IMG/VR virus record: IMGVR_UViG_3300029787_000079
Coordinates: 1 to 51,371 of that record
DNA length: 51,371 bases
From: a virus
Direction: 5' to 3' (one strand)
In this document: positions 1 to 51,371 of the stretch, in pieces
How positions within the stretch are numbered: position 1 is the first letter of the stretch
Layout of the letters: each line of letters begins with the position of its first letter
Program-made: the position numbers and the translations under genes
Notes under the pieces: generated by a model
The model's input: the letters and a program-made list of their open reading frames with translations, nothing else
The model's database searches: none
What the model was told of the DNA's origin: nothing

Positions 1-20
1 AACACCTTAAGGATTAAATT

Positions 21-2978
21 ATGGCATCAACATTTTCAGATCTCGGTATAGAACTAATGGCAACTGGCGAAAATGCCGGTACATGGGGAACAAAAACTAA
101 TACTAACTTACAAATCGTAGAAAAAGCAATTGCTGGTTACGTAGAACAAGCAGTAACTAGTGGTGGAACAACAGCGTTGAGTATTACAGATGGCGATACA
201 ACAGAGTCTACATCAGTCGCTCGTCACGCAGTTATAAAATTAACAGGTACAATATCAGGTAACTCTATTGTAACTGTACCAGACTCAATAGAAAAAGTTT
301 ATGTAGTCGTAAATGGAACTTCTGGATCTTACACCGTTCAATTTAAAACAGCATCGGGAACTGGTGTTACTTTTGGAGCTACAGAAAAAACTACAAAAAT
401 GGTTTTCTCTGATGGTACAAATATAGTTGACACTGGTTTTGCATTAGGAGTTGCTGCAGATGATATTTCAACTGGTGATGCAGCGGTAACAATAGGAACT
501 TCAACTGGTGATATCACAATAGACTCACCTGCTGATATTGTTTTAGATGCTGATGGTGCAGATATTTTTTTAAAAGATGCTGGTACAACTTATGGTAGTT
601 TAACTAATTCAAGTGGTAATTTAATTGTTAAATCAGGAACAACAACTGCTGCAACATTTAGCGGAGCAAATGTTACACTTGCAGGGACTGTTGGATCTGG
701 TGCAATTACTTCGACAAGCACAATTCAAGGTACTACGATTACAGCAACAACAGCTTTTGTACCTGATGCTTCAGATGGTGCAGCTTTAGGAACTTCTTCT
801 TTAGAGTTTTCGGATTTATTTTTAGCAGATGCAGCAGTTATTAATCTTGGTGCAGACCAAGATGTGACACTAACTCATGTTGCTGATACTGGTGTTCTTT
901 TAAATGGTGCTAATGTAATTCAATTTAGAGATTCAGGTTTAACAATAGGATCTAATGCAGATGGTGATTTAGATGTTGTATCAGATGGAACTGCGGTTGA
1001 TTCTATTAATATAGAATCAGCTGGTGGTATTACACTTGATGCTGGCACAGCAGGTAGTGGTATTATTTATGAAGATGATGGCACTGAAATGGCTCGTATT
1101 CATAATTCATCTAGTGACGTAATTTTAGAAACTAAAGTCTCTGATAAAGATTTTTTAATTAAAGGTAACGACGGTGGATCAACTATTACAGCATTAACTT
1201 TAGATATGTCTGCAGCAGGGGCTGCTACTTTTAATGATAAAATTATAGCAACAGAATTAGATATATCAGGTAATGTTGATGTAGATGGAACATTAGAAGC
1301 AGATGCATATACTCTTGAAGGTTCATCTTTTTTTAAAGTTGGTGGAACTAATTTTACAGATAGTGTTTTATTTGGACACGCAACCTCAGGGACTTTAAAT
1401 GCCGCTATAAGGAATACTGGTGTAGGTTCTGGAGCTTTAGATGCTTTAACTTCTGGAGATAAAAATACAGCAATAGGAAGAAATGCTGGTGGAGCTATAA
1501 ACACTGGTTCAAGAAATGCATTACTGGGTCAAGCTGCTGGTCAAAGCATAACAAGTGCAGAACAAAACGCAATCTTTGGAGATTCTGCCATGACTACAAA
1601 TACTTCAGGTGGATCTTATAACAGTGCTTTGGGTACTGGAACATTAGCTTCAGTAGATAACGGTGATTATAATTTGGCTATAGGTTGGCAAGCAGGTTAT
1701 GCTTTAACATCAGGAACAGGAAATGTAATAATTGGTTCAAATGCAGATGTTTCTAGTAATACTGGCGATAGACAATTAATAATTTCTGGTTACGATGGTA
1801 CAACAACTACAACTTGGATTCAAGGAGATAGTAATGGTATTGTTACTTTTGCAGACGATATTTTAATTAAAGATGATGGCACAATAGGATCTGCTTCAGC
1901 TGCAACTGCAATGACTATTGAATCATCGGGACAAGTAAATTTCGTAGGTGATATTAATGTTGCAGATGATGTTTTTATGTCATCAGATTCAGCACAATTT
2001 ACATTTGGTGCTAATTCTGAAATAAGATTACAACATGTTCACAACGCTGGATTACAGATATTACATACAGCAACAGGTGATGATAGCACTGTAAATTTAA
2101 CACTAGCTACTGACGAAGCTGATATTGCTGTTGATGATGTTATAGGGATATTAAATTTCCAAGCACCAAGTGAGGGAACTGGTACAGATTCAAGATTAGT
2201 TGCTGCAAGTATTGCAGCTGTATCTGAAGGTGATTTTGCAGCTGATAATAATGCTACTAAATTAAGTTTTAGAACCGCAGCTAGTGAAACTGCTTCTGAG
2301 AAAATGTCATTGTCTTCTGATGGCACTTTAACTGTTTCACATGATGTTATTTTAGCAAACAATTCTTTTATACAATTCGGTGACGCTGGCGAAAATATAG
2401 CTGGAGATGGAACTGATTTAACAATTACTACTAGCAATGATTTTAAAGTAGATTGCGCTGGTGATATTGTTTTAGACGCAGATGGCGCTGAAATTGAGTT
2501 ACAAGATAATGGCGTAGACTTTGGTAGATTTATAAGACAAGGTAATGATTTAGATATCAGAGCAATGATTAATGATGGAGATATAACTTTTCTAGGAAGC
2601 GATTCTGATGGTGGAGGACTTTTTACAGCAGGTACTTTTGATATGTCAGATGCTGGTACTCTTATATTAAATCACGATCTTGTAATAGCAGATGGTGGAC
2701 AAATAGGTTCTGCCTCTGATACAGATGCAATGGCAATTTCATCGGGTGGGGTTGTAACATTTAGTCAAGCACCTGTTGTACCTATAGGTGGTTTAGATAT
2801 AGACGGGGCAACAGATATAGGAGCTGATTTAGCTGACGCAGATTTATTTATAGTAGATGATGGAGCAGGTGGAACTAATAGAAAACTTGCTGCTTCTAGA
2901 TTAACTACATATATCAACGCTAACGCAAACTTTGCATCAGTTGGAAAAGCTATTGCAATGGCAATCGTATTCGGATAA
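21..2978 (+). CDS. Tail fibre protein, 985 aa, repetitive beta-rich
   Basis: Likely distal tail fibre or tail appendage, acting outside the virion in host attachment. The protein is Ala/Gly/Thr/Ser/Asp-rich with no long hydrophobic segment. Blocks such as DADGADIFLKDAG and DADGAEIELQDNG recur along its length. Around residues 460-580 there is a stretch of NTAIGRNAGG / NALLGQAAGQ / NLAIGWQAGY units, the pattern of YadA-like trimeric adhesin head repeats, which suggests a trimeric fibre. The ATG follows AAGGA about 8 nt upstream. A run of structural genes follows on the same strand. The family is inferred from composition and repeats; the receptor is unknown. Confidence 0.75.
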   Translation: MASTFSDLGIELMATGENAGTWGTKTNTNLQIVEKAIAGYVEQAVTSGGTTALSITDGDTTESTSVARHAVIKLTGTISGNSIVTVPDSIEKVYVVVNGTSGSYTVQFKTASGTGVTFGATEKTTKMVFSDGTNIVDTGFALGVAADDISTGDAAVTIGTSTGDITIDSPADIVLDADGADIFLKDAGTTYGSLTNSSGNLIVKSGTTTAATFSGANVTLAGTVGSGAITSTSTIQGTTITATTAFVPDASDGAALGTSSLEFSDLFLADAAVINLGADQDVTLTHVADTGVLLNGANVIQFRDSGLTIGSNADGDLDVVSDGTAVDSINIESAGGITLDAGTAGSGIIYEDDGTEMARIHNSSSDVILETKVSDKDFLIKGNDGGSTITALTLDMSAAGAATFNDKIIATELDISGNVDVDGTLEADAYTLEGSSFFKVGGTNFTDSVLFGHATSGTLNAAIRNTGVGSGALDALTSGDKNTAIGRNAGGAINTGSRNALLGQAAGQSITSAEQNAIFGDSAMTTNTSGGSYNSALGTGTLASVDNGDYNLAIGWQAGYALTSGTGNVIIGSNADVSSNTGDRQLIISGYDGTTTTTWIQGDSNGIVTFADDILIKDDGTIGSASAATAMTIESSGQVNFVGDINVADDVFMSSDSAQFTFGANSEIRLQHVHNAGLQILHTATGDDSTVNLTLATDEADIAVDDVIGILNFQAPSEGTGTDSRLVAASIAAVSEGDFAADNNATKLSFRTAASETASEKMSLSSDGTLTVSHDVILANNSFIQFGDAGENIAGDGTDLTITTSNDFKVDCAGDIVLDADGAEIELQDNGVDFGRFIRQGNDLDIRAMINDGDITFLGSDSDGGGLFTAGTFDMSDAGTLILNHDLVIADGGQIGSASDTDAMAISSGGVVTFSQAPVVPIGGLDIDGATDIGADLADADLFIVDDGAGGTNRKLAASRLTTYINANANFASVGKAIAMAIVFG

Positions 2979-2990
2979 AAAGGAGATAAT

Positions 2991-3353
2991 ATGGCAACAC
3001 CAAATATAGTAAACGTAGCAACAATAAATGCAAAAAACGCAGCTGCTAAATTAACAGGAACATCAAGAACCGAAGCAATCGATGTTCCAGCTGATAAAGT
3101 AGCAAAAATAAATACAATCTTAGTAGCAAACGTCGATGGGTCAAGCGCTGCTAATATTACAATAGAAGTTAGTATAGATAATGGATCTAACTATGTTGAT
3201 CTTGCAAAAACTATTTCAGTTCCAGCAGATGCAACATTAAGTTTTTTAGAGAATCCAATATATTTAGATGAAACTGATTTATTGTATTTTACAGCTTCGG
3301 CTGCAAATGATTTAAGTTATTTTGTTTCATATGAACTATTAGACGACGCGTAG
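2991..3353 (+). CDS. Small virion-associated protein, 120 aa, beta-rich
   Basis: Function not recognised. The sequence has no membrane segment and looks like a small beta-sandwich with alternating hydrophobic residues (KINTILVANVDG..., NITIEVSIDNG). Its layout resembles the 113-aa product at 11512-11853: a strand ending in 'II/IN-x-ILV', an 'NxxxITxxV' strand and a late 'LLxxPxxLxExxxL' segment. The two may share a fold or be distant paralogues. It starts 12 nt after the tail fibre stop behind a strong AAAAAGGAG ribosome site, so it is co-translated with tail genes and probably belongs to the virion. Confidence 0.6.
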   Translation: MATPNIVNVATINAKNAAAKLTGTSRTEAIDVPADKVAKINTILVANVDGSSAANITIEVSIDNGSNYVDLAKTISVPADATLSFLENPIYLDETDLLYFTASAANDLSYFVSYELLDDA

Positions 3354-3368
3354 GAGGTTTTATAGGCT

Positions 3369-4388
3369 ATGGCTAATGGCGGAATTATAGGACCAATACA
3401 ACAAGTAACATGTTCAACACTTTCAGCAAAAGTAACTTCATTTACTTCCTCAGGAACTTTTACTGCACAAGCAACTGCTAACGCTGATTATTTAGTAGTA
3501 GCTGGTGGTGGCGGTGGAGGAGGATATAGAGCTGGTGGTGGTGGAGCAGGAGGGTATAGAGCTTCAGGCTTTGGCCCTAGTCCATTAAGAGGATCCGCTA
3601 TCCCTGTAACTAAAAACACCTCATATCCAATAACAATTGGAGCAGGCGGTGCTGCTGGTTCAAATTCGGGAGGAGCCGCTGGTGATGCTGGACCTCCAAC
3701 AGGTGGTTCTTGTTGTGGCTCTGGTGGTTCAAGAGGTAGTAATTCAGTTTTTTCTTCGATTACATCAACGGGTGGTGGTGCAGGTGCTGCTTATAGATGT
3801 ACAAACGGTAATACTAAACAACCAGGAGGAACTGGAGGATCAGGTGGTGGTGGTGGCTCAGGCGAAGGAAATGTACCTAGAGCTTGTGGTGGCGCTGGTA
3901 ATACTCCACCCGTTAGTCCTTCTCAAGGAAATCCTGGAGGAGGAGGTGGAGGCCCTGGTAATGCTTCCTCAGGTGGTGGCGGTGGTGGAGCAACTGCTGC
4001 GGGCTCAAATAATCCTAGTCCTCATGGTAGTCCAGGTGGACCAGGTGGAGCAGGAGCACCTAATACAATCACTGGATCAGATGTAACATATGCTGGCGGT
4101 GGAGGTGGAGGCACACACAGTGGTGCAGGCAAGCACGGAACAGGAGGAGCAGGTGGTGGAGGAAATGGTGGTAGTCCAGGAAGTCCAGGACCAGCTTGTG
4201 GAGTTGCAGGAACAGTTAACACTGGTGGTGGTGGCGGAGGTGGAGCAAACTCTGGTAATCCTGGAGGAGCAGGTGGAGCAGGTGTTGTAGTTATTAAAGA
4301 ACCAGAATCAACTGAAAAAATAGCTCCTGGAGTATGGAATATTAACGAAGTATACGATCAAGTAAAATCAGGAGCATGGAGTTTTTGA
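3369..4388 (+). CDS. Glycine-rich phage adhesin-like protein, 339 aa
   Basis: Probable tail tip or receptor-binding protein. Residues about 35-320 are dominated by runs of 5-8 glycines separated by short loops (LVVAGGGGGGGYRAGGGG, GGAGGYRASGFGPSPLRGSA). This is the pattern of the glycine-rich phage tail domain; in the Salmonella phage S16 adhesin gp38 such glycine runs pack as polyglycine-II helices. The end of the domain (GGAGVVVIKEP) is followed by a short tail, GVWNINEVYDQVKSGAWSF. Cys residues occur in the loops (GGSCCGSGG). Much of the loop sequence is shared with 4941-6737. Preceded by a GGAGG ribosome site. The receptor-binding role is inferred. Confidence 0.65.
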   Translation: MANGGIIGPIQQVTCSTLSAKVTSFTSSGTFTAQATANADYLVVAGGGGGGGYRAGGGGAGGYRASGFGPSPLRGSAIPVTKNTSYPITIGAGGAAGSNSGGAAGDAGPPTGGSCCGSGGSRGSNSVFSSITSTGGGAGAAYRCTNGNTKQPGGTGGSGGGGGSGEGNVPRACGGAGNTPPVSPSQGNPGGGGGGPGNASSGGGGGGATAAGSNNPSPHGSPGGPGGAGAPNTITGSDVTYAGGGGGGTHSGAGKHGTGGAGGGGNGGSPGSPGPACGVAGTVNTGGGGGGGANSGNPGGAGGAGVVVIKEPESTEKIAPGVWNINEVYDQVKSGAWSF

Positions 4389-4394
4389 TAAAAA

Positions 4395-4421
4395 TTGACT
4401 AAATAAATATAATAATATAAA
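4395..4421 (+). promoter_or_regulatory. Promoter-like sequence before 4440 gene
   Basis: TTGACT (4395-4400) and TATAAA (4416-4421) are separated by 15 nt, slightly shorter than the sigma-70 optimum. The TATAAA is part of TATAAATA, which also matches the T4-type late promoter element. It sits in the 51-nt gap before 4440, one of the few gaps in the tail operon. In such AT-rich DNA a chance match is quite possible. Confidence 0.35.
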
Positions 4422-4439
4422 TAAACATAAGGATAAATT

Positions 4440-4931
4440 ATGGCACATTTTGCAGAATTAGAATCAAAAACCGATCCAACAGGTTTCACATCTGACACAC
4501 ATTTAGTTGTAAAAAGAGTTGTGGTTGTAGATAATGGTGTTGTTCCTTCAGATGAACACGTTGATGGAGAAACATGGTGTATTAATTTTTTTGGTGGTGG
4601 TACATGGAAACAAACTTCTTACAATAATAATTTTAGAAAACAATATGCAGGCATAGGTTATGTTTATAATTCATCAAAAAATAAATTTTTACTACCGCAG
4701 CCTTTTGCTTCATGGTCACTTGATTCAAGTGACGATTGGAAAGCACCTATAACTTATCCATCGGTAACAGACGATGGTGAAAGCACCCCTTCATGGTTTT
4801 ATAGCATTTATTGGAACGAAACAGCTTATAATTCAGATAATACAAAAGGTTGGAAAGCAACTAAATCAAACGACGAATCAGAAACCAAAACTATATACGA
4901 TTGGAACGGCACAGCTTGGGTGTCCGAATAG
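4440..4931 (+). CDS. Hypothetical structural protein, 163 aa
   Basis: Function not established. Soluble, aromatic-rich protein with no signal peptide. The N-terminal part (residues 1-40) is followed by a Trp-rich region (GETWCINFFGGGTWKQTSY, WKAPITYPS, WNETAYN, GWKATK, YDWNGTAWVSE). From recollection, similar proteins occur beside tail fibres in marine myo- and podoviruses, where the region carrying YAGIGYVYN and FLLPQPFASWSLD is conserved. It lies between two glycine-rich adhesin-like genes with an AAGGA ribosome site, so a tail-associated role is likely. Confidence 0.6.
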   Translation: MAHFAELESKTDPTGFTSDTHLVVKRVVVVDNGVVPSDEHVDGETWCINFFGGGTWKQTSYNNNFRKQYAGIGYVYNSSKNKFLLPQPFASWSLDSSDDWKAPITYPSVTDDGESTPSWFYSIYWNETAYNSDNTKGWKATKSNDESETKTIYDWNGTAWVSE

Positions 4932-4940
4932 GAGACTTAA

Positions 4941-6737
4941 ATGGCTAGAACCAACGGTGGTATAACTGGAAAAAAAAACACAGCTTCTTTCGGAAAATGC
5001 ACTGTTACTACTAAAACATCATCAGGAAACGTCACAGCACAGTCAGGAACAACACTTGTTAATGCTTTTGTTGTAGGTGGAGGTGGTGCCGGTGCCTCTG
5101 ATAGAGGTGGCGGAGGAGGTGCAGGTGGTGTTAGAACAATTCAAAATATACCTACAGGCAGTGGAGGAAGTGCAATTGCTGTCACGATTGGTGCCGGTGG
5201 TGCTTCAGTAGCTGGAGGACCAGGAGCAAATGGAAACGTAGGAAATGTTACAAATATAGTAAGTTCTTGTTATCAATCAGCAGGTGGAGGTGCAGGAGTT
5301 TTTGCGGCATGCACTCCCTCATCTGTAAAAGATGGTGGATCAGGCGGTGGAGGTTTAGCATGTAAACCAGGTGGTCAAGGTAACGTCCCTCCCGTATCAC
5401 CTTCTCAAGGAAATCCAGGAGGTGGTTTTCCATCAGGAAGTTCGCCAAAAAGTTTTGGTGGAGGTGGAGCAGGTGCAGCTGGTGGATGCGCATGTCGAAA
5501 TGCAGGTGGCGCTGGGGGTGCAGGAGTTTGTGTTCCAGCTGATTTTCCTTCTCCTATTTCTGCAGTTGGTGGCGGTGGAGGTGCCGGTAGTGATGCTGAT
5601 GGATCTTCTGCCGGATCAGGAGGAGCTGGTGGTGGTGGAGCAGGTGGAGCAAGGCCTGGTGGGACAGGTCAAGCAGGAACTGCAGGCACAACTAATACTG
5701 GCGGTGGAGGTGGATCATCAGGTGGTGGACCAGCTAATGCTAATTCAGGCGCTGGTGGATCAGGATTAGTTATTGTAAAAGAATTAAGTAAAGCGAGTGG
5801 TATGTGGAATTTAAAAACACACTTTACAGCTCAAACAGCTGGAGCATGTGGAGCTTCTATATGGCCTAAAAAAGTATTTAGTGTAAATTATATGGTAGTT
5901 GGTGGTGGCGGCGGTGGTGGTGGTCGTAGAGGCGGTGGTGCAGGAGCAGGAGGGTATAGAGCTTCAGGTTTTGGACCAAGTCCTTTACGAGGTTCTGCTT
6001 TAGTAATAGAGGGAGGACAATACACGATTACAGTAGGAGCTGGAGGAGCTAAAGGATGCGGTGCCGGTCCACCAGGTGGAGTTGGAGCAACAGGAAGTAA
6101 CTCAGTTTTTTCTACAATAACATCGAATGGTGGCGCTGGTGGTGTAACAGATGATGACACTGGATTAGATGGAGCATCAGGTTCTGGTGCTGGAGGAGGA
6201 GCCGCTGGTTTGGCTGGAGGTTGTGGAAACACTCCACCAACAGACCCACCTCAAGGAAATGACGGTGGTACTAATGCCTCACCAGATCCGGGTGGTAACA
6301 TAGGTGGTTCTGGTGGTGGAGGAGCTACTGCTGCAGGTGGATCTTCATCAACTCCAGGAGGAGCAGGCGCTGGAGGTGCTGGAGCACCTAATACAATTTT
6401 AGGACCAGATACAAGTTATTCTGGCGGTGGTGGAGGTGGAGCTAGTAATAATGTACCTGGAGCAACCGGTGGATCTGGTGGATCAGGTGGCGGTGGTGCT
6501 GGTGGAAATATAAATGTAACGGGAGCCAATGCAACGGCTAACACCGGAGGTGGTGGTGGCGGTGGAGGTGGTGGCCAAAACTCTGGAGGAGCAGGTGGAT
6601 CAGGTATAGTGGTAGTTAGAGGACCAAGTGCAATTACTTTTGCAGGAACTCCTTGTTGTGCTTTTACAGCATCAACTCATCCAGACGGTTGTAAAATAGC
6701 TAAATTTACAGCTTCTGGTACATTGACAGTAAGTTAA
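4941..6737 (+). CDS. Double glycine-rich adhesin-like protein, 598 aa
   Basis: Probable receptor-binding tail protein with two successive glycine-rich domains. Domain 1 spans about residues 40-285 and ends GSGLVIVKELSKASGMW. Domain 2 spans about residues 315-570 and ends GSGIVVVRGPSAITF. A short C-terminal segment, CAFTASTHPDGCKIAKFTAS, follows. Domain 2 repeats the GGYRASGFGPSPLRGSA loop of 3369-4388 almost exactly, and domain 1 repeats its NVPPVSPSQGNPGGG loop. The arrangement therefore looks like module duplication and shuffling. The ribosome site is AATAGGAG. The tail role is inferred from context and family. Confidence 0.65.
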   Translation: MARTNGGITGKKNTASFGKCTVTTKTSSGNVTAQSGTTLVNAFVVGGGGAGASDRGGGGGAGGVRTIQNIPTGSGGSAIAVTIGAGGASVAGGPGANGNVGNVTNIVSSCYQSAGGGAGVFAACTPSSVKDGGSGGGGLACKPGGQGNVPPVSPSQGNPGGGFPSGSSPKSFGGGGAGAAGGCACRNAGGAGGAGVCVPADFPSPISAVGGGGGAGSDADGSSAGSGGAGGGGAGGARPGGTGQAGTAGTTNTGGGGGSSGGGPANANSGAGGSGLVIVKELSKASGMWNLKTHFTAQTAGACGASIWPKKVFSVNYMVVGGGGGGGGRRGGGAGAGGYRASGFGPSPLRGSALVIEGGQYTITVGAGGAKGCGAGPPGGVGATGSNSVFSTITSNGGAGGVTDDDTGLDGASGSGAGGGAAGLAGGCGNTPPTDPPQGNDGGTNASPDPGGNIGGSGGGGATAAGGSSSTPGGAGAGGAGAPNTILGPDTSYSGGGGGGASNNVPGATGGSGGSGGGGAGGNINVTGANATANTGGGGGGGGGGQNSGGAGGSGIVVVRGPSAITFAGTPCCAFTASTHPDGCKIAKFTASGTLTVS

Positions 6738-6766
6738 AATTAAGTATAGTGTGGTAAAGAAAGAAC

Positions 6767-7396
6767 ATGCAACTAACAAATTATTATTGGTATTTTAAAT
6801 CAGCTATTCCTCATAGAATTTGTGATGATATCGTTCGTTATGGAAAATCTATACAAGATCAAATGGCAGTTACAGGTGGGCTTGGTAATAAAAAATTAAA
6901 TAAAAATCAAGTAAAAGATTTAAAAAAGAAAAGAGATTCTAATATTGTTTGGATGAATGATAGATGGATATATAAAGAAATCCAACCCTATGTTCATCAA
7001 GCAAATCAAAACGCCGGATGGAACTTTCAATGGGATTTTTCTGAGTCTTGTCAATTTACTAAATATGAAAAAGGTCAATTTTATGATTGGCATTGTGATG
7101 GTTGGGATAAGCCATACATAAGAGAAGATACAAACGCACCTGATCACGGGAAAATAAGAAAACTATCTGTTACAGTTACATTATCAGATCCAAAAGATTA
7201 TAAAGGTGGTGAGTTAGAATTTGATTTTAGAAATCTAGATCCAGACAAAAAACGTAATGTTAAAAAATGTAAAGAGATATTACCAAAAGGATCTTTAGTT
7301 GTATTTCCTGGTTTTGTTTGGCATAGAGTGTGTCCTGTTAAAAGTGGATCAAGGCATAGTCTAGTAATATGGAATTTAGGGTGGCCATTTAAATGA
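6767..7396 (+). CDS. 2-oxoglutarate/Fe(II) oxygenase, prolyl-hydroxylase type
   Basis: Predicted non-haem iron dioxygenase using 2-oxoglutarate and O2 to hydroxylate a substrate, probably protein or peptide; the substrate is unknown. The facial triad is visible: H109 and D111 in DWHCDGWD and H186 in FVWHRV. R196 in SGSRHSLVIWN is the expected 2-oxoglutarate carboxylate ligand. The sequence GSLVVFPGFVWHRV is the conserved GD/GS-FP...H strand of the PKHD (YbiX-like) class. Length 209 aa is normal. The gene overlaps the next oxygenase by ATGA. It follows the adhesin genes, so modification of virion or host-surface proteins is a possibility, not a demonstrated role. Confidence 0.85.
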   Translation: MQLTNYYWYFKSAIPHRICDDIVRYGKSIQDQMAVTGGLGNKKLNKNQVKDLKKKRDSNIVWMNDRWIYKEIQPYVHQANQNAGWNFQWDFSESCQFTKYEKGQFYDWHCDGWDKPYIREDTNAPDHGKIRKLSVTVTLSDPKDYKGGELEFDFRNLDPDKKRNVKKCKEILPKGSLVVFPGFVWHRVCPVKSGSRHSLVIWNLGWPFK

Positions 7397-8067
7397 GTTT
7401 TCCAAATCAATTAAATTTAGAAGAATATTTTAAATGTCCTATATGGTTTGCAGATGAACCCAAATATGTAAATCAATTAAATAAGGCGTCTGATAAATAT
7501 ATTAAAGAATCTAAAAAAAATATTAAAAAAGATATAAGTAAAAGAAACAAAAAATTTGGAGATAAAGGAGATATGGGTCATGTCTTTCACTCAACTTCTT
7601 TAATAGGAGATCCTAAATTTAAAGATCTAATGGAATATGTAGGTGCAACTTCACATAATTTATTAGGAGAAATGGGTTTTGATTTAACTAATTATCAAGT
7701 GTTTATAACTGAAATGTGGGTACAAGAATTTGCAAAACAAGGAGGTGGTCATCACACTTTACACACACACTGGAACGGACACATGTCTGGTTTTTATTTT
7801 TTAAAAGCAAGTGAAGCAACATCAATGCCAATGTTTGAAGATCCAAGAGCAGGTAATATGATGAATTTATTACCTGAAAAAGATAAAACAAAAGTTACTC
7901 ATGCATCAACTCAGATAACTTATAAAGTAAAACCAGGTAGAATGATATTTTTTCCATCGTATATGCCACATCAATATATTGTTGACATGGGGTATGAACC
8001 ATTTAGATTTATACATTGGAATTGTCAAGCCATACCAAAGAGTGTATTAAATGTCAAAATTAAATAA
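7393..8067 (+). CDS. 2-oxoglutarate/Fe(II) oxygenase, HxHxN type
   Basis: Second oxygenase of the cluster, 224 aa, of the '2OG-FeII_Oxy_5' type in which the metal motif reads HxHxN. The motif is HTHWNGH (H124, H126, N128), followed by SGFYFL, then the distal histidine in FFPSYMPHQ (H193) and R205 in EPFRFIHWN. It is clearly paralogous to the product of 40419-41081; they share GGGH...THxHW...H.SGFYF, DPRxGxMM and PHQ...PFRFIH. The Lys-rich N-terminal third (residues 30-60) is variable. The start overlaps the upstream stop (ATGA). The substrate is unknown. Confidence 0.85.
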   Translation: MSFPNQLNLEEYFKCPIWFADEPKYVNQLNKASDKYIKESKKNIKKDISKRNKKFGDKGDMGHVFHSTSLIGDPKFKDLMEYVGATSHNLLGEMGFDLTNYQVFITEMWVQEFAKQGGGHHTLHTHWNGHMSGFYFLKASEATSMPMFEDPRAGNMMNLLPEKDKTKVTHASTQITYKVKPGRMIFFPSYMPHQYIVDMGYEPFRFIHWNCQAIPKSVLNVKIK

Positions 8068-8212
8068 AGATATGAAAAAAGCAATAATTAAAACCACATT
8101 AGAAACAGGTAGTTTAAAGAATAAACCAAACTTTATAGATAATTTTATAAAATCAAAAATGCAACTGAAAGGAAAAAATGTCATTAAAAAAATCGGCTTT
8201 TCAAAAAAATAA
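8051..8212 (+). CDS. Small basic hypothetical protein, 53 aa
   Basis: Not recognised. A 53-codon frame starting at an ATG inside the end of the preceding oxygenase gene (16-nt overlap, in another frame) and overlapping the start of the next oxygenase gene by 35 nt. The product is Lys-rich (about 15 Lys) with no Cys and no membrane segment (MSKLNKDMKKAIIKTT...). The nested position fits this compact genome. Without it there would be an untranslated 110-nt gap in an otherwise coupled operon. A non-coding spacer remains possible. Confidence 0.45.
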   Translation: MSKLNKDMKKAIIKTTLETGSLKNKPNFIDNFIKSKMQLKGKNVIKKIGFSKK

Positions 8213-8825
8213 ATATAGCATTTTAAAAAATGCAATCTCTAAAGAAATGGCAGATTTTTGTTACGCTTATTTTTTAAATAAAAGAAAAGTTTCTAGATTT
8301 TTATTTGATCAAAGATACATATCTCCATTTACAGAGTATTTTGGTACATGGGCAGATGCACAAGTTCCTAATACATATTCTCATTACAGTGATTTAGTAA
8401 TGGAAACTTTATTACAAAAAGTAAGACCTGTTATGGAAAAACATACAGGATTAAAATTATCAGAAACTTATTCTTATGCAAGAATATATAAACCAGGTGA
8501 TGTATTGGCTCGTCATAAAGACAGGTACTCTTGTGAAATATCTACGACATTAAATCTAGGTGGAGATAACTGGCCAATATATTTAGATCCAACAGGCAAC
8601 AAGGGTCAAGCGGGAATTAAAGTTAACTTAAATCCTGGAGACATGTTAATATATTCTGGTTGTGATTTAGAACATTGGAGAGAAGAGTTTACTGGTAAGC
8701 ATTGTGGACAAGTATTTTTACACTATAACAAAGCTAATTCAAAAATGGCAAAAGAAAACGAATTTGATAAACGTCCTTTTTTAGGGTTGCCAGCTTGGTT
8801 TAAAGGCTTTAAATTACCCAAATAA
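8178..8825 (+). CDS. 2-oxoglutarate/Fe(II) oxygenase, P4H-like
   Basis: Third consecutive oxygenase, 215 aa. The iron-binding HxD is H113/D115 in LARHKDR, and the distal histidine is H166 in GCDLEHWREEF. The double-stranded beta-helix strands YARIYKPGD and LNPGDMLIYSG are recognisable. The C-terminal 2-oxoglutarate-binding position appears as GKHCGQVFLHYN rather than the usual Arg/Lys context. It differs from its two neighbours and is not a recent duplicate of either. The ribosome site AAAGGAAA lies upstream. Followed by a GC-rich hairpin that probably ends the tail/oxygenase transcription unit. The substrate is unknown. Confidence 0.82.
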   Translation: MSLKKSAFQKNKYSILKNAISKEMADFCYAYFLNKRKVSRFLFDQRYISPFTEYFGTWADAQVPNTYSHYSDLVMETLLQKVRPVMEKHTGLKLSETYSYARIYKPGDVLARHKDRYSCEISTTLNLGGDNWPIYLDPTGNKGQAGIKVNLNPGDMLIYSGCDLEHWREEFTGKHCGQVFLHYNKANSKMAKENEFDKRPFLGLPAWFKGFKLPK

Positions 8826-8844
8826 TATTGTACAATAGTAATTT

Positions 8845-8875
8845 GGCGGGAGATTCCACCACACCATCTCCTGCC
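8845..8875 (+). terminator. Hairpin between oxygenase and gp10-like gene
   Basis: GGCGGGAGAT (8845-8854) pairs with ATCTCCTGCC (8866-8875) with one G-T pair, giving a 10-bp stem with an 11-nt loop. It is conspicuously GC-rich for this genome. It is followed at some distance by GGTTTTTTAT rather than an immediate T-run. It may be a terminator, an attenuator, or an mRNA-stabilising 5' structure for the next gene. Confidence 0.5.
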
Positions 8876-8896
8876 TAATTATTATAGGTTTTTTAT

Positions 8897-11044
8897 ATGT
8901 TACAAAAAGTAAAATTTGCACCTGGATTTAATAAACAAGTTACATCAACTGGTGGCGAAAGCCAATGGGTTAATGGTGATAACGTTCGTTTTAGATATGG
9001 TTCTCCAGAAAAAATAGGTGGTTGGTCACAGTTAGGATCGGTTGATATTACAGGTCGTAATACAGCTGTTCATCACTTCATAAATACGTCGGGTATCAAA
9101 TATGCTGTGCTTGGAACTAATAGAATTTTATATGCTTACTCAGGTGGTATTTTTTATGATATACACCCTATTAAATCTACAACAACTTTATCAAGTGCAT
9201 TTACAACAACTAACGGTTCAGCTGTTGTAACTTTAACTTTTTCTTCTGCTCATAATATAAATAAATTTGATATTATATTATTAGATAATTTTTCAGGAAT
9301 AACTAATTCTAATTTTAATTCACAAAACTTTGATGATAATAAATTTATGGTTACGTCAATACCATCATCTACAACTTTAACAATAAATGTTGGATCAAAT
9401 GAATCAGGATCAGGAGGAACTACATCTGGTGGTATTAGAGTTAGACATTACTATCCTGTTGGACCAGCAGTAGAAGTTGCATCTACTGGATTTGGACTTG
9501 GTCCTTGGAGTGGTTTTAAAACAGGACAATTTACATCTACTCTTTCAGCAGACATTAATACATCTGTTACAAGTTTAAGTATGGCTAGTTCATCTTCGTT
9601 TCCATCTTCTGGTACAGTTTTAATAGACAATGAATTAATTACTTATACAGGTAATAGCGGAAATACTTTAACAGGTTTAACAAGAGGGGCTTCAGGAACC
9701 ACTGCTGCCTCACATTCATCTGGTGACACGGTAACTGATGCATCTGAATTTTTTGCATGGAACGCTGCAGCATCAGGTGACGTAATAACAGCACCAGGGT
9801 TATGGTCATTAGATAACTTTGGTAATAAACTTATTGCAACAATTAATGGAGGTGAAAGTTTTGAATGGGACTCAAATCCTACAGGAGCAAACAACACAAG
9901 AGCAACTATTATAACAGGAGCGCCGACAGCATCTGCATTTAGTTTAGTATCCACACCCGATAGACACTTAATCTTTTTTGGAACAGAAACAACAATAGGG
10001 ACTAAATCTACACAAGATCCTATGTTTATAAGATTCTCTTCTCAAGAAGATATTAATACATATACACCATCAGCAACAAACACAGCAGGTACGCAAAGAC
10101 TTTCAGACGGATCTAAACTTGTTGGAGCCATTAGAGGTCGTGATGCGATTTACATATGGACTGATACTGCATTATTTATTATGCGTTTTGTTGGTCCACC
10201 ATTTACTTTCTCATTTCAACAAGTTGGTACAAACTGTGGATTAATTGGACAGAACGCAGCTGTTGAAGTTGACGGTGCAGCTTATTGGATGTCGGAGAAT
10301 GGTTTCTTTAGATACACTGGTAAATTAGAATCACTGCCTTGTTTAGTAGAGGATCATGTGTTTGACGATATTAATACAATTCCTAAACAACATATTAATG
10401 CAGGTCTTAATAATTTGTTTGGTGAAGTTATGTGGTTCTATCCTAACTCAGGTTCAGGGACAGTAAATAGAATGGTGGCTTATAATTATCTAGACTCAAG
10501 TCCCGAGCGACCGGTATGGACAACAGGCACATTAGCTAGAACTGCATGGCAAGACTCAGCTGTGTTTGGTAAACCACATGCAACAGAATATGATTCAAGT
10601 GGCACAACTGCGGTAACAGATACTAATTATGTTTTTGGTAATAGTGATGGTACATCAACATATTATGAACATGAAACAGGATTAAACCAAGTAAAAGAAG
10701 GTCAGACAACTGCAATCACTGCAAATATAGAATCAGGAGACTTTGATATAGGTCAACAAGGTTTGGCTGGTGATGGTGAGTTTATGATGAAAATAAGAAG
10801 AGTGATACCAGACTTTTTATCTCAAACAGGTGATGCAAGAATAACATTAAATTTAAGAGACTTTCCAAATGATACTGCAGCTAGTTCTACATTAGGTCCG
10901 TTTACTGTAACCAGTGGTACACAAAAAATAGATACACGAGCTAGAGCTAGATCAATATCATTAAAAATAGATAACACTAGCACAAGTCAGTTTTGGAAAC
11001 TTGGAACATTTAGAATAGATTATCAACCAGATGGTAGAAGATAA
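8897..11044 (+). CDS. P22 gp10-like packaged-DNA stabilisation / tail hub protein
   Basis: Structural protein of 715 aa, likely part of the head-tail connector that closes the portal and carries tail spikes, comparable to P22 gp10. The N-terminal signature is FNKQVTSTGGESQWVNGDNVRFRYGSP followed by EKIGGW. The later segments AIYIWTDTALFIMRF and FFRYTGKLESLPCLVEDHVF belong to this class of proteins. Residues about 95-180 and 210-285 look like inserted Ser/Thr-rich modules (SLSMASSSSFPSSGTVLID...LTGLTRGASGT). The assignment is from remembered family features and synteny. It is followed directly (TAATG overlap) by small genes of the same operon. Confidence 0.65.
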   Translation: MLQKVKFAPGFNKQVTSTGGESQWVNGDNVRFRYGSPEKIGGWSQLGSVDITGRNTAVHHFINTSGIKYAVLGTNRILYAYSGGIFYDIHPIKSTTTLSSAFTTTNGSAVVTLTFSSAHNINKFDIILLDNFSGITNSNFNSQNFDDNKFMVTSIPSSTTLTINVGSNESGSGGTTSGGIRVRHYYPVGPAVEVASTGFGLGPWSGFKTGQFTSTLSADINTSVTSLSMASSSSFPSSGTVLIDNELITYTGNSGNTLTGLTRGASGTTAASHSSGDTVTDASEFFAWNAAASGDVITAPGLWSLDNFGNKLIATINGGESFEWDSNPTGANNTRATIITGAPTASAFSLVSTPDRHLIFFGTETTIGTKSTQDPMFIRFSSQEDINTYTPSATNTAGTQRLSDGSKLVGAIRGRDAIYIWTDTALFIMRFVGPPFTFSFQQVGTNCGLIGQNAAVEVDGAAYWMSENGFFRYTGKLESLPCLVEDHVFDDINTIPKQHINAGLNNLFGEVMWFYPNSGSGTVNRMVAYNYLDSSPERPVWTTGTLARTAWQDSAVFGKPHATEYDSSGTTAVTDTNYVFGNSDGTSTYYEHETGLNQVKEGQTTAITANIESGDFDIGQQGLAGDGEFMMKIRRVIPDFLSQTGDARITLNLRDFPNDTAASSTLGPFTVTSGTQKIDTRARARSISLKIDNTSTSQFWKLGTFRIDYQPDGRR

Positions 11045-11355
11045 TGGAAGATTATAACACATACGATAGAGAATGGATAAAAAGAGCATTAGATCCTTCT
11101 ACTCCAACTACTGAAGCTATTGAAACTGTAAAAACAGGAAGTGGAAAATATCAAGGTAAAGAAATATTATTTCCAACAATAAGAATGATAAATGGTAAAT
11201 TAATTAATTTAGGAGAAAAGGCTATGGACTATGCAATAGAAAAAGGAGACTTTATAACTTTTAACACGCCTCAAGAAGCGGATGCTTTTTCTATTGGTTT
11301 ATCTAATATGATAGATATGGCAAGAAATACAAATAAAAAAATAAGGTATGACTAA
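11044..11355 (+). CDS. Conserved small phage protein, 103 aa
   Basis: Function unknown. Soluble, mixed-charge protein. The conserved-looking core reads GKEILFPTIRMINGK, followed by FNTPQEADAFSIGLSNMIDMAR. Segments like 'EILFPTIR ... TxEEADxFSxxLS' occur from recollection in several phage virion or transglycosylase-linked proteins. Its start overlaps the stop of the gp10-like gene and its stop overlaps the next ATG, so it is translationally coupled to virion genes. Confidence 0.6.
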   Translation: MEDYNTYDREWIKRALDPSTPTTEAIETVKTGSGKYQGKEILFPTIRMINGKLINLGEKAMDYAIEKGDFITFNTPQEADAFSIGLSNMIDMARNTNKKIRYD

Positions 11356-11519
11356 TGGCTAGAATAGTACAATCTTTAACACAACCTGCAAAAAATTATG
11401 ATCAACAAATTCAACAATCTTTTGTAAGAGATGTCGATAGTATTGTGCAAAAATTAAATACTACTTATCAACAAGATTTAAAAGACGAATCAGAGGCGGA
11501 GGCTTTTTTCTTTGGCTAA
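11355..11519 (+). CDS. Small hypothetical protein, 54 aa
   Basis: Not recognised. A 54-codon frame whose ATG overlaps the upstream TAA (TAATG). It is Gln-rich and alpha-helical in appearance (NYDQQIQQSFVRDVDSIVQKL) and ends ESEAEAFFFG. The arrangement of coupled start, downstream SD-like GGCGGAGG and immediate overlap with the next start supports translation. It fits a small virion accessory protein, but no family is recognised. Confidence 0.55.
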   Translation: MARIVQSLTQPAKNYDQQIQQSFVRDVDSIVQKLNTTYQQDLKDESEAEAFFFG

Positions 11520-11853
11520 TTCATTTGTAAATAAAAAAGTAGATTTAACAACTACATCAGCTACAACACTATACACAGTGCCTTCGGCCACTACAGCTAT
11601 AATTAAATCTATATTAGTATCAGAGGATTCTGGAAATGCAGATACTATAACAGTAACCATTACAGATACTAGTGATAATGTCTTTAGTCTTTTTAAAACT
11701 AAAGCTATATCAGCCAATGCCACAACAGAATTATTATCAGCCCCTTTAGTATTAGAGGAAAGTGAGATACTAAAAGTGACTGCAGCAACAGCTAATAGAC
11801 TACATGTAGTCCTTTCGGCCCTACAATCTAAGCCAAGAGAGGTTACAACATAG
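11512..11853 (+). CDS. Small virion-associated protein, 113 aa, TTG start
   Basis: Function unknown. Thr/Ser/Ala-rich beta-protein without a membrane segment, resembling the 120-aa product at 2991-3353 in length and strand pattern. The chosen start is a TTG at 11512, since no ATG lies in the first part of the frame. GGCGGAGG a few nucleotides upstream is a good ribosome site and the TTG overlaps the previous stop. The product begins (M)ANSFVNKKVDLTT. It ends the tail/connector operon; the following 86 nt are non-coding. Confidence 0.6.
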   Translation: MANSFVNKKVDLTTTSATTLYTVPSATTAIIKSILVSEDSGNADTITVTITDTSDNVFSLFKTKAISANATTELLSAPLVLEESEILKVTAATANRLHVVLSALQSKPREVTT

Positions 11854-11855
11854 TC

Positions 11856-11884
11856 TTGATTTACTTGTAAAAAACGAGTAATAA
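11856..11884 (+). promoter_or_regulatory. Promoter-like sequence before ejection gene block
   Basis: TTGATT (11856-11861), 17-nt spacer, TAATAA (11879-11884) in the 86-nt non-coding gap ahead of the 11940-20342 genes. The spacer contains a small inverted repeat, TACTTG...CGAGTA. The downstream part (CAGG...CCTG then CTTTTT) could form a weak hairpin. The evidence is position plus a partial sigma-70 match. Confidence 0.3.
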
Positions 11885-11939
11885 TATAAATTCAGGTGTA
11901 ATCCCTGCCTTTTTAATATAAAAAACAAATAACATATAT

Positions 11940-12941
11940 ATGATAAACAGAGCAAAAATGCCAAGACAATTGCGAGGAAAAGGCGGGATAACAAATGTTA
12001 TTCCAAGAGAAAAATATGGTCTAGGTAGTAAAATAAAAGATAGATTTAGAAAACTTATACCTAATGAATTAGCAGATGTTGCAGTTAAAGCTGCACCATT
12101 CGTTGCACCTTTTTCACCTAAAACTGCAGCGTTGATGAGAGGTATAGGTAGATTTGATCAAAGAGGTAGTATTAGTGATGCACTTAAACAAGGTGCTGCT
12201 ACTTTTGCTTTTGGTGCAGGTGCGAGAAAATTAGGTGGAGCTGAAGATGTGTTTGGTGGTGGACTAAGAGATTTTTCTTCTCCATTAAGTGAAGAGAGAT
12301 CACAAGCAATAAAAGGTCTTTTTGAAAAACAAGGAGAGAAAAAAGTAGATCCTTCTAAAACAAAAAAAGATACATCAGGTATTTTACCAGAAAAAATTTT
12401 AGAGGCAACTACAGATAAAATTCCAGGAGTAAGAGCATTACCTAAAATTGTACAAGAACAATTATTAGCAGGAACTCTTACAAGTGCAGCATCTACATTG
12501 CATAGTTATTTTAAAGGTGATTTTAGAAAGAAAAAACAAGATGAAACTATGGAAGATTATTTAGCTGAAAGAAAAGAATACGTAGCAACACAGATGAAAA
12601 CTTACATGGATAATTATTTTAAATTTGACCCAGAGTATTCTGCATTAGATGATGCAGGCAGAAAAGCATTTGTTGCAAGATACAATGTTCGTGATGGTGG
12701 TATGCCAACAGGTATTATGAGAACAAATAAAGCAGGAGTTATGGAAAGAGACTACAGAGATAAAGGTGGATTTGTACCAGTGGGTATCAAAGAAAAAGCA
12801 GATGACGTACCAGCTATGTTATCTAAAAACGAGTTTGTAATGACGGCTAACGCTGTTCGAGGAGCGGGCAACGGGAGCATTGAAAAAGGAGCACAAAGGA
12901 TGTATGATACAATGAAAAAATTAGAGAAGAGAGCAGTATAA
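11940..12941 (+). CDS. Conserved marine-phage virion protein, 333 aa
   Basis: Probable internal or tail-associated virion protein; exact role unknown. Basic N-terminus (MINRAKMPRQLRGKGG), a hydrophobic Ala-rich stretch around residues 45-60 (VAVKAAPFVAPFSPKTAALM), and a charged middle. The C-terminal signature GGFVPVGIKEKADDVPAMLS then KNEFVMTANAVRGAG is familiar from marine phage virion proteins, by recollection. It contains GG-flanked motifs (RDGGMPTGIM, KGGFVPVG) like other proteins of this block. The stop overlaps the next ATG. Confidence 0.55.
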   Translation: MINRAKMPRQLRGKGGITNVIPREKYGLGSKIKDRFRKLIPNELADVAVKAAPFVAPFSPKTAALMRGIGRFDQRGSISDALKQGAATFAFGAGARKLGGAEDVFGGGLRDFSSPLSEERSQAIKGLFEKQGEKKVDPSKTKKDTSGILPEKILEATTDKIPGVRALPKIVQEQLLAGTLTSAASTLHSYFKGDFRKKKQDETMEDYLAERKEYVATQMKTYMDNYFKFDPEYSALDDAGRKAFVARYNVRDGGMPTGIMRTNKAGVMERDYRDKGGFVPVGIKEKADDVPAMLSKNEFVMTANAVRGAGNGSIEKGAQRMYDTMKKLEKRAV

Positions 12942-14467
12942 TGGCAGATATAACAGAACTAAATAATTCAGGATCAGGCATAGGATCTTTAAAAAATCGA
13001 ACAAGATTAAGTGATTTAGATATTGAATTTAAAGTTATCGAATTATTTTCAAAAGGTATAATTCCTACAAGAGACATGTTTTCTTCAGATGAAGAATACA
13101 GTAAAGCTTTAAAAGATTTTGAATTAATTACATATCTTCAAACTGATGAAGGAAAGAAAGATCAGGCTAATAAACGTTTATTAAGATTTATGGCTGAAGT
13201 AGAAACAGCTAAAGAAAGACCAATAGCAGCAAGTAGAATTTTTGAAGGATTTAGAACAAGGCCTGAACGTAATATAGAAATACTTACAGAAAATGATAAA
13301 TATGTTGCAAGTAAATTAAAAGAATTAAAAGAAGATGCTGGAAAATTAAAAGAAGCTGGCCCTATTGGTAGAATACGTAATATTTTGCCACCCGCATCTA
13401 TGATGATAGATACAACCACAAGCGCTTACGGAGATGCAGGTAGAGGAAGAGAAGTTCCCTCATTTTTAAGAGAAGAAGCAAGAGCTAACGGTGGCAGAGC
13501 AGGTTATCAAACAGGCGGTATAACAGAAACAAGAACATTACCACCAGAATACGTAGAAGCATTAGGTAAAACATATGCAGCAGATCTTACAAGACAAGCT
13601 GGTATACCTAGTATTACTACAGCAACAACTCAACAACCAGGTGAAACTGCAGAACAGTTTGCACAAAGACAAGCACAAGCACAACAGTTTGGCATTACAA
13701 GAGCAGGTATGGCTGAACTTGCACCACAAGTTGCAGCACAAGATGCATTACAAACAGCAGCTATAACTCAAGCAACAGATCCAACAACAGGTCTTGGAGC
13801 ATTTCAACCTTTCCTAACAAAAGCTACAACAGCGGCAGATGCAGCAACTGGTTTAACAGGTCCTATGACAGCAGCTCAAACAACAGCATACATGTCACCG
13901 TATCAACAACAAGTTATAGATGCAACGTTAACAGAATTTGATAGACAAGCTCAGATAAGACAAAACCAACAAGCAGCAGCAACACTTGGTATACCAGGTG
14001 CATTTGGTGGTGGCCGTGAAGGTGTCCAAAGAGCAGAGTTTGATGCAGCGAGTGACAGGAATCGAGCGGCTATACAATCTAATTTATTACAACAAGGTTT
14101 CCAACAAGCACAAGCTGCAAGACAACAAGATCTTGCAAATCAAATGGCTTTAGCTAATCAACAAAGAGGATTAGGTGCAGCAGCTCAAGACTTTGCAAGA
14201 GCGCAGATATCTGGCCTTGGTACATTAGGTGCAGCACAACAAGCACAAGCTCAAGCAGTTCTTGATGCACAAAGACAAACAGCGCAAATGGCTGTTGATG
14301 ATCCACGAAGAAGATTATCAATGCTAGGTCAAGGTGTGGCTGGTCTGTCGGGTCTAGGAACTGTGCAAATAAGCGAGGCTCCACAAGCAGCTCAAGCTAG
14401 TCCATTAACAACAGCTTTAGGTTTAGGTTTAGCAGGTGCTGATATCTATGGAAGGATATTTAGGTAA
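12941..14467 (+). CDS. Gln/Ala-rich internal virion protein candidate, 508 aa
   Basis: Likely an internal (ejection) protein; assignment by context only. The charged N-terminal 170 residues are followed by a short ANGGRAGYQTGG motif (about residues 184-195) and then a long Gln/Ala-rich helical region (residues 200-470) with AAQQAQAQAVLDAQRQTAQMA and QGFQQAQAARQQDLANQMAL type repeats. A small hydrophobic C-terminus (LTTALGLGLAGADIYGRIF) could insert into membrane. Coupled by TAATG on both sides to the neighbouring large genes. Confidence 0.55.
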   Translation: MADITELNNSGSGIGSLKNRTRLSDLDIEFKVIELFSKGIIPTRDMFSSDEEYSKALKDFELITYLQTDEGKKDQANKRLLRFMAEVETAKERPIAASRIFEGFRTRPERNIEILTENDKYVASKLKELKEDAGKLKEAGPIGRIRNILPPASMMIDTTTSAYGDAGRGREVPSFLREEARANGGRAGYQTGGITETRTLPPEYVEALGKTYAADLTRQAGIPSITTATTQQPGETAEQFAQRQAQAQQFGITRAGMAELAPQVAAQDALQTAAITQATDPTTGLGAFQPFLTKATTAADAATGLTGPMTAAQTTAYMSPYQQQVIDATLTEFDRQAQIRQNQQAAATLGIPGAFGGGREGVQRAEFDAASDRNRAAIQSNLLQQGFQQAQAARQQDLANQMALANQQRGLGAAAQDFARAQISGLGTLGAAQQAQAQAVLDAQRQTAQMAVDDPRRRLSMLGQGVAGLSGLGTVQISEAPQAAQASPLTTALGLGLAGADIYGRIFR

Positions 14468-15567
14468 TGTCTAGAATATTAAAACGACCTATGTTTCGAA
14501 GAGGCGGTAAAGTCAATGAAGGCATTATGTCTGGCCTTGTTGATAGAACTAAACACGCAGAAAATCCTTTTGTTGGAAGTAATATTGATTTAGAATCTTT
14601 AAAAGGGAACACTGCAGCTTTAGAAGCGATATTAGAACAATACACACCTAAAACAAGATTACCTACTGGTGAGTTTGGTTTAAACCTAGCATCAGGTATG
14701 TCAGTTACTGATGCACTAAAAGATCCTTATGCAAGATTTACAAGAGCTGATGATGCAAGAGAAGCAGCTATTAAAGGCGGAGCAGCTAAATTAGCTATTG
14801 GTCAAGCGTTAAAAACACCTAAAGATAGTAGAACTGCAGCTGTAAAAAATGCTATGGCAATAGGTTTAATTCCAGGAACAAAAGCATTTAACAAATATGT
14901 ACAAGCTGCAACTGTTAAAGGAGGATTTAATATTGATTTTAATCCGGATGGAACTATTAAATCAATATCAGAAGGAGGAAGTCCAACAGCTAAAGTTACA
15001 GAAAAAGCAAATGAAATAAAAAGTGCAGCTTTTGCTATGAACAACGTTGCTAGCACTATGTTAAAAAATTTAGAAGGTGCTAAAGTAGGCACAGTTGGTG
15101 GAGTTATAAATGCTTTAGATAGTGTAGGATCACAGTTAAATCAATTAGCAGAAGCCACAGGAATTAAAAATAATTTTGTAAGTGAGGGAACTGGTGCGAT
15201 AGATGATTATTTAAGAAAAAATCTTGGAGAAGGAATATTTGCAGATTCAGTTCAATATGGTAAAATTAAATCTAATGCTATTAATTTAGCTTATCTAATG
15301 GCTAGAGTTGATGAACCTGGTGGAAGATTTACAGATAGAGATATAGCATTAAAAATGGAAGAAATAGGAATTGGTTCTAATCCTCAAAAAACAGCGCAAA
15401 TTTTAGCGGCTGCTGTAAATTTAAGAAATCAAAACGCATCAAATAATTATAAAATATTAACAGGTGAAGAATTATCTTTTGAAGAATTTAACATTGGAAG
15501 CATTATAGAAAAACCTAAATCTAAAGATAGTAAAGATACAAATAATGATCCTTTTAACATTAGGTAA
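14467..15567 (+). CDS. Presumed internal virion protein, 366 aa
   Basis: Family not recognised. Starts MSRILKRPMFRRGGKVNEGI, a basic leader with the RRGGK variant of the GG motif found in this block. The remaining protein is alpha-helical, Ala/Lys-rich, with no clear membrane segment; the Ser/Asp/Lys-rich end is KPKSKDSKDTNNDPFNIR. Flanked by coupled large genes of the putative ejection set. A DNA-injection or internal-core role is inferred only from position and composition. Confidence 0.5.
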   Translation: MSRILKRPMFRRGGKVNEGIMSGLVDRTKHAENPFVGSNIDLESLKGNTAALEAILEQYTPKTRLPTGEFGLNLASGMSVTDALKDPYARFTRADDAREAAIKGGAAKLAIGQALKTPKDSRTAAVKNAMAIGLIPGTKAFNKYVQAATVKGGFNIDFNPDGTIKSISEGGSPTAKVTEKANEIKSAAFAMNNVASTMLKNLEGAKVGTVGGVINALDSVGSQLNQLAEATGIKNNFVSEGTGAIDDYLRKNLGEGIFADSVQYGKIKSNAINLAYLMARVDEPGGRFTDRDIALKMEEIGIGSNPQKTAQILAAAVNLRNQNASNNYKILTGEELSFEEFNIGSIIEKPKSKDSKDTNNDPFNIR

Positions 15568-15570
15568 AAA

Positions 15571-18531
15571 ATGACATTAAAGGAATTTAGAAAAAACAAT
15601 CCTGAATATAACGACATTCCTGATTTAGAATTAGCTGATAAATTTTACAAAAAATTTTATTCAGATCAAGACGAAACTGAATATTACAAAAAACTTTTTC
15701 CAAGTATAGCAGCAGAAAGAGCAGAAGATGTATATACTGATTTTGTATTTCCTGATGATGAGTTTGGAGGAGCTTTTGATTCTGAAACAGCTTTTAAACC
15801 TACAACATCAGATATAGCTAAACAAGCAGGAGTATCTGTAAATGATCCAGCAACAAGTAAATCAAGATTTGCCGCTTCATTAGGATATAATCAAGAACAA
15901 AAAGCTCTTGCTGTACAAAATGTATTATCTGAACAATTTGGTCAAGACATAGATGTAAGAACAGGACCTCAAACAGGTGAGTTAGAATATTTAAATCCTA
16001 AAACTAAACAATATGCATTAGTAGATGCACCTGGTTTTGATATGGGAGACTTTGCAGATTTAGGTGGAGACTCTATGGTTATTATACCTGATTTAGTTGC
16101 AACTGTTGTTGGCACAATTTACACTGGGCCAATCGGAGGTATAACAGCTGGAGCAATAGCAGCTGGAGCTGGAGAATTTGCAAGACTTAAATTAGGTCAA
16201 AAAATTTATAATATAAATCAAGATTTAACAGATTCGCAATTACTTACAGAAGCTTTTAAAACAGCAGGAATATCTGGTGCTGCTGGTTTTGTTGGATTAG
16301 GTGGTGCAAAATTAATTAAAGGTGTAAACAATATGATAAAAGGTAGATCTTTTTCATTTGCAGATGACGCTGTAAAAACTTTAGAAGACACAAAATTTTT
16401 AGAAGCTGATGAAATTGCAAATACTGTAAATAAAAGATTAGAAGATGCAGGGTCACAATCTAAATTAAAGTTTACATTAGGAGAGGCTATTGATGATGCA
16501 GATTTATTAGCAACACAAGCGTCTTTTGAAAATGTTAGAAGACTAGGTAAAATTCCAGAGTTTAGAGAATTTGGGCAAAAACAGGCAGGTGCTTTAAATG
16601 AGTATTTTAAAGTAATAAAACAACAATATGGAAATAGCACTGGGTCTGCATATGACACAGGTGTCCTAATAAAAGAAGTAGTAGAAAGAAGAAATAAAGA
16701 TGCAGTTAAAAATATTATAAAAAAACAAAAAGCATCTGAAGATTTATTAACTAAAACTGTATTTAGATTACCTGATGGTAGTTCTAAAACTACAGGAGCA
16801 GAGTTTAGGTCAATAATAAATGATTTAAGCACAGCATATAAAAGTAATGCAAAACTCGCTGCTAAAGAATTAGATAACGTAACGGGTATTAAAACAATAA
16901 ACACAGATGAAATAGCAAAAGCAATAAATAAACTTTCAGATAAAGAGAAAAAAATTATGATTAACACTGCTAAAATAGAAGGTTTATTTCAAAAAGAAGC
17001 TTTTGAACAATTAATGAATCCAAAGGGAACAATACCTTTAGCTAATGCTAGGGAAACTATATCAGCATTAAGTAAATTAATTAGAGAAAAAGAAATAGGT
17101 TTAGCAGCAGGAGAAACTGTTGATGTAGGTAGATTAAAATTTTTAAAAGGTGCTTATACAGAACAAGTTAAAAAAAATGCAGGCGCTGAATATTTAGATG
17201 AGTTACAAAAATTTAATGAATTAATTATAAGTAATAAAGAACTTTTAAATAATGATATAATATCTAAATTAACAAAAGTAGAAATTGGTAATATATTAAA
17301 AGTAGGTGATGAAGCTATTTTTGAAACAACTTTTAAGAAAGGTATTAACAATGCAAAAGAAGCTAAACAAGTTTATGATGTTATTAGTAGATCACCAGAA
17401 GCATTAAATGCATATAAAAATTCTATTTTTGATTTTTATAAAACTAGAGTTTTAGTTGATGGTAAACCTAATTTAAGTAAACACAATGCTTTTATAAAAG
17501 CTTATGAAAAACCATTAAGAACATTTTTTAATGAAGCTGAGTATAATAAAATATCTAGAATAGGTGGTTTACAAAAAAATATAGAAAAAACAAATAAACT
17601 TTTTACACAAACAACTAATGAATTAAATAAATCTTTTGAAGGAAAATTAATTAATTCAACTCCTCAAGAAATATTTAATAAAATATACAAGCCAGCTAAC
17701 ATTGGTGAAATAAAAACATTAAAAAATATTCTTCAAAAAAATCCTGATGTATATAAAAAATTTCAAAGAGATGTTTTAGCAGACTTAAATGAAAGAGTAA
17801 CTGTTAGATCTGACAAACTAAGTTTAGATAAATTCTTAGATCCTAAAGCATTTAATAATTATTTAAATGGAGCAGGAGGTGAAAGAGGTTACAAAGCTGC
17901 TCTAAGAGAAATATTTGGAGATGGGTATGTTAAAAATTTAGAAGTTTTAAATAAAGCACTACAAATATCTGGTAGAAAACCTGTAACAAGAGCAGCAGAA
18001 GGAGTGGTTGGAAACGCTTTTACTGATATTATTAGAGCAAGATTAGGTCAGTTTACAACTCCTGGTAGATTATTTACAGCTGGTAGAAGATTATTTCAAT
18101 CTGCATCTAATAGATTAATAGCTAGAGCTTTATTAAATCCAACTTCATTAAAAGAGTTTGTTGCTTTAAGACAATTAAAAAGAGGTAGTAAGCAAGCTGC
18201 AATAATTCTTGCAAAGTTAGGTGGTAGTATTTTTATATTACCAGATGAGGGAACACCAGTTCCCCCCAAAGAAGCAGTTATTGAACAAGACACAGAAGTT
18301 GGTAGTGTTCAAAATCTTAGAGGTTTATTTAATAGAAGAGCACCCGCATCAGATGATAGAGCACAGATACAAACACCACAAATAAACACACCGGGTATTA
18401 GTGAAGCTTTATTAGCTACAGCATCTGCACGACCTACTGGTATTACAGCATCTGGCTTAACACCAACAGAGTTAGGATTACTATCACCTGAAGAACAAGC
18501 CATCAGATTAAGACAAAGAGGAATGGCGTAA
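15571..18531 (+). CDS. Large presumed internal (ejection) virion protein, 986 aa
   Basis: Not assigned to a family. The N-terminal motif LKEFRKNNPEYNDIPDLELA is the short 'F..+NPEYND+.D..LA...' helix common at the start of large phage internal proteins. Residues about 170-200 (VIIPDLVATVVGTIYTGPIG, GGITAGAIAAGAGEFA) are hydrophobic and could cross a membrane. The middle is a long helical Lys/Asn-rich rod. Residues about 880-895 form a second hydrophobic patch, AAIILAKLGGSIFILP. Size, membrane patches and place in the operon match proteins that leave the capsid with the DNA. No lysozyme or transglycosylase active site was seen. Confidence 0.55.
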   Translation: MTLKEFRKNNPEYNDIPDLELADKFYKKFYSDQDETEYYKKLFPSIAAERAEDVYTDFVFPDDEFGGAFDSETAFKPTTSDIAKQAGVSVNDPATSKSRFAASLGYNQEQKALAVQNVLSEQFGQDIDVRTGPQTGELEYLNPKTKQYALVDAPGFDMGDFADLGGDSMVIIPDLVATVVGTIYTGPIGGITAGAIAAGAGEFARLKLGQKIYNINQDLTDSQLLTEAFKTAGISGAAGFVGLGGAKLIKGVNNMIKGRSFSFADDAVKTLEDTKFLEADEIANTVNKRLEDAGSQSKLKFTLGEAIDDADLLATQASFENVRRLGKIPEFREFGQKQAGALNEYFKVIKQQYGNSTGSAYDTGVLIKEVVERRNKDAVKNIIKKQKASEDLLTKTVFRLPDGSSKTTGAEFRSIINDLSTAYKSNAKLAAKELDNVTGIKTINTDEIAKAINKLSDKEKKIMINTAKIEGLFQKEAFEQLMNPKGTIPLANARETISALSKLIREKEIGLAAGETVDVGRLKFLKGAYTEQVKKNAGAEYLDELQKFNELIISNKELLNNDIISKLTKVEIGNILKVGDEAIFETTFKKGINNAKEAKQVYDVISRSPEALNAYKNSIFDFYKTRVLVDGKPNLSKHNAFIKAYEKPLRTFFNEAEYNKISRIGGLQKNIEKTNKLFTQTTNELNKSFEGKLINSTPQEIFNKIYKPANIGEIKTLKNILQKNPDVYKKFQRDVLADLNERVTVRSDKLSLDKFLDPKAFNNYLNGAGGERGYKAALREIFGDGYVKNLEVLNKALQISGRKPVTRAAEGVVGNAFTDIIRARLGQFTTPGRLFTAGRRLFQSASNRLIARALLNPTSLKEFVALRQLKRGSKQAAIILAKLGGSIFILPDEGTPVPPKEAVIEQDTEVGSVQNLRGLFNRRAPASDDRAQIQTPQINTPGISEALLATASARPTGITASGLTPTELGLLSPEEQAIRLRQRGMA

Positions 18532-20342
18532 TGGATGAAGATCAAATCTTACAATCAATTATAGCAGACCCAGATGTAGTAGACCCTACTATTGATGTAT
18601 CTAAGTTAAGACAAACCACACCCACAAGTCCAAGATTATTGGGAGGAGTTACTGGTATTCAAGGATTAAAATTTGATCCTACAAGAACAGATTACATAAG
18701 AGATTTATATTCTGTTTATAGTGGTGGATTACCAACTATAGATGTTGCACCAGTAGTAGATGCAACTACATCAACAGTAGATACAACCACACCAACAGTA
18801 GACATTGGTGGGGGAGGAGGTGGTATGGATCAAGTAATAGGCGACCCTGTTGTTACACAACCTGTTCAAGATTTAGTAGACCCAAGTGTTGACATAGCTG
18901 AAGTAGGATTAACTGGAGGTCTAACTCCATCAGGAACTTTTGGTGATCAACCAACTTTTACAACTACACCTGGTACTACTATAGATAATGTAACTGGAGA
19001 TATAACAAATCCGGATGGAACTTATGGTGGAAATATTGTTGATGAGTTTGCACCTACAGAAACTCCATTAGATATTAGAGAACAGGCTAGTGTTGATCAA
19101 TATCAAACAGCACCAAAAGATCTTTCTGAAGAGATGAGTGAAGTTTCATTATCACCTACACAAACAGATTCATTAAATGTTTTAGCAAGAGCGTCTAACA
19201 CAATAGCTGATTTTGGTAAAAGAGTGCAAGATACATTAGGTGGTGTATTTGATGCAGCAAATAATACTATAGATGTGTTTGGTCAAAAATTTAACGTTGC
19301 TAAAACCGCAACGGGTTTAGCTTTAAATAAAATAGCAGGAGGACCTGCCTCTTTAGTATTTGATTTATTACCTCAAGATTCACTAGCAGATACTACAACA
19401 AGAGGTATAGTTAATGAGTTAAAAGCAGAAAAAGATTACGGATTTAATATTCAATCTGGTAATTTAAATCAAGATCCTTTTGGTAGAAACCCAATATCAA
19501 TTTTTGGTGATTATGAAGAAACATTAGCAAATGATGCAGTTTCAACAAGCACAACAAAAATGGGTTTAGCTAAAAAAGAATTTGCACAAGATTATTTTAA
19601 TAAGAAAGCTGTAAAAGCTGGGGGTGTTGAAGTTGATGATGGCATAGTTCTTGGACCAGGAGAAGCATCTGGAGAATTAGGTGATTTTATAACTGATGAC
19701 GTAAACTTAGTTGATGAAGTAGCTTTAACAGGAGAACCAACTGGAGGCGGTGAAACTAGTTCTGATGCAGGATTTAGTGCTCCTACTCAAACAGGACAAA
19801 ACCCAAGAGGAACCACAACCGGAGTCGGTGGAGATACAGATGATTTTGATGATGGAACTATGACTGGATTTGCAGCACCTAGTACAGGTGTTACAGGTGT
19901 AGATAGTTTTTTTGATGCTGTTGATACAGTTGCAACTGGAGGCGGTGAAACTAGTTCTGATGCAGGGTTTAGTGCACCTACTCAAACAGGTCAAAGTCCA
20001 AGAGGAACCACAACTGGAGGCGGAAGTGACAGTGGTGGCAAGATTGTCTGTACTATGATGAACGAGTCTTATGGCTTTGGATCATTTAGAAATAAAATAT
20101 GGTTAAGACACTCAAAAGATTTAGCACCAGAATATCAAAAGGGATATCACAAGATATTTTTACCTCTTGTAAGATTATCTAAAACAAATAAATTTTTAAA
20201 GAAAACACTAGAACATATAGCAGTGCATAGAACTATTGATATTAGACAAGAGTCAAGAGGCAAGGTGCATCCATTAGGTAGAGTATATAGAAAAATACTA
20301 GAGCCTATCTGTTATTGGGTAGGTAAATATGCCAAAAGATAA
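18531..20342 (+). CDS. Modular virion protein, 603 aa, with conserved C-terminal domain
   Basis: Function unknown. Residues 1-480 are low-complexity (Asp/Thr/Gly/Val-rich) and contain a tandem module, ETSSDAGFSAPTQTGQ, present twice. The last 100 residues are different: compact, basic and Cys-containing, from GGKIVCTMMNESYGFGSFRN to EPICYWVGKYAKR. This C-terminal domain is familiar as a module at the ends of marine phage virion proteins, by recollection. The gene starts at TAATG of the previous stop and overlaps the next gene by 14 nt. A late virion or tail role is inferred. Confidence 0.55.
   Translation: MDEDQILQSIIADPDVVDPTIDVSKLRQTTPTSPRLLGGVTGIQGLKFDPTRTDYIRDLYSVYSGGLPTIDVAPVVDATTSTVDTTTPTVDIGGGGGGMDQVIGDPVVTQPVQDLVDPSVDIAEVGLTGGLTPSGTFGDQPTFTTTPGTTIDNVTGDITNPDGTYGGNIVDEFAPTETPLDIREQASVDQYQTAPKDLSEEMSEVSLSPTQTDSLNVLARASNTIADFGKRVQDTLGGVFDAANNTIDVFGQKFNVAKTATGLALNKIAGGPASLVFDLLPQDSLADTTTRGIVNELKAEKDYGFNIQSGNLNQDPFGRNPISIFGDYEETLANDAVSTSTTKMGLAKKEFAQDYFNKKAVKAGGVEVDDGIVLGPGEASGELGDFITDDVNLVDEVALTGEPTGGGETSSDAGFSAPTQTGQNPRGTTTGVGGDTDDFDDGTMTGFAAPSTGVTGVDSFFDAVDTVATGGGETSSDAGFSAPTQTGQSPRGTTTGGGSDSGGKIVCTMMNESYGFGSFRNKIWLRHSKDLAPEYQKGYHKIFLPLVRLSKTNKFLKKTLEHIAVHRTIDIRQESRGKVHPLGRVYRKILEPICYWVGKYAKR
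19738..20018 (+). repeat. 86-bp imperfect direct repeat inside a virion gene
   Basis: The segment 19738-19823 is repeated at 19933-20018 with only a few substitutions, in frame, so the protein carries the module GGGETSSDAGFSAPTQTGQ twice, about 65 residues apart. The high identity at third codon positions points to recent duplication or gene conversion. Confidence 0.8.
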
Positions 20343-20523
20343 CGCATTACAAAAAATAGAATCACACGAAAAGCTTTGCAGAATAATGCAAAAGCAAACC
20401 CATGATAGAATTAATCAATTGCAAACTCAAATAACTAGAATAGAAAGAATATTACTTGTATCAATGGGTTCTGTTATGACTGGTATGGCTGGTGTTATTA
20501 TAGTGTTAATACAAAAACTTTAA
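20329..20523 (+). CDS. Small single-span membrane protein, XhlA/holin-like topology
   Basis: 64-aa protein with an amphipathic coiled-coil N-terminus (residues 8-42, QTHDRINQLQTQITRIERI) and one C-terminal membrane segment (about residues 43-62, LLVSMGSVMTGMAGVIIVLI). This topology resembles XhlA-type holin accessory proteins, but no diagnostic residue confirms it. The gene overlaps the previous one by 14 nt. Its stop overlaps the convergent stop of the minus-strand helicase (TTTAAA at 20519-20524). A role at the inner membrane during lysis or DNA entry is possible. Confidence 0.5.
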   Translation: MPKDNALQKIESHEKLCRIMQKQTHDRINQLQTQITRIERILLVSMGSVMTGMAGVIIVLIQKL

Positions 20524-21962
20524 ATCCAATCTTTTAATTCTTCACCCATAACTTGACTAGCTATATTAATTTTTTTACGAAGAGCTTTTACAATTCTTTC
20601 ATCAACAGTATCTTCAGCAATAATATCTACATAAGTCATAGGTTTAGTTTGGCCTATTCTATCTATTCTAGCTTCTGATTGTTGTCGTTTTTCTAAATCA
20701 TAACCATTAGAATAGTAAATCATAGTTGATGCAGCTGTAAGAGTAATACCATAACCACCAGTTTGTGGTGTGCCAACTAAAAATCTAACAGGGCTGTCTG
20801 GGTCTTGTATTTCTTTAATTGCTTTTTGCCTATCTTCAACAGATGTATCTCCATAATAAGTCATTACACAGTTATCCACATCTGTATTAAATTCTTTTTT
20901 AATGTGTTCTACGATTGTTTCTATGTCGTGCCTATAATGTGCCCAAATTACCACTTTACCGTGTACTTCATGCAATAGATTTATTAACTCATCTATACGA
21001 TTATTTTTTAATACTTGAGTAGTGCCATCATCAGATGTAAAATGTCCGCACGTTATTTGATGCAAACGCATAAGTTGTGTCATAACTGTTGCAGTTGTAG
21101 CAGCCTTACCATTTAAAAAAGCTAGGGCTGTTTGTTTCATCTGTGAATATACTTTCTTTTGTTCATCACTTAATTGTACAATACGTTTCATGAAAGTTTT
21201 TTTTGGTAAATCTAAGCAATCATCTTTTAACACACGATCAGAAAATGGTTTTAATTTTTCTGAAAGTTCTCCTAATCTTTGATAACCAACCACAATTTTT
21301 ACATCTCTACCACCAAAGTTAGCTGTTCTCATAATTGCATATCTATTTTTAAATGTATAAAAAGAAATATGGTCTAGTAACCAAGGACTTAAAAAATAAC
21401 ATTGTGTGTATAAATCTAAAGGTGATTTAGTAACTGGTGAACCTGTAAGTATTCTTCTATATTTAGAATGTTTTGATAAACCTAAAATATTTTTTGTGCG
21501 TTTAGCACTAGGGTTTTTAATGGTAGTAGACTCATCAATTGCAACTAAAACATTGTGACTATTTAAAAATTTAATAGCAAAATCAACACCTTTTTTAGTA
21601 GAAAAAGCTTCTACATTCATAATTAAAATATGTAGATCCTCTCCTGTTTTAAACAAAGTATTTAATTTTTCTTGTTGAGTTTTATTAATCATAGCTTTCC
21701 AAAGCACCATTGTTTTATCAATATGGTCAACAAGATGTTTAGGTATTTCTGAGTTATACCAGTTTTGATACACACCTTTTGGTGCCACAATTAGAACACC
21801 ATTAATTTTGCCTTTGTCATAAAGCATAGATATATTGTCTATTAATACTTTAGATTTACCTGTACCCATTTCCATAAAATAGGCATATACTTCTTTTTCC
21901 CATGACTTTTCTAAAGCCTTTAATTGATGTGCATATGGTTTAGTTTTAAATTTATAGTGCAT
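20520..21962 (-). CDS. SNF2/DEAD-family helicase, 480 aa
   Basis: Superfamily 2 ATP-dependent DNA translocase of the SNF2 type, probably acting in replication or recombination. Motif Q/I region: YAHQLKALEKSW and the Walker A MEMGTGKSK. Motif II: AIDEST. Motif III: ILTGSPVTKSP. Motif V/VI: GTPQTGGYGITLTAA and QSEARIDRIGQTKP, the SNF2-type Q..R..RIGQ box. All core motifs are present, so it should be active. It is transcribed opposite to the surrounding genes from the bidirectional promoter at 21979-22011. A weak AGAAG ribosome site precedes the ATG. Confidence 0.9.
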   Translation of the reverse strand: MHYKFKTKPYAHQLKALEKSWEKEVYAYFMEMGTGKSKVLIDNISMLYDKGKINGVLIVAPKGVYQNWYNSEIPKHLVDHIDKTMVLWKAMINKTQQEKLNTLFKTGEDLHILIMNVEAFSTKKGVDFAIKFLNSHNVLVAIDESTTIKNPSAKRTKNILGLSKHSKYRRILTGSPVTKSPLDLYTQCYFLSPWLLDHISFYTFKNRYAIMRTANFGGRDVKIVVGYQRLGELSEKLKPFSDRVLKDDCLDLPKKTFMKRIVQLSDEQKKVYSQMKQTALAFLNGKAATTATVMTQLMRLHQITCGHFTSDDGTTQVLKNNRIDELINLLHEVHGKVVIWAHYRHDIETIVEHIKKEFNTDVDNCVMTYYGDTSVEDRQKAIKEIQDPDSPVRFLVGTPQTGGYGITLTAASTMIYYSNGYDLEKRQQSEARIDRIGQTKPMTYVDIIAEDTVDERIVKALRKKINIASQVMGEELKDWI

Positions 21963-21978
21963 AATTACTTCTTTCTAT

Positions 21979-22011
21979 TTGACAAAATATCAAATATATA
22001 TTAAAAGTCAA
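21979..22011. promoter_or_regulatory. Bidirectional promoter with TTGAC/GTCAA inverted repeat
   Basis: Plus strand: TTGACA (21979-21984), 16-nt spacer, TTAAAA (22001-22006), and the ATG of the next gene only 7 nt later (22014), so that transcript would be nearly leaderless. Minus strand: TTGACT (complement of 22006-22011), 16-nt spacer, TATTTT (complement of 21984-21989), with about 15 nt of leader before the helicase ATG. The two -35 elements form the arms of an inverted repeat. The same plan is found at 40143-40175. Confidence 0.6.
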
Positions 22012-22013
22012 GC

Positions 22014-22391
22014 ATGAAAGAAAATAGCAAATCAATTGTTTATTTACTTCAAGAAGTACCGGGAACTAAAATAGGTCGTCCTAAATATAATATTATTGGG
22101 GCACAAAAATTTGGTGAAATTAAAGTTCTTCTTAGAGAAGATACACAAATTGTTAGAAGTCCTGGACCTATTACTTATCAATTAAGAAGATTGTTAAAAG
22201 ATTTTTCTGATGAGGATTATTTACTATTATCAGGAGATCCTAAAGTTATAGGTTTGGCTATCGCTATTGCGTGTGATATTAACAACGGAAAGTATAAAAC
22301 GTTAACTTGGGATAGACAAGAAAAAATGTACTATTCAACTGAGTTTAACATACATGAAAGAGGTGAAATCGATGAGTCAAATAGACTATGA
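22014..22391 (+). CDS. Hypothetical protein, 125 aa, start of replication operon
   Basis: Function not recognised. Soluble alpha/beta protein with the segments SIVYLLQEVPGTKIGRPKYN, YQLRRLLKDFSDEDYLLLSGDP and IAIACDINNGKYKTLTWDRQ. The YLLLSGDP-(K)V(I)GLAIAIA part appears in small proteins that open replication operons of marine phages, by recollection. The ATG lies 7 nt after the inferred -10, with no ribosome-binding sequence. It overlaps the next gene by 20 nt. Confidence 0.6.
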   Translation: MKENSKSIVYLLQEVPGTKIGRPKYNIIGAQKFGEIKVLLREDTQIVRSPGPITYQLRRLLKDFSDEDYLLLSGDPKVIGLAIAIACDINNGKYKTLTWDRQEKMYYSTEFNIHERGEIDESNRL

Positions 22392-22923
22392 AGAAGATAG
22401 AGTACAATCTGTAACACAAGCAGACGCAGCTAAAAGTTTGTCTGATAAAGTTATAAAATTAAAAGATTTAGAGGACGAAATTGCTAACGCAGAAAAAAGT
22501 GTTTCTAAATTAAAAGAACAAGCAAAACAATTATCGCAGTTTGAGATACCAGCGATGATGGAAGAAATGCATATTACAAAATTAAAGCTGAAAGATGGAG
22601 AGTCCGTAGAGATAAAAAAAATATATGGCGCATCCATACCTCAAGAGCATCAAGGGGCAGCTTTTCAATGGCTTCGAGACAACGACTTAGGTGATATTAT
22701 TAAAAATGATATTACCGTTACCTTTGGTCGAGGCGAAGACAACAAGGCAGCAGAATATGCTACCCTTGCACAAGGTCAGGGGTATGAACCCGTCCAGAAA
22801 ATTGGCGTTCATCCTCAGACACTTAAAGCAGTAGTCAGGGAGCGTCTTGAATCTGGACGTGAGATGCCCTCTGATTTATTTAAAACTTACGCAGGTAACA
22901 GTACAAAAATAACAAGGAGATAG
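22372..22923 (+). CDS. Coiled-coil protein of replication operon, 183 aa
   Basis: Function unknown; probably a DNA-metabolism accessory. Residues 20-60 form a coiled coil (KVIKLKDLEDEIANAEKSVS, LKEQAKQLSQ). The C-terminal half has a compact domain (IPQEHQGAAFQWLRDNDLGD, VHPQTLKAVVRERLESGREM, PSDLFKTYAGNSTKI). The start at 22372 (MSQIDYEED) is preferred over an upstream GTG/ATG frame because AAGAGGT lies 8-14 nt before it. The gene is followed 2 nt later by the ssDNA-binding-like gene with an AAGGAGA site, so the two products may work together. Base composition is locally more GC-rich (22650-22900). Confidence 0.65.
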   Translation: MSQIDYEEDRVQSVTQADAAKSLSDKVIKLKDLEDEIANAEKSVSKLKEQAKQLSQFEIPAMMEEMHITKLKLKDGESVEIKKIYGASIPQEHQGAAFQWLRDNDLGDIIKNDITVTFGRGEDNKAAEYATLAQGQGYEPVQKIGVHPQTLKAVVRERLESGREMPSDLFKTYAGNSTKITRR

Positions 22924-22925
22924 AA

Positions 22926-23648
22926 ATGAGTGACGAGAAACAAATGACACTTAAAAAAGAGGCGAGCTTACCTTCAACAATTTTGTTTGAAGATGATGCT
23001 TCCCACGGTTTTGAAAATGTAAAGACAACTAGTTTAGCTTTACCTATTTTAAAACTTTTACAAAATGGTTCAGGAGAAGCGCAAAGACGTAATCAAAATT
23101 ACGTTGAAGGTGCAGAACCTGGTATGCTTTTAAATACAGTAACAAAAAAACTGTATGATGGAGCAAAAGGGGTATCAGTAATACCTTGCCATTACAAACT
23201 AGAATATCAAGAGTGGGCTGATTTTGGAACAGGTTCTGGTAGACCAGAAAATATTTTTCCAGATGGCTCTGATATTTTAGAACAAACAAATAAAGATGGT
23301 TCAGGTAAAGATAGATTGGAAAATGGTAATTACATCTTAACTGTTGGACAACACTTTGTGTTAATCGTTGGTGACGATGGAGCTGAACAAGCTTTAATTT
23401 CAATGAGTTCATCACAAGGTAAGATAAGTAGAAAATGGAATTCAATGATGATGTCCATTTCACTTGACGGAAAGAATGGTCCATACACACCGCCATCATT
23501 TAGCCACTCTTATAAACTAACCACAGTGTTAAATTCTGGTAAAGGTAATCAGTGGTATGGTTATAATGTCATAAAAGAGGGTGCAGTAAAAAATGCAACT
23601 TTATATGAACGTGCTAAAAAATTTTACACTAGTTTAGCTAGCAAATAG
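22926..23648 (+). CDS. Putative single-stranded-DNA-binding-like protein, 240 aa
   Basis: Conserved phage replication-operon protein, tentatively ssDNA-binding. It has no membrane segment and a beta-rich centre (GVSVIPCHYKLEYQEWADF, NYILTVGQHFVLIVGDDG, QALISMSSSQGKISRKWNSM) and a C-terminal NQWYGYNVIKEG segment. Similar proteins occur next to primase/polymerase genes in marine phages, by recollection; the OB-fold assignment is my inference. Unlike classical SSBs it lacks an acidic C-terminal tail (ends YTSLASK). A strong AACAAGGAGA ribosome site precedes it. Confidence 0.55.
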   Translation: MSDEKQMTLKKEASLPSTILFEDDASHGFENVKTTSLALPILKLLQNGSGEAQRRNQNYVEGAEPGMLLNTVTKKLYDGAKGVSVIPCHYKLEYQEWADFGTGSGRPENIFPDGSDILEQTNKDGSGKDRLENGNYILTVGQHFVLIVGDDGAEQALISMSSSQGKISRKWNSMMMSISLDGKNGPYTPPSFSHSYKLTTVLNSGKGNQWYGYNVIKEGAVKNATLYERAKKFYTSLASK

Positions 23649-23656
23649 TGTGAATA

Positions 23657-23688
23657 GTAGGCGGCAAAGGGAGACTGGAGCCGCCTAC
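23657..23688 (+). promoter_or_regulatory. GC-rich intercistronic hairpin
   Basis: GTAGGCGGC (23657-23665) and GCCGCCTAC (23680-23688) form a perfect 9-bp stem with a 14-nt loop, aaagggagactgga, in the 54-nt gap between the ssDNA-binding-like and primase genes. No T-run follows, so it is not a typical terminator. The stem ends 14 nt before the primase ATG. It could protect the upstream mRNA from decay or tune primase translation (the loop carries an AAGGGAG Shine-Dalgarno-like sequence). Confidence 0.6.
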
Positions 23689-23702
23689 GCTACCGAGTGG
23701 AA

Positions 23703-25241
23703 ATGATAGAACTAGATAAATTTATAAAAATATTTGAAGGCTTAGATAGTGCCTACGGTCAAACTGTCAAAACAGATCAATTTAGCGAAAAGGGTAAACA
23801 CAAAACTAAATCTTTTACAATATCAAATCCTGTAACAAAAAAATTATGGCGAGAACATTTAGAAGGCAAGGATCCAGCTTTAGGTATTGTGCCTATTACT
23901 AAAGAAAACAAATGCAAGTGGGGGTGCATAGATATTGACACTTACCCATTTGATCACAAAAAATTTATACAAAAATTAAAACAAAAAAATATACCTATGA
24001 TTGTATGTCGATCAAAGTCTGGTGGTGCACATGCATTTTTATTTACCAAAGATTTTGTACCTGCAACTGTAATGAGAGTAAAATTAAAACTTATTGCATC
24101 TGCAATGGGTTTTGCCAGTGCAGAGATATTTCCTAAACAAGATTATATAAGAGTTGATAGAGGAGATACAGGTAGTTTTTTAAATTTACCTTATCATGCA
24201 AATGAAAGAACAGTTAGATATGCATATAATTTAGATGGAGGTGTTTTAAAATTACAAGAATTTTTTAATTTGTACGATGAAGTTTCTTTAACTTTAGAAC
24301 AGTTAAATGAGTTAAAAATAGAAAGTGAAAAAGAAAAAACGGATTTATTTAAAGGAATGCCTCCTTGTTTAGTTACATTACTAAGCGATGGTGTGCCTGA
24401 TGGCCAAAGAAATAACTGTATGTATAATGTTGGAGTGTATCTTAAAAAAAGATACCCAGACAAAGAAGAATGGCAAAGTCATATGTTTACTTATAACAAA
24501 CAATTTATGACACCACCGTTGGATGCAACAGAAATAAATACTTTAATAGGTTCATTAGATAGTAAAGAATACAATTATAAATGTAAAGATGAGCCAATAC
24601 ATAGTTTTTGTGATGCTAAAAAATGTGCAACAAAAGAATTTGGTGTAGGAGATAATGCACCAACTCCAGAAATAAATGAAATAAGAAAATATGATTCTGA
24701 TCCACCGATATACTTTGCTTCAATAGATGGTGAAAGTGTTGAGGTGGATGATGCAACATTACACGATCCAGAAAAATTTTCATTGGCTTGCATGAATCAA
24801 ATAGGCAAACCAATGATGCCAGTGCCTAAACATATGTGGCGTAGACTACTTATAAAATTATTTGCAAACTTAGAAACTATACCTGCACCAGAATCATCTA
24901 AATTAGACGTGCAGCTAAAAGAAATACTAGCAGATTATATAAACAAAACTCCAGGTAAAGAACTTAAAGATGTTATGCGAGGTATTGCATTTACAGATAC
25001 AGATGGTTTTACATATTTTAAATTTAAAGATTTTTGGAAATTTTTATTAAAAACAAAATCTTGGGCAGAAAAAACTTACCCTAAACAAAAAACAATGAGA
25101 TTGTTACAATCTTTATTTGAAGCAGAAGAAACATCACCTAAAGTAGGGGTTAAGACTGTAAGATTATTAAAAATGCCTACGATAAAATTGGAAAGACCAA
25201 ACCCTAGAACAACAAAAGTAGAAAAATCACCATGGCTATAG
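23703..25241 (+). CDS. Archaeo-eukaryotic-type DNA primase (PrimPol/TOTE-like), 512 aa
   Basis: Predicted primase making RNA/DNA primers at the phage fork. The N-terminal catalytic domain (residues about 1-200) shows the AEP signature: CKWGCIDIDTYPF (metal-binding DxD), CRSKSGGAHAFLF (SxxGxH) and AEIFPKQDYIRVDRG then FLNLPYH. This arrangement matches the primase of TOTE-like/PrimPol proteins. Residues about 220-300 contain a small alpha-helical domain with Cys residues (HSFCDAKKCATKEFG) that may bind zinc. No helicase motifs follow; that role is probably filled by the next gene. ATG 23703 is chosen; a GTG 6 nt upstream is in frame. It overlaps the helicase gene by 10 nt. Confidence 0.82.
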   Translation: MIELDKFIKIFEGLDSAYGQTVKTDQFSEKGKHKTKSFTISNPVTKKLWREHLEGKDPALGIVPITKENKCKWGCIDIDTYPFDHKKFIQKLKQKNIPMIVCRSKSGGAHAFLFTKDFVPATVMRVKLKLIASAMGFASAEIFPKQDYIRVDRGDTGSFLNLPYHANERTVRYAYNLDGGVLKLQEFFNLYDEVSLTLEQLNELKIESEKEKTDLFKGMPPCLVTLLSDGVPDGQRNNCMYNVGVYLKKRYPDKEEWQSHMFTYNKQFMTPPLDATEINTLIGSLDSKEYNYKCKDEPIHSFCDAKKCATKEFGVGDNAPTPEINEIRKYDSDPPIYFASIDGESVEVDDATLHDPEKFSLACMNQIGKPMMPVPKHMWRRLLIKLFANLETIPAPESSKLDVQLKEILADYINKTPGKELKDVMRGIAFTDTDGFTYFKFKDFWKFLLKTKSWAEKTYPKQKTMRLLQSLFEAEETSPKVGVKTVRLLKMPTIKLERPNPRTTKVEKSPWL

Positions 25242-26770
25242 TAAAGAAAATAATGGGTCCACCAGGCACTGGTAAAACATATAGACTAGTAAACTATTAT
25301 TTAAAAAAAGAATTAAATGATTATACTACTGATCCTGAAAAAATAGTATACATTACATTTAGTAGAGCTGCCTCAGAGGAGGCAGCAGAAAGAATTACAG
25401 AATTATTTCCTAATAGTAAATTAAAATACATATCAACAATGCACGCTATGGGTATGAGGGAGTCTAATATAGATGCTAATACACAATTACTTACTGGTAA
25501 AAAATGGAATAGGTTTAAACAAGAATACCCTGAATGGGTGAATATATCTTTTGAAACCACTGTTGATGCAGCAGGTAATCCTAAATATCAAAATACACAT
25601 TTACAAATAATACAATATTCAAGATCTAAATTAATTTCTATAGAAAACGCTGCTGTTGAATTACAGAAACATCATGAAATAGATGTAGACTCTACAATAC
25701 AATTACAAACAGATTTAAAATCATTTAAAGAGGGAACTAACATGGTTGAGTTCTATGATATGATTAACAAGTTTGTCGAGGAAGATCGGTGTCCTCCACT
25801 CGATGCTGTCTTCCTCGATGAAGCCCAAGACTTAAGTCCTCACCAATGGAAATGTTTTGATTACATAAAATCAAAATGTAAACGAGCCTATATGGCTGGT
25901 GATGATGACCAAACTATATATGGGTTTCAAGGTGCAGATCCTAATTATTTTATGGAACAAGAGGGTGAAAGAGATGATCAAGAGGTATCTAGAAGGGTTC
26001 CTAGAGCTGTGCATCGAGAGGCAATTAAAATACTAAATCAACTTACAAGTAGAATCGATAAGAAATGGATACCAAGAGATGCAGAAGGAACAGTTTATCC
26101 TAATTATACATTAGATGAAATAGATTTTTCTAAAGGACATTGGATGATATTAGCTAGGACTAATAAATTATTACTTAGTATTTCAGAACATTTTTATTTT
26201 TTAGGTGTAAGATTTACAGGCAGAGCAAATAAATATTTACCTAATTCTATATTAGAAGCTTATCAAGTTTGGACAAGATTAAATCAAGGAGCTTTTGTTT
26301 CTCCTGAAGAAGCTGAAAGACTTTATGATTATTTATTAGTAAAAAAAGGACACGTTCGTAGAGGTTATTCAGATGGTAAAACTATACAACGTGAAACAAG
26401 TGTTGATTTAGATAAATTAAAAAGTGAACACGGTTTACTAATAGATGGTGATTGGAAACAATTACATTTTCCAGAAGATACAAAAGAATATATGCAAACA
26501 TTATTAGAAAGAGGAGATACATTAATGGAAAAATCAAAAATACAATTATTAACTTTACATGGGTCTAAAGGTAAAGAATGTGAAAATGTATGTTTGTTTA
26601 CAGATTATGGAACAGAGGGGCAAGATGAATTTATTTATCGTAGCGCATATGAAAATCCTGATGCTGAACACAGACTATTTTATGTAGGCACAACAAGAGC
26701 AAAAGAAAACTTATATATTATGCAACCAACATCAGATTATTATTACACAATAGGGGGACCAATAGTATGA
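25232..26770 (+). CDS. UvrD/Rep-family superfamily 1 DNA helicase, 512 aa
   Basis: 3'-5' type SF1A helicase, likely the replicative or recombinational helicase of the phage. Visible motifs: Walker A GPPGTGKT (residues 8-15), motif Ia YITFSRAASEEAAERI, motif II VFLDEAQDLS, motif III MAGDDDQTIYGFQGA, motif V LLTLHGSKGKECENV and motif VI LFYVGTTRAKENLYI. Length 512 aa is shorter than UvrD (about 720 aa), reflecting reduced 1B/2B subdomains. The gene overlaps the primase gene and the next gene by 4 nt, indicating coupled production with primase and polymerase. Confidence 0.92.
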   Translation: MAIVKKIMGPPGTGKTYRLVNYYLKKELNDYTTDPEKIVYITFSRAASEEAAERITELFPNSKLKYISTMHAMGMRESNIDANTQLLTGKKWNRFKQEYPEWVNISFETTVDAAGNPKYQNTHLQIIQYSRSKLISIENAAVELQKHHEIDVDSTIQLQTDLKSFKEGTNMVEFYDMINKFVEEDRCPPLDAVFLDEAQDLSPHQWKCFDYIKSKCKRAYMAGDDDQTIYGFQGADPNYFMEQEGERDDQEVSRRVPRAVHREAIKILNQLTSRIDKKWIPRDAEGTVYPNYTLDEIDFSKGHWMILARTNKLLLSISEHFYFLGVRFTGRANKYLPNSILEAYQVWTRLNQGAFVSPEEAERLYDYLLVKKGHVRRGYSDGKTIQRETSVDLDKLKSEHGLLIDGDWKQLHFPEDTKEYMQTLLERGDTLMEKSKIQLLTLHGSKGKECENVCLFTDYGTEGQDEFIYRSAYENPDAEHRLFYVGTTRAKENLYIMQPTSDYYYTIGGPIV

Positions 26771-27006
26771 CAAATAAAGATATATTTAAAGGAGTCGAGT
26801 ACGATTCGTTAGAAAAACAAGTTGGAGGAAAACATTACAAGAGTATGAAGATCCAACCCGCAGAGTTTATAAATGAAAACAAATTGCTTTTTGCGGAAGG
26901 TAATGCTATAAAATATATATGCAGACATTCTTCGAAGGGAAAAGAAGAAGACATAAAGAAAGCAATACATTATTTAGAAATGATATTAGAAAGAGATTAT
27001 AGTTAA
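26767..27006 (+). CDS. DUF3310 family protein, 79 aa
   Basis: Small conserved phage protein of the DUF3310 (SaV-like) family. The diagnostic pattern is clear: QVGGKHYKSMKIQPAEFI, FAEGNAIKYICRHSSKG and KEEDIKKAIHYLEMIL. The family is usually found in replication or nucleotide-metabolism modules; its biochemical role is not known. It overlaps the helicase stop (ATGA) and its own stop overlaps the polymerase ATG, so it is produced as part of the replication operon. Confidence 0.9.
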   Translation: MTNKDIFKGVEYDSLEKQVGGKHYKSMKIQPAEFINENKLLFAEGNAIKYICRHSSKGKEEDIKKAIHYLEMILERDYS

Positions 27007-28889
27007 TGTTTGAAGCACAGACCGAATGGATAAGTCCTGAGTCATTTCCTGATCTTAAGGATCATAAATATATAGCCATTGACTTAGAGACAAGAGATCC
27101 TAATTTAAAATCAAAAGGATCTGGTGCATTAATAAATGAAGGAGAAATTGTAGGTGTTGCTGTAGCTGTTGAAGGTTGGTCTGGTTATTATTCTTTCGGA
27201 CACAAAGAAGGAAATTTTTTTGATGAAGCTGTAGTAATGCGATGGATAAAAGAAGTATGTGCATTGCCAAATGTAAAATTATTTCACAATGCAATGTATG
27301 ATGTGTGTTGGTTAAGAGCATACGGTGTTAAAATAAATGGCCATATTGTTGACACAATGGTTATGGCATCATTAGTAGATGAGAATAGATTATGGTATTC
27401 ACTTAATAGTTTATCCATAGATTATCTTGGACAAGTAAAAGATGAGACAGCATTAAGAGCAGCAGCTGACAAAGCAGGTATAGATGCAAAATCTGAGATG
27501 TGGAAACTACCTGCAATGTATGTAGGTTCTTATGCAGAGAAAGATGCAGAGCTGACTTTAGCTTTATTTAAAAAACTATCTATTGAAATTAAATCACAAG
27601 ATCTTACAAAAGTATTTGATCTTGAAACACAATTGTTTCCTTGTTTAATTGATATGAAGTTTAAGGGAGTGCGCGTAGACGTTGAAGCAGCTCATAAACT
27701 GAAACAAGAATTAGCGAAACAAGAAGAAATGTTACTCCTAGAAATAAAAAAAGAAACCAACCTAGAACCTCAAATATGGGCTGCAAGAAGCATTGCCAAA
27801 GTTTTTGACAAATTAAATTTACCTTACGCAAGAACTGCAAAATCAAAAGCACCTTCCTTTACTAAAAATTTTCTTCAAGAACATAAGCATCCTATTGTTA
27901 ATAAAATAGCAAAAGCTAGAGAAATTAATAAAGCACATACTACATTTATAGATACGATTATCAAGTATCAACATAGAGGTAGAATACATGCAGATATAAA
28001 TCCTATTAGGGGTGATAGTGGAGGCACAGTAACTGGTAGATTTTCATATTCAAATCCTAACCTTCAACAAATACCAGCGAGAAACAAGCAGCTAGGACCT
28101 ATGATTAGATCATTATTTATACCAGAGAATAATCATAAATGGGGATGCTTTGATTACTCACAGCAAGAACCAAGATTAGTTGTGCATTATGCGGCTACAA
28201 AATTTAAAGGTGATGAAGAAGTTACAGAGATAGTAGAAAGATTTCAAAACAATGAAGTAGACTTTCACCAAACTGTTGCAGATATGGCTAATATATCTAG
28301 AACACAAGCTAAGACAATTAACCTTGGACTGTTCTATGGTATGGGTAAAGCAAAACTACAAGCAGAGTTAGGTTTGTCTACAAAGGATGAAGCAACAAAA
28401 TTATTTAATAAGTATCATGACAGCGTACCATTTGTAAAAGATTTAATGGATGCAATATCTAGAGATGGGTCTGCGTTTGGTTATATAAAAACATTTGGTG
28501 GTAGAAAATGTAGATTTGACAAGTGGGAAATAGCAGAATGGAATAATGGTAAGTTTACTGCACCTATGAGTAAAGCTGATGCAGAGGCAGCATATTTTAA
28601 AAAATATCCTAAAGCTACAAAGGCAAATATAAGAAGAGCTTTTACATACAAAGCACTAAACAAATTAATACAAGGATCTGCTGCAGATATGACTAAACAA
28701 TCAATGTTAGATTTGTATAGAGAGGGCATTGTACCACATATACAAATACATGATGAACTTGATATTTCGGTAGAGTCAAACGATCAAGCTAAAAAAATTA
28801 TTGAGATTATGGAGAATGCTGTTAAATTAAAAATCCCTAATAAAGTAGACTATGAATCAGGAAACAATTGGGGGGAAATAAATGGATAA
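27006..28889 (+). CDS. polA: DNA polymerase I family (PolA, family A), 627 aa
   Basis: Replicative family A polymerase with proofreading. The 3'-5' exonuclease domain (about residues 20-200) has ExoI IAIDLETRD (D26, E28), ExoII FHNAMYDVCWL and ExoIII SYAEKDAELTL. The polymerase domain has motif A CFDYSQQEPR (D383), motif B RTQAKTINLGLFYG (R432, K436) and motif C HDELDIS (D583). No 5'-3' exonuclease domain is present, as in T7-like polymerases. The residue equivalent to E. coli F762 is Leu440, a variant known from environmental phage polymerases. The start overlaps the DUF3310 stop. Confidence 0.95.
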   Translation: MFEAQTEWISPESFPDLKDHKYIAIDLETRDPNLKSKGSGALINEGEIVGVAVAVEGWSGYYSFGHKEGNFFDEAVVMRWIKEVCALPNVKLFHNAMYDVCWLRAYGVKINGHIVDTMVMASLVDENRLWYSLNSLSIDYLGQVKDETALRAAADKAGIDAKSEMWKLPAMYVGSYAEKDAELTLALFKKLSIEIKSQDLTKVFDLETQLFPCLIDMKFKGVRVDVEAAHKLKQELAKQEEMLLLEIKKETNLEPQIWAARSIAKVFDKLNLPYARTAKSKAPSFTKNFLQEHKHPIVNKIAKAREINKAHTTFIDTIIKYQHRGRIHADINPIRGDSGGTVTGRFSYSNPNLQQIPARNKQLGPMIRSLFIPENNHKWGCFDYSQQEPRLVVHYAATKFKGDEEVTEIVERFQNNEVDFHQTVADMANISRTQAKTINLGLFYGMGKAKLQAELGLSTKDEATKLFNKYHDSVPFVKDLMDAISRDGSAFGYIKTFGGRKCRFDKWEIAEWNNGKFTAPMSKADAEAAYFKKYPKATKANIRRAFTYKALNKLIQGSAADMTKQSMLDLYREGIVPHIQIHDELDISVESNDQAKKIIEIMENAVKLKIPNKVDYESGNNWGEING

Positions 28890-28894
28890 TTATT

Positions 28895-29545
28895 ATGGCA
28901 TATTTAAATGCAAACATACCACCAATTTACGCACAAATAAGAAAGGAGTATCTATATGATAACAAAAAACATCATGGAGAAGTTGAAGATTGTATTATCT
29001 TTGGTATTAGCTGTATTACAGGTCGTGCTATTTTATGGCACGCTATTATGGAAAACGGCGCAGTCTTTTATAGGCTCCCAATTACGGCTTTTATTCAACG
29101 TGGTTATGAACCGTCAACTGTTCCACGTAAAAGACTTGATGAATTACAACTTTGGAATTCTTTTAGTTATTACCCTGCTATTACTGATTATGATATTTTA
29201 AGTGGTCAACATGGAAAATATATAGGTAAAGATAAAAAATGGCATCACGGTAACTATCTCTTTACCATTGACTTTGCACATCCAGAGAGTAATATAGTAG
29301 ATACGGAGCATTCCGAAATACCGCACGAACATAAGTGCGCTCACATAATAGCCTTAGATGACGGCAATTATGCAGCACAACCTAACAATCGAATCATATG
29401 GGATTTACCATCTTTCACTGTGAAAGATAATATTCCTGATTGGAAGGTACAAACATCAGAGTGGAACGTAGAGGATTCCGGTAAATGGATAACTGAAGAC
29501 ACCGATAAATTTTTCTACGAAATTGAGGAGAAAAAAAATGATTAA
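28895..29545 (+). CDS. Conserved phage protein, 216 aa (MAYLNANIP family)
   Basis: Function unknown. Soluble, Trp/His/Tyr-rich protein starting MAYLNANIPPIYAQIRKEYL, a beginning remembered from T4-like cyanophage and pelagiphage genomes. Other conserved-looking parts are FGISCITGRAILWHAIMENG, LPITAFI and LWNSFSYYPAIT. The ATG at 28895 is preferred; an in-frame TTG at 28868 would add nine unrelated residues inside the polymerase gene. It lies just after the polymerase and is coupled to the small gene at 29538. A DNA-metabolism or host-takeover role is inferred from position only. Confidence 0.65.
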   Translation: MAYLNANIPPIYAQIRKEYLYDNKKHHGEVEDCIIFGISCITGRAILWHAIMENGAVFYRLPITAFIQRGYEPSTVPRKRLDELQLWNSFSYYPAITDYDILSGQHGKYIGKDKKWHHGNYLFTIDFAHPESNIVDTEHSEIPHEHKCAHIIALDDGNYAAQPNNRIIWDLPSFTVKDNIPDWKVQTSEWNVEDSGKWITEDTDKFFYEIEEKKND

Positions 29546-29627
29546 AAAATGGATTGTAAGACCGGTTAGAAAACAATGGAAAAAATTTCTAGGGTGGCTT
29601 TTTAGTTGGCAAAAAAAAGATGAGTAA
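29538..29627 (+). CDS. Very small basic peptide, 29 aa
   Basis: Short frame beginning 8 nt before the end of the previous gene, with a GAGGAG ribosome site at 29525. The product is basic and Trp-rich (KKWIVRPVRKQWKKFLGWLF) and could be an amphipathic membrane-binding helix. Its stop overlaps the next start. A similarly short basic Trp-containing peptide, VRKWIVKLRMWYADIRG, is encoded at 30454-30573, so the two may be related. Function unknown. Confidence 0.5.
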   Translation: MIKKWIVRPVRKQWKKFLGWLFSWQKKDE

Positions 29628-29790
29628 ATGTCAAAACTGTAAGAACGATTGCCATTGTCAAAATAATTTACAAGAAAATAGTGTGGGTATTTGTAAATGT
29701 AATGATTGTAAATGTAAAAGAACTTATAAAAAACAAAAAGATTATGCAACAGATATATCTTTTGAAAATGAAGTAAAATACGATGGGTAA
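29620..29790 (+). CDS. Metallothionein-like Cys-rich mini-protein, 56 aa
   Basis: Cysteines lie at 4, 7, 11, 13, 25, 27, 30 and 32, with His at 12. They form CQNCKNDCHC, an 11-residue linker, then CKCNDCKC. The second cluster is CxCxxCxC, the same spacing as in bacterial metallothionein SmtA (CACEPCLC). Dense Cys with Lys/Asn spacers, small size and no aromatic core argue for binding Zn, Cu or Cd as thiolate clusters. The C-terminal 24 residues (KRTYKKQKDYATDISFENEV...) have no Cys. The gene overlaps both neighbours (8 nt each) in the envelope/lysis region. An alternative is a compact zinc finger. Metal binding is inferred from the pattern. Confidence 0.65.
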   Translation: MSKCQNCKNDCHCQNNLQENSVGICKCNDCKCKRTYKKQKDYATDISFENEVKYDG

Positions 29791-30454
29791 AAGTATGAAT
29801 TATTATTTTACAGGAATATTAATTATATTAGTTTGTTTATTAACATTTATTAAACCAGCTTACCCTGGATCTACACAAACAAATACATCTGGATCTAACA
29901 CCGCAATTGAAGGTGGTTACACTTCTACTGCAACTACTACATATCAATCTGGATCAAGTTCTAATAGCACTACAAATAGTACAACAAATTCAAATATAAG
30001 ATCAGCACCTCCATCAGCATCTTCACCATCATATAATAGTATGACACAAGATGTTTGCGCTGTAGGTGGATCACTTGGAGTACAGACGTTTGGACTAGGA
30101 ATTAGTGGCGGGAAACATTTTATAGATAAAAATTGTGAAAGATTAAAACTAGCTAGAATACTTAATGATTTTGGTATGAAAGTCGCAGCTGTTGCAATAC
30201 TTTGTCAAGACGAAAGAGTGTTTGAATCAATGATACAAGCAGGAACACCATGTCCAATTGATGGTAAAATAGGTAAAGAAGCACAAAAACTTTGGTCTAA
30301 GTATGATAACGAAAGACCTGACTATGACATATACGTTAAACGTATGAAAGCTAGAGAAAGAAAAGAAAAAAAATTAGAGAGAGAAGCAGCTCTGAGAGAA
30401 AAGAAAAAACTAGAATCAAAAATTAAAATAGAAAAATTAAATCCGGATAGATAA
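29783..30454 (+). CDS. Secreted/anchored hypothetical protein, 223 aa
   Basis: Function unknown. N-terminal signal or anchor, residues 5-24 (MNYYFTGILIILVCLLTFIK), cleavage likely after AYPG, so it is exported. A Ser/Thr/Asn-rich linker (about residues 30-80) leads to a small domain with four Cys (DVCAVGG, KNCERLKL, ILCQDERV, TPCPIDG) that could make disulfides in the periplasm. Residues about 185-223 are a very charged helix (RMKARERKEKKLEREAALRE). The ATG at 29795 is an alternative start. It belongs to a run of envelope genes preceding the endolysin. Confidence 0.55.
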   Translation: MGKSMNYYFTGILIILVCLLTFIKPAYPGSTQTNTSGSNTAIEGGYTSTATTTYQSGSSSNSTTNSTTNSNIRSAPPSASSPSYNSMTQDVCAVGGSLGVQTFGLGISGGKHFIDKNCERLKLARILNDFGMKVAAVAILCQDERVFESMIQAGTPCPIDGKIGKEAQKLWSKYDNERPDYDIYVKRMKARERKEKKLEREAALREKKKLESKIKIEKLNPDR

Positions 30455-30573
30455 TGCCAAAACCAGTGAGAAAATGGATAGTAAAATTAAGAATGTGGTA
30501 TGCAGACATAAGAGGTCATCATGGTAAACGATGGAACTATGAGCCGTCTAAACATTATATGAGGAAAAAATGA
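30454..30573 (+). CDS. Small basic peptide, 39 aa
   Basis: Short frame whose ATG overlaps the upstream stop (TAATG) and whose stop overlaps the next ATG (ATGA). It encodes KPVRKWIVKLRMWYADIRGHH followed by GKRWNYEPSKHYMRKK, strongly basic and Trp-rich. The perfect coupling on both sides supports translation. It resembles the 29-aa peptide at 29538-29627 in its RxWIVxLR/RPVRKQW pattern. Membrane or nucleic-acid association is possible. Confidence 0.5.
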   Translation: MPKPVRKWIVKLRMWYADIRGHHGKRWNYEPSKHYMRKK

Positions 30574-30968
30574 CTAAACCATTAAAAATATCAGAACAAG
30601 CTGCCGTGCAAATGCCAATGAAAACGGTAGCCTCTTTGATTATGATGGTTGCAATTGGGACCTGGGCTTACTTTGGATTGCACGAAACTCTTAATCAACA
30701 CTCAACAAAAATAGAGTTAATGCAAAAAGATTTAGAACAAAACTCTGAGTTTAGAATTAAATATCCAAGAGGTGAATTAGGTCAGTCATCTGGGGAGGCG
30801 GAGCTTTTCATGTTAGTGGAACATATGGCAGGATTAATAGAGTCTATGGATGAAGAACTTAAGGGTATGAGAAATAATAAAATTAATATAGATTTTTTAA
30901 AAGAACAAGTATCTAAGTTACAGGTTGATGTAGAGAAATTAATTAGAAATGGTAATGGAGAACATTAA
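30570..30968 (+). CDS. Single-span membrane protein with coiled coil, 132 aa
   Basis: Residues about 18-38 (MKTVASLIMMVAIGTWAYFG) form one membrane segment, followed by a helical extramembrane region with heptad-like patterns (LNQHSTKIELMQKDLEQNSE and FLKEQVSKLQVDVEKLIRNG). The layout resembles phage spanin or holin accessory proteins but no lipobox partner is seen directly beside it. It is conserved in position with other lysis-region genes. Coupled to neighbours by ATGA and TAATG. Confidence 0.55.
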   Translation: MTKPLKISEQAAVQMPMKTVASLIMMVAIGTWAYFGLHETLNQHSTKIELMQKDLEQNSEFRIKYPRGELGQSSGEAELFMLVEHMAGLIESMDEELKGMRNNKINIDFLKEQVSKLQVDVEKLIRNGNGEH

Positions 30969-31183
30969 TGATAGAAATGGTTTTTGCACTCTTGCTCTTA
31001 CAAGACCACAAAATTGTAGAGCATCGTTATCACAAGTCGTTATCAAATTGTCTTAAGGCAAAACGTTATGCTATGAAAGACAAAAGCACTAAAGATAGAG
31101 TTGTATATAAATGTATTCAATCTAAAGCTAACATTGAAGTATATATGGGAGAAAAGAAAATTGTTTCTTTAATATTAGAATGA
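30968..31183 (+). CDS. Small exported hypothetical protein, 71 aa
   Basis: A short hydrophobic N-terminus, MIEMVFALLLLQ, is followed by a Cys-containing domain (SLSNCLKAKRYAMKDKSTKD, YKCIQSKANIEVYMGEKK). The two Cys may form a disulfide in the periplasm. Its plan, hydrophobic leader plus 'C.....A........C', matches small phage proteins at 34691-34909 and 34910-35128 in this window, so the three may form one loose family. The start overlaps the upstream stop. Confidence 0.5.
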   Translation: MIEMVFALLLLQDHKIVEHRYHKSLSNCLKAKRYAMKDKSTKDRVVYKCIQSKANIEVYMGEKKIVSLILE

Positions 31184-31293
31184 TTTGGATATTAGCAATG
31201 ATAATAGGAGTAGCATATGCGGTTAATCGTATTAACAATTTTGCTGACAGCGTTAACCCTTACGACTTCAGCAGAAGAAATCACAACAAATAA
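31180..31293 (+). CDS. Possible nested small membrane protein, 37 aa
   Basis: ATGA overlap with the previous gene, then 37 codons reading MIWILAMIIGVAYAVNRINN FADSVNPYDFSRR in two parts, with an N-terminal membrane segment. It covers the 33-nt gap and runs for 77 nt in a different frame inside the next gene. The coupling and the membrane segment favour a real gene; its nested location and short length leave doubt. Confidence 0.3.
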   Translation: MIWILAMIIGVAYAVNRINNFADSVNPYDFSRRNHNK

Positions 31294-33100
31294 TTTACTT
31301 CCAAATGCAGGTGACGGCGTAGACTGGGGCTCTAATGCTACAGATCAAATTAATCCTGGTGGTTCTGGCACTGTTTACAATGGTAACACATTAAATGGTT
31401 TTGATGTAACTTGCCCTGCATCTCAATCTAGTTGTGGTTATAAATTTAGTGTAGGTGGTGATTTTGAAGTTACTGGCACAGCAACATTATCTGTTGATGA
31501 CATTGCACTAACAAATAATAATAGAACACAAGAAATGTTAGACAATGGTATAACTTTAAATAGTTATATTGATGTTGCAAACTGTGATAGTCAACCAGGA
31601 AACTGTGAAGGTAAATCGGGAAATGCAGATTCACACACAGTTACAATACAATTAAAAGATTCATTAGGTACAGTTTTATCTACAACCACACAAACAAGAA
31701 CAGACATTGATGGTTTTCAAGGAAACTGTAATGGTTATCCAACATCAAACTCTGGCGGACAGACTGCAGATTGTGGACAATATAATGATCAAGTAATTTA
31801 TAATGGTCATGGATCAAATAAAGTAGATTGGTCCTGGAGTGGCACAGATAATAACTCAGGGTCAGCTGTTAAAGGGGGTCCTAATTTATTGGGTGCAGCT
31901 CTTACGATGACTTACGATGATACTATATTAGATACTAACACTTCAACAGCTTTAGGTGATGTCCAAGATACCTTAGGTGATTTACAAGAAGAGGTATTTG
32001 ATGATGTGCAAGAATTTTTTTTAGAAGAAAAAACTTTTACATTTGACGAAGAGCCTCAATTTGAAATGGAAATGCCAATGGAAATGGAGATGAACACGCT
32101 TCAATTTGCAGAAGAGTTTATACAAGAATTTTTTATGGAAATAGACCAAGAGTTTATGATGGAACCCGAAGGTATGGAACTTGAAGATGGACCCATAGTT
32201 ATGTTTGCTGACGATGTTATGATGGAGGAGGTGTACGAAGAGTCTAATGAAATTGTTGCAACTTTTCTACCTATGATGCCAGATAACGAGGAAGCTTTTA
32301 CAACAGAAGAAGCTTTTGTGGATGATGAACCACCCCCTATGTTTATGCAGCCCAATGAAGAACCAGAATCTTTTGCTAATGATACATTTGAACAAGAAGA
32401 AATGATGGAAGATGAGCCACCAATGATGACAGAGTCTTTTCCACAAGAAGAAATGATGGAAGAAAAACCAGCTATGATGACAGAATCTTTTCCACAAGAA
32501 GAGGAAATGATGGAAGAAGAAATGATGGAAGAAGATATGTTAGAAGAACCAACAGAAATGGCTGAAGAAGAAATAATAGAAGAAGAGCCAACAGAAATGG
32601 CTGAAGAAGAATCTGTTGAGGAAAAACCTACAAAAATGGTACAAGCAAATGATGAAAAGAAAAAAGAAACAATTAAAGAAAAGAAACCTACTAGCGAAAC
32701 TACTAAAAAGTCCTCTGTTCAAACCAAAAAAATTGCCGAACAAAAAGCAATACAACAGAAAAAAGCTCTTGTTAAAAATCTTGCAAGAGTAATGGAAAAA
32801 GTTGATAATGATATAAAAAATATATCAAAAAATCTACAAATAAAAAATATAATTAAAATGCAAGCTATGACAACAGATCAGGTATCTTTAAATCAATATG
32901 CAAATACACAGTTTTATAAGCCAAAAGACATATATTTAGATCAATTAAACCTCATAGATAACAGGTTAATTTATGCAGATAAGAGTCTTGCAACGTATAT
33001 TCAAAATGATAAGATAGAAATTAAAGCAAAAAAACTTCAAGAGATTAAATTAAAAAAACAACAAATCTTATTGGAGTTGGAGGCACTAAAAAATGGGTAA
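31217..33100 (+). CDS. Large secreted Glu/Met-rich protein, 627 aa
   Basis: Exported protein with signal peptide residues 1-19 (MRLIVLTILLTALTLTTSA/EE). Residues 20-240 form a beta-rich domain with six or more Cys (VTCPASQSSCGYKF, VANCDSQPGNCEGKSG, GNCNGYPTSNSG) and a 'DWGSNATDQINPGGSG' lectin-like start. Residues about 265-480 are an extraordinary acidic, Met-rich repeat region (EEMMEEE, MMTESFPQEEMMEE, EEPTEMAEEE). Residues 480-627 are Lys-rich and coiled-coil. Genes of this kind sit upstream of the lysis genes in marine phages, by recollection. It may act in the periplasm or on the virion surface. Function unknown. Confidence 0.6.
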   Translation: MRLIVLTILLTALTLTTSAEEITTNNLLPNAGDGVDWGSNATDQINPGGSGTVYNGNTLNGFDVTCPASQSSCGYKFSVGGDFEVTGTATLSVDDIALTNNNRTQEMLDNGITLNSYIDVANCDSQPGNCEGKSGNADSHTVTIQLKDSLGTVLSTTTQTRTDIDGFQGNCNGYPTSNSGGQTADCGQYNDQVIYNGHGSNKVDWSWSGTDNNSGSAVKGGPNLLGAALTMTYDDTILDTNTSTALGDVQDTLGDLQEEVFDDVQEFFLEEKTFTFDEEPQFEMEMPMEMEMNTLQFAEEFIQEFFMEIDQEFMMEPEGMELEDGPIVMFADDVMMEEVYEESNEIVATFLPMMPDNEEAFTTEEAFVDDEPPPMFMQPNEEPESFANDTFEQEEMMEDEPPMMTESFPQEEMMEEKPAMMTESFPQEEEMMEEEMMEEDMLEEPTEMAEEEIIEEEPTEMAEEESVEEKPTKMVQANDEKKKETIKEKKPTSETTKKSSVQTKKIAEQKAIQQKKALVKNLARVMEKVDNDIKNISKNLQIKNIIKMQAMTTDQVSLNQYANTQFYKPKDIYLDQLNLIDNRLIYADKSLATYIQNDKIEIKAKKLQEIKLKKQQILLELEALKNG

Positions 33101-33383
33101 ACTTAAAGATCAACTCGCAGGAATAGCTGCTTTAATTGCAGCGGTTGTTGCAATAGGTGGTGGTTTTACAAAATACGGTGAGATTACTACTAGACTTAAT
33201 GAAATTGAAAGTAGATCATCTATAGACTATTCTGCACAGATAGCTGTGTTAGAAGAAAAGGTTGAAGCACTAAGCACTGAACATGGTCATACTAAAATTT
33301 TAGTTAATGAAAAAGAAATTGAATTATTAAAAGTTCAAATAGAAGAATTAAAAACATCTACATCTAATCCATTAGCAAACTAA
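33093..33383 (+). CDS. Membrane-anchored coiled-coil protein, possible holin/spanin
   Basis: 96 aa. The membrane segment is residues about 8-26 (LAGIAALIAAVVAIGGGFTK). It is followed by a continuous coiled coil (TTRLNEIESRSSIDYSAQIA, VLEEKVEALSTEH, EKEIELLKVQIEELKTS). It lies directly before the endolysin and overlaps the previous gene by 8 nt. This is the place and shape of a holin or i-spanin, but the family is not certain. Confidence 0.55.
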   Translation: MGKLKDQLAGIAALIAAVVAIGGGFTKYGEITTRLNEIESRSSIDYSAQIAVLEEKVEALSTEHGHTKILVNEKEIELLKVQIEELKTSTSNPLAN

Positions 33384-33384
33384 A

Positions 33385-33870
33385 ATGCAGCTCAGTAAAC
33401 ACTTTACTTTAAAAGAGATGACTAAGTCGATGACCGCTCAACGTAGGGGAATCGATAACACACCAGGGTCAGGTGAAATTAAAGCTTTAGGTGATCTTTG
33501 TTATGAGGTTCTTGAACCTTTACGTGCGCACTTTGACAAACCTGTGACTATCACTAGCGGCTATCGTAGTGAAGCGTTATGTGAAGCAATAGGATCGAAA
33601 AAAACTTCGCAGCATGCGAAGGGCCAGGCGGTCGACCTAGAAATTTTTGGCGTGCCAAATATTCAGACAGCTTACTGGCTACAAAATAACGTTGATTTTG
33701 ACCAGCTCATCATGGAGTACTACGACAAGGATGATCCTGCAGGCGGATGGGTCCACATAAGTTATCACGAATCAGATTCAAATAGAAAACAAGTTCTTAC
33801 TTTTGATGGTAAAAAATACACTGAAGGTCTTCCAGATATGGAATGGAAGGGTGGAAAAGTTGTCGGATAA
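33385..33870 (+). CDS. Endolysin, M15-type D-Ala-D-Ala carboxypeptidase-like, 161 aa
   Basis: Zinc peptidase that cleaves peptidoglycan cross-links for lysis. Conserved residues: ITSGYRSEALCEAIGS, SQHAKGQAVDLEIFG (zinc ligands H and D in SxHxxGxAxD) and GGWVHISYH (third ligand H). This is the peptidase M15 (PF08291-type) pattern; length is typical. No signal peptide, so it needs a holin or spanin partner, possibly 33093-33383. GC content is visibly higher in the middle of the gene (33500-33770) than in its neighbours. Confidence 0.9.
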   Translation: MQLSKHFTLKEMTKSMTAQRRGIDNTPGSGEIKALGDLCYEVLEPLRAHFDKPVTITSGYRSEALCEAIGSKKTSQHAKGQAVDLEIFGVPNIQTAYWLQNNVDFDQLIMEYYDKDDPAGGWVHISYHESDSNRKQVLTFDGKKYTEGLPDMEWKGGKVVG

Positions 33871-34093
33871 AACTAAATCAATGTTACACCTATCTTTAAA
33901 ATCCATAGATACAGTGGTTGGACATTGTGAAAATTGTGAAGAAGACTCAGTTCTAGTATCAGTTGTAACAGATTATTATAGATGTACAAACTGTGGTAAT
34001 GATACTAGACAACACGTAAATGGAAGTATTAGATATCTAAAACTATCTGAAAATGACAAAGAATGGCTAAGAAAAAATCCCTCTTCGGAGTAA
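33860..34093 (+). CDS. Small C4 zinc-ribbon protein, 77 aa
   Basis: CENCEEDSVLVSVVTDYYRC TNCGND in two parts: two CxxC pairs 15 residues apart, a likely zinc ribbon, preceded by LSLKSIDTVVGH and followed by DTRQHVNGSIRYLKLSENDK. The family is remembered from cyanophages and pelagiphages; function unknown. The start is ambiguous: TTG at 33860 has GGGTGG upstream, whereas ATG 33881 has no ribosome site. TTG is preferred and overlaps the endolysin stop by 11 nt. Confidence 0.65.
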   Translation: MSDKTKSMLHLSLKSIDTVVGHCENCEEDSVLVSVVTDYYRCTNCGNDTRQHVNGSIRYLKLSENDKEWLRKNPSSE

Positions 34094-34203
34094 ATACATA
34101 TAAACACGAAAAACCTCGTAAACGCCCTGGAAGGCATAGTAAAAGCCCAAACAAATCTACAAAAAGAACAAAAAAAAGAAAATATCGTGGTCAAGGTCGT
34201 TGA
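34063..34203 (+). CDS. Small very basic protein, 46 aa (RPGRHxKSxNKS family)
   Basis: MAKKKSLFGVNTYKHEKPRK then RPGRHSKSPNKSTKRTKKRK and YRGQGR. Nearly half Lys/Arg, resembling ribosomal-protein-like or nucleic-acid-binding peptides. The pattern RPGRH.K..NK......YRGQGR is remembered as conserved in T4-like cyanophages and pelagiphages. It overlaps the upstream zinc-ribbon gene by 31 nt in another frame. Its TGA overlaps the TTGACA of the following promoter. Confidence 0.7.
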   Translation: MAKKKSLFGVNTYKHEKPRKRPGRHSKSPNKSTKRTKKRKYRGQGR

Positions 34204-34228
34204 CAAATTTGATATAATATCCTATAGT
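34200..34228 (+). promoter_or_regulatory. Sigma-70-type promoter overlapping TATAATATCCTATA element
   Basis: TTGACA (34200-34205), exact 17-nt spacer, TATAGT (34223-34228). The spacer and -10 contain TATAATATCCTATA (34213-34226), the reverse complement of the element TATAGGATATTATA found at minus-strand promoters at 43.6-45 kb. The next gene starts 60 nt downstream. This is the best plus-strand promoter in the window and probably drives the 34.3-34.9 kb small-gene operon. Confidence 0.7.
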
Positions 34229-34233
34229 AATTT

Positions 34234-34251
34234 GGTTCCTGGGTATGAACC
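34234..34251 (+). promoter_or_regulatory. Leader hairpin
   Basis: GGTTC (34234-34238) pairs with GAACC (34247-34251) across an 8-nt loop, just after the inferred transcription start and about 40 nt ahead of the 34289 start codon. It may stabilise the leader mRNA. It is too short to be a convincing terminator. Confidence 0.4.
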
Positions 34252-34288
34252 TTTGTAATAACTGCCCATAACAGTGTGAAAGGTATAA

Positions 34289-34444
34289 ATGAATAAAATA
34301 AATAAAATGGTTGAGACAACTGACATTTACAGCAGGTTATTAGAAATATCAGATATGAAAATTTATCTTTTAAAAAAAGAGGTAGAGTTAAAAGATAAAT
34401 TAGAAAAACTGAAAGCTGAAAAAAATGAAAACAGTAACAATTAA
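34289..34444 (+). CDS. Small coiled-coil protein, 51 aa
   Basis: Not recognised. MNKINKMVETTDIYSRLLEI then a helical Lys/Glu stretch (KKEVELKDKLEKLKAEKNEN). First gene after the promoter at 34200. It overlaps the next gene by 20 nt. A weak GAAAGGT ribosome site lies upstream. Soluble, probably helical; function unknown. Confidence 0.55.
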   Translation: MNKINKMVETTDIYSRLLEISDMKIYLLKKEVELKDKLEKLKAEKNENSNN

Positions 34445-34625
34445 TGTAGAAAATATATCACAAGGTCAATGGAATACTTTTTTATTGGAATTGAATTTAA
34501 TGAAAAAAGCATGGCGACCTTACGGTGTGGCTGTTGAATTAAAAGCTCATAGTATCAACCGTGTGATTGAACAAGGGACATCAAATGGAGAAACTCTTAA
34601 AAAAAATAGACGAGGCGGCAAATAA
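34425..34625 (+). CDS. Conserved small phage protein, 66 aa
   Basis: MKTVTINVENISQGQWNTFL followed by LELNLMKKAWRPYGVAVELK. The core 'VEN...QW..F..ELNLMKKAW.PYGV.V' is remembered as conserved in pelagiphages and cyanophages. Short alpha/beta protein, no Cys. It overlaps both neighbours in other frames. Function unknown; early-region location suggests host interaction. Confidence 0.65.
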   Translation: MKTVTINVENISQGQWNTFLLELNLMKKAWRPYGVAVELKAHSINRVIEQGTSNGETLKKNRRGGK

Positions 34626-34782
34626 TTGGAATAAAACAAAAGATCAATATTATAAATATTTATGGTATAAATTAATAAAAAAATTTAATCATGGCAAAAA
34701 CATTGATAATACTGGTGTTGTTATTCGACGGGACGTTAATTCAAGAAAAATACAATCTATCAAGACCGATAGAAGTTCATGA
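34585..34782 (+). CDS. Small hypothetical protein, 65 aa
   Basis: MEKLLKKIDEAANNWNKTKD then QYYKYLWYKLIKKFNHGKN: a basic helical protein whose 'KKIDEAA..WN.TKD..YK.LWYKLIK' pattern I associate with marine phage proteins. The ATG at 34585 follows AAGGGACATCAA; an in-frame TTG upstream at 34567 is less likely. It overlaps the previous gene by 41 nt and the next by 92 nt, an unusually deep overlap. Confidence 0.5.
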   Translation: MEKLLKKIDEAANNWNKTKDQYYKYLWYKLIKKFNHGKNIDNTGVVIRRDVNSRKIQSIKTDRSS

Positions 34783-34909
34783 GTGTTTGTCAATGGCTAA
34801 TGAACACAGAAATGAAATATCTCATTACAGAGAATTTGATGACCCTATAAGAAATGGTTGGTATTTAAACGATGGCCGTGGCACAATTCAAGGTTTTATT
34901 TGTGAGTAA
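34691..34909 (+). CDS. Small exported protein, 72 aa
   Basis: Hydrophobic leader MAKTLIILVLLFDGTLIQEK, then VHECLSMANEHRNEISHYRE and IRNGWYLNDGRGTIQGFICE. Two Cys remain after the leader. The 'ECL..A..HR..I..YR..DDP.RNG.YL.DG.GT.QG.IC' pattern is remembered as conserved in marine phages. It probably acts in the periplasm, as do the products of 34910-35128 and 30968-31183. Its stop meets the convergent minus-strand gene end to end. Confidence 0.65.
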   Translation: MAKTLIILVLLFDGTLIQEKYNLSRPIEVHECLSMANEHRNEISHYREFDDPIRNGWYLNDGRGTIQGFICE

Positions 34910-35128
34910 TTAAGTATCAGCGCTTTCTTGTTCAACACAAGCAAATCTTATAAATATCTCATGTTCGTTAACCTCTTGTCTACCTATTTCTTCCATTTTA
35001 CTTAATGACTCTTTGTATCCCGTTTGCATACAATCATACATATCATTAAATGTACCGGACCATTGATGCCCAGGTAGACATGTCCCAGCAGCATATGAAC
35101 AAATATATAAAATTAATGCTATTTTCAT
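34910..35128 (-). CDS. Small exported Cys-containing protein, 72 aa
   Basis: Signal-like N-terminus MKIALILYICSYAAGTCLPG, then HQWSGTFNDMYDCMQTGYKE and SLSKMEEIGRQEVNEHEIFI RFACVEQ. Four Cys give two probable disulfides. The 'YDCM..GY..S..KMEEIGR..VN.H.I.I.F.C.E' layout is remembered from marine phages. It is alone on the minus strand, convergent with 34691-34909 and divergent from the ribbon-helix-helix-like gene. Confidence 0.65.
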   Translation of the reverse strand: MKIALILYICSYAAGTCLPGHQWSGTFNDMYDCMQTGYKESLSKMEEIGRQEVNEHEIFIRFACVEQESADT

Positions 35129-35129
35129 G

Positions 35130-35165
35130 TTGACATTCTCAAAGAAATTTATATATTATCCTATA
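35130..35165 (+). promoter_or_regulatory. Promoter with operator-like TATATTATCCTATA element
   Basis: TTGACA (35130-35135), 16-nt spacer, TATATT (35152-35157). TATATTATCCTATA (35152-35165) overlaps the -10 and differs by one base from TATAATATCCTATA at 34213 and the copies at 43.6-45 kb. The ribbon-helix-helix-like gene begins at 35199 with an AAAGGAAA ribosome site. This arrangement fits an autoregulated small repressor, which is an inference. Confidence 0.55.
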
Positions 35166-35198
35166 ATTAAAAACTGATATGAAAGGAAAGTACAATAT

Positions 35199-35363
35199 AT
35201 GACTGACATAAGCAAATATAAAAATGTCTCATTATCAAAAGATACTTACACAAAAATTGATAAACTTAGGCGTATAGTCGTGCCAAACACAATTGTAAGT
35301 CGAAGTCAATTAGTAAATATCTTAGTAAATGAAAAAACAGAAAAATTAAACGGAAAGGTTAAA
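35199..35363 (+). CDS. Ribbon-helix-helix-like DNA-binding protein candidate, 54 aa
   Basis: MTDISKYKNVSLSKDTYTKI then DKLRRIVVPNTIVSRSQLVN and ILVNEKTGKIKRKG. The order beta-strand (KNVSLS), helix (KDTYTKIDKLRRIV), turn, helix (SRSQLVNILVNEK) is that of Arc/CopG ribbon-helix-helix regulators, including the short S-x-S-x-L second-helix start. 54 aa is the usual size. It lies 34 nt from an operator-like palindrome overlapping its promoter. DNA binding is inferred from this pattern, not shown. Confidence 0.55.
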
Positions 35364-35365
35364 AA

Positions 35366-35517
35366 TGCTTAACATAACAGAAGAACAAAGAAAAATGCTT
35401 TTAGATTATATGGCAAGAAGACCATATGCAGAGGTGTATCAATTAATTTCAATGATAATGTCTTTAAAACCAATTGAAGAAAAAAAAGATGACAAACCAA
35501 AAAAAGATTTGTCCTAG
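35366..35517 (+). pseudogene. Frame-disrupted small gene (or -1 frameshift gene)
   Basis: ATG at 35366 after GGAAAGG reads MLNITEEQRKML and then hits TAG at 35402-35404. Re-reading one base back at CTT|TAG continues as LDYMARRPYAEVYQLISMIM then SLKPIEEKKDDKPKKDLS to the TAG at 35515-35517. The joined product is a plausible single 50-aa helical protein. Either one T was lost from a TTTT run (mutation or sequencing error), or a -1 frameshift occurs at the stop, or only the 35-aa frame from ATG 35410 is used. Confidence 0.5.
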
Positions 35518-35680
35518 ATGCTCTGGCAATGGTTTTATAAAATTAAAAGAAAGCATAGAAAAACCTGTGGATGTTGTGGTGCAATGTCCAATGTGTAATA
35601 GTCAAGGAGAGGTACATGATAAAGAATTTGATGAGTATTTTGATTCTCATGTTGAGCTTAAATCATTGCTCAAGCACTGA
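35489..35680 (+). CDS. Small DnaJ-type zinc-finger protein, 63 aa
   Basis: Two CxxC pairs: CPRCSGNG (Cys 8, 11) and CPMCNSQG (Cys 33, 36). The CxxCxGxG pattern is that of the DnaJ/anti-TRAP zinc domain. The remainder is acidic (EVHDKEFDEYFDSHVELKSL). The ATG at 35489 is chosen; an in-frame TTG at 35474 would add a KKKK stretch. It overlaps the disrupted gene by 29 nt and the next gene by 65 nt. It may bind nucleic acid or protein. A second such mini-protein is encoded at 42458-42601. Confidence 0.6.
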   Translation: MTNQKKICPRCSGNGFIKLKESIEKPVDVVVQCPMCNSQGEVHDKEFDEYFDSHVELKSLLKH

Positions 35681-35792
35681 TATAATTAATATATCTGCTG
35701 GCATATATACGGGTATGGAAGATAAACCAAACCCTATAAGTGCTATAAAAATACTAACGAAAGATAAAGATGCCAGACCCCCTGTTGAATAA
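35616..35792 (+). CDS. Small exported/lipoprotein-like protein, 58 aa
   Basis: Hydrophobic leader MIKNLMSILILMLSLNHCSS with Cys 18 at the end of the hydrophobic stretch, which could be a degenerate lipobox. Then TDIINISAGIYTGMEDKPNP. The start at 35616 is chosen because GAGAGGT lies 5-9 nt upstream. It overlaps the zinc-finger gene and the next gene. Such short lipoproteins can be Rz1-like outer-membrane spanins, but it is not Pro-rich. Function uncertain. Confidence 0.5.
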   Translation: MIKNLMSILILMLSLNHCSSTDIINISAGIYTGMEDKPNPISAIKILTKDKDARPPVE

Positions 35793-35955
35793 ATTTTTAA
35801 GTTGGTTGATTATAATTAGTTTGTTAATTTGTCTTTGTTTTCTATGTTTTATTTTTATTGATATTAATGAAATATGGATGGATATGATAAAATTTGAGGA
35901 AAGAATACAGAATCTTGAAATATTGATGTTAAGAAAAATGGGAATTGAGACATGA
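35770..35955 (+). CDS. Small single-span membrane protein, 61 aa
   Basis: MPDPLLNKFLSWLIIISLLI CLCFLCFIFID in two parts is one very hydrophobic segment (residues 9-31) with two Cys. A charged amphipathic helix follows (WMDMIKFEERIQNLEILMLR). Coupled on both sides by overlaps (23 nt and 4 nt). Inner-membrane location likely; function unknown. Confidence 0.55.
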   Translation: MPDPLLNKFLSWLIIISLLICLCFLCFIFIDINEIWMDMIKFEERIQNLEILMLRKMGIET

Positions 35956-36122
35956 CACAAAGTAAGTCAGGTTCTAATGATCTTGAAGAAATTATTAAAA
36001 AATTAAAAGAAAAAGTTGAAGAACTTAAAAAAGAAAATTGGGATGTTAAAAAAGAAAACGATCGTTTAAATGAACATATACAATTAATGGAAATGGAGAG
36101 AGACAAATGGATGACGAAATAA
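35952..36122 (+). CDS. Small coiled-coil protein, 56 aa
   Basis: ATGA overlap with the preceding gene. MTQSKSGSNDLEEIIKKLKE then KVEELKKENWDVKKENDRLN EHIQLMEM shows continuous heptads with Leu/Ile at a/d positions. It overlaps the following oxygenase gene by 16 nt. Probably a dimeric coiled coil; function unknown. Confidence 0.55.
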   Translation: MTQSKSGSNDLEEIIKKLKEKVEELKKENWDVKKENDRLNEHIQLMEMERDKWMTK

Positions 36123-36835
36123 AGAAAAATGATGTAGGTCAAGGAGAAAAGATACGTCTCGACTATCAAATGTTTAGATGGGGGCCTTTGTTAGTTAAAT
36201 TTAAAATACCCGAAGATCTTCGTAAAAAATTTTTAGAAGAAGCTTATGCTAGCAACAAAGATTTTGAAAAAAATTTAGCTGGTATTATAACAAAAGAAGT
36301 TGGTTTTAGGAATATAGAAATGTTTAAACCTTTCTTTCATACAATTTTTGAAATGTATGCAGACGCGCAACTTAAATGGGCACCAGAGGTAGGGGCTACA
36401 AGAGAAACGTTTAAGCAACAGTATTTAATAGAGGCTCTTTGGGCAAACTTTCAAGGCCCCGGTGATTTTAATCCACCACACGATCACGGTGGTACTTTGT
36501 CTTGGGTTATATTTTTGCAAATGCCTAAAGAGTTAATAGAAGAAAGAAATAAGTACAAAGGTCGTAGCGCCGGACCCGGTGGATTGACTTTCATATATGG
36601 TGAAGGCCCAAGAAACTACATAAGCCATCACTCTTTCTTTCCTGAAGAAGGAGATATGTTCATATTTCCTGCAACGTTAAAACATTGGGTGTTCCCATTT
36701 AAAAGTGATTGTGTCAGGATATCTGTATCTGGCAACGTAAATGATTCTATTAAATATAAAGATCTTAAAAAATTGAAGGAGGTTAAAAAAAATGAACAAG
36801 AAAACAATACAAGCGATAATAAAGAGACAATTTAA
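36107..36835 (+). CDS. 2-oxoglutarate/Fe(II) oxygenase, HDH type, 242 aa
   Basis: Fourth oxygenase, far from the tail cluster. The metal motif PPHDHGG (H125, H127) is followed by TLSWVIFLQMP. The distal histidine is H193 in ATLKHWVFPF and the 2-oxoglutarate-binding arginine is R204 in CVRISVSGNV. PGGLTFIYGEGPRNYISHHS lies in the strand region. Preceded by GGAGAGAG. The C-terminal 30 residues are a charged tail (KDLKKLKEVKKNEQENNTSD). It differs clearly from the HxHxN/D pair at 7393 and 40419. The substrate is unknown. Confidence 0.8.
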   Translation: MDDEIKKNDVGQGEKIRLDYQMFRWGPLLVKFKIPEDLRKKFLEEAYASNKDFEKNLAGIITKEVGFRNIEMFKPFFHTIFEMYADAQLKWAPEVGATRETFKQQYLIEALWANFQGPGDFNPPHDHGGTLSWVIFLQMPKELIEERNKYKGRSAGPGGLTFIYGEGPRNYISHHSFFPEEGDMFIFPATLKHWVFPFKSDCVRISVSGNVNDSIKYKDLKKLKEVKKNEQENNTSDNKETI

Positions 36836-37010
36836 TTTAATTATTGATGAGGAAAAAAAATTAAAAAGTGTCTTGAATATGGAAACGAATGACGAGCATC
36901 CAGAATCTTTGTTTAACGGTTTATATACAAAAGCTGAACAGCATTTAGATGAAATTGTAAGAGCTCAAAACAAAATAGTTTTACTAGAAAATATAATTAA
37001 TCCAGAGTGA
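36792..37010 (+). CDS. Small helical protein, 72 aa
   Basis: MNKKTIQAIIKRQFNLIIDE then EKKLKSVLNMETNDEHPESL and FNGLYTKAEQHLDEIVRAQN KIVLLENII. All-helical with amphipathic repeats. It has one of the strongest ribosome sites in the window (GAAGGAGGT) within the end of the oxygenase gene, so it overlaps that gene by 44 nt. Function unknown. Confidence 0.6.
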   Translation: MNKKTIQAIIKRQFNLIIDEEKKLKSVLNMETNDEHPESLFNGLYTKAEQHLDEIVRAQNKIVLLENIINPE

Positions 37011-37582
37011 GTAAAACTAAAATTTGTAAAATTTGTAAAAAATATTTTTCTTTAGATATGTTCTACTTAAGTAAAAATGGTAGATATAATTTCTGCTGCA
37101 TACCTTGCGATAAAAAACGAAAAGCTGTGTATAGGTTTGAAAATAAAGAGAGAATTGCATTAGCAGAATATAAGTATATGAACACAGAAAGAGGCTATGT
37201 CATGGAAGTAATTAATGGAATATTTTATAGACATAAAAGAAAAAATGCAAGACTTAAATGGGTGCCTGAATGTACTAAAGAAGAAATTTACGCAGAGCTC
37301 ATGTTATATATACAAGACCATGGTCGCAATTGTGAATATTGCAAAGAACCTTGGACTTATAAAAGAGTGTTAGTTGGAAAAGATAGAAAGTTTAATGGAC
37401 GTGGCCCGAAGATAACAACTAATTTTTCTATTGATAGATTAGATGCAACTCAAACTTATAAATTAGATAATTTAGTTTTTTGTTGTGTTGGTTGCAATTT
37501 AAGAAAAAATCAAGTAAGGTTGTCGGACATATTTAACATCATACGTGTGTATGAAGAAAGAAAGAATAATGAAGTGGAATAA
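37007..37582 (+). CDS. HNH-type endonuclease with zinc knuckles, 191 aa
   Basis: Predicted nuclease, possibly homing or recombination-associated. The N-terminal zinc finger is KICKICKKYFSLDMFYLSKN with CCIPCDKKRK. A second Cys pair is NCEYCKEPW. The HNH-like core TTNFSIDRLDATQTYKLDNL VFCCVGCNLRKNQ contains Asp-Arg plus the N and Cys-x2-Cys positions; the usual His appears replaced by 'IDR', so the fold is HNH/ENDO VII-like rather than canonical. The start is GTG at 37007, overlapping the upstream stop. It overlaps the next nuclease gene by 14 nt. Confidence 0.7.
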   Translation: MSKTKICKICKKYFSLDMFYLSKNGRYNFCCIPCDKKRKAVYRFENKERIALAEYKYMNTERGYVMEVINGIFYRHKRKNARLKWVPECTKEEIYAELMLYIQDHGRNCEYCKEPWTYKRVLVGKDRKFNGRGPKITTNFSIDRLDATQTYKLDNLVFCCVGCNLRKNQVRLSDIFNIIRVYEERKNNEVE

Positions 37583-38240
37583 ACTATATAATTATCCGAA
37601 GACCGTAAGATCTTCTATTGATGGAGTACGTAAATATGATGTTAATGACGAGAAATTACCTAGTGTCACGACTATATTAAAAGCCACTGAATCTGAAGAT
37701 AAGAAAGAATCTTTATCTCGTTGGAAAGATAGGGTCGGCGAAGTTGAGGCAGATAGAATTAAAAATGTAGCGGCAACTAGGGGAACTGCTATGCACACGT
37801 ATCTCGAACATTATATTAAAGGTGGCAAGGTGCTCGATTTAACCGACGTGGGGCGAGAGGCGAGTAGCATGGGTCAAATGATTATTGACAAAGGATTTAG
37901 TGACTTGGAGGAAGTATGGGGCGTCGAGTGTACACTACATTATCCGGGTCTATACGCTGGTCAAACTGACATGTGTGGAATTTATCAAGGACGCGAAAGT
38001 ATAATAGACTTCAAGCAATCGAACAAGCCCAAACGTGCCGAGTGGATAGATGATTATAAATTACAACTTGTTGCATACGCTATGGCGCATGACCAAGTCT
38101 ATGGAACGAGGATCGAGCAGGGTGTTATTTTGATGTGTACACCGGATAATTTCTTTCAGAGGTTTCTAGTGAATGGCAGCGAGTTTCGGAAGTGGAAATG
38201 GGAGTGGCTAAAAAAGATTGACCAATACTATAATTCTTAA
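37569..38240 (+). CDS. PD-(D/E)XK exonuclease, RecB/Cas4-like, 223 aa
   Basis: Predicted DNA exonuclease for replication or recombination. SVTTILKATE and TRGTAMHTYLEHYIKGG give the RecB-family motif I. GLYAGQTDMCGIYQGRESII then DFKQSNKPK give the D...DxK catalytic core. DDYKLQLVAYAMAHDQVYGT is the QxxxY motif. This set defines the Cas4/RecB-type PD-(D/E)XK nucleases. The ATG at 37569 is preferred (GAAAGAA upstream). The gene is noticeably more GC-rich (about 37640-38200) than its neighbours, which may reflect transfer. Confidence 0.85.
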   Translation: MKWNKLYNYPKTVRSSIDGVRKYDVNDEKLPSVTTILKATESEDKKESLSRWKDRVGEVEADRIKNVAATRGTAMHTYLEHYIKGGKVLDLTDVGREASSMGQMIIDKGFSDLEEVWGVECTLHYPGLYAGQTDMCGIYQGRESIIDFKQSNKPKRAEWIDDYKLQLVAYAMAHDQVYGTRIEQGVILMCTPDNFFQRFLVNGSEFRKWKWEWLKKIDQYYNS

Positions 38241-38416
38241 ATTTTTTTATTCTTAAGTTTTTTAATTTTAATACATTCATTAATAATTTCATCCATTAAA
38301 ATATACATAGGATGTTGTTCGTATAAACTACCAGTGGATACCATCATATCTATCATAGATGCAGATTGTTTTATTTTTTCTTTAGTAAGAGTTATGGTTA
38401 TTTTATTTTTATTCAT
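38237..38416 (-). CDS. Small ribbon-helix-helix-like/helical protein, 59 aa
   Basis: MNKNKITITLTKEKIKQSAS then MIDMMVSTGSLYEQHPMYIL and MDEIINECIKIKKLKNKK. The start KITITLTKEKI followed by two helices could be an RHH-type or HTH-like small regulator; not certain. Preceded on its strand by ACGAGGGCACTT, a good ribosome site. Overlaps the nuclease stop by 4 nt (convergent). The upstream gene's stop overlaps its start. Confidence 0.55.
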   Translation of the reverse strand: MNKNKITITLTKEKIKQSASMIDMMVSTGSLYEQHPMYILMDEIINECIKIKKLKNKKI

Positions 38417-38654
38417 AAGTGCCCTCGTATTGACTTAAATTAGGTAGACTTTCTGATCTTGTTCCTGTGTCAGCCCCTACAGTTTTGTTATTGAGAAGAC
38501 ATGGTCCGTAAAGATTTATAAATTCCCAATTTATGTTATTGGGATTTTTTAAATCATGTCTTATATTTTTAAAATATATTTTTCTATTCTGTTTGGACAT
38601 TTTTAATTTTTTAGTTTGTGTTTTTAAATGGTTTAATTCTTTATTTATTAACAT
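38409..38654 (-). CDS. Small hypothetical protein, 81 aa
   Basis: Not recognised. MLINKELNHLKTQTKKLKMS then KQNRKIYFKNIRHDLKNPNN and LYGPCLLNNKTVGADTGTRS. Basic helical first half with a different, Ser/Gly-rich end. The start could be 38654 or the internal ATG at 38600; the longer reading (38672) lies inside the promoter and is unlikely. Followed by overlapping coupling to 38237-38416. Confidence 0.5.
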   Translation of the reverse strand: MLINKELNHLKTQTKKLKMSKQNRKIYFKNIRHDLKNPNNINWEFINLYGPCLLNNKTVGADTGTRSESLPNLSQYEGTYE

Positions 38655-38661
38655 ATAATCC

Positions 38662-38689
38662 CTTATAATCATTTAAATGTAAGTGTCAA
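38662..38689 (-). promoter_or_regulatory. Minus-strand promoter next to origin-like region
   Basis: On the minus strand: TTGACA (complement of 38684-38689), 16-nt spacer, TATAAG (complement of 38662-38667). A perfect-armed palindrome TATAATCCCTTATA (38654-38667) overlaps the -10, reminiscent of the TATAGGATATTATA elements elsewhere. It would direct the 38654 and 38416 genes away from the origin-like region. Confidence 0.55.
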
Positions 38690-38795
38690 ATTTTAATTTT
38701 AATTTTTGTACAAAAAATACAAAACTGCGACATAAGTATACAGATTAAGGCAACAATGTGGCGAAATCATAGAATAGCCGCACTTTTTGCAAACC

Positions 38796-38835
38796 AAAAG
38801 TGTGGAAGAGGGTATCAAAAAACCCCATAAAATGA
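38796..38835 (+). repeat. 40-nt imperfect direct repeat, copy 1
   Basis: Matches 38880-38919 closely. Both begin AAAAGTGTGGAA and end CATAAAATGA. Each contains a small inverted repeat (here GGGT...ACCC) around tcaaaaa, so each could form a 4-5 bp hairpin. The copies are spaced 84 nt apart, about eight DNA helical turns. Confidence 0.75.
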
Positions 38836-38879
38836 CATTTGCAAAAATTTTTTGTGTCGATTTTACGAAATTTAGGGGC

Positions 38880-38919
38880 AAAAGTGTGGAAACGGGTGTC
38901 AAAAACCCGCATAAAATGA
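38880..38919 (+). repeat. 40-nt imperfect direct repeat, copy 2
   Basis: Second copy. The internal inverted repeat is CGGGT...ACCCG. The hairpin arms differ from copy 1 by compensating changes (G-G-G-T/A-C-C-C kept, outer pair C/G added), suggesting that the stem, not just the sequence, is preserved. Confidence 0.75.
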
Positions 38920-39219
38920 ATTTTTTTTTCAAAAATGTGGAAAATGTGGAAAGTCAAAATGATTAGAATTGTTGATATACAAGGAAACTAGACGATTTCC
39001 ACATTTCCACACTTTTCAAAATGTTTTTGGTCGTGTAAGTCTTCAAAAGTTTTTTAGGTCTTTATTTGTGGAAAAAAGCCAAAAATCGATTATTAACGTT
39101 GGTATACAATAAAAGTAGCTTCCACATTTTTAAAACTAAAAATGTGGAAAATGTAGAAAGGCGCAATTACCAACACTTTTTCGCATTTAAAAATGTGGAA
39201 GAAATGTGTAATAAGTGTA

Positions 39220-39372
39220 ATGACAGAAAAAGATTTTTGGGATAAATTTAATTCAAAACACAATCCAAGATATTATTATGCCAAAAAGAAGACAGAAGAG
39301 AAAAACAAAGAGAAGGATAAAGAACAAAAAAATTATACCTCTCAATTTAAAATCTTTAGGAAACAAGATTGA
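39220..39372 (+). CDS. Possible small basic protein, 50 aa
   Basis: MTEKDFWDKFNSKHNPRYYY followed by AKKKTEEKNKEKDKEQKNY. First frame after the origin-like region. It overlaps the conserved frame 39278-39622 for 95 nt in another frame. Composition is Lys/Glu-rich and could be real, or the region could be the 5' leader of the next gene. No ribosome site beyond GTGTAA. Confidence 0.3.
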   Translation: MTEKDFWDKFNSKHNPRYYYAKKKTEEKNKEKDKEQKNYTSQFKIFRKQD

Positions 39373-39622
39373 GGCATACCCATTTGTGGAAATTGAATGG
39401 AGTGATATCGAAGGGGATGCTGGTTGGTCTGATACTAAATCATTAAACAAAGAAGAACTACCAACGTGTGTCTCCAAAGGTTACCTTGTTAGTCAAAAAA
39501 ATGGTATTACAAGAATATTTACAGATTACATAAAAACAAAAGATAAACCTACATTTGATAGTATTGGCAACACAACCATAATCCCAACGGCAGTAATACA
39601 ATCAATTAAAAAAATTAATTAA
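39278..39622 (+). CDS. Conserved small phage protein, 114 aa
   Basis: The basic N-terminus (MPKRRQKRKTKRRIKNKKII) is followed by a compact domain: KIEAYPFVEIEWSDIEGDAG, WSDTKSLNKEELPTCVSKGY, LVSQKNGITRIFTDYI and TTIIPTAVIQSIKKI. The domain pattern 'P.V.I.W.DI.GDAGW...........C.S.GYL......I.I...' is remembered from many marine phages. Function unknown; it could bind DNA near the origin. The stop is convergent with, and overlaps, the small terminase stop. Confidence 0.6.
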   Translation: MPKRRQKRKTKRRIKNKKIIPLNLKSLGNKIEAYPFVEIEWSDIEGDAGWSDTKSLNKEELPTCVSKGYLVSQKNGITRIFTDYIKTKDKPTFDSIGNTTIIPTAVIQSIKKIN

Positions 39623-40139
39623 GTTTTTTTAATTTTGGCAACCTTGATTCTTTAACATCTTTTTTAATTTTTTTTGTCATATCTTTCATTTCAACACCTT
39701 CAAGAATAGGTGAGTATTGATCTATAATATCCTTCATCCTCGTTTCTAGCTCCTCCGCACTCAAATCATCTATCTTACCGGTTCGTATAATTTTCTGTTC
39801 AACATATAATCCGGCAGCTTTACCTCTTGCAACCTCTGCGTTAGTTGCGGCAGAAAAAGCCCCTTTCTTTAATGCGTTCTCTCTTATTTTAGCAAGTTCC
39901 GTGATGTGTCTCTCAAAAGTTACCGCATACTTTTTTTGATTTTCTTCACGGAGCTCACCAATGTATTTAACTACGAGAGGGTATTTTTTTGGATTTTGTA
40001 ATTCGTAAGCTCTTATTCTTGCCGCCTCACCATAACCGGCCTCTTTTGCACATTCTGTGCCATTCATTCTACCTTCATTAGCAACAACTAATTGAGCAAA
40101 TTTAATTTGTTTTTCTGTTAATCTTTTAGGAACTCCCAT
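39615..40139 (-). CDS. terS: Terminase small subunit, 174 aa
   Basis: DNA-recognition subunit of the packaging motor. The N-terminal helix-turn-helix region LTEKQIKFAQLVVANEGRMN followed by GTECAKEAGYGEAARIRAYE is typical of Terminase_2-type small subunits, followed by a coiled oligomerisation region (VKYIGELREENQKKYAVTFE) and a Lys-rich C-terminus. The start at 40139 (MGVPKRLTEKQ) is preferred to an upstream in-frame ATG at 40175, which lies inside the promoter. It is on the opposite strand and nearly 6 kb from the large subunit. Confidence 0.85.
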   Translation of the reverse strand: MGVPKRLTEKQIKFAQLVVANEGRMNGTECAKEAGYGEAARIRAYELQNPKKYPLVVKYIGELREENQKKYAVTFERHITELAKIRENALKKGAFSAATNAEVARGKAAGLYVEQKIIRTGKIDDLSAEELETRMKDIIDQYSPILEGVEMKDMTKKIKKDVKESRLPKLKKLN

Positions 40140-40142
40140 ATG

Positions 40143-40175
40143 TTGACGTATAGAGTAATTTAAGGTACAAGTCAA
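40143..40175. promoter_or_regulatory. Bidirectional promoter, both genes leaderless
   Basis: Plus: TTGACG (40143-40148), 17-nt spacer, TACAAG (40166-40171), ATG at 40180. Minus: TTGACT (complement 40170-40175), 17-nt spacer, TATACG (complement 40147-40152), small terminase ATG at 40139. Each ATG lies 7-8 nt after its -10, so both transcripts should begin at or next to the start codon. The two -35 elements are the arms of an inverted repeat (TTGACGTATA / TACAAGTCAA). Confidence 0.65.
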
Positions 40176-40179
40176 CTTT

Positions 40180-40419
40180 ATGATTGATGCGAAATTAATT
40201 CGTCAAGTATTAGATAAGTTTTTGAAAGCAGAAACAGTTAAAAATGCTAGAATGCAAGTTCAAACTTCTGATGGTGTATTTCATGATATTAAATCTATTA
40301 AATTATTAGAAAATAGAATTATAGGTCATAGAGAAACACATAGAATAGTAATACAAGTTATACCAGAAAAAGCTCCAATGGGTAAAGTTGTTAAAGATCA
40401 TGGTGGGATTGTTCTTTAA
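40180..40419 (+). CDS. Conserved small phage protein, 79 aa
   Basis: MIDAKLIRQVLDKFLKAETV then KNARMQVQTSDGVFHDIKSI KLLENRIIGHRETHRIVIQV IPEKAP. A helix followed by a beta-domain; the 'DIKSIKLLEN.IIG.RETHRIVI.V.P' segment is remembered from marine phages. Probably leaderless (no ribosome site; see the promoter entry). Divergent from the small terminase and coupled to the oxygenase gene by TAATG-like overlap. Function unknown. Confidence 0.65.
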   Translation: MIDAKLIRQVLDKFLKAETVKNARMQVQTSDGVFHDIKSIKLLENRIIGHRETHRIVIQVIPEKAPMGKVVKDHGGIVL

Positions 40420-41081
40420 TGACCGAATTAAAGACAATTTCTTTATTTGACACATTTATTTATCAAGCAGAAATACCAAAATATTTAAATGATAAAGATT
40501 TTATGAATGTTTGTAATGAACATACAGATAAAGCCATAAAAAACACACAACAAAAAATTATAGAAAGACAAAAAAAATATAAAACTGATATAAAAGATCA
40601 CGGCTTGTCTTATCATTCTGACGAAAAATTATATCAAGATAAGCGATTTTACAATTTTGAATTATTAATAAGAAACACTGCTCGAAATATTTTAATAGAT
40701 CAAGGATTCGATTTAGATAATTATTCTTTAAATTACACTGAAATGTGGATACAAAAGTTTGCTTTTGAGGGTGGGGGTCATCAAGATACACACGTTCACT
40801 GGGATAATCACATATCTGGTTTTTATTTTGTTGATTGTTCTGAAAGAACATCAAAACCAATTTTTCATGATCCTCGTCAAGGTCGTATGATGTTAAACTT
40901 ACCTATTAGAGACCACTCTAAACTATGTCCAGCTATGGAAAGACAGATTATAAAAGTTAAACGTGGAACGCTTTTAATGTTTAATTCTTGGTTGCCCCAT
41001 CAATTTAGTGTTGATGATGGTATTGATCCGTTTAGATTTATACATTTTAATTTACAGGCAAAATTAAACAGTGAAAGATGA
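40419..41081 (+). CDS. 2-oxoglutarate/Fe(II) oxygenase, HxHxD type, 220 aa
   Basis: Fifth oxygenase, paralogue of 7393-8067. The metal motif is THVHWDNH (H125, H127, D129) before ISGFYFV. FHDPRQGRMMLNLPIRDHSK follows. The distal histidine is in FNSWLPHQ (H194) and R206 is in PFRFIHFNLQA. The 7393 homologue has Asn where this one has Asp at the third position, which may alter metal or substrate chemistry. The N-terminal third is helical and charged. Preceded by a coupled small gene. The substrate is unknown. Confidence 0.85.
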   Translation: MTELKTISLFDTFIYQAEIPKYLNDKDFMNVCNEHTDKAIKNTQQKIIERQKKYKTDIKDHGLSYHSDEKLYQDKRFYNFELLIRNTARNILIDQGFDLDNYSLNYTEMWIQKFAFEGGGHQDTHVHWDNHISGFYFVDCSERTSKPIFHDPRQGRMMLNLPIRDHSKLCPAMERQIIKVKRGTLLMFNSWLPHQFSVDDGIDPFRFIHFNLQAKLNSER

Positions 41082-41430
41082 AAGTAAGTTTTGGCAATAT
41101 GTCAAAAAGAATACACCTAATATTAAATGGACACGAATTGAAAATTCTGCTGCACTCGGCACTCCGGATCTTTTAGGGTATTTTAATGATAGTTTTTTTA
41201 CTATAGAACTTAAAATTGTAAAATCTGGCAATAAAATACGTTTTTCCCCTCATCAAATTTCTTTTCACATAAGACACCCTAAAAACACATTTATATTGGT
41301 TAAAGATGTTAAAAATAAAAAATTTTGTATGTATTTAGGTAGTCAGATATACGAACTTGTTGAAAATGGTCTTAAGATTAAACCTATAACTGAAGATTTT
41401 AAGACTTATTTGGAAAAATTAACAATCTAA
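41071..41430 (+). CDS. PD-(D/E)XK endonuclease, VRR-NUC/resolvase-like, 119 aa
   Basis: Compact nuclease. RIENSAALGTPDLLGYFNDS followed by FFTIELKIVKSGNKIRFSPH QISFHI gives GTPD...ELK and the Q of VRR-NUC/Holliday-resolvase-like enzymes. 119 aa is the usual length. It could resolve branched DNA before packaging. It overlaps the oxygenase end by 11 nt and the convergent minus-strand gene by 12 nt. Confidence 0.8.
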   Translation: MKDESKFWQYVKKNTPNIKWTRIENSAALGTPDLLGYFNDSFFTIELKIVKSGNKIRFSPHQISFHIRHPKNTFILVKDVKNKKFCMYLGSQIYELVENGLKIKPITEDFKTYLEKLTI

Positions 41431-41640
41431 ACAATAGTTTTCAAACACTGTGTAATCTGGTCTTAATGGTTTTAAACATTTGAAACAATATCCTTTTTTA
41501 TTTTCATACTTGCCATTAATCTTATGTGTAAGATTAAAATGATTTCTTAAATCCTTTACTTTCCATTTCTTAAACTCGTTCAGATGGTGTGGTTCCACCA
41601 TCTTTAACAAGTCTTCTTTCTCTAGTAGTCTAGCTTTCAT
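41419..41640 (-). CDS. Small protein with C-terminal zinc ribbon, 73 aa
   Basis: MKARLLEKEDLLKMVEPHHL then NEFKKWKVKDLRNHFNLTHK; the C-terminal part is YCFKCLKPLRPDYTVFENYC LDC, two CxxC pairs 15 residues apart. Last gene of the minus-strand accessory block. Not assigned to a family; DNA or protein binding possible. Confidence 0.55.
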   Translation of the reverse strand: MKARLLEKEDLLKMVEPHHLNEFKKWKVKDLRNHFNLTHKINGKYENKKGYCFKCLKPLRPDYTVFENYCLDC

Positions 41641-41644
41641 TTTT

Positions 41645-41827
41645 TTATTTTGGTATTGAAGTCTTATTATATTTTTTAAGCATATTTCTTAAATCCCAAT
41701 CTTCTTTTATTTGTTTTTTTAATATACTTATTTCACTTGGATTATTACAAATATCAGTAATTACATTTGCAATCCATTTATGGTAATCATCATCTAAATA
41801 TTTATTTACCATTTGTTTTGTTATCAT
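41645..41827 (-). CDS. Small helical protein, 60 aa
   Basis: MITKQMVNKYLDDDYHKWIA then NVITDICNNPSEISILKKQI and KEDWDLRNMLKKYNKTS. Acidic/basic helical protein, no membrane segment. Start overlaps the preceding stop (ATGA type). Not recognised. Confidence 0.5.
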   Translation of the reverse strand: MITKQMVNKYLDDDYHKWIANVITDICNNPSEISILKKQIKEDWDLRNMLKKYNKTSIPK

Positions 41828-42042
41828 TTTATTTTTACTTCTCCCTCTGTTTCAATCCAAACTTTTGCACCACAACTTAATGGTTTATCGGGACTGTATA
41901 TAATTTTACTTGACCCCAACACTTCTACTTCATGTCCATAAATGTTAGATTTAGAGGTTTTAACAGTTATGACAGGTTCATTTAAATTATGTTTTTTATT
42001 ACTTCTAATCTTATGTTGATTTACATGTATTCTAGTTTTCAT
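41824..42042 (-). CDS. Conserved small phage protein, 72 aa
   Basis: MKTRIHVNQHKIRSNKKHNL then NEPVITVKTSKSNIYGHEVE and VLGSSKIIYSPDKPLSCGAK VWIET. The 'HVNQH.IRSNKK......PVITVK....NIYGHEVE..G.SK..YSPDKPLSCGA.VW.ET' pattern is widely remembered in tailed phages, including marine ones. Beta-rich; no assigned function. Confidence 0.7.
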   Translation of the reverse strand: MKTRIHVNQHKIRSNKKHNLNEPVITVKTSKSNIYGHEVEVLGSSKIIYSPDKPLSCGAKVWIETEGEVKIK

Positions 42043-42190
42043 TTGTTTCTATTTCACTTTTTTTAAAACATAACTGATTATCATTTGTTTCTGCATCTTC
42101 ATCTTTTATAACTACTTCTGTTCCATGATCGTATATTATTTTACCAAATATATCTTGATCTTTTACCTTTACTCTATCCCCTATTTTCAT
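42032..42190 (-). CDS. Small KOW/SH3-like protein, 52 aa
   Basis: MKIGDRVKVKDQDIFGKIIY then DHGTEVVIKDEDAETNDNQL. The 'K.GDRV.VKDQ...GKI......VVI.D' pattern is a KOW-like or SH3-like small beta-barrel, as in translation and transcription-associated domains. The ribosome site is AAGGAAGACAA. It overlaps the downstream gene by 11 nt. Confidence 0.55.
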   Translation of the reverse strand: MKIGDRVKVKDQDIFGKIIYDHGTEVVIKDEDAETNDNQLCFKKSEIETNEN

Positions 42191-42202
42191 TTGTCTTCCT
42201 TT

Positions 42203-42457
42203 CTATGTTATCTCTACTCCAAGTTTCTTCTCAATACCTTTAAGAGTTTTACCAATTTCGGTATTACCTTGAAGATCCTTGTATTTTTTTATTTCTTGTT
42301 CTAGGTAATTTTTTATTATTACCTTTGAGCTTATTGCAATATCTTTGTTTTTGTCAACATAAGATAGAACATCTTTTAAAGCATATACTGACCCACTCCA
42401 AGTTGAGTTAAGTTGCATATCTTGTGTTTGTCTTATCATTTTTTCGTAGTCTATCAT
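42203..42457 (-). CDS. Small helical protein, 84 aa
   Basis: MIDYEKMIRQTQDMQLNSTW then SGSVYALKDVLSYVDKNKDI and AISSKVIIKNYLEQEIKKYK. Amphipathic helices, no Cys. The preceding 'GCGAGGAATAA' intercistronic sequence is repeated before 42601. Not recognised. Confidence 0.5.
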   Translation of the reverse strand: MIDYEKMIRQTQDMQLNSTWSGSVYALKDVLSYVDKNKDIAISSKVIIKNYLEQEIKKYKDLQGNTEIGKTLKGIEKKLGVEIT

Positions 42458-42601
42458 TTATTCCTCGCTTTCTGTATTTTTTTCATCATTTTCATATCCA
42501 TCACCCATACAATAATTACATTGAACTCTTGAATGTATATCATCATAAGTTGCTGATAAATTATAGTATCCTTTACCCTCACACATTTGACATTTTGACA
42601 T
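42458..42601 (-). CDS. Small DnaJ-type zinc-finger protein, 47 aa
   Basis: MSKCQMCEGKGYYNLSATYD then DIHSRVQCNYCMGDGYENDE. Cys 4, 7, 28 and 31 as CxxCxGxG and CxYCxGxG, the DnaJ zinc-centre pattern, with an acidic end. Same class as 35489-35680, though in a different gene block. The stop abuts the next start across a repeated AGAAAGCGAGGAATAAATG cassette. Confidence 0.55.
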   Translation of the reverse strand: MSKCQMCEGKGYYNLSATYDDIHSRVQCNYCMGDGYENDEKNTESEE

Positions 42602-42635
42602 TTTATTCCTCGCTTTCTGTTTTTATTTTTTCTTT

Positions 42636-42782
42636 CTAATTTGGCAATCCCTCAGTTATTGAGGCCATACCACCAAAAACAATTAATAAACCTAATATAT
42701 CGTGTTCTGTATGAATTGCAAGTATTACCCCAAGCATTGAGGCAATAAAACCTAGTAATACCATTAATAGTCTTAACATCAT
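42636..42782 (-). CDS. Small two-span membrane protein, 48 aa
   Basis: MMLRLLMVLLGFIASMLGVI LAIHTEHDILGLLIVFGGMA: two hydrophobic stretches joined by a short polar loop. Starts overlap the upstream stop (ATGATG over TGA). Together with 42779-42886 it forms a pair of tiny membrane proteins. Possibly holin-like or superinfection-exclusion related; no proof. Confidence 0.5.
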   Translation of the reverse strand: MMLRLLMVLLGFIASMLGVILAIHTEHDILGLLIVFGGMASITEGLPN

Positions 42783-42886
42783 ACAACCCCCATTGTTGCC
42801 CATTGATGTAAAGCAAACATTATTATTGATACAAAACTAATAACAAATGTAATGCTAAATATTATTATCCATTTAAGATCTTTCAT
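42779..42886 (-). CDS. Small single-span membrane protein, 35 aa
   Basis: MKDLKWIIIFSITFVISFVS IIMFALHQWATMGVV: one membrane segment (residues 6-26). Its start follows AAAGGATAATATG, the same intercistronic type as in the genes upstream. The stop overlaps the next start. Function unknown. Confidence 0.5.
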   Translation of the reverse strand: MKDLKWIIIFSITFVISFVSIIMFALHQWATMGVV

Positions 42887-42887
42887 A

Positions 42888-43172
42888 TTATCCTTTCTGC
42901 TCGCTTGCTTGTTCTTTTAATTTATAATCTGGTATTTCTATTTCATATATTAAAAATGAATCTGTTTTATGCTCATATTCATAATAAAATGTTTTATTCC
43001 AATATTTATTTTCTAAATGTGAAATAAACCCATCAATCCAACAATCATCATCACCATTAAAATAATTTTCATTTTTAATTTCTGGATATTCTTTTTTACA
43101 ATATTTTTTAAACTCTTCACTTATCAACCATAAAGATTTAACTCCACCTACTTCTAAATATAAAGTTCTCAT
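42888..43172 (-). CDS. Small acidic protein with QASEQKG C-terminus, 94 aa
   Basis: Not recognised. MRTLYLEVGGVKSLWLISEE followed by FKKYCKKEYPEIKNENYFNG and an aromatic-rich second half (NKYWNKTFYYEYEHKTDSFL). It ends KLKEQASEQKG, an ending shared with the next two upstream genes. The sequence encoding the tag also carries the next gene's ribosome site (CAGAAAGG). Acidic, no membrane segment. Confidence 0.55.
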   Translation of the reverse strand: MRTLYLEVGGVKSLWLISEEFKKYCKKEYPEIKNENYFNGDDDCWIDGFISHLENKYWNKTFYYEYEHKTDSFLIYEIEIPDYKLKEQASEQKG

Positions 43173-43173
43173 A

Positions 43174-43395
43174 TTATCCCTTCTGCTCGCTCGCTTGTTG
43201 TTTTAATTCTATTCCGTCTTGTTCTAAATGATCTAATAAATTTAAACTTTTTGCCATATCTTCTGCTGTTTTTGGACAAATACAAAAAGCCACAGTATTA
43301 ATTTTACCATTTTGAAAATCATATTTTACAGCAACATCGTCTGAAAAATAATTACCTTCAAAATCCTCATCGTGTATCATATCATTTGTTATCAT
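43174..43395 (-). CDS. Small protein with QASEQKG C-terminus, 73 aa
   Basis: MITNDMIHDEDFEGNYFSDD then VAVKYDFQNGKINTVAFCIC PKTAEDMAKSLNLLDHL. It ends ELKQQASEQKG. Two Cys in VAFCICPK. Start after AGAAGGGATAAT. The body differs from its neighbours, so only the tail and spacer are shared. Function unknown. Confidence 0.55.
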   Translation of the reverse strand: MITNDMIHDEDFEGNYFSDDVAVKYDFQNGKINTVAFCICPKTAEDMAKSLNLLDHLEQDGIELKQQASEQKG

Positions 43396-43396
43396 A

Positions 43397-43549
43397 TTAT
43401 CCCTTCTGCTCGCTCGCTTGCTCGCTTGTTAGTTTAAAATGCGATGCTTTGGTTAGGTCAATCCCCGCTACTAACACCGCATTTATTCGCACAAAATTAA
43501 ACATCCTGCACAAATCCTTTAAAATCTTTTTTGTTTTTTTATATTTCAT
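43397..43549 (-). CDS. Small basic protein with QASEQKG C-terminus, 50 aa
   Basis: MKYKKTKKILKDLCRMFNFV then RINAVLVAGIDLTKASHFKL and TSEQASEQKG. The ATG at 43549 is used because the longer frame (from 43630) would run through the TTGACT/TATAAA promoter at 43563-43590. The first nine residues come from the duplicated 67-bp cassette, so the gene was made by joining the cassette to a new coding sequence. Function unknown. Confidence 0.45.
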   Translation of the reverse strand: MKYKKTKKILKDLCRMFNFVRINAVLVAGIDLTKASHFKLTSEQASEQKG

Positions 43550-43591
43550 ACTTTCATTTATTTTTATATAATATCCTATATATAAGTCAAT
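43525..43591 (-). repeat. 67-bp direct repeat copy 1: promoter plus start cassette
   Basis: Identical to 43861-43927. On the minus strand it holds TTGACT (complement 43585-43590), 16-nt spacer, TATAAA (complement 43563-43568), the TATAGGATATTATA element (complement 43567-43580), the leader and the ATGAAATATAAA start. Here it provides both the promoter and the first codons of 43397-43549. Confidence 0.85.
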
Positions 43592-43593
43592 CG

Positions 43594-43848
43594 TTATTTC
43601 CCCTCTTTTATTTCTAATTGATGAACACATTTACCATATTTGTCAAATAAATATCCATTAGCTTGACAATGTTCTATGATGTCAGTTTCTTCCCAATCAC
43701 TAGGATAATCTAATTTTGTAACTATATTACCATTTTCATCTTCGTCTTCATAATCAAACGGTAATTTATCAAGCCAAATTTTTACATGAACTTTGCTATC
43801 ATCACTCAAGTCTTGGTAATTATAAGCATTTATTTTTATTGTTTCCAT
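43594..43848 (-). CDS. Small acidic protein, 84 aa
   Basis: METIKINAYNYQDLSDDSKV then HVKIWLDKLPFDYEDEDENG and WEETDIIEHCQANGYLFDKY. Asp/Glu-rich (pI clearly acidic), with KIWLDKLPFDYEDE as the most conserved-looking part. The ribosome site GAGAGGAAT lies 5 nt before ATG. The small, acidic character is common in host-takeover or antirestriction proteins; no specific assignment. Confidence 0.55.
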   Translation of the reverse strand: METIKINAYNYQDLSDDSKVHVKIWLDKLPFDYEDEDENGNIVTKLDYPSDWEETDIIEHCQANGYLFDKYGKCVHQLEIKEGK

Positions 43849-43860
43849 TATTCCTCTCTT

Positions 43861-43927
43861 TCTTTTTTGTTTTTTTATATTTCATACTTTCATTTATTTT
43901 TATATAATATCCTATATATAAGTCAAT
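43861..43927 (-). repeat. 67-bp direct repeat copy 2: promoter plus leader
   Basis: Identical to 43525-43591, 336 bp away. On the minus strand the promoter is TTGACT (complement 43921-43926) and TATAAA (complement 43899-43904) with TATAGGATATTATA (complement 43903-43916). The same ATGAAATATAAA start is present (43885) but opens only a 21-codon frame overlapping the start of the 43848 gene. It is a relic or leader peptide. Confidence 0.85.
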
Positions 43928-44250
43928 TATGTTCCCCTCCAATAATAATTTTTACCTTGAAATGTGCTTTCCGAATAATCCATTTTCATTAAGTTAGACC
44001 ATTTTTCCCAATCAATACAATTTTCTAATGGGTTAAAAGTATCTGATCTTATTTCTAAATAACCACAATCGGAGGCAAAATCTCTACAATAATCTTCCCA
44101 ATAATACTCACTTATAAAATGAATACCATGTTCCCAACCATAGTTTTCGCATTCTTCTTTTAACTCTTTAATCGCCTCCTTTGTTTCGTTGTCTGTATCA
44201 GGATTATTCAATTCTTCTTCTAAATCCCTACTATCTAATGTATCGCTCAT
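43927..44250 (-). CDS. Acidic small protein, possibly antirestriction-like, 107 aa
   Basis: MSDTLDSRDLEEELNNPDTD then KELKEECENYGWEHGIHFIS, YYWEDYCRDFASDCGYLEIR and NCIDWEKWSNLMKMDYSEST. Very acidic with many Trp/Tyr. The 'YGWEHGIHFISE.Y.EDY....A...G' and 'IDWE.....L.MDY....F.G..Y..R' parts are remembered from phage proteins sometimes labelled antirestriction. Acidic DNA-mimic function is only a hypothesis. Preceded on its strand by AAAGGAAAAAATG. Confidence 0.6.
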   Translation of the reverse strand: MSDTLDSRDLEEELNNPDTDNETKEAIKELKEECENYGWEHGIHFISEYYWEDYCRDFASDCGYLEIRSDTFNPLENCIDWEKWSNLMKMDYSESTFQGKNYYWRGT

Positions 44251-44272
44251 TTTTTCCTTTCGTTAAGATTGA

Positions 44273-44301
44273 ATACTATAATATCCTATATAATAAGTCA
44301 A
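44273..44301 (-). promoter_or_regulatory. Minus-strand promoter of the 43927-44250 gene
   Basis: TTGACT (complement 44296-44301), 17-nt spacer, TAGTAT (complement 44273-44278), overlapped by TATAGGATATTATA (complement 44277-44290). The start codon at 44250 follows about 15 nt after the inferred start point with AAAGGAAAAA between. Confidence 0.65.
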
Positions 44302-44332
44302 TCATTATTATTGATTAAAATTAATATAATTT

Positions 44333-44557
44333 CTATTGGTTCATTTCTTTTTGTAATGCTGATTTTACTAATTCATAATTTTCAGTATAACCACCATCAA
44401 TCAAAGCAGTTCGAACTGCTTTATTGTCCTTGTTATGTGCATATACAAAATTCTTTTCTGTTGGAAATTTCTTTCCATTTATATGAACAGTAACACCTTG
44501 TAAGTAACCAAAATAATATTTTGGCTTAACTAATATTTTTAATTTATCTATGTTCAT
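44333..44557 (-). CDS. Small hypothetical protein, 74 aa
   Basis: MNIDKLKILVKPKYYFGYLQ then GVTVHINGKKFPTEKNFVYA and ALIDGGYTENYELVKSALQK. Beta-rich with no membrane segment. The ATG at 44557 is chosen because CCAAAGGAGAA lies 9-14 nt upstream; an upstream ATG overlaps the previous gene. Coupled by two bases to the 44927 gene. Confidence 0.5.
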   Translation of the reverse strand: MNIDKLKILVKPKYYFGYLQGVTVHINGKKFPTEKNFVYAHNKDNKAVRTALIDGGYTENYELVKSALQKEMNQ

Positions 44558-44558
44558 A

Positions 44559-44927
44559 TTAATTATTCTCCTTTGGTTCAAAACTTAAGATAATATTAGC
44601 CATAAACAACCAGTAATTTTGTTCAACTTTAGACCTTAATTTGTCGCTTGGATTAGGATCTATTGAACCCATTTTGACAGCTAGATTAACAATATCATCA
44701 TAATAATACTCAATATTTAAAGCCAGCCCGCCTAACCATTCCGCGATTGCTTTTTGTTTTCCAACTCTCTCAACCATAAAACCATATTCAGAATAAAACT
44801 TATCAAAAATATAATTAATCTTCTCTTGATCTGTTTTTAATGGTTTCCCTTCTCCGTCTTCTTCAATTGTTGACAAAATATAATTTTTATAATTTTTTTT
44901 ATATTCTGTGTGATGTAGTTTTGTCAT
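44559..44927 (-). CDS. Conserved phage protein, 122 aa
   Basis: MTKLHHTEYKKNYKNYILST then KTDQEKINYIFDKFYSEYGF, MVERVGKQKAIAEWLGGLAL and NIEYYYDDIVNLAVKMGSID, ending FMANIILSFEPKENN. The 'KTDQEKI.YIFDRF.SEYG..IERVGKQ.A..EWL.GLA' block is remembered from marine phages. Soluble and helical. First gene of the minus-strand block after its promoter. The ATG at 44927 is preceded by AAAGGATATAAAACA. Function unknown. Confidence 0.65.
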   Translation of the reverse strand: MTKLHHTEYKKNYKNYILSTIEEDGEGKPLKTDQEKINYIFDKFYSEYGFMVERVGKQKAIAEWLGGLALNIEYYYDDIVNLAVKMGSIDPNPSDKLRSKVEQNYWLFMANIILSFEPKENN

Positions 44928-44954
44928 TGTTTTATATCCTTTCATTAAGATTAA

Positions 44955-44982
44955 ATCTTATAATATCCTATATATATGTCAA
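44955..44982 (-). promoter_or_regulatory. Minus-strand promoter for the accessory block
   Basis: TTGACA (complement 44977-44982), 16-nt spacer, TAAGAT (complement 44955-44960), with TATAGGATATTATA (complement 44959-44972) between them. It drives the 44927 gene; downstream genes have additional copies of the same element. Confidence 0.6.
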
Positions 44983-45266
44983 CTCTTTGTACTCTAAAAA
45001 ACAAACTTTTTTTGACCTATTTTATAGGCGCATTTATTCAATTAAAACGTGTGTTATTCTAGTTTATAATGGCTCTAATCTATAAAGTCATTAAAAGTCA
45101 CTTACTTGCAAATTACAACCTTTGGAAGATGCTCAAAAGTTCCCCGCTCCTCGTCTCTTGCAACTGGTAAGTGTAAGCTAAAGCTGTGGTATTTATGCAA
45201 CAGTATTTGAGAGACGGGAAACTAGAGACTCATTAAAAATAAATAAGACTCATTAAAAATAAATAG
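44983..45266. other. Non-coding divergent region with structured stretch and 20-bp tandem repeat
   Basis: No credible gene. Between 45139 and 45222 complementary segments can pair: TTCCC (45140-45144) with GGGAA (45216-45220), CGTCTCT (45152-45158) with AGAGACG (45210-45216), and TTGCA (45158-45162) with TGCAA (45196-45200). This gives an interrupted long stem with a small internal AGCT...AGCT element. AGACTCATTAAAAATAAATA is repeated in tandem at 45226-45245 and 45246-45265. It could be a small RNA, a processed leader or a protein-binding site; not tRNA-like. Confidence 0.45.
45226..45265 (+). repeat. 20-bp perfect tandem repeat
   Basis: AGACTCATTAAAAATAAATA occurs twice without a gap. It lies directly upstream of the TTGACT of the next promoter, where an activator or repressor would bind, or marks a recent insertion. 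Confidence 0.8.
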
Positions 45267-45295
45267 TTGACTTTACTTGTGGGAGATTATAGGAT
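45267..45295 (+). promoter_or_regulatory. Plus-strand promoter of the 45321 gene
   Basis: TTGACT (45267-45272), 17-nt spacer, TAGGAT (45290-45295). TTATAGGAT within it resembles the TATAGGAT half of the recurring element. The start codon at 45321 follows with GGAG at 45309-45312. Confidence 0.55.
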
Positions 45296-45320
45296 TTAAA
45301 AAACAAATGGAGAAAAAACA

Positions 45321-45605
45321 ATGAATAAAAAATATGGAATATTAGAGTATCAAGCGCCAAGTTGGTCGGCTCATAAGTATTATTATAAGAGCATTGATCT
45401 TGAGGATGTCGGTCATGATTGGTTTGATTGTTTAAATGACGATCAACAAGCATACGTTCAACAAATGCCAAAATACTCACATCTTAATTATGATGAAGTA
45501 ATAAAACAATATGACAAGGATATTTTACCTAAATATATAAAATATCAAAAGTCTTTAGGTTGGGCTTGTGATAGTCAAGGGAATATAATAGGCATTATTA
45601 AATAA
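45321..45605 (+). CDS. Hypothetical protein of an isolated transcription unit, 94 aa
   Basis: MNKKYGILEYQAPSWSAHKY then YYKSIDLEDVGHDWFDCLND and DQQAYVQQMPKYSHLNYDEV. Acidic and aromatic-rich with one Cys; no membrane segment and no family recognised. It has its own promoter (45267-45295) and terminator (45625-45657) and sits alone between the minus-strand block and the large terminase, opposite in strand to its left neighbours. This is the organisation of a phage moron (an acquired, independently transcribed cargo gene). Confidence 0.6.
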   Translation: MNKKYGILEYQAPSWSAHKYYYKSIDLEDVGHDWFDCLNDDQQAYVQQMPKYSHLNYDEVIKQYDKDILPKYIKYQKSLGWACDSQGNIIGIIK

Positions 45606-45624
45606 TCTTTAAAACTCCCTAGTT

Positions 45625-45657
45625 CCCTGCCACGCGCCACGCGTGGCAGGGTTTTTT
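45625..45657 (+). terminator. Strong rho-independent terminator
   Basis: CCCTGCCACGCG (45625-45636) pairs perfectly with CGCGTGGCAGGG (45640-45651), 12 bp with a 3-nt loop, and is followed by TTTTTT (45652-45657). It is the strongest terminator in the window and isolates the 45321 gene from the terminase operon. Confidence 0.9.
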
Positions 45658-45905
45658 GTTTGCGCCTCGTTGCGAGTTGCTAGGATCTGGCCAATTAATA
45701 GAGGTACCAAAGCAAAGCCAAAATTACAAAAGTTCTTATTTATTAATTCTTTTTTTCGAGAAAGATGTAACTAACACTAGTTATTATTGCGAGATTTGTA
45801 CGGTTTATGACCTCAAATTCGTTATTGCTTTCTAAGAGAATACCGAATAAATTAACAATCGTTGGAAACATTAACCAAAAAATTTTACAAAAAATTTTTT
45901 TCAAA

Positions 45906-47375
45906 ATGCATATTGATTTAGACAAAATAAAAAAGCTCCCACCAGATGTCCGAAAAGACTTTATGAAAATGGCTGTAAAGCTAGACGAAAAGAAAAAAGT
46001 ATCAAAGGTTAGAAAAGACTTTCTTTCCTTTACAAAGCATATGTGGCCTGAGTTTATTGAAGGTAAACACCACAAGATTATTTCACAAAAATTTAATGAT
46101 CTTGCAAGTGGTAAAATAAAAAGATTAATTGTAAATATGCCACCAAGACATACCAAATCAGAGTTCGCTAGCTCCTTGCTTCCCGCTTGGATGATCGGGC
46201 GTAATCCAAAATTAAAAATAATTCAAACTACTCACACCGGAGAACTTGCAATAAGATTCGGGCGTAAAGCTAAAACGCTGATGGATACCGAAGACTACAA
46301 ACAAGTGTTTGAGACAAGACTTAGAGAGGATAGTCAAGCAGCGGGCAGATGGGAAACCGAGCAAGGTGGCGAATACTTTGCATCAGGTGTTGGTGGAGCA
46401 ATAACAGGTCGTGGTGCAGATTTATTAATAATTGATGATCCACACTCAGAGCAAGACGCTATGAACAATCAAGCGTTGGAGCGAGCATACGAATGGTATA
46501 CATCAGGACCAAGACAACGTCTTCAACCGGGTGGTGCAATCGTTTGTGTAATGACAAGATGGAATACGAAAGATTTAACAGGTATGTTATTAAAACATCA
46601 AAAAGAAGCAAAAGCAGATCAGTGGGAGGTTGTAGAGTTCCCAGCGATCATGCCATCAGGTAAACCGGTATGGCCTGAGTATTGGAAGCTGAAAGAATTA
46701 GAAACAGTAAAGGCATCCTTATCACTTGGCAAATGGAACGCACAATGGATGCAAAACCCAACATCAGAAGAGGGAGCTATCATTAAACGGGAGTGGTGGA
46801 ACATTTGGGAAAAAGAAGAGATGCCAATATTAGAACACGTTATACAATCTTACGATACCGCTTTTATGAAAAAAGAAACAGCCGACTATAGTGCTATAAC
46901 TACATGGGGTGTATTTCGTGAAAACGAAGACAGTCCACAACAGTTAATATTAGTCGATGCACTAAAAGGTAGATACGAGTTTCCCGAACTTCGCCGAATA
47001 GCAAAAGAGCAATATGATTACTGGAATCCAGAAACTGTTCTAGTTGAGGCTAAAGCCAGTGGACTACCACTTACATACGAGTTGAGGAATATGGGTATAC
47101 CTGTTGTAAATTATACTCCTTCTAAAGGAAACGACAAGCACGCTAGAGTAAATGCTGTTGCACCTTTGTTTGAAAGTGGTATGATATGGACTCCTGATGA
47201 AAAGTTTGCAGAAGAGGTGATTGAGGAGTGTGCTGCTTTTCCATACGGTGACCACGATGACTTGGTCGATAGTATGACTCAGGCTGTGATGCGATTTAGA
47301 CAGGGAGGGTTGGTACCGCATCCTGAAGATTATAGAGATGAGCAAATTATAAAAACGAAAAGAACTTATTACTAA
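45906..47375 (+). CDS. terL: Terminase large subunit, 489 aa
   Basis: DNA-packaging ATPase/nuclease. ATPase motifs: LIVNMPPRHTKSEFASSLLP (Walker A-type PPRHTKSE), LLIIDDPHSEQDA (Walker B). The nuclease domain has QSYDTAFMKKETADYSAITT (first Asp), VLVEAKASGLPLTY (second acid) and GDHDDLVDSMTQA (third). Length matches Terminase_6-type large subunits. The ATG at 45906 (MHIDLDKIKKLPPDVRKDF) is preferred; an ATG at 45807 would add 33 unusual residues. No good ribosome site precedes either. It overlaps the next gene by TAATG. Confidence 0.92.
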   Translation: MHIDLDKIKKLPPDVRKDFMKMAVKLDEKKKVSKVRKDFLSFTKHMWPEFIEGKHHKIISQKFNDLASGKIKRLIVNMPPRHTKSEFASSLLPAWMIGRNPKLKIIQTTHTGELAIRFGRKAKTLMDTEDYKQVFETRLREDSQAAGRWETEQGGEYFASGVGGAITGRGADLLIIDDPHSEQDAMNNQALERAYEWYTSGPRQRLQPGGAIVCVMTRWNTKDLTGMLLKHQKEAKADQWEVVEFPAIMPSGKPVWPEYWKLKELETVKASLSLGKWNAQWMQNPTSEEGAIIKREWWNIWEKEEMPILEHVIQSYDTAFMKKETADYSAITTWGVFRENEDSPQQLILVDALKGRYEFPELRRIAKEQYDYWNPETVLVEAKASGLPLTYELRNMGIPVVNYTPSKGNDKHARVNAVAPLFESGMIWTPDEKFAEEVIEECAAFPYGDHDDLVDSMTQAVMRFRQGGLVPHPEDYRDEQIIKTKRTYY

Positions 47376-47869
47376 TGTCAGAACTAACAGATAAATATTC
47401 AAAAAATTTTAGCCCTTCACGAAAAAAAGAATTTGAAAGACGTGTGCGTGAAATAGGTGCTGATATGTCAGAGCTATCAGCTATACAATTAGTTTTAGCA
47501 GAAATGAGAAGTGAAATGAAATTAGGCGGTAGAGCTGGTTTTGAAATGGGGGGTATGTTTTCAGTTAATCCTGATGAAGCAGTTAAATTTAATTTAGACG
47601 GAGAAACAATAAATTTAAATCCAAAATTTTTTGAAATGTTTATGGGTCCTTTTATGAAAGATCCTAAAATGAAAAAAAGAAGAATAGATGATCTTAAACA
47701 AGAAATTAGAAGAAACAGAAAAATTGTAAAAGCATCAAAAGGAGGTCTAATAGACAAGCCACTAGGAGCGGGTGGCAAGAAATCAGGACCACCTCCTGAA
47801 AAAGGTCCAAACTCGAAAGGGTTGAATGTTAAAGGTAATACTGTTAAGACGGTAAAACTGGAGAAATAA
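47375..47869 (+). CDS. Marine-phage conserved protein between terminase and portal, 164 aa
   Basis: N-terminal helical half (MSELTDKYSKNFSPSRKKEF then ERRVREIGADMSELSAIQLV), then MKLGGRAGFEMGGMFSVNPD and a basic stretch (MKKRRIDDLKQEIRRNRKIV), and the end GAGGKKSGPPPEKGPNSKGL NVKGN. The KLGGRAGFEMGG motif recurs in other virion-block proteins of the window, and the Pro-rich GKKSGPPPEKGP end is remembered from marine phages at the same position. A scaffold or portal-assembly role is possible. Confidence 0.6.
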   Translation: MSELTDKYSKNFSPSRKKEFERRVREIGADMSELSAIQLVLAEMRSEMKLGGRAGFEMGGMFSVNPDEAVKFNLDGETINLNPKFFEMFMGPFMKDPKMKKRRIDDLKQEIRRNRKIVKASKGGLIDKPLGAGGKKSGPPPEKGPNSKGLNVKGNTVKTVKLEK

Positions 47870-50347
47870 ATGGCAGAAATAGACAAAGCTTTGCCCAATG
47901 AGGTAAGAAAAGAAATCAACATTCCTAGCGTAGAAGACGTTCAAGTAGAAATAGAAAAAGAGTCAGAGCAAAAAGGCCCAGTAGAAGTTCAAGAAAACGA
48001 AGATGGTAGTGTTGATGTAAACTTTGATCCAAGACTTGGAAGTTTAGATCAAACAAATGAACATTTTGCAAACTTAGCTGAACTGTTACCGGATGATATA
48101 TTGGATCCGTTGGGAAGCAAAATGTATGAAAATTATACAGATTACAAATCTTCAAGAAAAGATTGGGAAAGAACTTATACACAAGGTTTAGAACTTTTAG
48201 GTTTTAATTATGATGATAGAACAGAGCCATTTAAAGGAGCAAGTGGTGCAACACACCCAGTTCTTGCTGAAGCAGTTACACAGTTTCAAGCATTAGCTTA
48301 CAAAGAATTATTACCAGCCGAAGGTCCTGTTAGAACTCAAATAATAGGTATGCCAACTCCAGATAAAGAAGCTCAGTCACAAAGAGTAAAACAATTTATG
48401 AACTATCAGATAATGAATGAAATGAAAGAGTATGAAGCTGAGTTTGATCAAATGTTATTTTATTTACCACTTGCAGGATCATCATTTAAAAAAGTTTACT
48501 ATGATGAAATTATGCAAAGAGCTGTTTCAAAATTTGTACCTGCAGATGATATTGTTGTGCCTTATACTGCAACATCGTTAGATGATTGCGAATCTGTAAT
48601 ACACAGAGTTCGTATGACAGAAAATGAACTACGAAAACAACAAGTGGGTGGTTTTTATAGAGATATAGAAATTAATCCTGCATACATGGATGAAACATCG
48701 TCTGAAAAAGCAGAGAGAGAATTAGATGGAACATCAAGAGGCAGGGATCAGAGAGTGTATACTCTTTTAGAGTGTCACGTTAATTTAGACTTAGAGGGTT
48801 TTGAAGACATTGGAGTTAACAATGAACCAACAGGAATTAAACTTCCATACATTATAACTGTTGAAGAAGGCACAAGAAAAGTTTTATCTATTCGAAGAAA
48901 TTATGAAATAGGAGATGCACAAAAAAATAAAATTAATTACTTTGTACATTTTAAATTTTTACCAGGACTAGGATTTTACGGTTTTGGATTAACCCACATG
49001 ATCGGAGGACTATCAAGAACAGCGACTGCAGCTCTTAGACAACTATTAGATGCAGGAACTCTGTCAAACTTACCAGCAGGATTTAAGATGCGTGGAATTA
49101 AAATGAGAGATGAAGCGCAGTCAATACAACCAGGAGAATTTAGAGATGTAGATGCACCAGGTGGAAATTTGAAAGATGCATTTATGACTTTACCGTTTAA
49201 AGAACCATCTCAAACTTTATTACAACTTATGGGTGTCGTGGTATCTGCAGGACAACGATTCGCTTCCATAGCGGACCTGCAAGTAGGAGATGGGAACCAA
49301 CAAGCAGCAGTGGGCACGACAGTAGCTATGTTGGAAAGAGGATCAAGAGTAATGTCTTCGATTCATAAACGAATGTATGCTGCGATGAAAAAAGAATTTA
49401 CTATTTTAGCTAGAGTATTTAAATTATACTTACCTCCGATTTACCCCTACGATGTTATTGGTGGACAAAATCAAATTAAACAAACTGATTTTGACGATCG
49501 TGTAGACATCTTACCGGTTGCTGATCCAAATATTTTTAGCCAAACCCAAAGGATCTCTTTAGCTCAAACAGAAATGCAACTGGCTGCCTCAAACCCTCAA
49601 ATACATAATCAATACGAAGTCTATCGTAATATGTATGAGGCATTGGGGGTAAAAGATATTGATTTAATTTTAAAAAGACCAGAAAGACCTATGCCAAAAG
49701 ACCCAGCACTAGAACATATCGATGCATTAGCTGGAAAACCTTTTCAAGCATTTCCTGGACAAGACCATCAAGCACACATTACAGCTCATTTAAACTTTAT
49801 GGAAACAAATATGGTTAAAAACGCACCTATGGTTGGCGCTGCAATACAAAAAAACATACTTGAACACATAAGTTTAATGGCTCAAGAACAAATTGAAGTA
49901 GAATTTAGACAAGAATTACCACAATTAATGAAAATACAACAAATGGCAATGCAAAATCCGCAATTACAACAACAAGCAAGAATGTTACAAGAAAAAATTG
50001 AAGCTAGAAAAGCAGTTTTAGTGTCAGAAATGATGGACGACTATGCAAAAGAAGAGAAAAAAATAACTTCACAGTTTGATAATGATCCAATTGCTAAATT
50101 AAGAGCAAGAGAATTAGATTTACAGGCGCAAGAAAACGCTAGAAAACAAAAAGAAGGCGAAGAAAGAATAAATCTTGATAAAATGAGAGCTATGATGAAT
50201 GATCAAAACCAAGATGAAAAATTAAAACAGAATGAAGAGCTTGCAAATCTTCGTGCAGATACTTCAATACAAAAAACTATCTTAAGTAAAACAATACCAC
50301 CATCAGATAAAACACCTGATGCGGTTTCAATTATAAGAAAGGATTAA
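47870..50347 (+). CDS. Portal protein, P22-type, 825 aa
   Basis: Ring-forming head vertex protein through which DNA enters and exits. The characteristic region is SGATHPVLAEAVTQFQALAY KELLPAEGPVRTQIIGMPTP, followed by QMLFYLPLAGSSFKKVYYDE, FVPADDIVVPYTATSLDDCE and LPGLGFYGFGLTHMIGGLSR TATAALRQLLDAGTLSNLPA. Length exceeds the 725-aa P22 portal. The last 130 residues are a Gln/Met-rich helical barrel-like region (LMKIQQMAMQNPQLQQQARM). It follows the terminase and precedes small virion-block genes, as expected. Confidence 0.88.
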   Translation: MAEIDKALPNEVRKEINIPSVEDVQVEIEKESEQKGPVEVQENEDGSVDVNFDPRLGSLDQTNEHFANLAELLPDDILDPLGSKMYENYTDYKSSRKDWERTYTQGLELLGFNYDDRTEPFKGASGATHPVLAEAVTQFQALAYKELLPAEGPVRTQIIGMPTPDKEAQSQRVKQFMNYQIMNEMKEYEAEFDQMLFYLPLAGSSFKKVYYDEIMQRAVSKFVPADDIVVPYTATSLDDCESVIHRVRMTENELRKQQVGGFYRDIEINPAYMDETSSEKAERELDGTSRGRDQRVYTLLECHVNLDLEGFEDIGVNNEPTGIKLPYIITVEEGTRKVLSIRRNYEIGDAQKNKINYFVHFKFLPGLGFYGFGLTHMIGGLSRTATAALRQLLDAGTLSNLPAGFKMRGIKMRDEAQSIQPGEFRDVDAPGGNLKDAFMTLPFKEPSQTLLQLMGVVVSAGQRFASIADLQVGDGNQQAAVGTTVAMLERGSRVMSSIHKRMYAAMKKEFTILARVFKLYLPPIYPYDVIGGQNQIKQTDFDDRVDILPVADPNIFSQTQRISLAQTEMQLAASNPQIHNQYEVYRNMYEALGVKDIDLILKRPERPMPKDPALEHIDALAGKPFQAFPGQDHQAHITAHLNFMETNMVKNAPMVGAAIQKNILEHISLMAQEQIEVEFRQELPQLMKIQQMAMQNPQLQQQARMLQEKIEARKAVLVSEMMDDYAKEEKKITSQFDNDPIAKLRARELDLQAQENARKQKEGEERINLDKMRAMMNDQNQDEKLKQNEELANLRADTSIQKTILSKTIPPSDKTPDAVSIIRKD

Positions 50348-50348
50348 T

Positions 50349-50744
50349 ATGTGGTTATCAGCGATTAAATTAGCAATGTCTACGGGAAGTAAGATTTATG
50401 CTAACCGTCAAAGAACAAAACAAGCTATGTCTGATGCACAATTAATGCATGCAGAAAAAATGGCCCGAGGTGAGGAGGCTTACCAGGGAAAATTACTAGA
50501 AAGCCGACAATCGGACTGGAAGGACGAGGCGGTTTTATTGGTCTTGTCGGCGCCGATAGCAATTCTGGCCTGGGCAGTGATATCGGACGATCCGACTGCT
50601 ATGGATAAGGTAACATTATTCTTTGAGATGTTTTCAGAGCTTCCGAAATGGTTCACAAATCTTTGGATCCTTGTCGTGGCGTCGATTTATGGTATAAAGG
50701 GAACGCAAATTTTTAAAAACGGAGGAAATAAAAATGGCAAATAG
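50349..50744 (+). CDS. Two-span membrane protein, 131 aa
   Basis: Helical N-terminal half (MWLSAIKLAMSTGSKIYANR), then DEAVLLVLSAPIAILAWAVI and LPKWFTNLWILVVASIYGIK: two membrane segments at about residues 59-78 and 98-118. A similar protein directly after the portal is remembered from marine phages, where it may be a holin or virion membrane protein. The centre of the gene (about 50460-50700) is markedly GC-richer than the flanking genes. Confidence 0.6.
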   Translation: MWLSAIKLAMSTGSKIYANRQRTKQAMSDAQLMHAEKMARGEEAYQGKLLESRQSDWKDEAVLLVLSAPIAILAWAVISDDPTAMDKVTLFFEMFSELPKWFTNLWILVVASIYGIKGTQIFKNGGNKNGK

Positions 50745-51027
50745 ATTATACAACAAACAAGTATCACCTAAAGGATATAAAATGGGTGGAAGAGTAAAAA
50801 AAATGGGTGGCGGAATGATGAAGCGAAAACCTATGATGAAGGGATCTAAACCTGACTTTTTAGATTTAGATAAAGATAATAATAAAACTGAGTCCATGAA
50901 ATCTGCAGCAGCATCAGCTAAAAAAATGATGAAAGGTGGCAGAGTAAAAAAAATGGGCGGAGGTATGTCTAAATTAAATCCTGGTCTTAGAAAATTTATA
51001 ATGTCTAAGAAAAAAGGTAAAGCATAA
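50734..51027 (+). CDS. Basic Gly/Met/Lys-rich protein with EF-hand-like loop, 97 aa
   Basis: MANRLYNKQVSPKGYKMGGR VKKMGGGMMKRK, then KPDFLDLDKDNNKTESMKSA and KKMMKGGRVKKMGGGMSKLN. A GGRVKKMGGGM module is present at both ends. Between them DLDKDNNKTE resembles a calcium-binding DxDxDN EF-hand/dockerin loop. Basic ends suggest DNA or capsid interior binding. It overlaps the previous gene by 11 nt behind AAACGGAGG. Function unknown. Confidence 0.6.
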   Translation: MANRLYNKQVSPKGYKMGGRVKKMGGGMMKRKPMMKGSKPDFLDLDKDNNKTESMKSAAASAKKMMKGGRVKKMGGGMSKLNPGLRKFIMSKKKGKA

Positions 51028-51176
51028 TGGCTGGTAGAGGTTTGTACGCAAACATTGCAGCTAAAAAAGCTAGAATCAAAGCTGGCTCTGGAGAGAAGAT
51101 GAGAAAAAAAGGAGCTAAAGGTTCACCAACTGCAGCAAACTTTAGAAGAGCTGCACAAACAGCAAGGAAAGCTTAA
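51027..51176 (+). CDS. Small basic virion-block protein, 49 aa
   Basis: MAGRGLYANIAAKKARIKAG SGEKMRKKGAKGSPTAANFR in two parts, ending RAAQTARKA. Highly basic and coupled to both neighbours by TAATG. The 'RGLYANI.AKK.RI.AGSGEKMRK.G.KG.PTA..F' pattern is remembered from marine phage genomes and may contact DNA in the capsid. Confidence 0.6.
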   Translation: MAGRGLYANIAAKKARIKAGSGEKMRKKGAKGSPTAANFRRAAQTARKA

Positions 51177-51371
51177 TGACTAAACTATGTCCTAGAGGTA
51201 AATCGGCAGCGAAGCGAAAATTTAAAGTGTATCCGTCAGCATATGCTAACGCTTACGCTTCTAAAATTTGCGCTGGTAAAATCAAAGATCCTTCTGGTGT
51301 AAAAAGAAAAGATTTTAAAGGACGTAAACCAGCTGCTATGGGTGGCAGAATATACAAAGCTGAGGGTGGAC
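51176..51371 (+). CDS. Partial basic Cys-containing protein (cut by window end)
   Basis: MTKLCPRGKSAAKRKFKVYP SAYANAYASKICAGKIKDPS, then KDFKGRKPAAMGGRIYKAEG G. The open frame runs off the right edge (65 codons visible). 'CPRGKAAAKRKF.VYPSAYANAYA..IC.GK' is remembered from marine phages in the same neighbourhood. It ends the visible part with another GGR motif. Coupled to the previous gene by TAATG. Confidence 0.6.
   Translation, partial: MTKLCPRGKSAAKRKFKVYPSAYANAYASKICAGKIKDPSGVKRKDFKGRKPAAMGGRIYKAEGG

Follow-up and report, generated by a model that had tools for sequence, protein, structure and literature searches.

Does a phage encode a metallothionein of its own? The question is raised by a short gene at 29620-29790 of the window, by which we mean the whole 51,371-nucleotide stretch of viral DNA analysed here. 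Its translation, MSKCQNCKNDCHCQNNLQENSVGICKCNDCKCKRTYKKQKDYATDISFENEVKYDG (56 aa), places Cys at positions 4, 7, 11, 13, 25, 27, 30 and 32 and His at position 12, all within residues 1-32, in the spacing CxxCx3CxCx11CxCxxCxC. A sequence-only reading of this DNA had described eight Cys and one His in the first 32 residues, a second cluster, CKCNDCKC, with the CxCxxCxC spacing of bacterial SmtA, and a frame overlapping both neighbours. These points are borne out by the translation, by comparison with CACEPCLC in the SmtA sequence (PDB 1jjd), and by eight-base overlaps with the preceding small ORF (ATGAGTAA, 29620-29627) and with the following ORF (ATGGGTAA, 29783-29790). The window's module contains three CxC motifs and no aromatic residues; the traits of the metallothionein functional class, namely small size, a Cys content above roughly 15-20%, CxC motifs and the lack of a hydrophobic core, are all present in the module (positions in Table 1).

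Table 1. Positions of the Cys/His-rich gene, its parts and its neighbours in the window.
Feature	Position	Strand	Basis or remark
DUF3310 (T7 gp1.7-like) protein without the common leader peptide	26767..27006	+	
DNA polymerase A	27006..28889	+	phrog_17, 2.8e-114
phrog_3704 protein ('ferredoxin' in PHROGs), conserved upstream neighbour	28898..29545	+	6e-72
Small basic/hydrophobic ORF, 29 aa	29538..29627	+	overlaps the gene start by 8 bases
Cys/His-rich 56-aa protein gene, metallothionein-like	29620..29790	+	translation; homologues
Metal-binding module (predicted), residues 4-32	29629..29715	+	C-x2-C-x3-C-H-C-x11-C-x-C-x2-C-x-C
Exchangeable C-terminal tail KRTYKKQKDYATDISFENEVKYDG	29716..29787	+	DUF3310 proteins in HTVC033P-type phages open with a near-identical peptide
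Downstream ORF, signal-peptide-like N-terminus	29783..30454	+	8-base overlap with the gene

Conservation of the gene and its distribution

Richness in Cys was rejected as evidence when taken alone, since antisense frames are equally rich: a density of 8 Cys per 32 aa arose in three of 40 first-order Markov simulations of the window, and the real sequence has other frames, nearly all of them antisense to coding regions, with 7-10. Comparison with relatives was far more telling. C4, C7, C11, H12, C13, C25, C27, C30 and C32 are invariant in 64 of the 64 homologues that we tabulated, with each of the two codons for Cys and for His in use at these sites, and the pooled estimates for close pairs were dN ~0.105 vs dS ~1.29 (dN/dS ~0.08). 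Because the Cys residues and H12 are held in all 64 while their codons vary synonymously, we regard the reality of the gene as settled; on this comparative ground, the 29620-29790 frame is a member of a real gene family.

Relatives were sought in viral contigs and found there. An alignment query returned at least 174 of them; a protein identical to that of the window occurs in three further IMG/VR contigs, and relatives at 49-82% identity occur in 29 more. The metallothionein-like reading had been made to hang on homologues that keep the Cys spacing, and they do so: a DNA scan that specified the first cluster only (C-K-x-C-[FHYL]-H-x-C-H-C) gave 114 readable loci, in which CxCxxCxC follows in 110 and CxCxxCxH in 3 more. 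Over all fetched loci, comprising IMG/VR contigs and three cultured pelagiphages, we collected 151 distinct sequences of module plus tail. The only cultured carriers are three Pelagibacter phages, HTVC041P, Gjalp and Eyrgjafa. Two different exact short motifs, a kind of matching that may miss divergent relatives, were run against 84,980 bacterial and archaeal genomes and detected no relative, nor did a scan of plasmids.

Predicted ligands, the minimal form and the tails

Cys (28%) and His (12%) together make up 40% of the residues across the modules. Position 9 is Cys or His in every module except that of the window, where it is Asn, and position 18 is His, rarely Cys, in every module except that of the window, where it is Gln; the last Cys is replaced by His in four of all the modules fetched. 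Mapped on the tree of the adjacent DNA polymerase, position 9 switches between His and Cys 13 times, with 10 or more of the switches on well-supported branches; some of these changes could stem from gene exchange between phages. Free exchange of Cys and His at an otherwise fixed position has the look of a metal ligand, and canonical members would possess about 11 ligands (8-9 Cys and 2-3 His). By this alignment the window protein, with N9 and Q18, is a reduced member with nine predicted ligands; it is not the best representative of the family, because two near-universal ligands of its relatives are absent.

The module also occurs alone. In 23 distinct sequences nothing follows the last Cys, and the shortest proteins measure 32 aa (for example MKSCKNCHHECHCDDGLHADEYGLCTCEECKC); the module is thus self-sufficient, with the tails as optional additions. 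Sorted by tail, the 151 sequences comprise 74 ending in ...SYENEVKYD, 33 with no tail or at most six residues, 15 in ...GECESCQ, 12 in ...KDFWK, 5 in ...FNG, and others. One tail class, ending in GLVIDDTGECESCQ (loci L297, L334, L339, L348 and others), bears an extra CxxC at the extreme C-terminus. The tail class of the window is almost the same peptide as the leader at the N-terminus of DUF3310 proteins in HTVC033P-type phages, such as KRTYHYQKDHSHDMSYENEIKYD; the pattern KRTYxxxKDHxxDMSYENEVxYD is common to the tail (29716-29787 in the window) and to the DUF3310 leaders (loci L108-L187), an instance of a peptide swapped between small phage genes that are unrelated. A module and a DUF3310 domain joined in one protein were seen neither among the best 80 matches of a chimeric query nor at any of 149 DUF3310 loci.

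Genomic context

The gene had been placed in an envelope/lysis region. Its downstream side agrees with that placement, with a signal-peptide-like gene next to it and an M15 endolysin 3.6 kb downstream; its upstream side, with DUF3310, DNA polymerase A and phrog_3704, does not. At 55 of 68 distinct-protein loci the gene likewise lies downstream of DNA polymerase A and phrog_3704, often with DUF3310 further upstream. Elsewhere it adjoins capsid genes (L071, L079, L080 and L094), sits between scaffold and capsid in Autographiviridae pelagiphages, has a terminase gene a few genes away (L348), or, in another phage type, stands among kinase/cytidyltransferase genes (L318 and L402). Close phrog_3704 loci with enough downstream sequence contain the module in 12 of 59 cases, 4-248 bases after the stop codon. 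The module gene is an accessory gene in a variable slot, present in several phage types. Its neighbourhood revealed no link to metal genes.

Several neighbouring features are worth recording in their own right. The phrog_3704 protein carries an invariant HKCxH motif, is strongly conserved and has no Pfam match; its 'ferredoxin' name looks doubtful, and the AlphaFold2 model obtained for it (pLDDT 41.5) was unusable. At locus L278, two phrog_3704 copies (282-929 and 2111-2761) flank the Cys gene. In many contigs (L098:2029-2223; L334, L335), the Cys gene is immediately preceded by a small ORF that ends in VCxKHPxxxKKxCPxCR and is possibly, from this motif, a second small zinc-binding protein; the version in the window lacks that part. 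Further away in the window, 23697-25241 encodes a protein that combines a TOTE-type archaeo-eukaryotic primase domain with PriCT-1, the DNA polymerase of this phage being of family A, and 31217-33100 encodes a protein of 627 aa that looks secreted, matches no family and contains long acidic repeats rich in Met and Glu.

A candidate metal-thiolate cluster

With the family delineated, we asked what the module does. Metal binding is very likely, judging from the pattern of conserved residues. As regards the metallothionein-like label, what stands is a predicted Cys/His metal-binding mini-protein, strongly supported by invariant ligands, repeated Cys/His exchange, the 32-aa form and the lack of a confident metal-free fold; what does not stand is homology to SmtA or to known metallothioneins. 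Our preferred reading is that the gene probably encodes a small cytosolic protein with a metallothionein-like multi-metal cluster that would act as an accessory metal buffer. The first ~32 residues would fold round bound metal, most likely several Zn(II) ions coordinated by His and by Cys thiolates, some of them bridging, as in metallothionein, and the accessory gene would let the infected cell hold, buffer or pass on more zinc (or Cu/Cd). We infer from the comparisons each element of this model, namely bound metal, a cluster of three or more ions, zinc as the metal, and the buffering role. More than two metal ions with common thiolates are the likeliest arrangement because there are ~11 ligand-like positions and three CxC motifs: this number of conserved ligands would exceed the need of two mononuclear zinc sites, and three CxC motifs would be typical of metal-thiolate clusters. 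The His content and the parallel with SmtA would favour zinc over copper as the metal. Metallothioneins of bacteria bind Zn(II) over the range in which free zinc occurs in these cells (PMC10612145), and what the Pseudomonas metallothionein does physiologically is itself subtle (PMC7387436); a buffering role in infected cells would by analogy be plausible.

The loss of two ligand positions in the window's own protein tells against the multi-metal cluster. The main rival to it is a structural mini zinc finger whose two zinc sites are mononuclear; as a host-takeover or regulatory peptide, this finger would bind nucleic acid or a protein of host or phage and would not buffer metal. We consider it unlikely. 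In its favour, the non-ligand loop LHADEYG is also conserved, as would suit a defined mini zinc finger, there are CxxC knuckles, and the exchangeable tails resemble docking peptides, one of them common to DUF3310 proteins. The surplus of ligand positions over two sites tells against it, as do the little partner surface offered by the 32-aa tailless forms and the lack of a confident fold or structural match.

The shared tail also speaks for another explanation, in which the protein would bind metal as an accessory subunit in the nucleotide or replication metabolism of the phage, together with the nearby DUF3310 protein, and the tail would be a fusion remnant or a common docking site. T7 gp1.7 has a Cys-rich N-terminal region, and the upstream order DUF3310-polA-phrog_3704 recurs in most loci; against these stand the lack of fusions in the searches described above, the many members that lack that tail or adjoin capsid genes, and the 47 of 59 sampled phrog_3704 loci from which the module is missing, and we judge this explanation improbable. 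A Cys-rich redox/disulfide peptide or Fe-S carrier, for which only the high Cys content speaks, is very improbable: repeated Cys/His exchange and an invariant His suit metal coordination, not disulfides, and there is neither a signal peptide nor a known Fe-S motif.

A broader form of the preferred cluster model is that several unrelated marine phage types encode a virus-specific minimal (32-aa) zinc-cluster family, independent of known metallothioneins, that controls metal in SAR11-like cells; we advance this tentatively, as a reading with nearly as much for it as against it. If true, phages would manipulate trace-metal pools in the ocean's most abundant bacteria, metal-buffering proteins would constitute an auxiliary gene class without report in the searched literature, and few genetically encoded metal-cluster proteins would be as small as the 32-residue form. 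Cultured carriers grow on laboratory SAR11 strains, so the idea is directly testable.

Comparison with known systems

The family appears to be undescribed: by sequence it would be a new phage family, metallothionein-like in anatomy and outside every known metallothionein family tested. Annotation pipelines miss it, as Pfam, NCBIfam and PDB gave no significant match for the module protein, the best PHROG scores (E = 0.003-0.005, from 2-3 members) were to families of unknown function and give no confident assignment, and the gene is unannotated in HTVC041P. Our search of the open-access literature turned up no relevant paper on metallothioneins from phages, viruses in general or pelagiphages. 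AlphaFold2, run without metal, returned a model with pLDDT 59, pTM 0.33 and hardly any secondary structure, which is compatible with a metal-dependent fold and counts as weak evidence for one. Foldseek of this model against the PDB gave no match. Homology to known zinc-finger families is likewise unsupported, with no significant match in Pfam, in PDB sequences or in Foldseek, though at this low model confidence the protein may still be a small finger.

Comparison with metallothioneins by HHpred or Foldseek had been put forward as a way to check the resemblance; here Foldseek gave no structural match, and HHalign aligned 9 residues only, those around CxCxxCxC of SmtA, at a probability of 4%. 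With the PF02069 profile, which did match in control genomes, the window gave nothing at E <= 10; homology to SmtA/PF02069 is therefore unsupported. The likeness to SmtA/BmtA lies in a length of ~55 aa, in CxCxxCxC and in the ligand count (9 Cys and 2 His in SmtA vs 8-9 Cys and 2-3 His in the phage module). SmtA holds a Zn4Cys9His2 cluster. The order of motifs is reversed. In SmtA a zinc-finger part (CxxxC...CxxxxCxC) comes after CxCxxCxC, where the phage protein has only its optional tail. With minimal fungal and animal metallothioneins such as that of Neurospora (~25 aa, Metallothio_5) the module shares very short length, richness in CxC and the lack of a hydrophobic core. Those proteins are His-poor copper thioneins. 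Membership in Metallothio_5 is unsupported, the best Pfam score being E = 0.17 for one member.

Two phage systems complete the comparison. Some DUF3310 (PF11753) proteins start with the 23-residue peptide of the window tail, and T7 gp1.7, a nucleotide kinase, has its Cys-rich region ahead of a DUF3310-like part, whereas the Cys module was in none of the DUF3310 proteins examined; the window's module protein has no match to the DUF3310 domain, the leader peptide alone being common to both. True homologues occur in the Pelagibacter phages: the hypothetical protein Gjalp_gp42 of Gjalp and the corresponding ORFs of Eyrgjafa and HTVC041P carry the same module with another tail (KDFWKVMSSRFNK) at the scaffold-capsid position and are annotated as hypothetical or left unannotated.

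Follow-up and report, generated by a model that had tools for sequence, protein, structure and literature searches.

The window analyzed here comprises 51,371 bases and is the IMG/VR virus record IMGVR_UViG_3300029787_000079. It is HTVC027P-like on the basis of its terL, for which the best match is Pelagibacter phage HTVC027P at 76% identity. A primase, helicases, a DNA polymerase, and an exonuclease-like protein (37545-38240, PHROG 298) are all encoded in the window. The elements described below belong to a run of small genes on the minus strand, flanked by terS (39615-40175) and terL (45807-47375). A tRNA search of the window found none and an Rfam search at the gathering threshold gave no match; a permissive Rfam search of 42700-44400 returned only two weak snoRNA matches, both under the cut-off. 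Two observations were also made elsewhere in the window. Clustered short direct repeats around AAAAATGTGGAA and CACTTTTT lie at 38781-39202. In addition, the product of 28868-29545 matches PHROG 3704, which carries a ferredoxin label, and the HTVC027P gene next after the polymerase is annotated as PurM; if these two genes correspond, one of the two labels is probably wrong.

Three minus-strand ORFs within the run (42888-43172, 43174-43395, 43397-43549) end in EQASEQKG, QQASEQKG, and SEQASEQKG respectively. An initial annotation of this DNA had described them as sharing a C-terminal QASEQKG on differing bodies, and their translations bear this out: the bodies are unrelated. The shared ends coincide with a 23-base motif, AAGCGAGCAGAARGGATAATATG, which has three matches in the window at no more than one mismatch (minus strand, 42884-42906, 43170-43192, and 43393-43415) and no match at up to three mismatches in 100 dinucleotide shuffles. 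Within the motif DNA lie a TAA stop, AAGG as ribosome site, and the start codon (ATG) of the next gene. We name the repeated joint element that carries it J1. The copies of J1 in the window and the small genes that they adjoin are as follows:

43393-43423, minus strand: J1 copy A, containing the end of a leader and the ATG of gene 43174-43395
43174-43395, minus strand: small gene of family 3, without Pfam or PHROG match
43170-43200, minus strand: J1 copy B, containing the tail QQASEQKG of 43174-43395, its stop, a ribosome site, and the ATG of 42888-43172
42888-43172, minus strand: small gene of family 32, without Pfam or PHROG match
42884-42914, minus strand: J1 copy C, containing the tail EQASEQKG of 42888-43172, its stop, a ribosome site, and the ATG of 42779-42886
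42779-42886, minus strand: 35-residue ORF of family 33, whose start is supplied by J1 copy C

To determine how widely J1 is distributed, IMG/VR was scanned for exact matches to three variants of the motif. The scans returned 41, 103, and 19 stretches, giving 138 loci; together with the window these form a J1 set of 139 sequences (1.06 Mb), which was searched with up to three substitutions. The set contains 264 copies, 206 of them unique by their flanks. When the ORFs behind J1 were grouped by single-linkage BLAST, they fell into 72 families. Both neighbors belong to families for 123 copies, and these represent 91 different ordered family pairs; across J1 junctions, one family has 11 different followers and another has 11 different predecessors. 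The initial annotation had proposed that one cassette serves as tail, stop, Shine-Dalgarno sequence, and start, and had advised comparing the junction DNA of other phage contigs. That comparison, made on the IMG/VR contigs, shows the proposal to be right and general, with the cassette recurring as DNA before all 72 families.

The genomic position of J1 is uniform. All 244 of the 264 copies that have a landmark on the same locus fit a single arrangement, with terL upstream on the opposite strand and terS downstream on the same strand (both landmarks for 74 copies, terS only for 146, terL only for 24, and none for the remaining 20). As a result, J1 marks a single locus within a single pelagiphage group. 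Eight array proteins that were scanned gave no PHROG match and no Pfam match above the curated cut-off. The first variant of the motif has no exact match in the species genome collection, and J1 is absent at up to four substitutions from the fetched stretches of the isolates HTVC027P, HTVC023P, HTVC134P, and HTVC024P. Likewise, a blastn search of INPHARED with the leader gave nothing better than an E-value of about 5, and tblastn of the largest array family against the same collection gave no match.

The codons of the tail indicate what is conserved. The unique J1 copies translated as a tail number 96 and follow 40 upstream families. The search patterns allowed either A or G at the third positions of the alanine and lysine codons. 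Alanine is encoded by GCG in 77 tails and GCA in 8, and lysine by AAG in 78 and AAA in 15; in the array genes, GCG accounts for 18% of alanines and AAG for 8% of lysines. The other 110 copies are mostly leader copies that are untranslated, with some translated tails from genes lacking a second family member among them, and their column make-up is like that of the 96 tails. Between homologous tailed genes, identity over 25 positions of the joint is 0.91-0.94 both where the bodies (the preceding 150 bases) are 50-60% identical and where they are 90-97% identical; the loci were collected by motif, so conservation of the core is partly selected for and these values are inflated, with the R positions and the flanks exempt.

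Tails are also gained and lost. The array families have 365 distinct gene ends, of which 236 are without a recognizable core, an upper bound given that the regular expression misses variants such as the tail KASEQKG of locus L081. Nine of the 365 have their own stop ahead of the joint. The joint has been gained or lost within 28 of the 45 families that have a translated joint. For example, two relatives found by their gene bodies lack the QASEQKG tail: one in L151 that is 75% identical to gene 43174-43395, and one in L194 that is 84% identical to gene 42888-43172. The latter ends in KLKQKEG, and its own last codons provide an AAGAAGG ribosome site. In body-only searches, five of the six matches to gene 43174-43395 were already J1 contigs and the sixth, the one in L151, was distant, with neither tail nor joint; one of the two matches to gene 42888-43172 was already in the J1 set. 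Family 19 reads J1 in another frame, ending in NQQARNNDTTR. The codon preceding the tail is CAA in 52 of the 96 cases, GAA in 23, and AAA in 7, each of which differs by one base from the TAA that the leaders have at that position. This suggests that tails may have arisen by loss of a stop at the joint.

Because avoided codons are kept, conservation is equal where the DNA is untranslated, and tails come and go within families, these comparisons show that DNA, and not peptide, is the conserved unit. The initial annotation had also raised the idea of a degron or targeting tag common to the island proteins. Most translated copies (96 unique) do use the QASEQKG frame, but it is the one of three frames in which the cassette itself supplies a stop. 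Synonymous codons that are rare in the array genes are retained, untranslated copies are as well conserved as translated ones, and the same families may carry QASEQKG, the unrelated ending TESEE, or no tail. The untailed relatives in L151 and L194 argue directly against a tag, and no case was found of a tail conserved only at the protein level over different DNA. We consider such a tag very improbable. The pattern expected of a protein tag, conserved residues over freely changing synonymous codons, is not seen in the codon and column counts, nor in the families that occur with and without the tail.

Copies of J1 that are not gene ends are mostly preceded by a fixed leader. Its order is the end of the GP88 gene (PF17338, E-value 4.9e-37; last residues GFVQDV), a hairpin HP1 that overlaps the stop of that gene, a second hairpin HP2, AACTAACAAGCGA with zero to three extra 13-base units, and J1. 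The corresponding features of the window are as follows:

43861-43927, minus strand: promoter-bearing repeat, identical to 43525-43591
43525-43591, minus strand: 67-base promoter-bearing repeat before the leader, identical to 43861-43927
43397-43549, minus strand: the third tailed ORF, which spans the leader and probably encodes no conserved protein
43485-43517, minus strand: HP1, conserved leader hairpin with a stem at about 43485-43515
43437-43484, minus strand: HP2, leader hairpin of variable sequence, with a 12-bp outer stem in the fold of the window

In relatives, HP1 holds the GFVQDV end and stop of the preceding gene together with an overlapping ATG. In the window, only a remnant, KNKKDFKGFVQDV followed by a stop, is left before HP1, behind the promoter-bearing 67-base repeat. 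The GFVQDV ending contributed by HP1 is also found on a second, unrelated gene, as in L061 (MSNIFYEHYKK...).

For both hairpins, pairing with own arms was compared with pairing with other arms. In the eight regions with the arm TTTGTATTA, the HP1 sequence behind it forms 9.0 of 9 pairs with its own arm compared with 7.1 with TTTGTGCAA; in the 51 regions with TTTGTGCAA, it forms 8.75 pairs with its own arm compared with 7.9 with the other. The pairing of HP1 is thus maintained despite sequence change. HP2 has 48 different 3' arms among 63 regions, with a median helix of nine pairs for own arms against six for swapped arms, and own arms exceed the 95th percentile of swaps in 33 of the 63 regions. 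Support for pairing in HP2 is therefore good, if not universal. Some leaders also vary in the number of elements they contain. In L003, L006, L018, and L120, a 13-base unit, AAGCGACAAGCTC, is repeated a variable number of times just ahead of the joint, which resembles slippage beside the ribosome site. In L112, HP1 is found twice in close proximity (175-203 and 284-312) with two different HP2 hairpins, which suggests duplication of leader units.

This leader also accounts for the third tailed ORF, which can be extended to 43630. Among 71 distinct HP1 leaders, the frame that opens at the HP1 ATG reaches the stop of the joint in 23, meets an earlier stop in 35, and overshoots in 13, and it is therefore unlikely that a conserved protein is encoded at 43397-43549. 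Two of the three genes originally proposed hold up as genuine small genes, and the third is most likely leader, as its frame is not conserved.

J1 is not the only joint in the window. A second sequence, AGAAAGCGAGGAATAA, is present in two copies and is here called J2:

42603-42618, minus strand: J2 core copy 1, AGAAAGCGAGGAATAA, with no recognizable gene's tail
42458-42473, minus strand: J2 core copy 2, containing the tail NTESEE of ORF 42458-42601, its stop, a ribosome site, and the next ATG

A scan for J2 returned 34 stretches, of which several come from unrelated viruses and probably match by chance. In many of them, unrelated small genes with (T)ESEE ends are followed by unrelated genes, and L186 has five copies. 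A total of 26 ORFs on J2 contigs match 17 of the families found in J1 arrays, and family 16 ends in ICNDCINQQASEQKG with J1 and in ICNDCKKENTESEE with J2. In family 24, J2 is translated in a different frame, which gives the ending KQKARNNGKSNTL. J1 and J2 occur together only in the window and L009 (139 J1 and 35 J2 sequences), a weak count as most contigs are short.

Further elements accompany the arrays. A promoter box lies directly before the leader in the window, in L009, and partly in L064. The promoter-like box TTGACWTATATATAGGATATTATA is found on the minus strand of the window at 43567-43590, 43903-43926, and 44959-44982, with a variant near 44273-44301, and precedes several small early genes. 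Behind the last array gene, L001, L042, L045, L116, and others have two more conserved elements, centered on ACCTACAAGCTAGACAAA and CTGGACATATACG; they are rich in alignment ends and may close the arrays.

The joints are precise boundaries of exchange. Comparison of 195 non-redundant junctions yielded 175 pairs with the same downstream and different upstream DNA, 56 with the reverse, and two that share both, the last figure being low by design, since the set excludes pairs with 95% or more identity on both sides. Near-identical genes change neighbors exactly at the joint, where identity of about 0.95 gives way, over a few bases at its edges, to about 0.3. Alignment ends are 8.3-fold more frequent in joints than expected from length (1008 of 7802 unique ends). 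Two candidate insertions or deletions of a single unit were identified (L069 versus L127, and L096 versus L131).

These observations raise the possibility, also put forward in the initial annotation, that J1 is a recombination joint. On this account, its 31-base repeats would be homology arms for the exchange, insertion, or deletion of gene units, possibly carried out by an exonuclease and an annealing protein of the phage. The switch points at the joint edges, the enrichment of alignment ends, the two candidate indels, and the exonuclease-like protein of the window are consistent with it. However, among gene ends of the same families, different DNA follows near-identical ends as often without J1 (345 of 559 pairs) as with it (59 of 93), counting pairs that are not independent. 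Alignment ends within 30 bases of the stop are in fact denser at gene ends without J1 (7.04 per 100 positions) than with it (5.07), and both exceed gene bodies (0.69). A search for units replaced between two joints gave none, and the window proteins that were scanned (10 by PHROGs and 10 by Pfam, partly overlapping) included no recognizable annealing protein. The matched comparison of gene ends gave no excess of exchange at J1 such as a recombination hotspot would show. With switching equal in both classes, the joint marks boundaries, and a role in causing exchange is unsupported. Gene boundaries in general appear to be the sites of exchange, with J1 as one kind of boundary. The coincidence of J1 with exchange boundaries thus stands, and we regard a recombination joint as unlikely.

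The same independence of switching from the joint would suit a neutral history, in which J1 was copied along with genes and offers nothing beyond an ordinary ribosome site. Other gene ends do have a ribosome site of their own, as seen in L194. This reading is harder to reconcile with a joint that, in a motif-selected collection, stays 91-94% identical while bodies drop to 50-60%, or with the independent joints of like layout, J2 and HP1. We consider it improbable.

We favor, with a probability of roughly 60%, the interpretation that J1 acts as mobile punctuation: a cassette of about 25-31 bases that is maintained at the nucleotide level and supplies a stop, a ribosome site, and a start. It belongs to an island of small orphan genes with rapidly shuffled content, in the terL-terS interval of HTVC027P-like pelagiphages. 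The leader of the island (GP88 gene end, HP1, HP2, and CTAACAAGCGAGC up to the ribosome site) holds one J1, with more between the genes that follow. A gene that lacks its own stop at the joint would read into J1 and end in QASEQKG at its TAA, making the tail a by-product. Since J1 brings a one-frame stop and a start signal, a gene joined in that frame would need neither its own stop nor a neighbor with a suitable ribosome site. The cassette would be kept for translation, through coupling of stop and restart or loading of ribosomes, and may have spread by copying during the exchange of neighboring genes. A ribosome site would take up few of the 25-31 bases, so translation alone leaves the length of J1 unexplained.

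The nearest known kinds of element appear to be the Start-Associated Sequences of cluster K mycobacteriophages and the promoter early stem-loops (PeSLs) of T4-type phages, with both of which J1 seems to share its logic. The former (SAS/ESAS) are described as short repeats of one orientation that occupy the place of the ribosome site, a few bases ahead of the starts of non-structural genes of different families, with the upstream stop sometimes inside the repeat (PMC3203893). The 13-bp SAS consensus is GGGATAGGAGCCC, mostly behind gaps of more than 50 bp, and some copies are preceded by an inverted repeat judged not to support RNA pairing (PMC3203893). Similarly, J1 precedes 72 downstream families, with AAGG about six bases ahead of the ATG. 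Unlike SAS, J1 and J2 differ in sequence from GGGATAGGAGCCC, most internal J1 copies are in tight junctions where the joint forms the upstream gene's own end (96 unique copies), and the leader hairpins do pair.

PeSLs are repeated regulatory cassettes at the boundaries of shuffled small genes (PMC4503421, citing Arbiol 2010 and Comeau 2014). The window leader resembles them in having a promoter-like box, hairpins, and a ribosome site. Each PeSL copy has an early promoter and a stem-loop, whereas most J1 copies have neither and a hairpin leader is associated with only 71 distinct copies; the J1 phage is also not T4-like, as its terL is nearest to HTVC027P (76%). The citing description of PeSLs contains no protein tail (PMC4503421). 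The intergenic repeats of halovirus HF2 are likewise short and lie between viral genes but carry promoters (PMC8707807), whereas J1 carries a stop, ribosome site, and start.

J1 islands also resemble integrons in being arrays of small genes behind one leader with a shared separator. Integron gene cassettes are promoterless small genes arrayed behind a single leader with a shared element between them. In contrast to that element, J1 is a short direct repeat without a long palindrome, and no integrase was identified among the window proteins scanned (10 with PHROGs and 10 with Pfam, some in both). No paper on QASEQKG was found. The literature on pelagiphage hypervariability, recombination, intergenic repeats, and start-associated or boundary sequences, covered mainly through papers outside subscription, yielded no account of these joints.

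A broader proposal, which we put forward tentatively and regard as rather doubtful, is that each pelagiphage lineage keeps its own punctuation word (J1, J2, or HP1) that overwrites the ends and starts of genes. Orphan genes would thereby become plug-compatible without an integrase, and unrelated proteins would be stamped with a lineage-specific tail. In practical terms, the joints provide an explanation for identical C-termini on unrelated phage proteins, and such tails could mislead both annotation and homology searches. They also constitute a large natural sample of how phage gene islands remain expressible during turnover of their content. SAR11 bacteria are among the commonest in the sea and their translation signals are little known; relatives of their viruses here provide stop/start cassettes that are compact and testable.

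Follow-up and report, generated by a model that had tools for sequence, protein, structure and literature searches.

Two identical copies of a probable promoter and 5'-leader module among the leftward early genes of a pelagiphage-like virus

The leftward early region of the virus genome described here carries two identical copies of a 67-nt sequence. With a probability of roughly three in four, we read this sequence as a movable promoter and 5'-leader module of a phage probably infecting SAR11, the second copy having been placed by recombination. The window, as the whole analysed stretch is called here, is a virus record of 51,371 nt. The first-pass annotation had pointed to two identical 67-nt stretches in it and was right about them: they agree at 67 of 67 positions, both read on the minus strand with 336 nt from one to the next, and their identity stops exactly at the boundaries given below. 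No other exact direct repeat in the window comes close to this length, the runner-up being 34 nt long and located inside a coding gene, and no matches to its exact 24-nt core were expected from shuffled sequences. As judged from sequence comparison, the pair is a real and probably functional duplication of a promoter and its leader.

43525 to 43591, minus strand: copy 1 of the 67-nt cassette; putative -35 TTGACT (43590-43585), 16-nt spacer, -10 TATAAA (43568-43563) and A-rich untranslated leader
43861 to 43927, minus strand: copy 2 of the 67-nt cassette, identical to copy 1; precedes the 84-aa gene

Relatives of the phage and the order of the two copies

Matches to terminase, portal, DNA polymerase and primase were obtained in the window, together with DNA matches to Pelagibacter phages HTVC027P, HTVC010P and HTVC033P; no tRNA was found in the 51,371 nt. 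By these matches the phage lies near the pelagiphages and, since its nearest named relatives are pelagiphages, its host is probably SAR11. Among viral contigs beyond the window, the 24-nt core was found in L006 and L007 only, and this narrow spread of the exact 67-mer counts against the module reading; the 67-mer also had no match in 50,697 phage records (INPHARED). The TerL protein of L007 (IMGVR_UViG_3300030090_004832) is 100% identical to that of the window over 522 residues. This contig has a single cassette, 67/67 identical and at the left position, and its flanks are closer to those of copy 1 (39/60 downstream and 16/30 upstream) than to those of copy 2 (18/60 and 9/30, respectively). 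As the only copy in L007 has copy 1-like flanks, the position of copy 1 appears to be ancestral and copy 2 is probably the derived one. The comparison of copy number and position with related contigs, proposed in the first-pass annotation, thus gave two copies at the same spacing in L006 and one in L007.

The cassette as a probable promoter

Read on the minus strand, the cassette consists of TTGACT-N16-TATAAA and an A-rich stretch. It is best read as a putative host-sigma70-type promoter followed by a 5' untranslated leader, since TTGACA-like and TATAAT-like hexamers are found at a separation within 16-18 nt and before a gene. The cassette belongs to a family of predicted promoters that stand in front of unrelated early genes, all reading leftward and located on the upstream side of the terminase. 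Their layout is TTGAC[AT]-N16/17-TAAGAT, TAGGAT, TAGTAT or TATTAT, followed by a Shine-Dalgarno sequence (mostly GAAAGG) and ATG. Further predicted promoters near the cassette are the following:

44273 to 44301, minus strand: same family, TTGACT-N17-TAGTAT, before the 107-aa gene
44955 to 44982, minus strand: same family, TTGACA-N16-TAAGAT, before a 128-aa gene
45267 to 45295, plus strand: same kind but divergent, TTGACT-N17-TAGGAT, reading rightward into the gene at 45321 and on to the terminase

For 17 loci, chosen from 81 TerL-bearing ones (80 and the window) for their closeness and upstream sequence, the leftward pattern TTGAC[AT]-N16/17-TA..A[AT] with a Shine-Dalgarno sequence and ATG was matched 19 times in the regions upstream of TerL, whereas 50 shuffles averaged 0.06 matches and never gave more than 1; given the relatedness of the loci and the post hoc choice of the pattern, these numbers point to a family and are not an unbiased significance. 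A plain consensus promoter scan gave no clear excess (29 vs 21.3 in shuffles, sd 5.0), and the cassette is absent from it because TATAAA does not have the required final T. A T7-like phage promoter, suggested by TATAGG, which resembles the T7 promoter core, was rejected as the main reading: the spacing to GACT shifts by one base, and the relatives have TTGAC-N16/17-TAAGAT. No RNA polymerase was found among the scanned subset of window proteins. The related pelagiphage Skadi-1 is described as having sigma70 promoters and no RNA polymerase (PMC10504331).

Genes and leader around the two copies

The surroundings of the two copies are as follows:

43927 to 44250, minus strand: 107-aa antirestriction-like gene; its protein is distantly related to ones from phages of Caulobacter, Gordonia and Mycobacterium
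43849 to 43861, minus strand: gene-start module GAAAGAGAGGAAT with the Shine-Dalgarno sequence of the 84-aa gene; same type at 42616 and 42471
43594 to 43848, minus strand: 84-aa gene between the two copies; no family found
43397 to 43549, minus strand: 50-codon frame opening inside copy 1; judged chimeric, not conserved
43485 to 43515, minus strand: leader hairpin P1, 13 bp, spanning the GFVQDV-stop left over from a GP88-type gene; stem covaries in relatives
43437 to 43484, minus strand: leader hairpin P2, with an outer stem of 12 bp; relatives differ strongly in its sequence

The genes are tightly packed around the cassettes. The antirestriction-like gene has a stop codon that includes the first base of copy 2, the 84-aa gene starts at 43848, 13 nt past the end of copy 2, with its own Shine-Dalgarno sequence (AGAGAGG in the gene-start module), and GAGGGGAAATAA of the same gene directly precedes copy 1. 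Relatives of the 84-aa gene were found in 15 loci, one of which, L172, is the L006 contig, and in L173-L175 its homologue occurs in differing contexts. In L174 and L175 the homologue abuts the next gene, its 3' end serving as the Shine-Dalgarno sequence and start of that gene; in the window the 3' end keeps AGAGGGGAAATAA, which resembles the Shine-Dalgarno sequence of the next gene in these operonic relatives. Searches of the small genes against Pfam and PHROGs gave mostly no match.

On the 3' side, copy 1 is followed by what remains of the end of a GP88-type gene (PF17338 in L118), which in another frame reads KKDFKGFVQDV-stop, as at the ends of longer genes elsewhere (e.g., L141 and L152). 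The leader hairpins had a z score of -2.66, with 3 of 200 shuffles equally stable. Rfam returned no useful family in this region of the window, and the two sub-threshold matches were to unlikely families. The array heads of 47 loci similarly have a covarying stem at the GFVQDV-stop gene end, followed by hairpins of phage-specific sequence; 21 of the 41 distinct inserts there fold as a single hairpin closed by its own ends, and L147 has two such hairpin units in tandem.

Alternative readings of the repeat

The contig comes from a virus collection largely built from metagenomes and the repeat is exact, which could raise the suspicion of an assembly artefact or a collapsed variant. L006 (IMGVR_UViG_3300029448_001252) makes this hardly credible. 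It aligns to positions 37937-50933 of the window with 99.49% identity (63 mismatches in 12,999 aligned positions), and has both copies with the same 336-nt spacing and the same unique flanks. In addition, a repeat of 67 nt is shorter than the usual read length. A more serious, yet still unlikely, reading is that the repeat is mainly a putative binding site. The 14-nt element TATAGGATATTATA, located between -35 and -10, would then act as the operator of some regulator, encoded by the phage or by the host, and the identity of the copies would have been kept because both promoters need joint control. The recurring 14-nt element of the first-pass annotation is indeed present: TATAGGATATTATA, made up of the 3' part of the spacer and the first two bases of the -10, has five exact copies in the window, each of them on the minus strand and four preceded by TTGAC. 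It is an imperfect palindrome (10 of 14 positions symmetric), and such conservation of the spacer inside the window genome goes beyond what a sigma70 promoter requires, thus counting against the sigma70 reading. However, TATAGGATATTATA is not fixed across the promoter family, as the relatives L009 and L013 have GGGAGATTATAAGAT or similar spacers in its place. Moreover, the fifth exact copy (34213-34226, minus strand) has no TTGAC upstream, and no regulator has been identified.

The first-pass annotation had further suggested that promoter and N-terminus were copied together, ATGAAATATAAA being the start used at both sites. Its promoter part is retained here, given the single copy in L007 and the parallels in L014 and L024 described below, while the N-terminus part appears quite improbable. 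ATGAAATATAAA does lie within both copies (43549 and 43885, minus strand), and the frames were described correctly: it opens the 50-codon frame in copy 1 and a 21-codon frame overlapping another start, the ATG at 43848, in copy 2. The end of the 50-codon frame also coincides with the stop of a junction repeat, a feature that array genes show in 87 of 109 adjacent pairs. On the other hand, the Shine-Dalgarno sequence is weak, and the short frame in copy 2 overlaps the likely start of the 84-aa gene, which is in a different frame. The 50-codon frame runs across the GP88 gene relic and the two hairpins, and its equivalent in L007 ends after 19 codons (MKYKKTKKILMDLCKMFNI). Among 53 distinct leaders, for which identical sequences and nothing else were merged, the related frame from ATGTTTAAT reached the junction stop in 17, stopped early in 24 and ran beyond in 12. 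As the copy 1 frame crosses the relic and hairpins and stops early in L007, a duplicated N-terminus is not supported; it is possible that a leader peptide is made in the window genome. The duplication of a promoter and its untranslated leader is the reading followed below.

Small-gene array and junction repeats

An array of small genes begins behind copy 1. The genes are separated by the 28-nt repeat CAAGCGAGCGAGCAGAAGGGATAATATG, from which the upstream gene gets a C-terminal QASEQKG and a stop codon, and the downstream gene a Shine-Dalgarno sequence and ATG.

43393 to 43420, minus strand: junction repeat 1 (stop, Shine-Dalgarno sequence, start)
43170 to 43197, minus strand: junction repeat 2
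42884 to 42911, minus strand: junction repeat 3

The junction repeat pattern was found in 83 stretches of viral contigs and in none of the bacterial and archaeal genome set; INPHARED phages gave one weak match only (E 0.9). Such an array is also present in L007 (596-1612). The counts for arrays, leaders and families come from loci that were not deduplicated by contig (L031 and L133 are one contig), so that the events are not independent: open reading frames ended exactly at the TAA of the next repeat in the 87 of 109 adjacent pairs mentioned above, 191 cassette proteins stripped of their tails fell into 74 families, and 105 adjacent pairs comprised 82 distinct ordered family pairs, with at least two different neighbors for 27 families. 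The array data support the idea that small genes are reordered at repeated boundaries, and they form the background against which the promoter copy is to be viewed. No integrase, as in an integron-type array, was found among the scanned subset of window proteins.

Parallel duplications and hammerhead-like modules

Of 164 loci examined, 26 contained exact direct repeats of 28 nt or longer, 48 pairs in all. The 28-nt junction repeat accounts for 33 of the pairs. Four of the other 15 are long (58-72 nt), with a gene start closely following at least one of the two copies; these are the 67-nt pairs of the window and of L006, which represent one event, and one pair each in L014 and L024. L014 has a 58-nt unit of promoter and Shine-Dalgarno sequence 9 nt before two starts, and L024 a hammerhead-like 72-nt unit 10 nt before two starts. 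The proteins behind the paired units are not homologous in either case (best E 0.22 and no hit, respectively). Judging by these units, the copying of regulatory modules recurs independently in the relatives L014 and L024. The other 11 pairs include coding repeats and fragments of leaders or junctions. A 34-nt repeat spans two starts in L121, L058 has a 35-nt promoter-like unit whose second copy is without a clear gene, and L166 has a 125-nt repeat.

In the L024 unit we read a type II hammerhead (GATC-GAAA-hairpin-TC-hairpin-CTGATGA-GATC); further downstream there is a third copy, which has diverged. Hammerhead-like modules are located on the minus strand of L024 (1406, 1874-1945 and 2254-2325), L007 (2922), L011 (2181), L012 (7598), L013 (602) and L014 (2368), where they directly precede the Shine-Dalgarno sequence and start of early genes, and their stems change compensatorily among these six loci. 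They are candidate hammerheads, assigned by the core motif and by pairing; Rfam gave no match up to E 0.5 for the modules of L007 and L024. At the array heads Rfam returned no useful family, the sole gathering match being Hammerhead_II (RF02276) in L097 (5238-5310, plus strand; E 1.1e-06), outside the array, and 16 further loci gave no gathering match.

Comparison with known systems

By analogy, the closest precedent appears to be the PeSLs of T4-type phages, which are mobile regulatory cassettes (Arbiol 2010; Comeau 2014; via PMC4503421). In these, early promoter modules are repeated intergenically and are thought to let recombination shuffle small early genes. Similarly, a predicted early promoter is found here in repeated intergenic units before unrelated genes. 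Unlike in PeSLs, there is no terminator-like stem-loop on the cassette strand: positions 42400-45400 have one terminator-like site, on the plus strand at 44403, and none joined to the cassette promoter. In addition, PeSLs are described from T4-type phages, whereas the nearest named relatives here are pelagiphages, and the junction repeats add a stop codon, a Shine-Dalgarno sequence and a start. On this analogy, the 67-nt pair would be a variant of the shuffling of regulatory cassettes that T4-type phages show; no report describing these repeats in this phage group was found in the literature searched.

The SAS/ESAS of cluster K mycobacteriophages (PMC3203893) are also short repeats right upstream of the starts of genes of different families, the SAS being the 13-mer GGGATAGGAGCCC at the translation start. 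The 13-mer published there is not in the 67-nt cassette, which differs in having a promoter and in ending before the gene start (13 nt short at copy 2). The 28-nt junction repeat is functionally nearer to the SAS, yet it encodes a shared C-terminal tail and stop codon. HTVC010P/Skadi-type pelagiphages share the leftward small early genes beside a rightward terminase and have early genes in common at 77-84% DNA identity, but are without the 67-mer, given the lack of matches in the phage records.

Proposed mechanism and implications

Host RNA polymerase with the housekeeping sigma factor would start transcription at TTGACT-N16-TATAAA, and the A-rich leader of the cassette would contain no gene of its own. 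Copy 1, in the ancestral position, would drive the hairpin-bearing leader and the small-gene array behind it. Recombination, presumably homologous, would have set the second copy before an incoming 84-aa gene, resulting in a promoter-gene-promoter arrangement between the antirestriction-like gene and the array. The joining of a foreign gene to a promoter copy by recombination fits because of the tight packing (the shared stop base and GAGGGGAAATAA abutting copy 1). If each early gene or small operon had its own promoter module, gain, or loss by repeat crossover, would leave the neighbors undisturbed; a crossover between the two 67-mers would be expected to excise the 84-aa gene cleanly.

How lytic marine phages take up and express new small early genes, many of which are perhaps directed against host defence, is largely an open question. 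A newly placed gene flanked on either side by an intact promoter copy, in a clade whose other start-associated modules are duplicated likewise, would suggest a concrete and testable route, namely recombination at reusable regulatory boundaries, and the window is one apparent example of small early genes being swapped via interchangeable regulatory parts. We tentatively propose, at slightly less than even odds, that SAR11-type phages have a system of standard parts, in which promoter, hammerhead-ribozyme/Shine-Dalgarno and 28-nt junction modules are the exchange points for small genes. Small, probably host-directed genes would then be gained, lost and reordered as cassettes, in an integron-like manner yet driven by ordinary recombination at repeated gene boundaries. 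With the junction-repeat arrays as a guide, small genes of unknown function could also be harvested systematically across the SAR11-type phages. A gene for a small CxxC protein in the window (42458-42601, minus strand) has approximately 86% DNA identity over 104 nt to a gene of HTVC105P, and as the latter is an Autographiviridae pelagiphage, small early genes seem to cross phage families.
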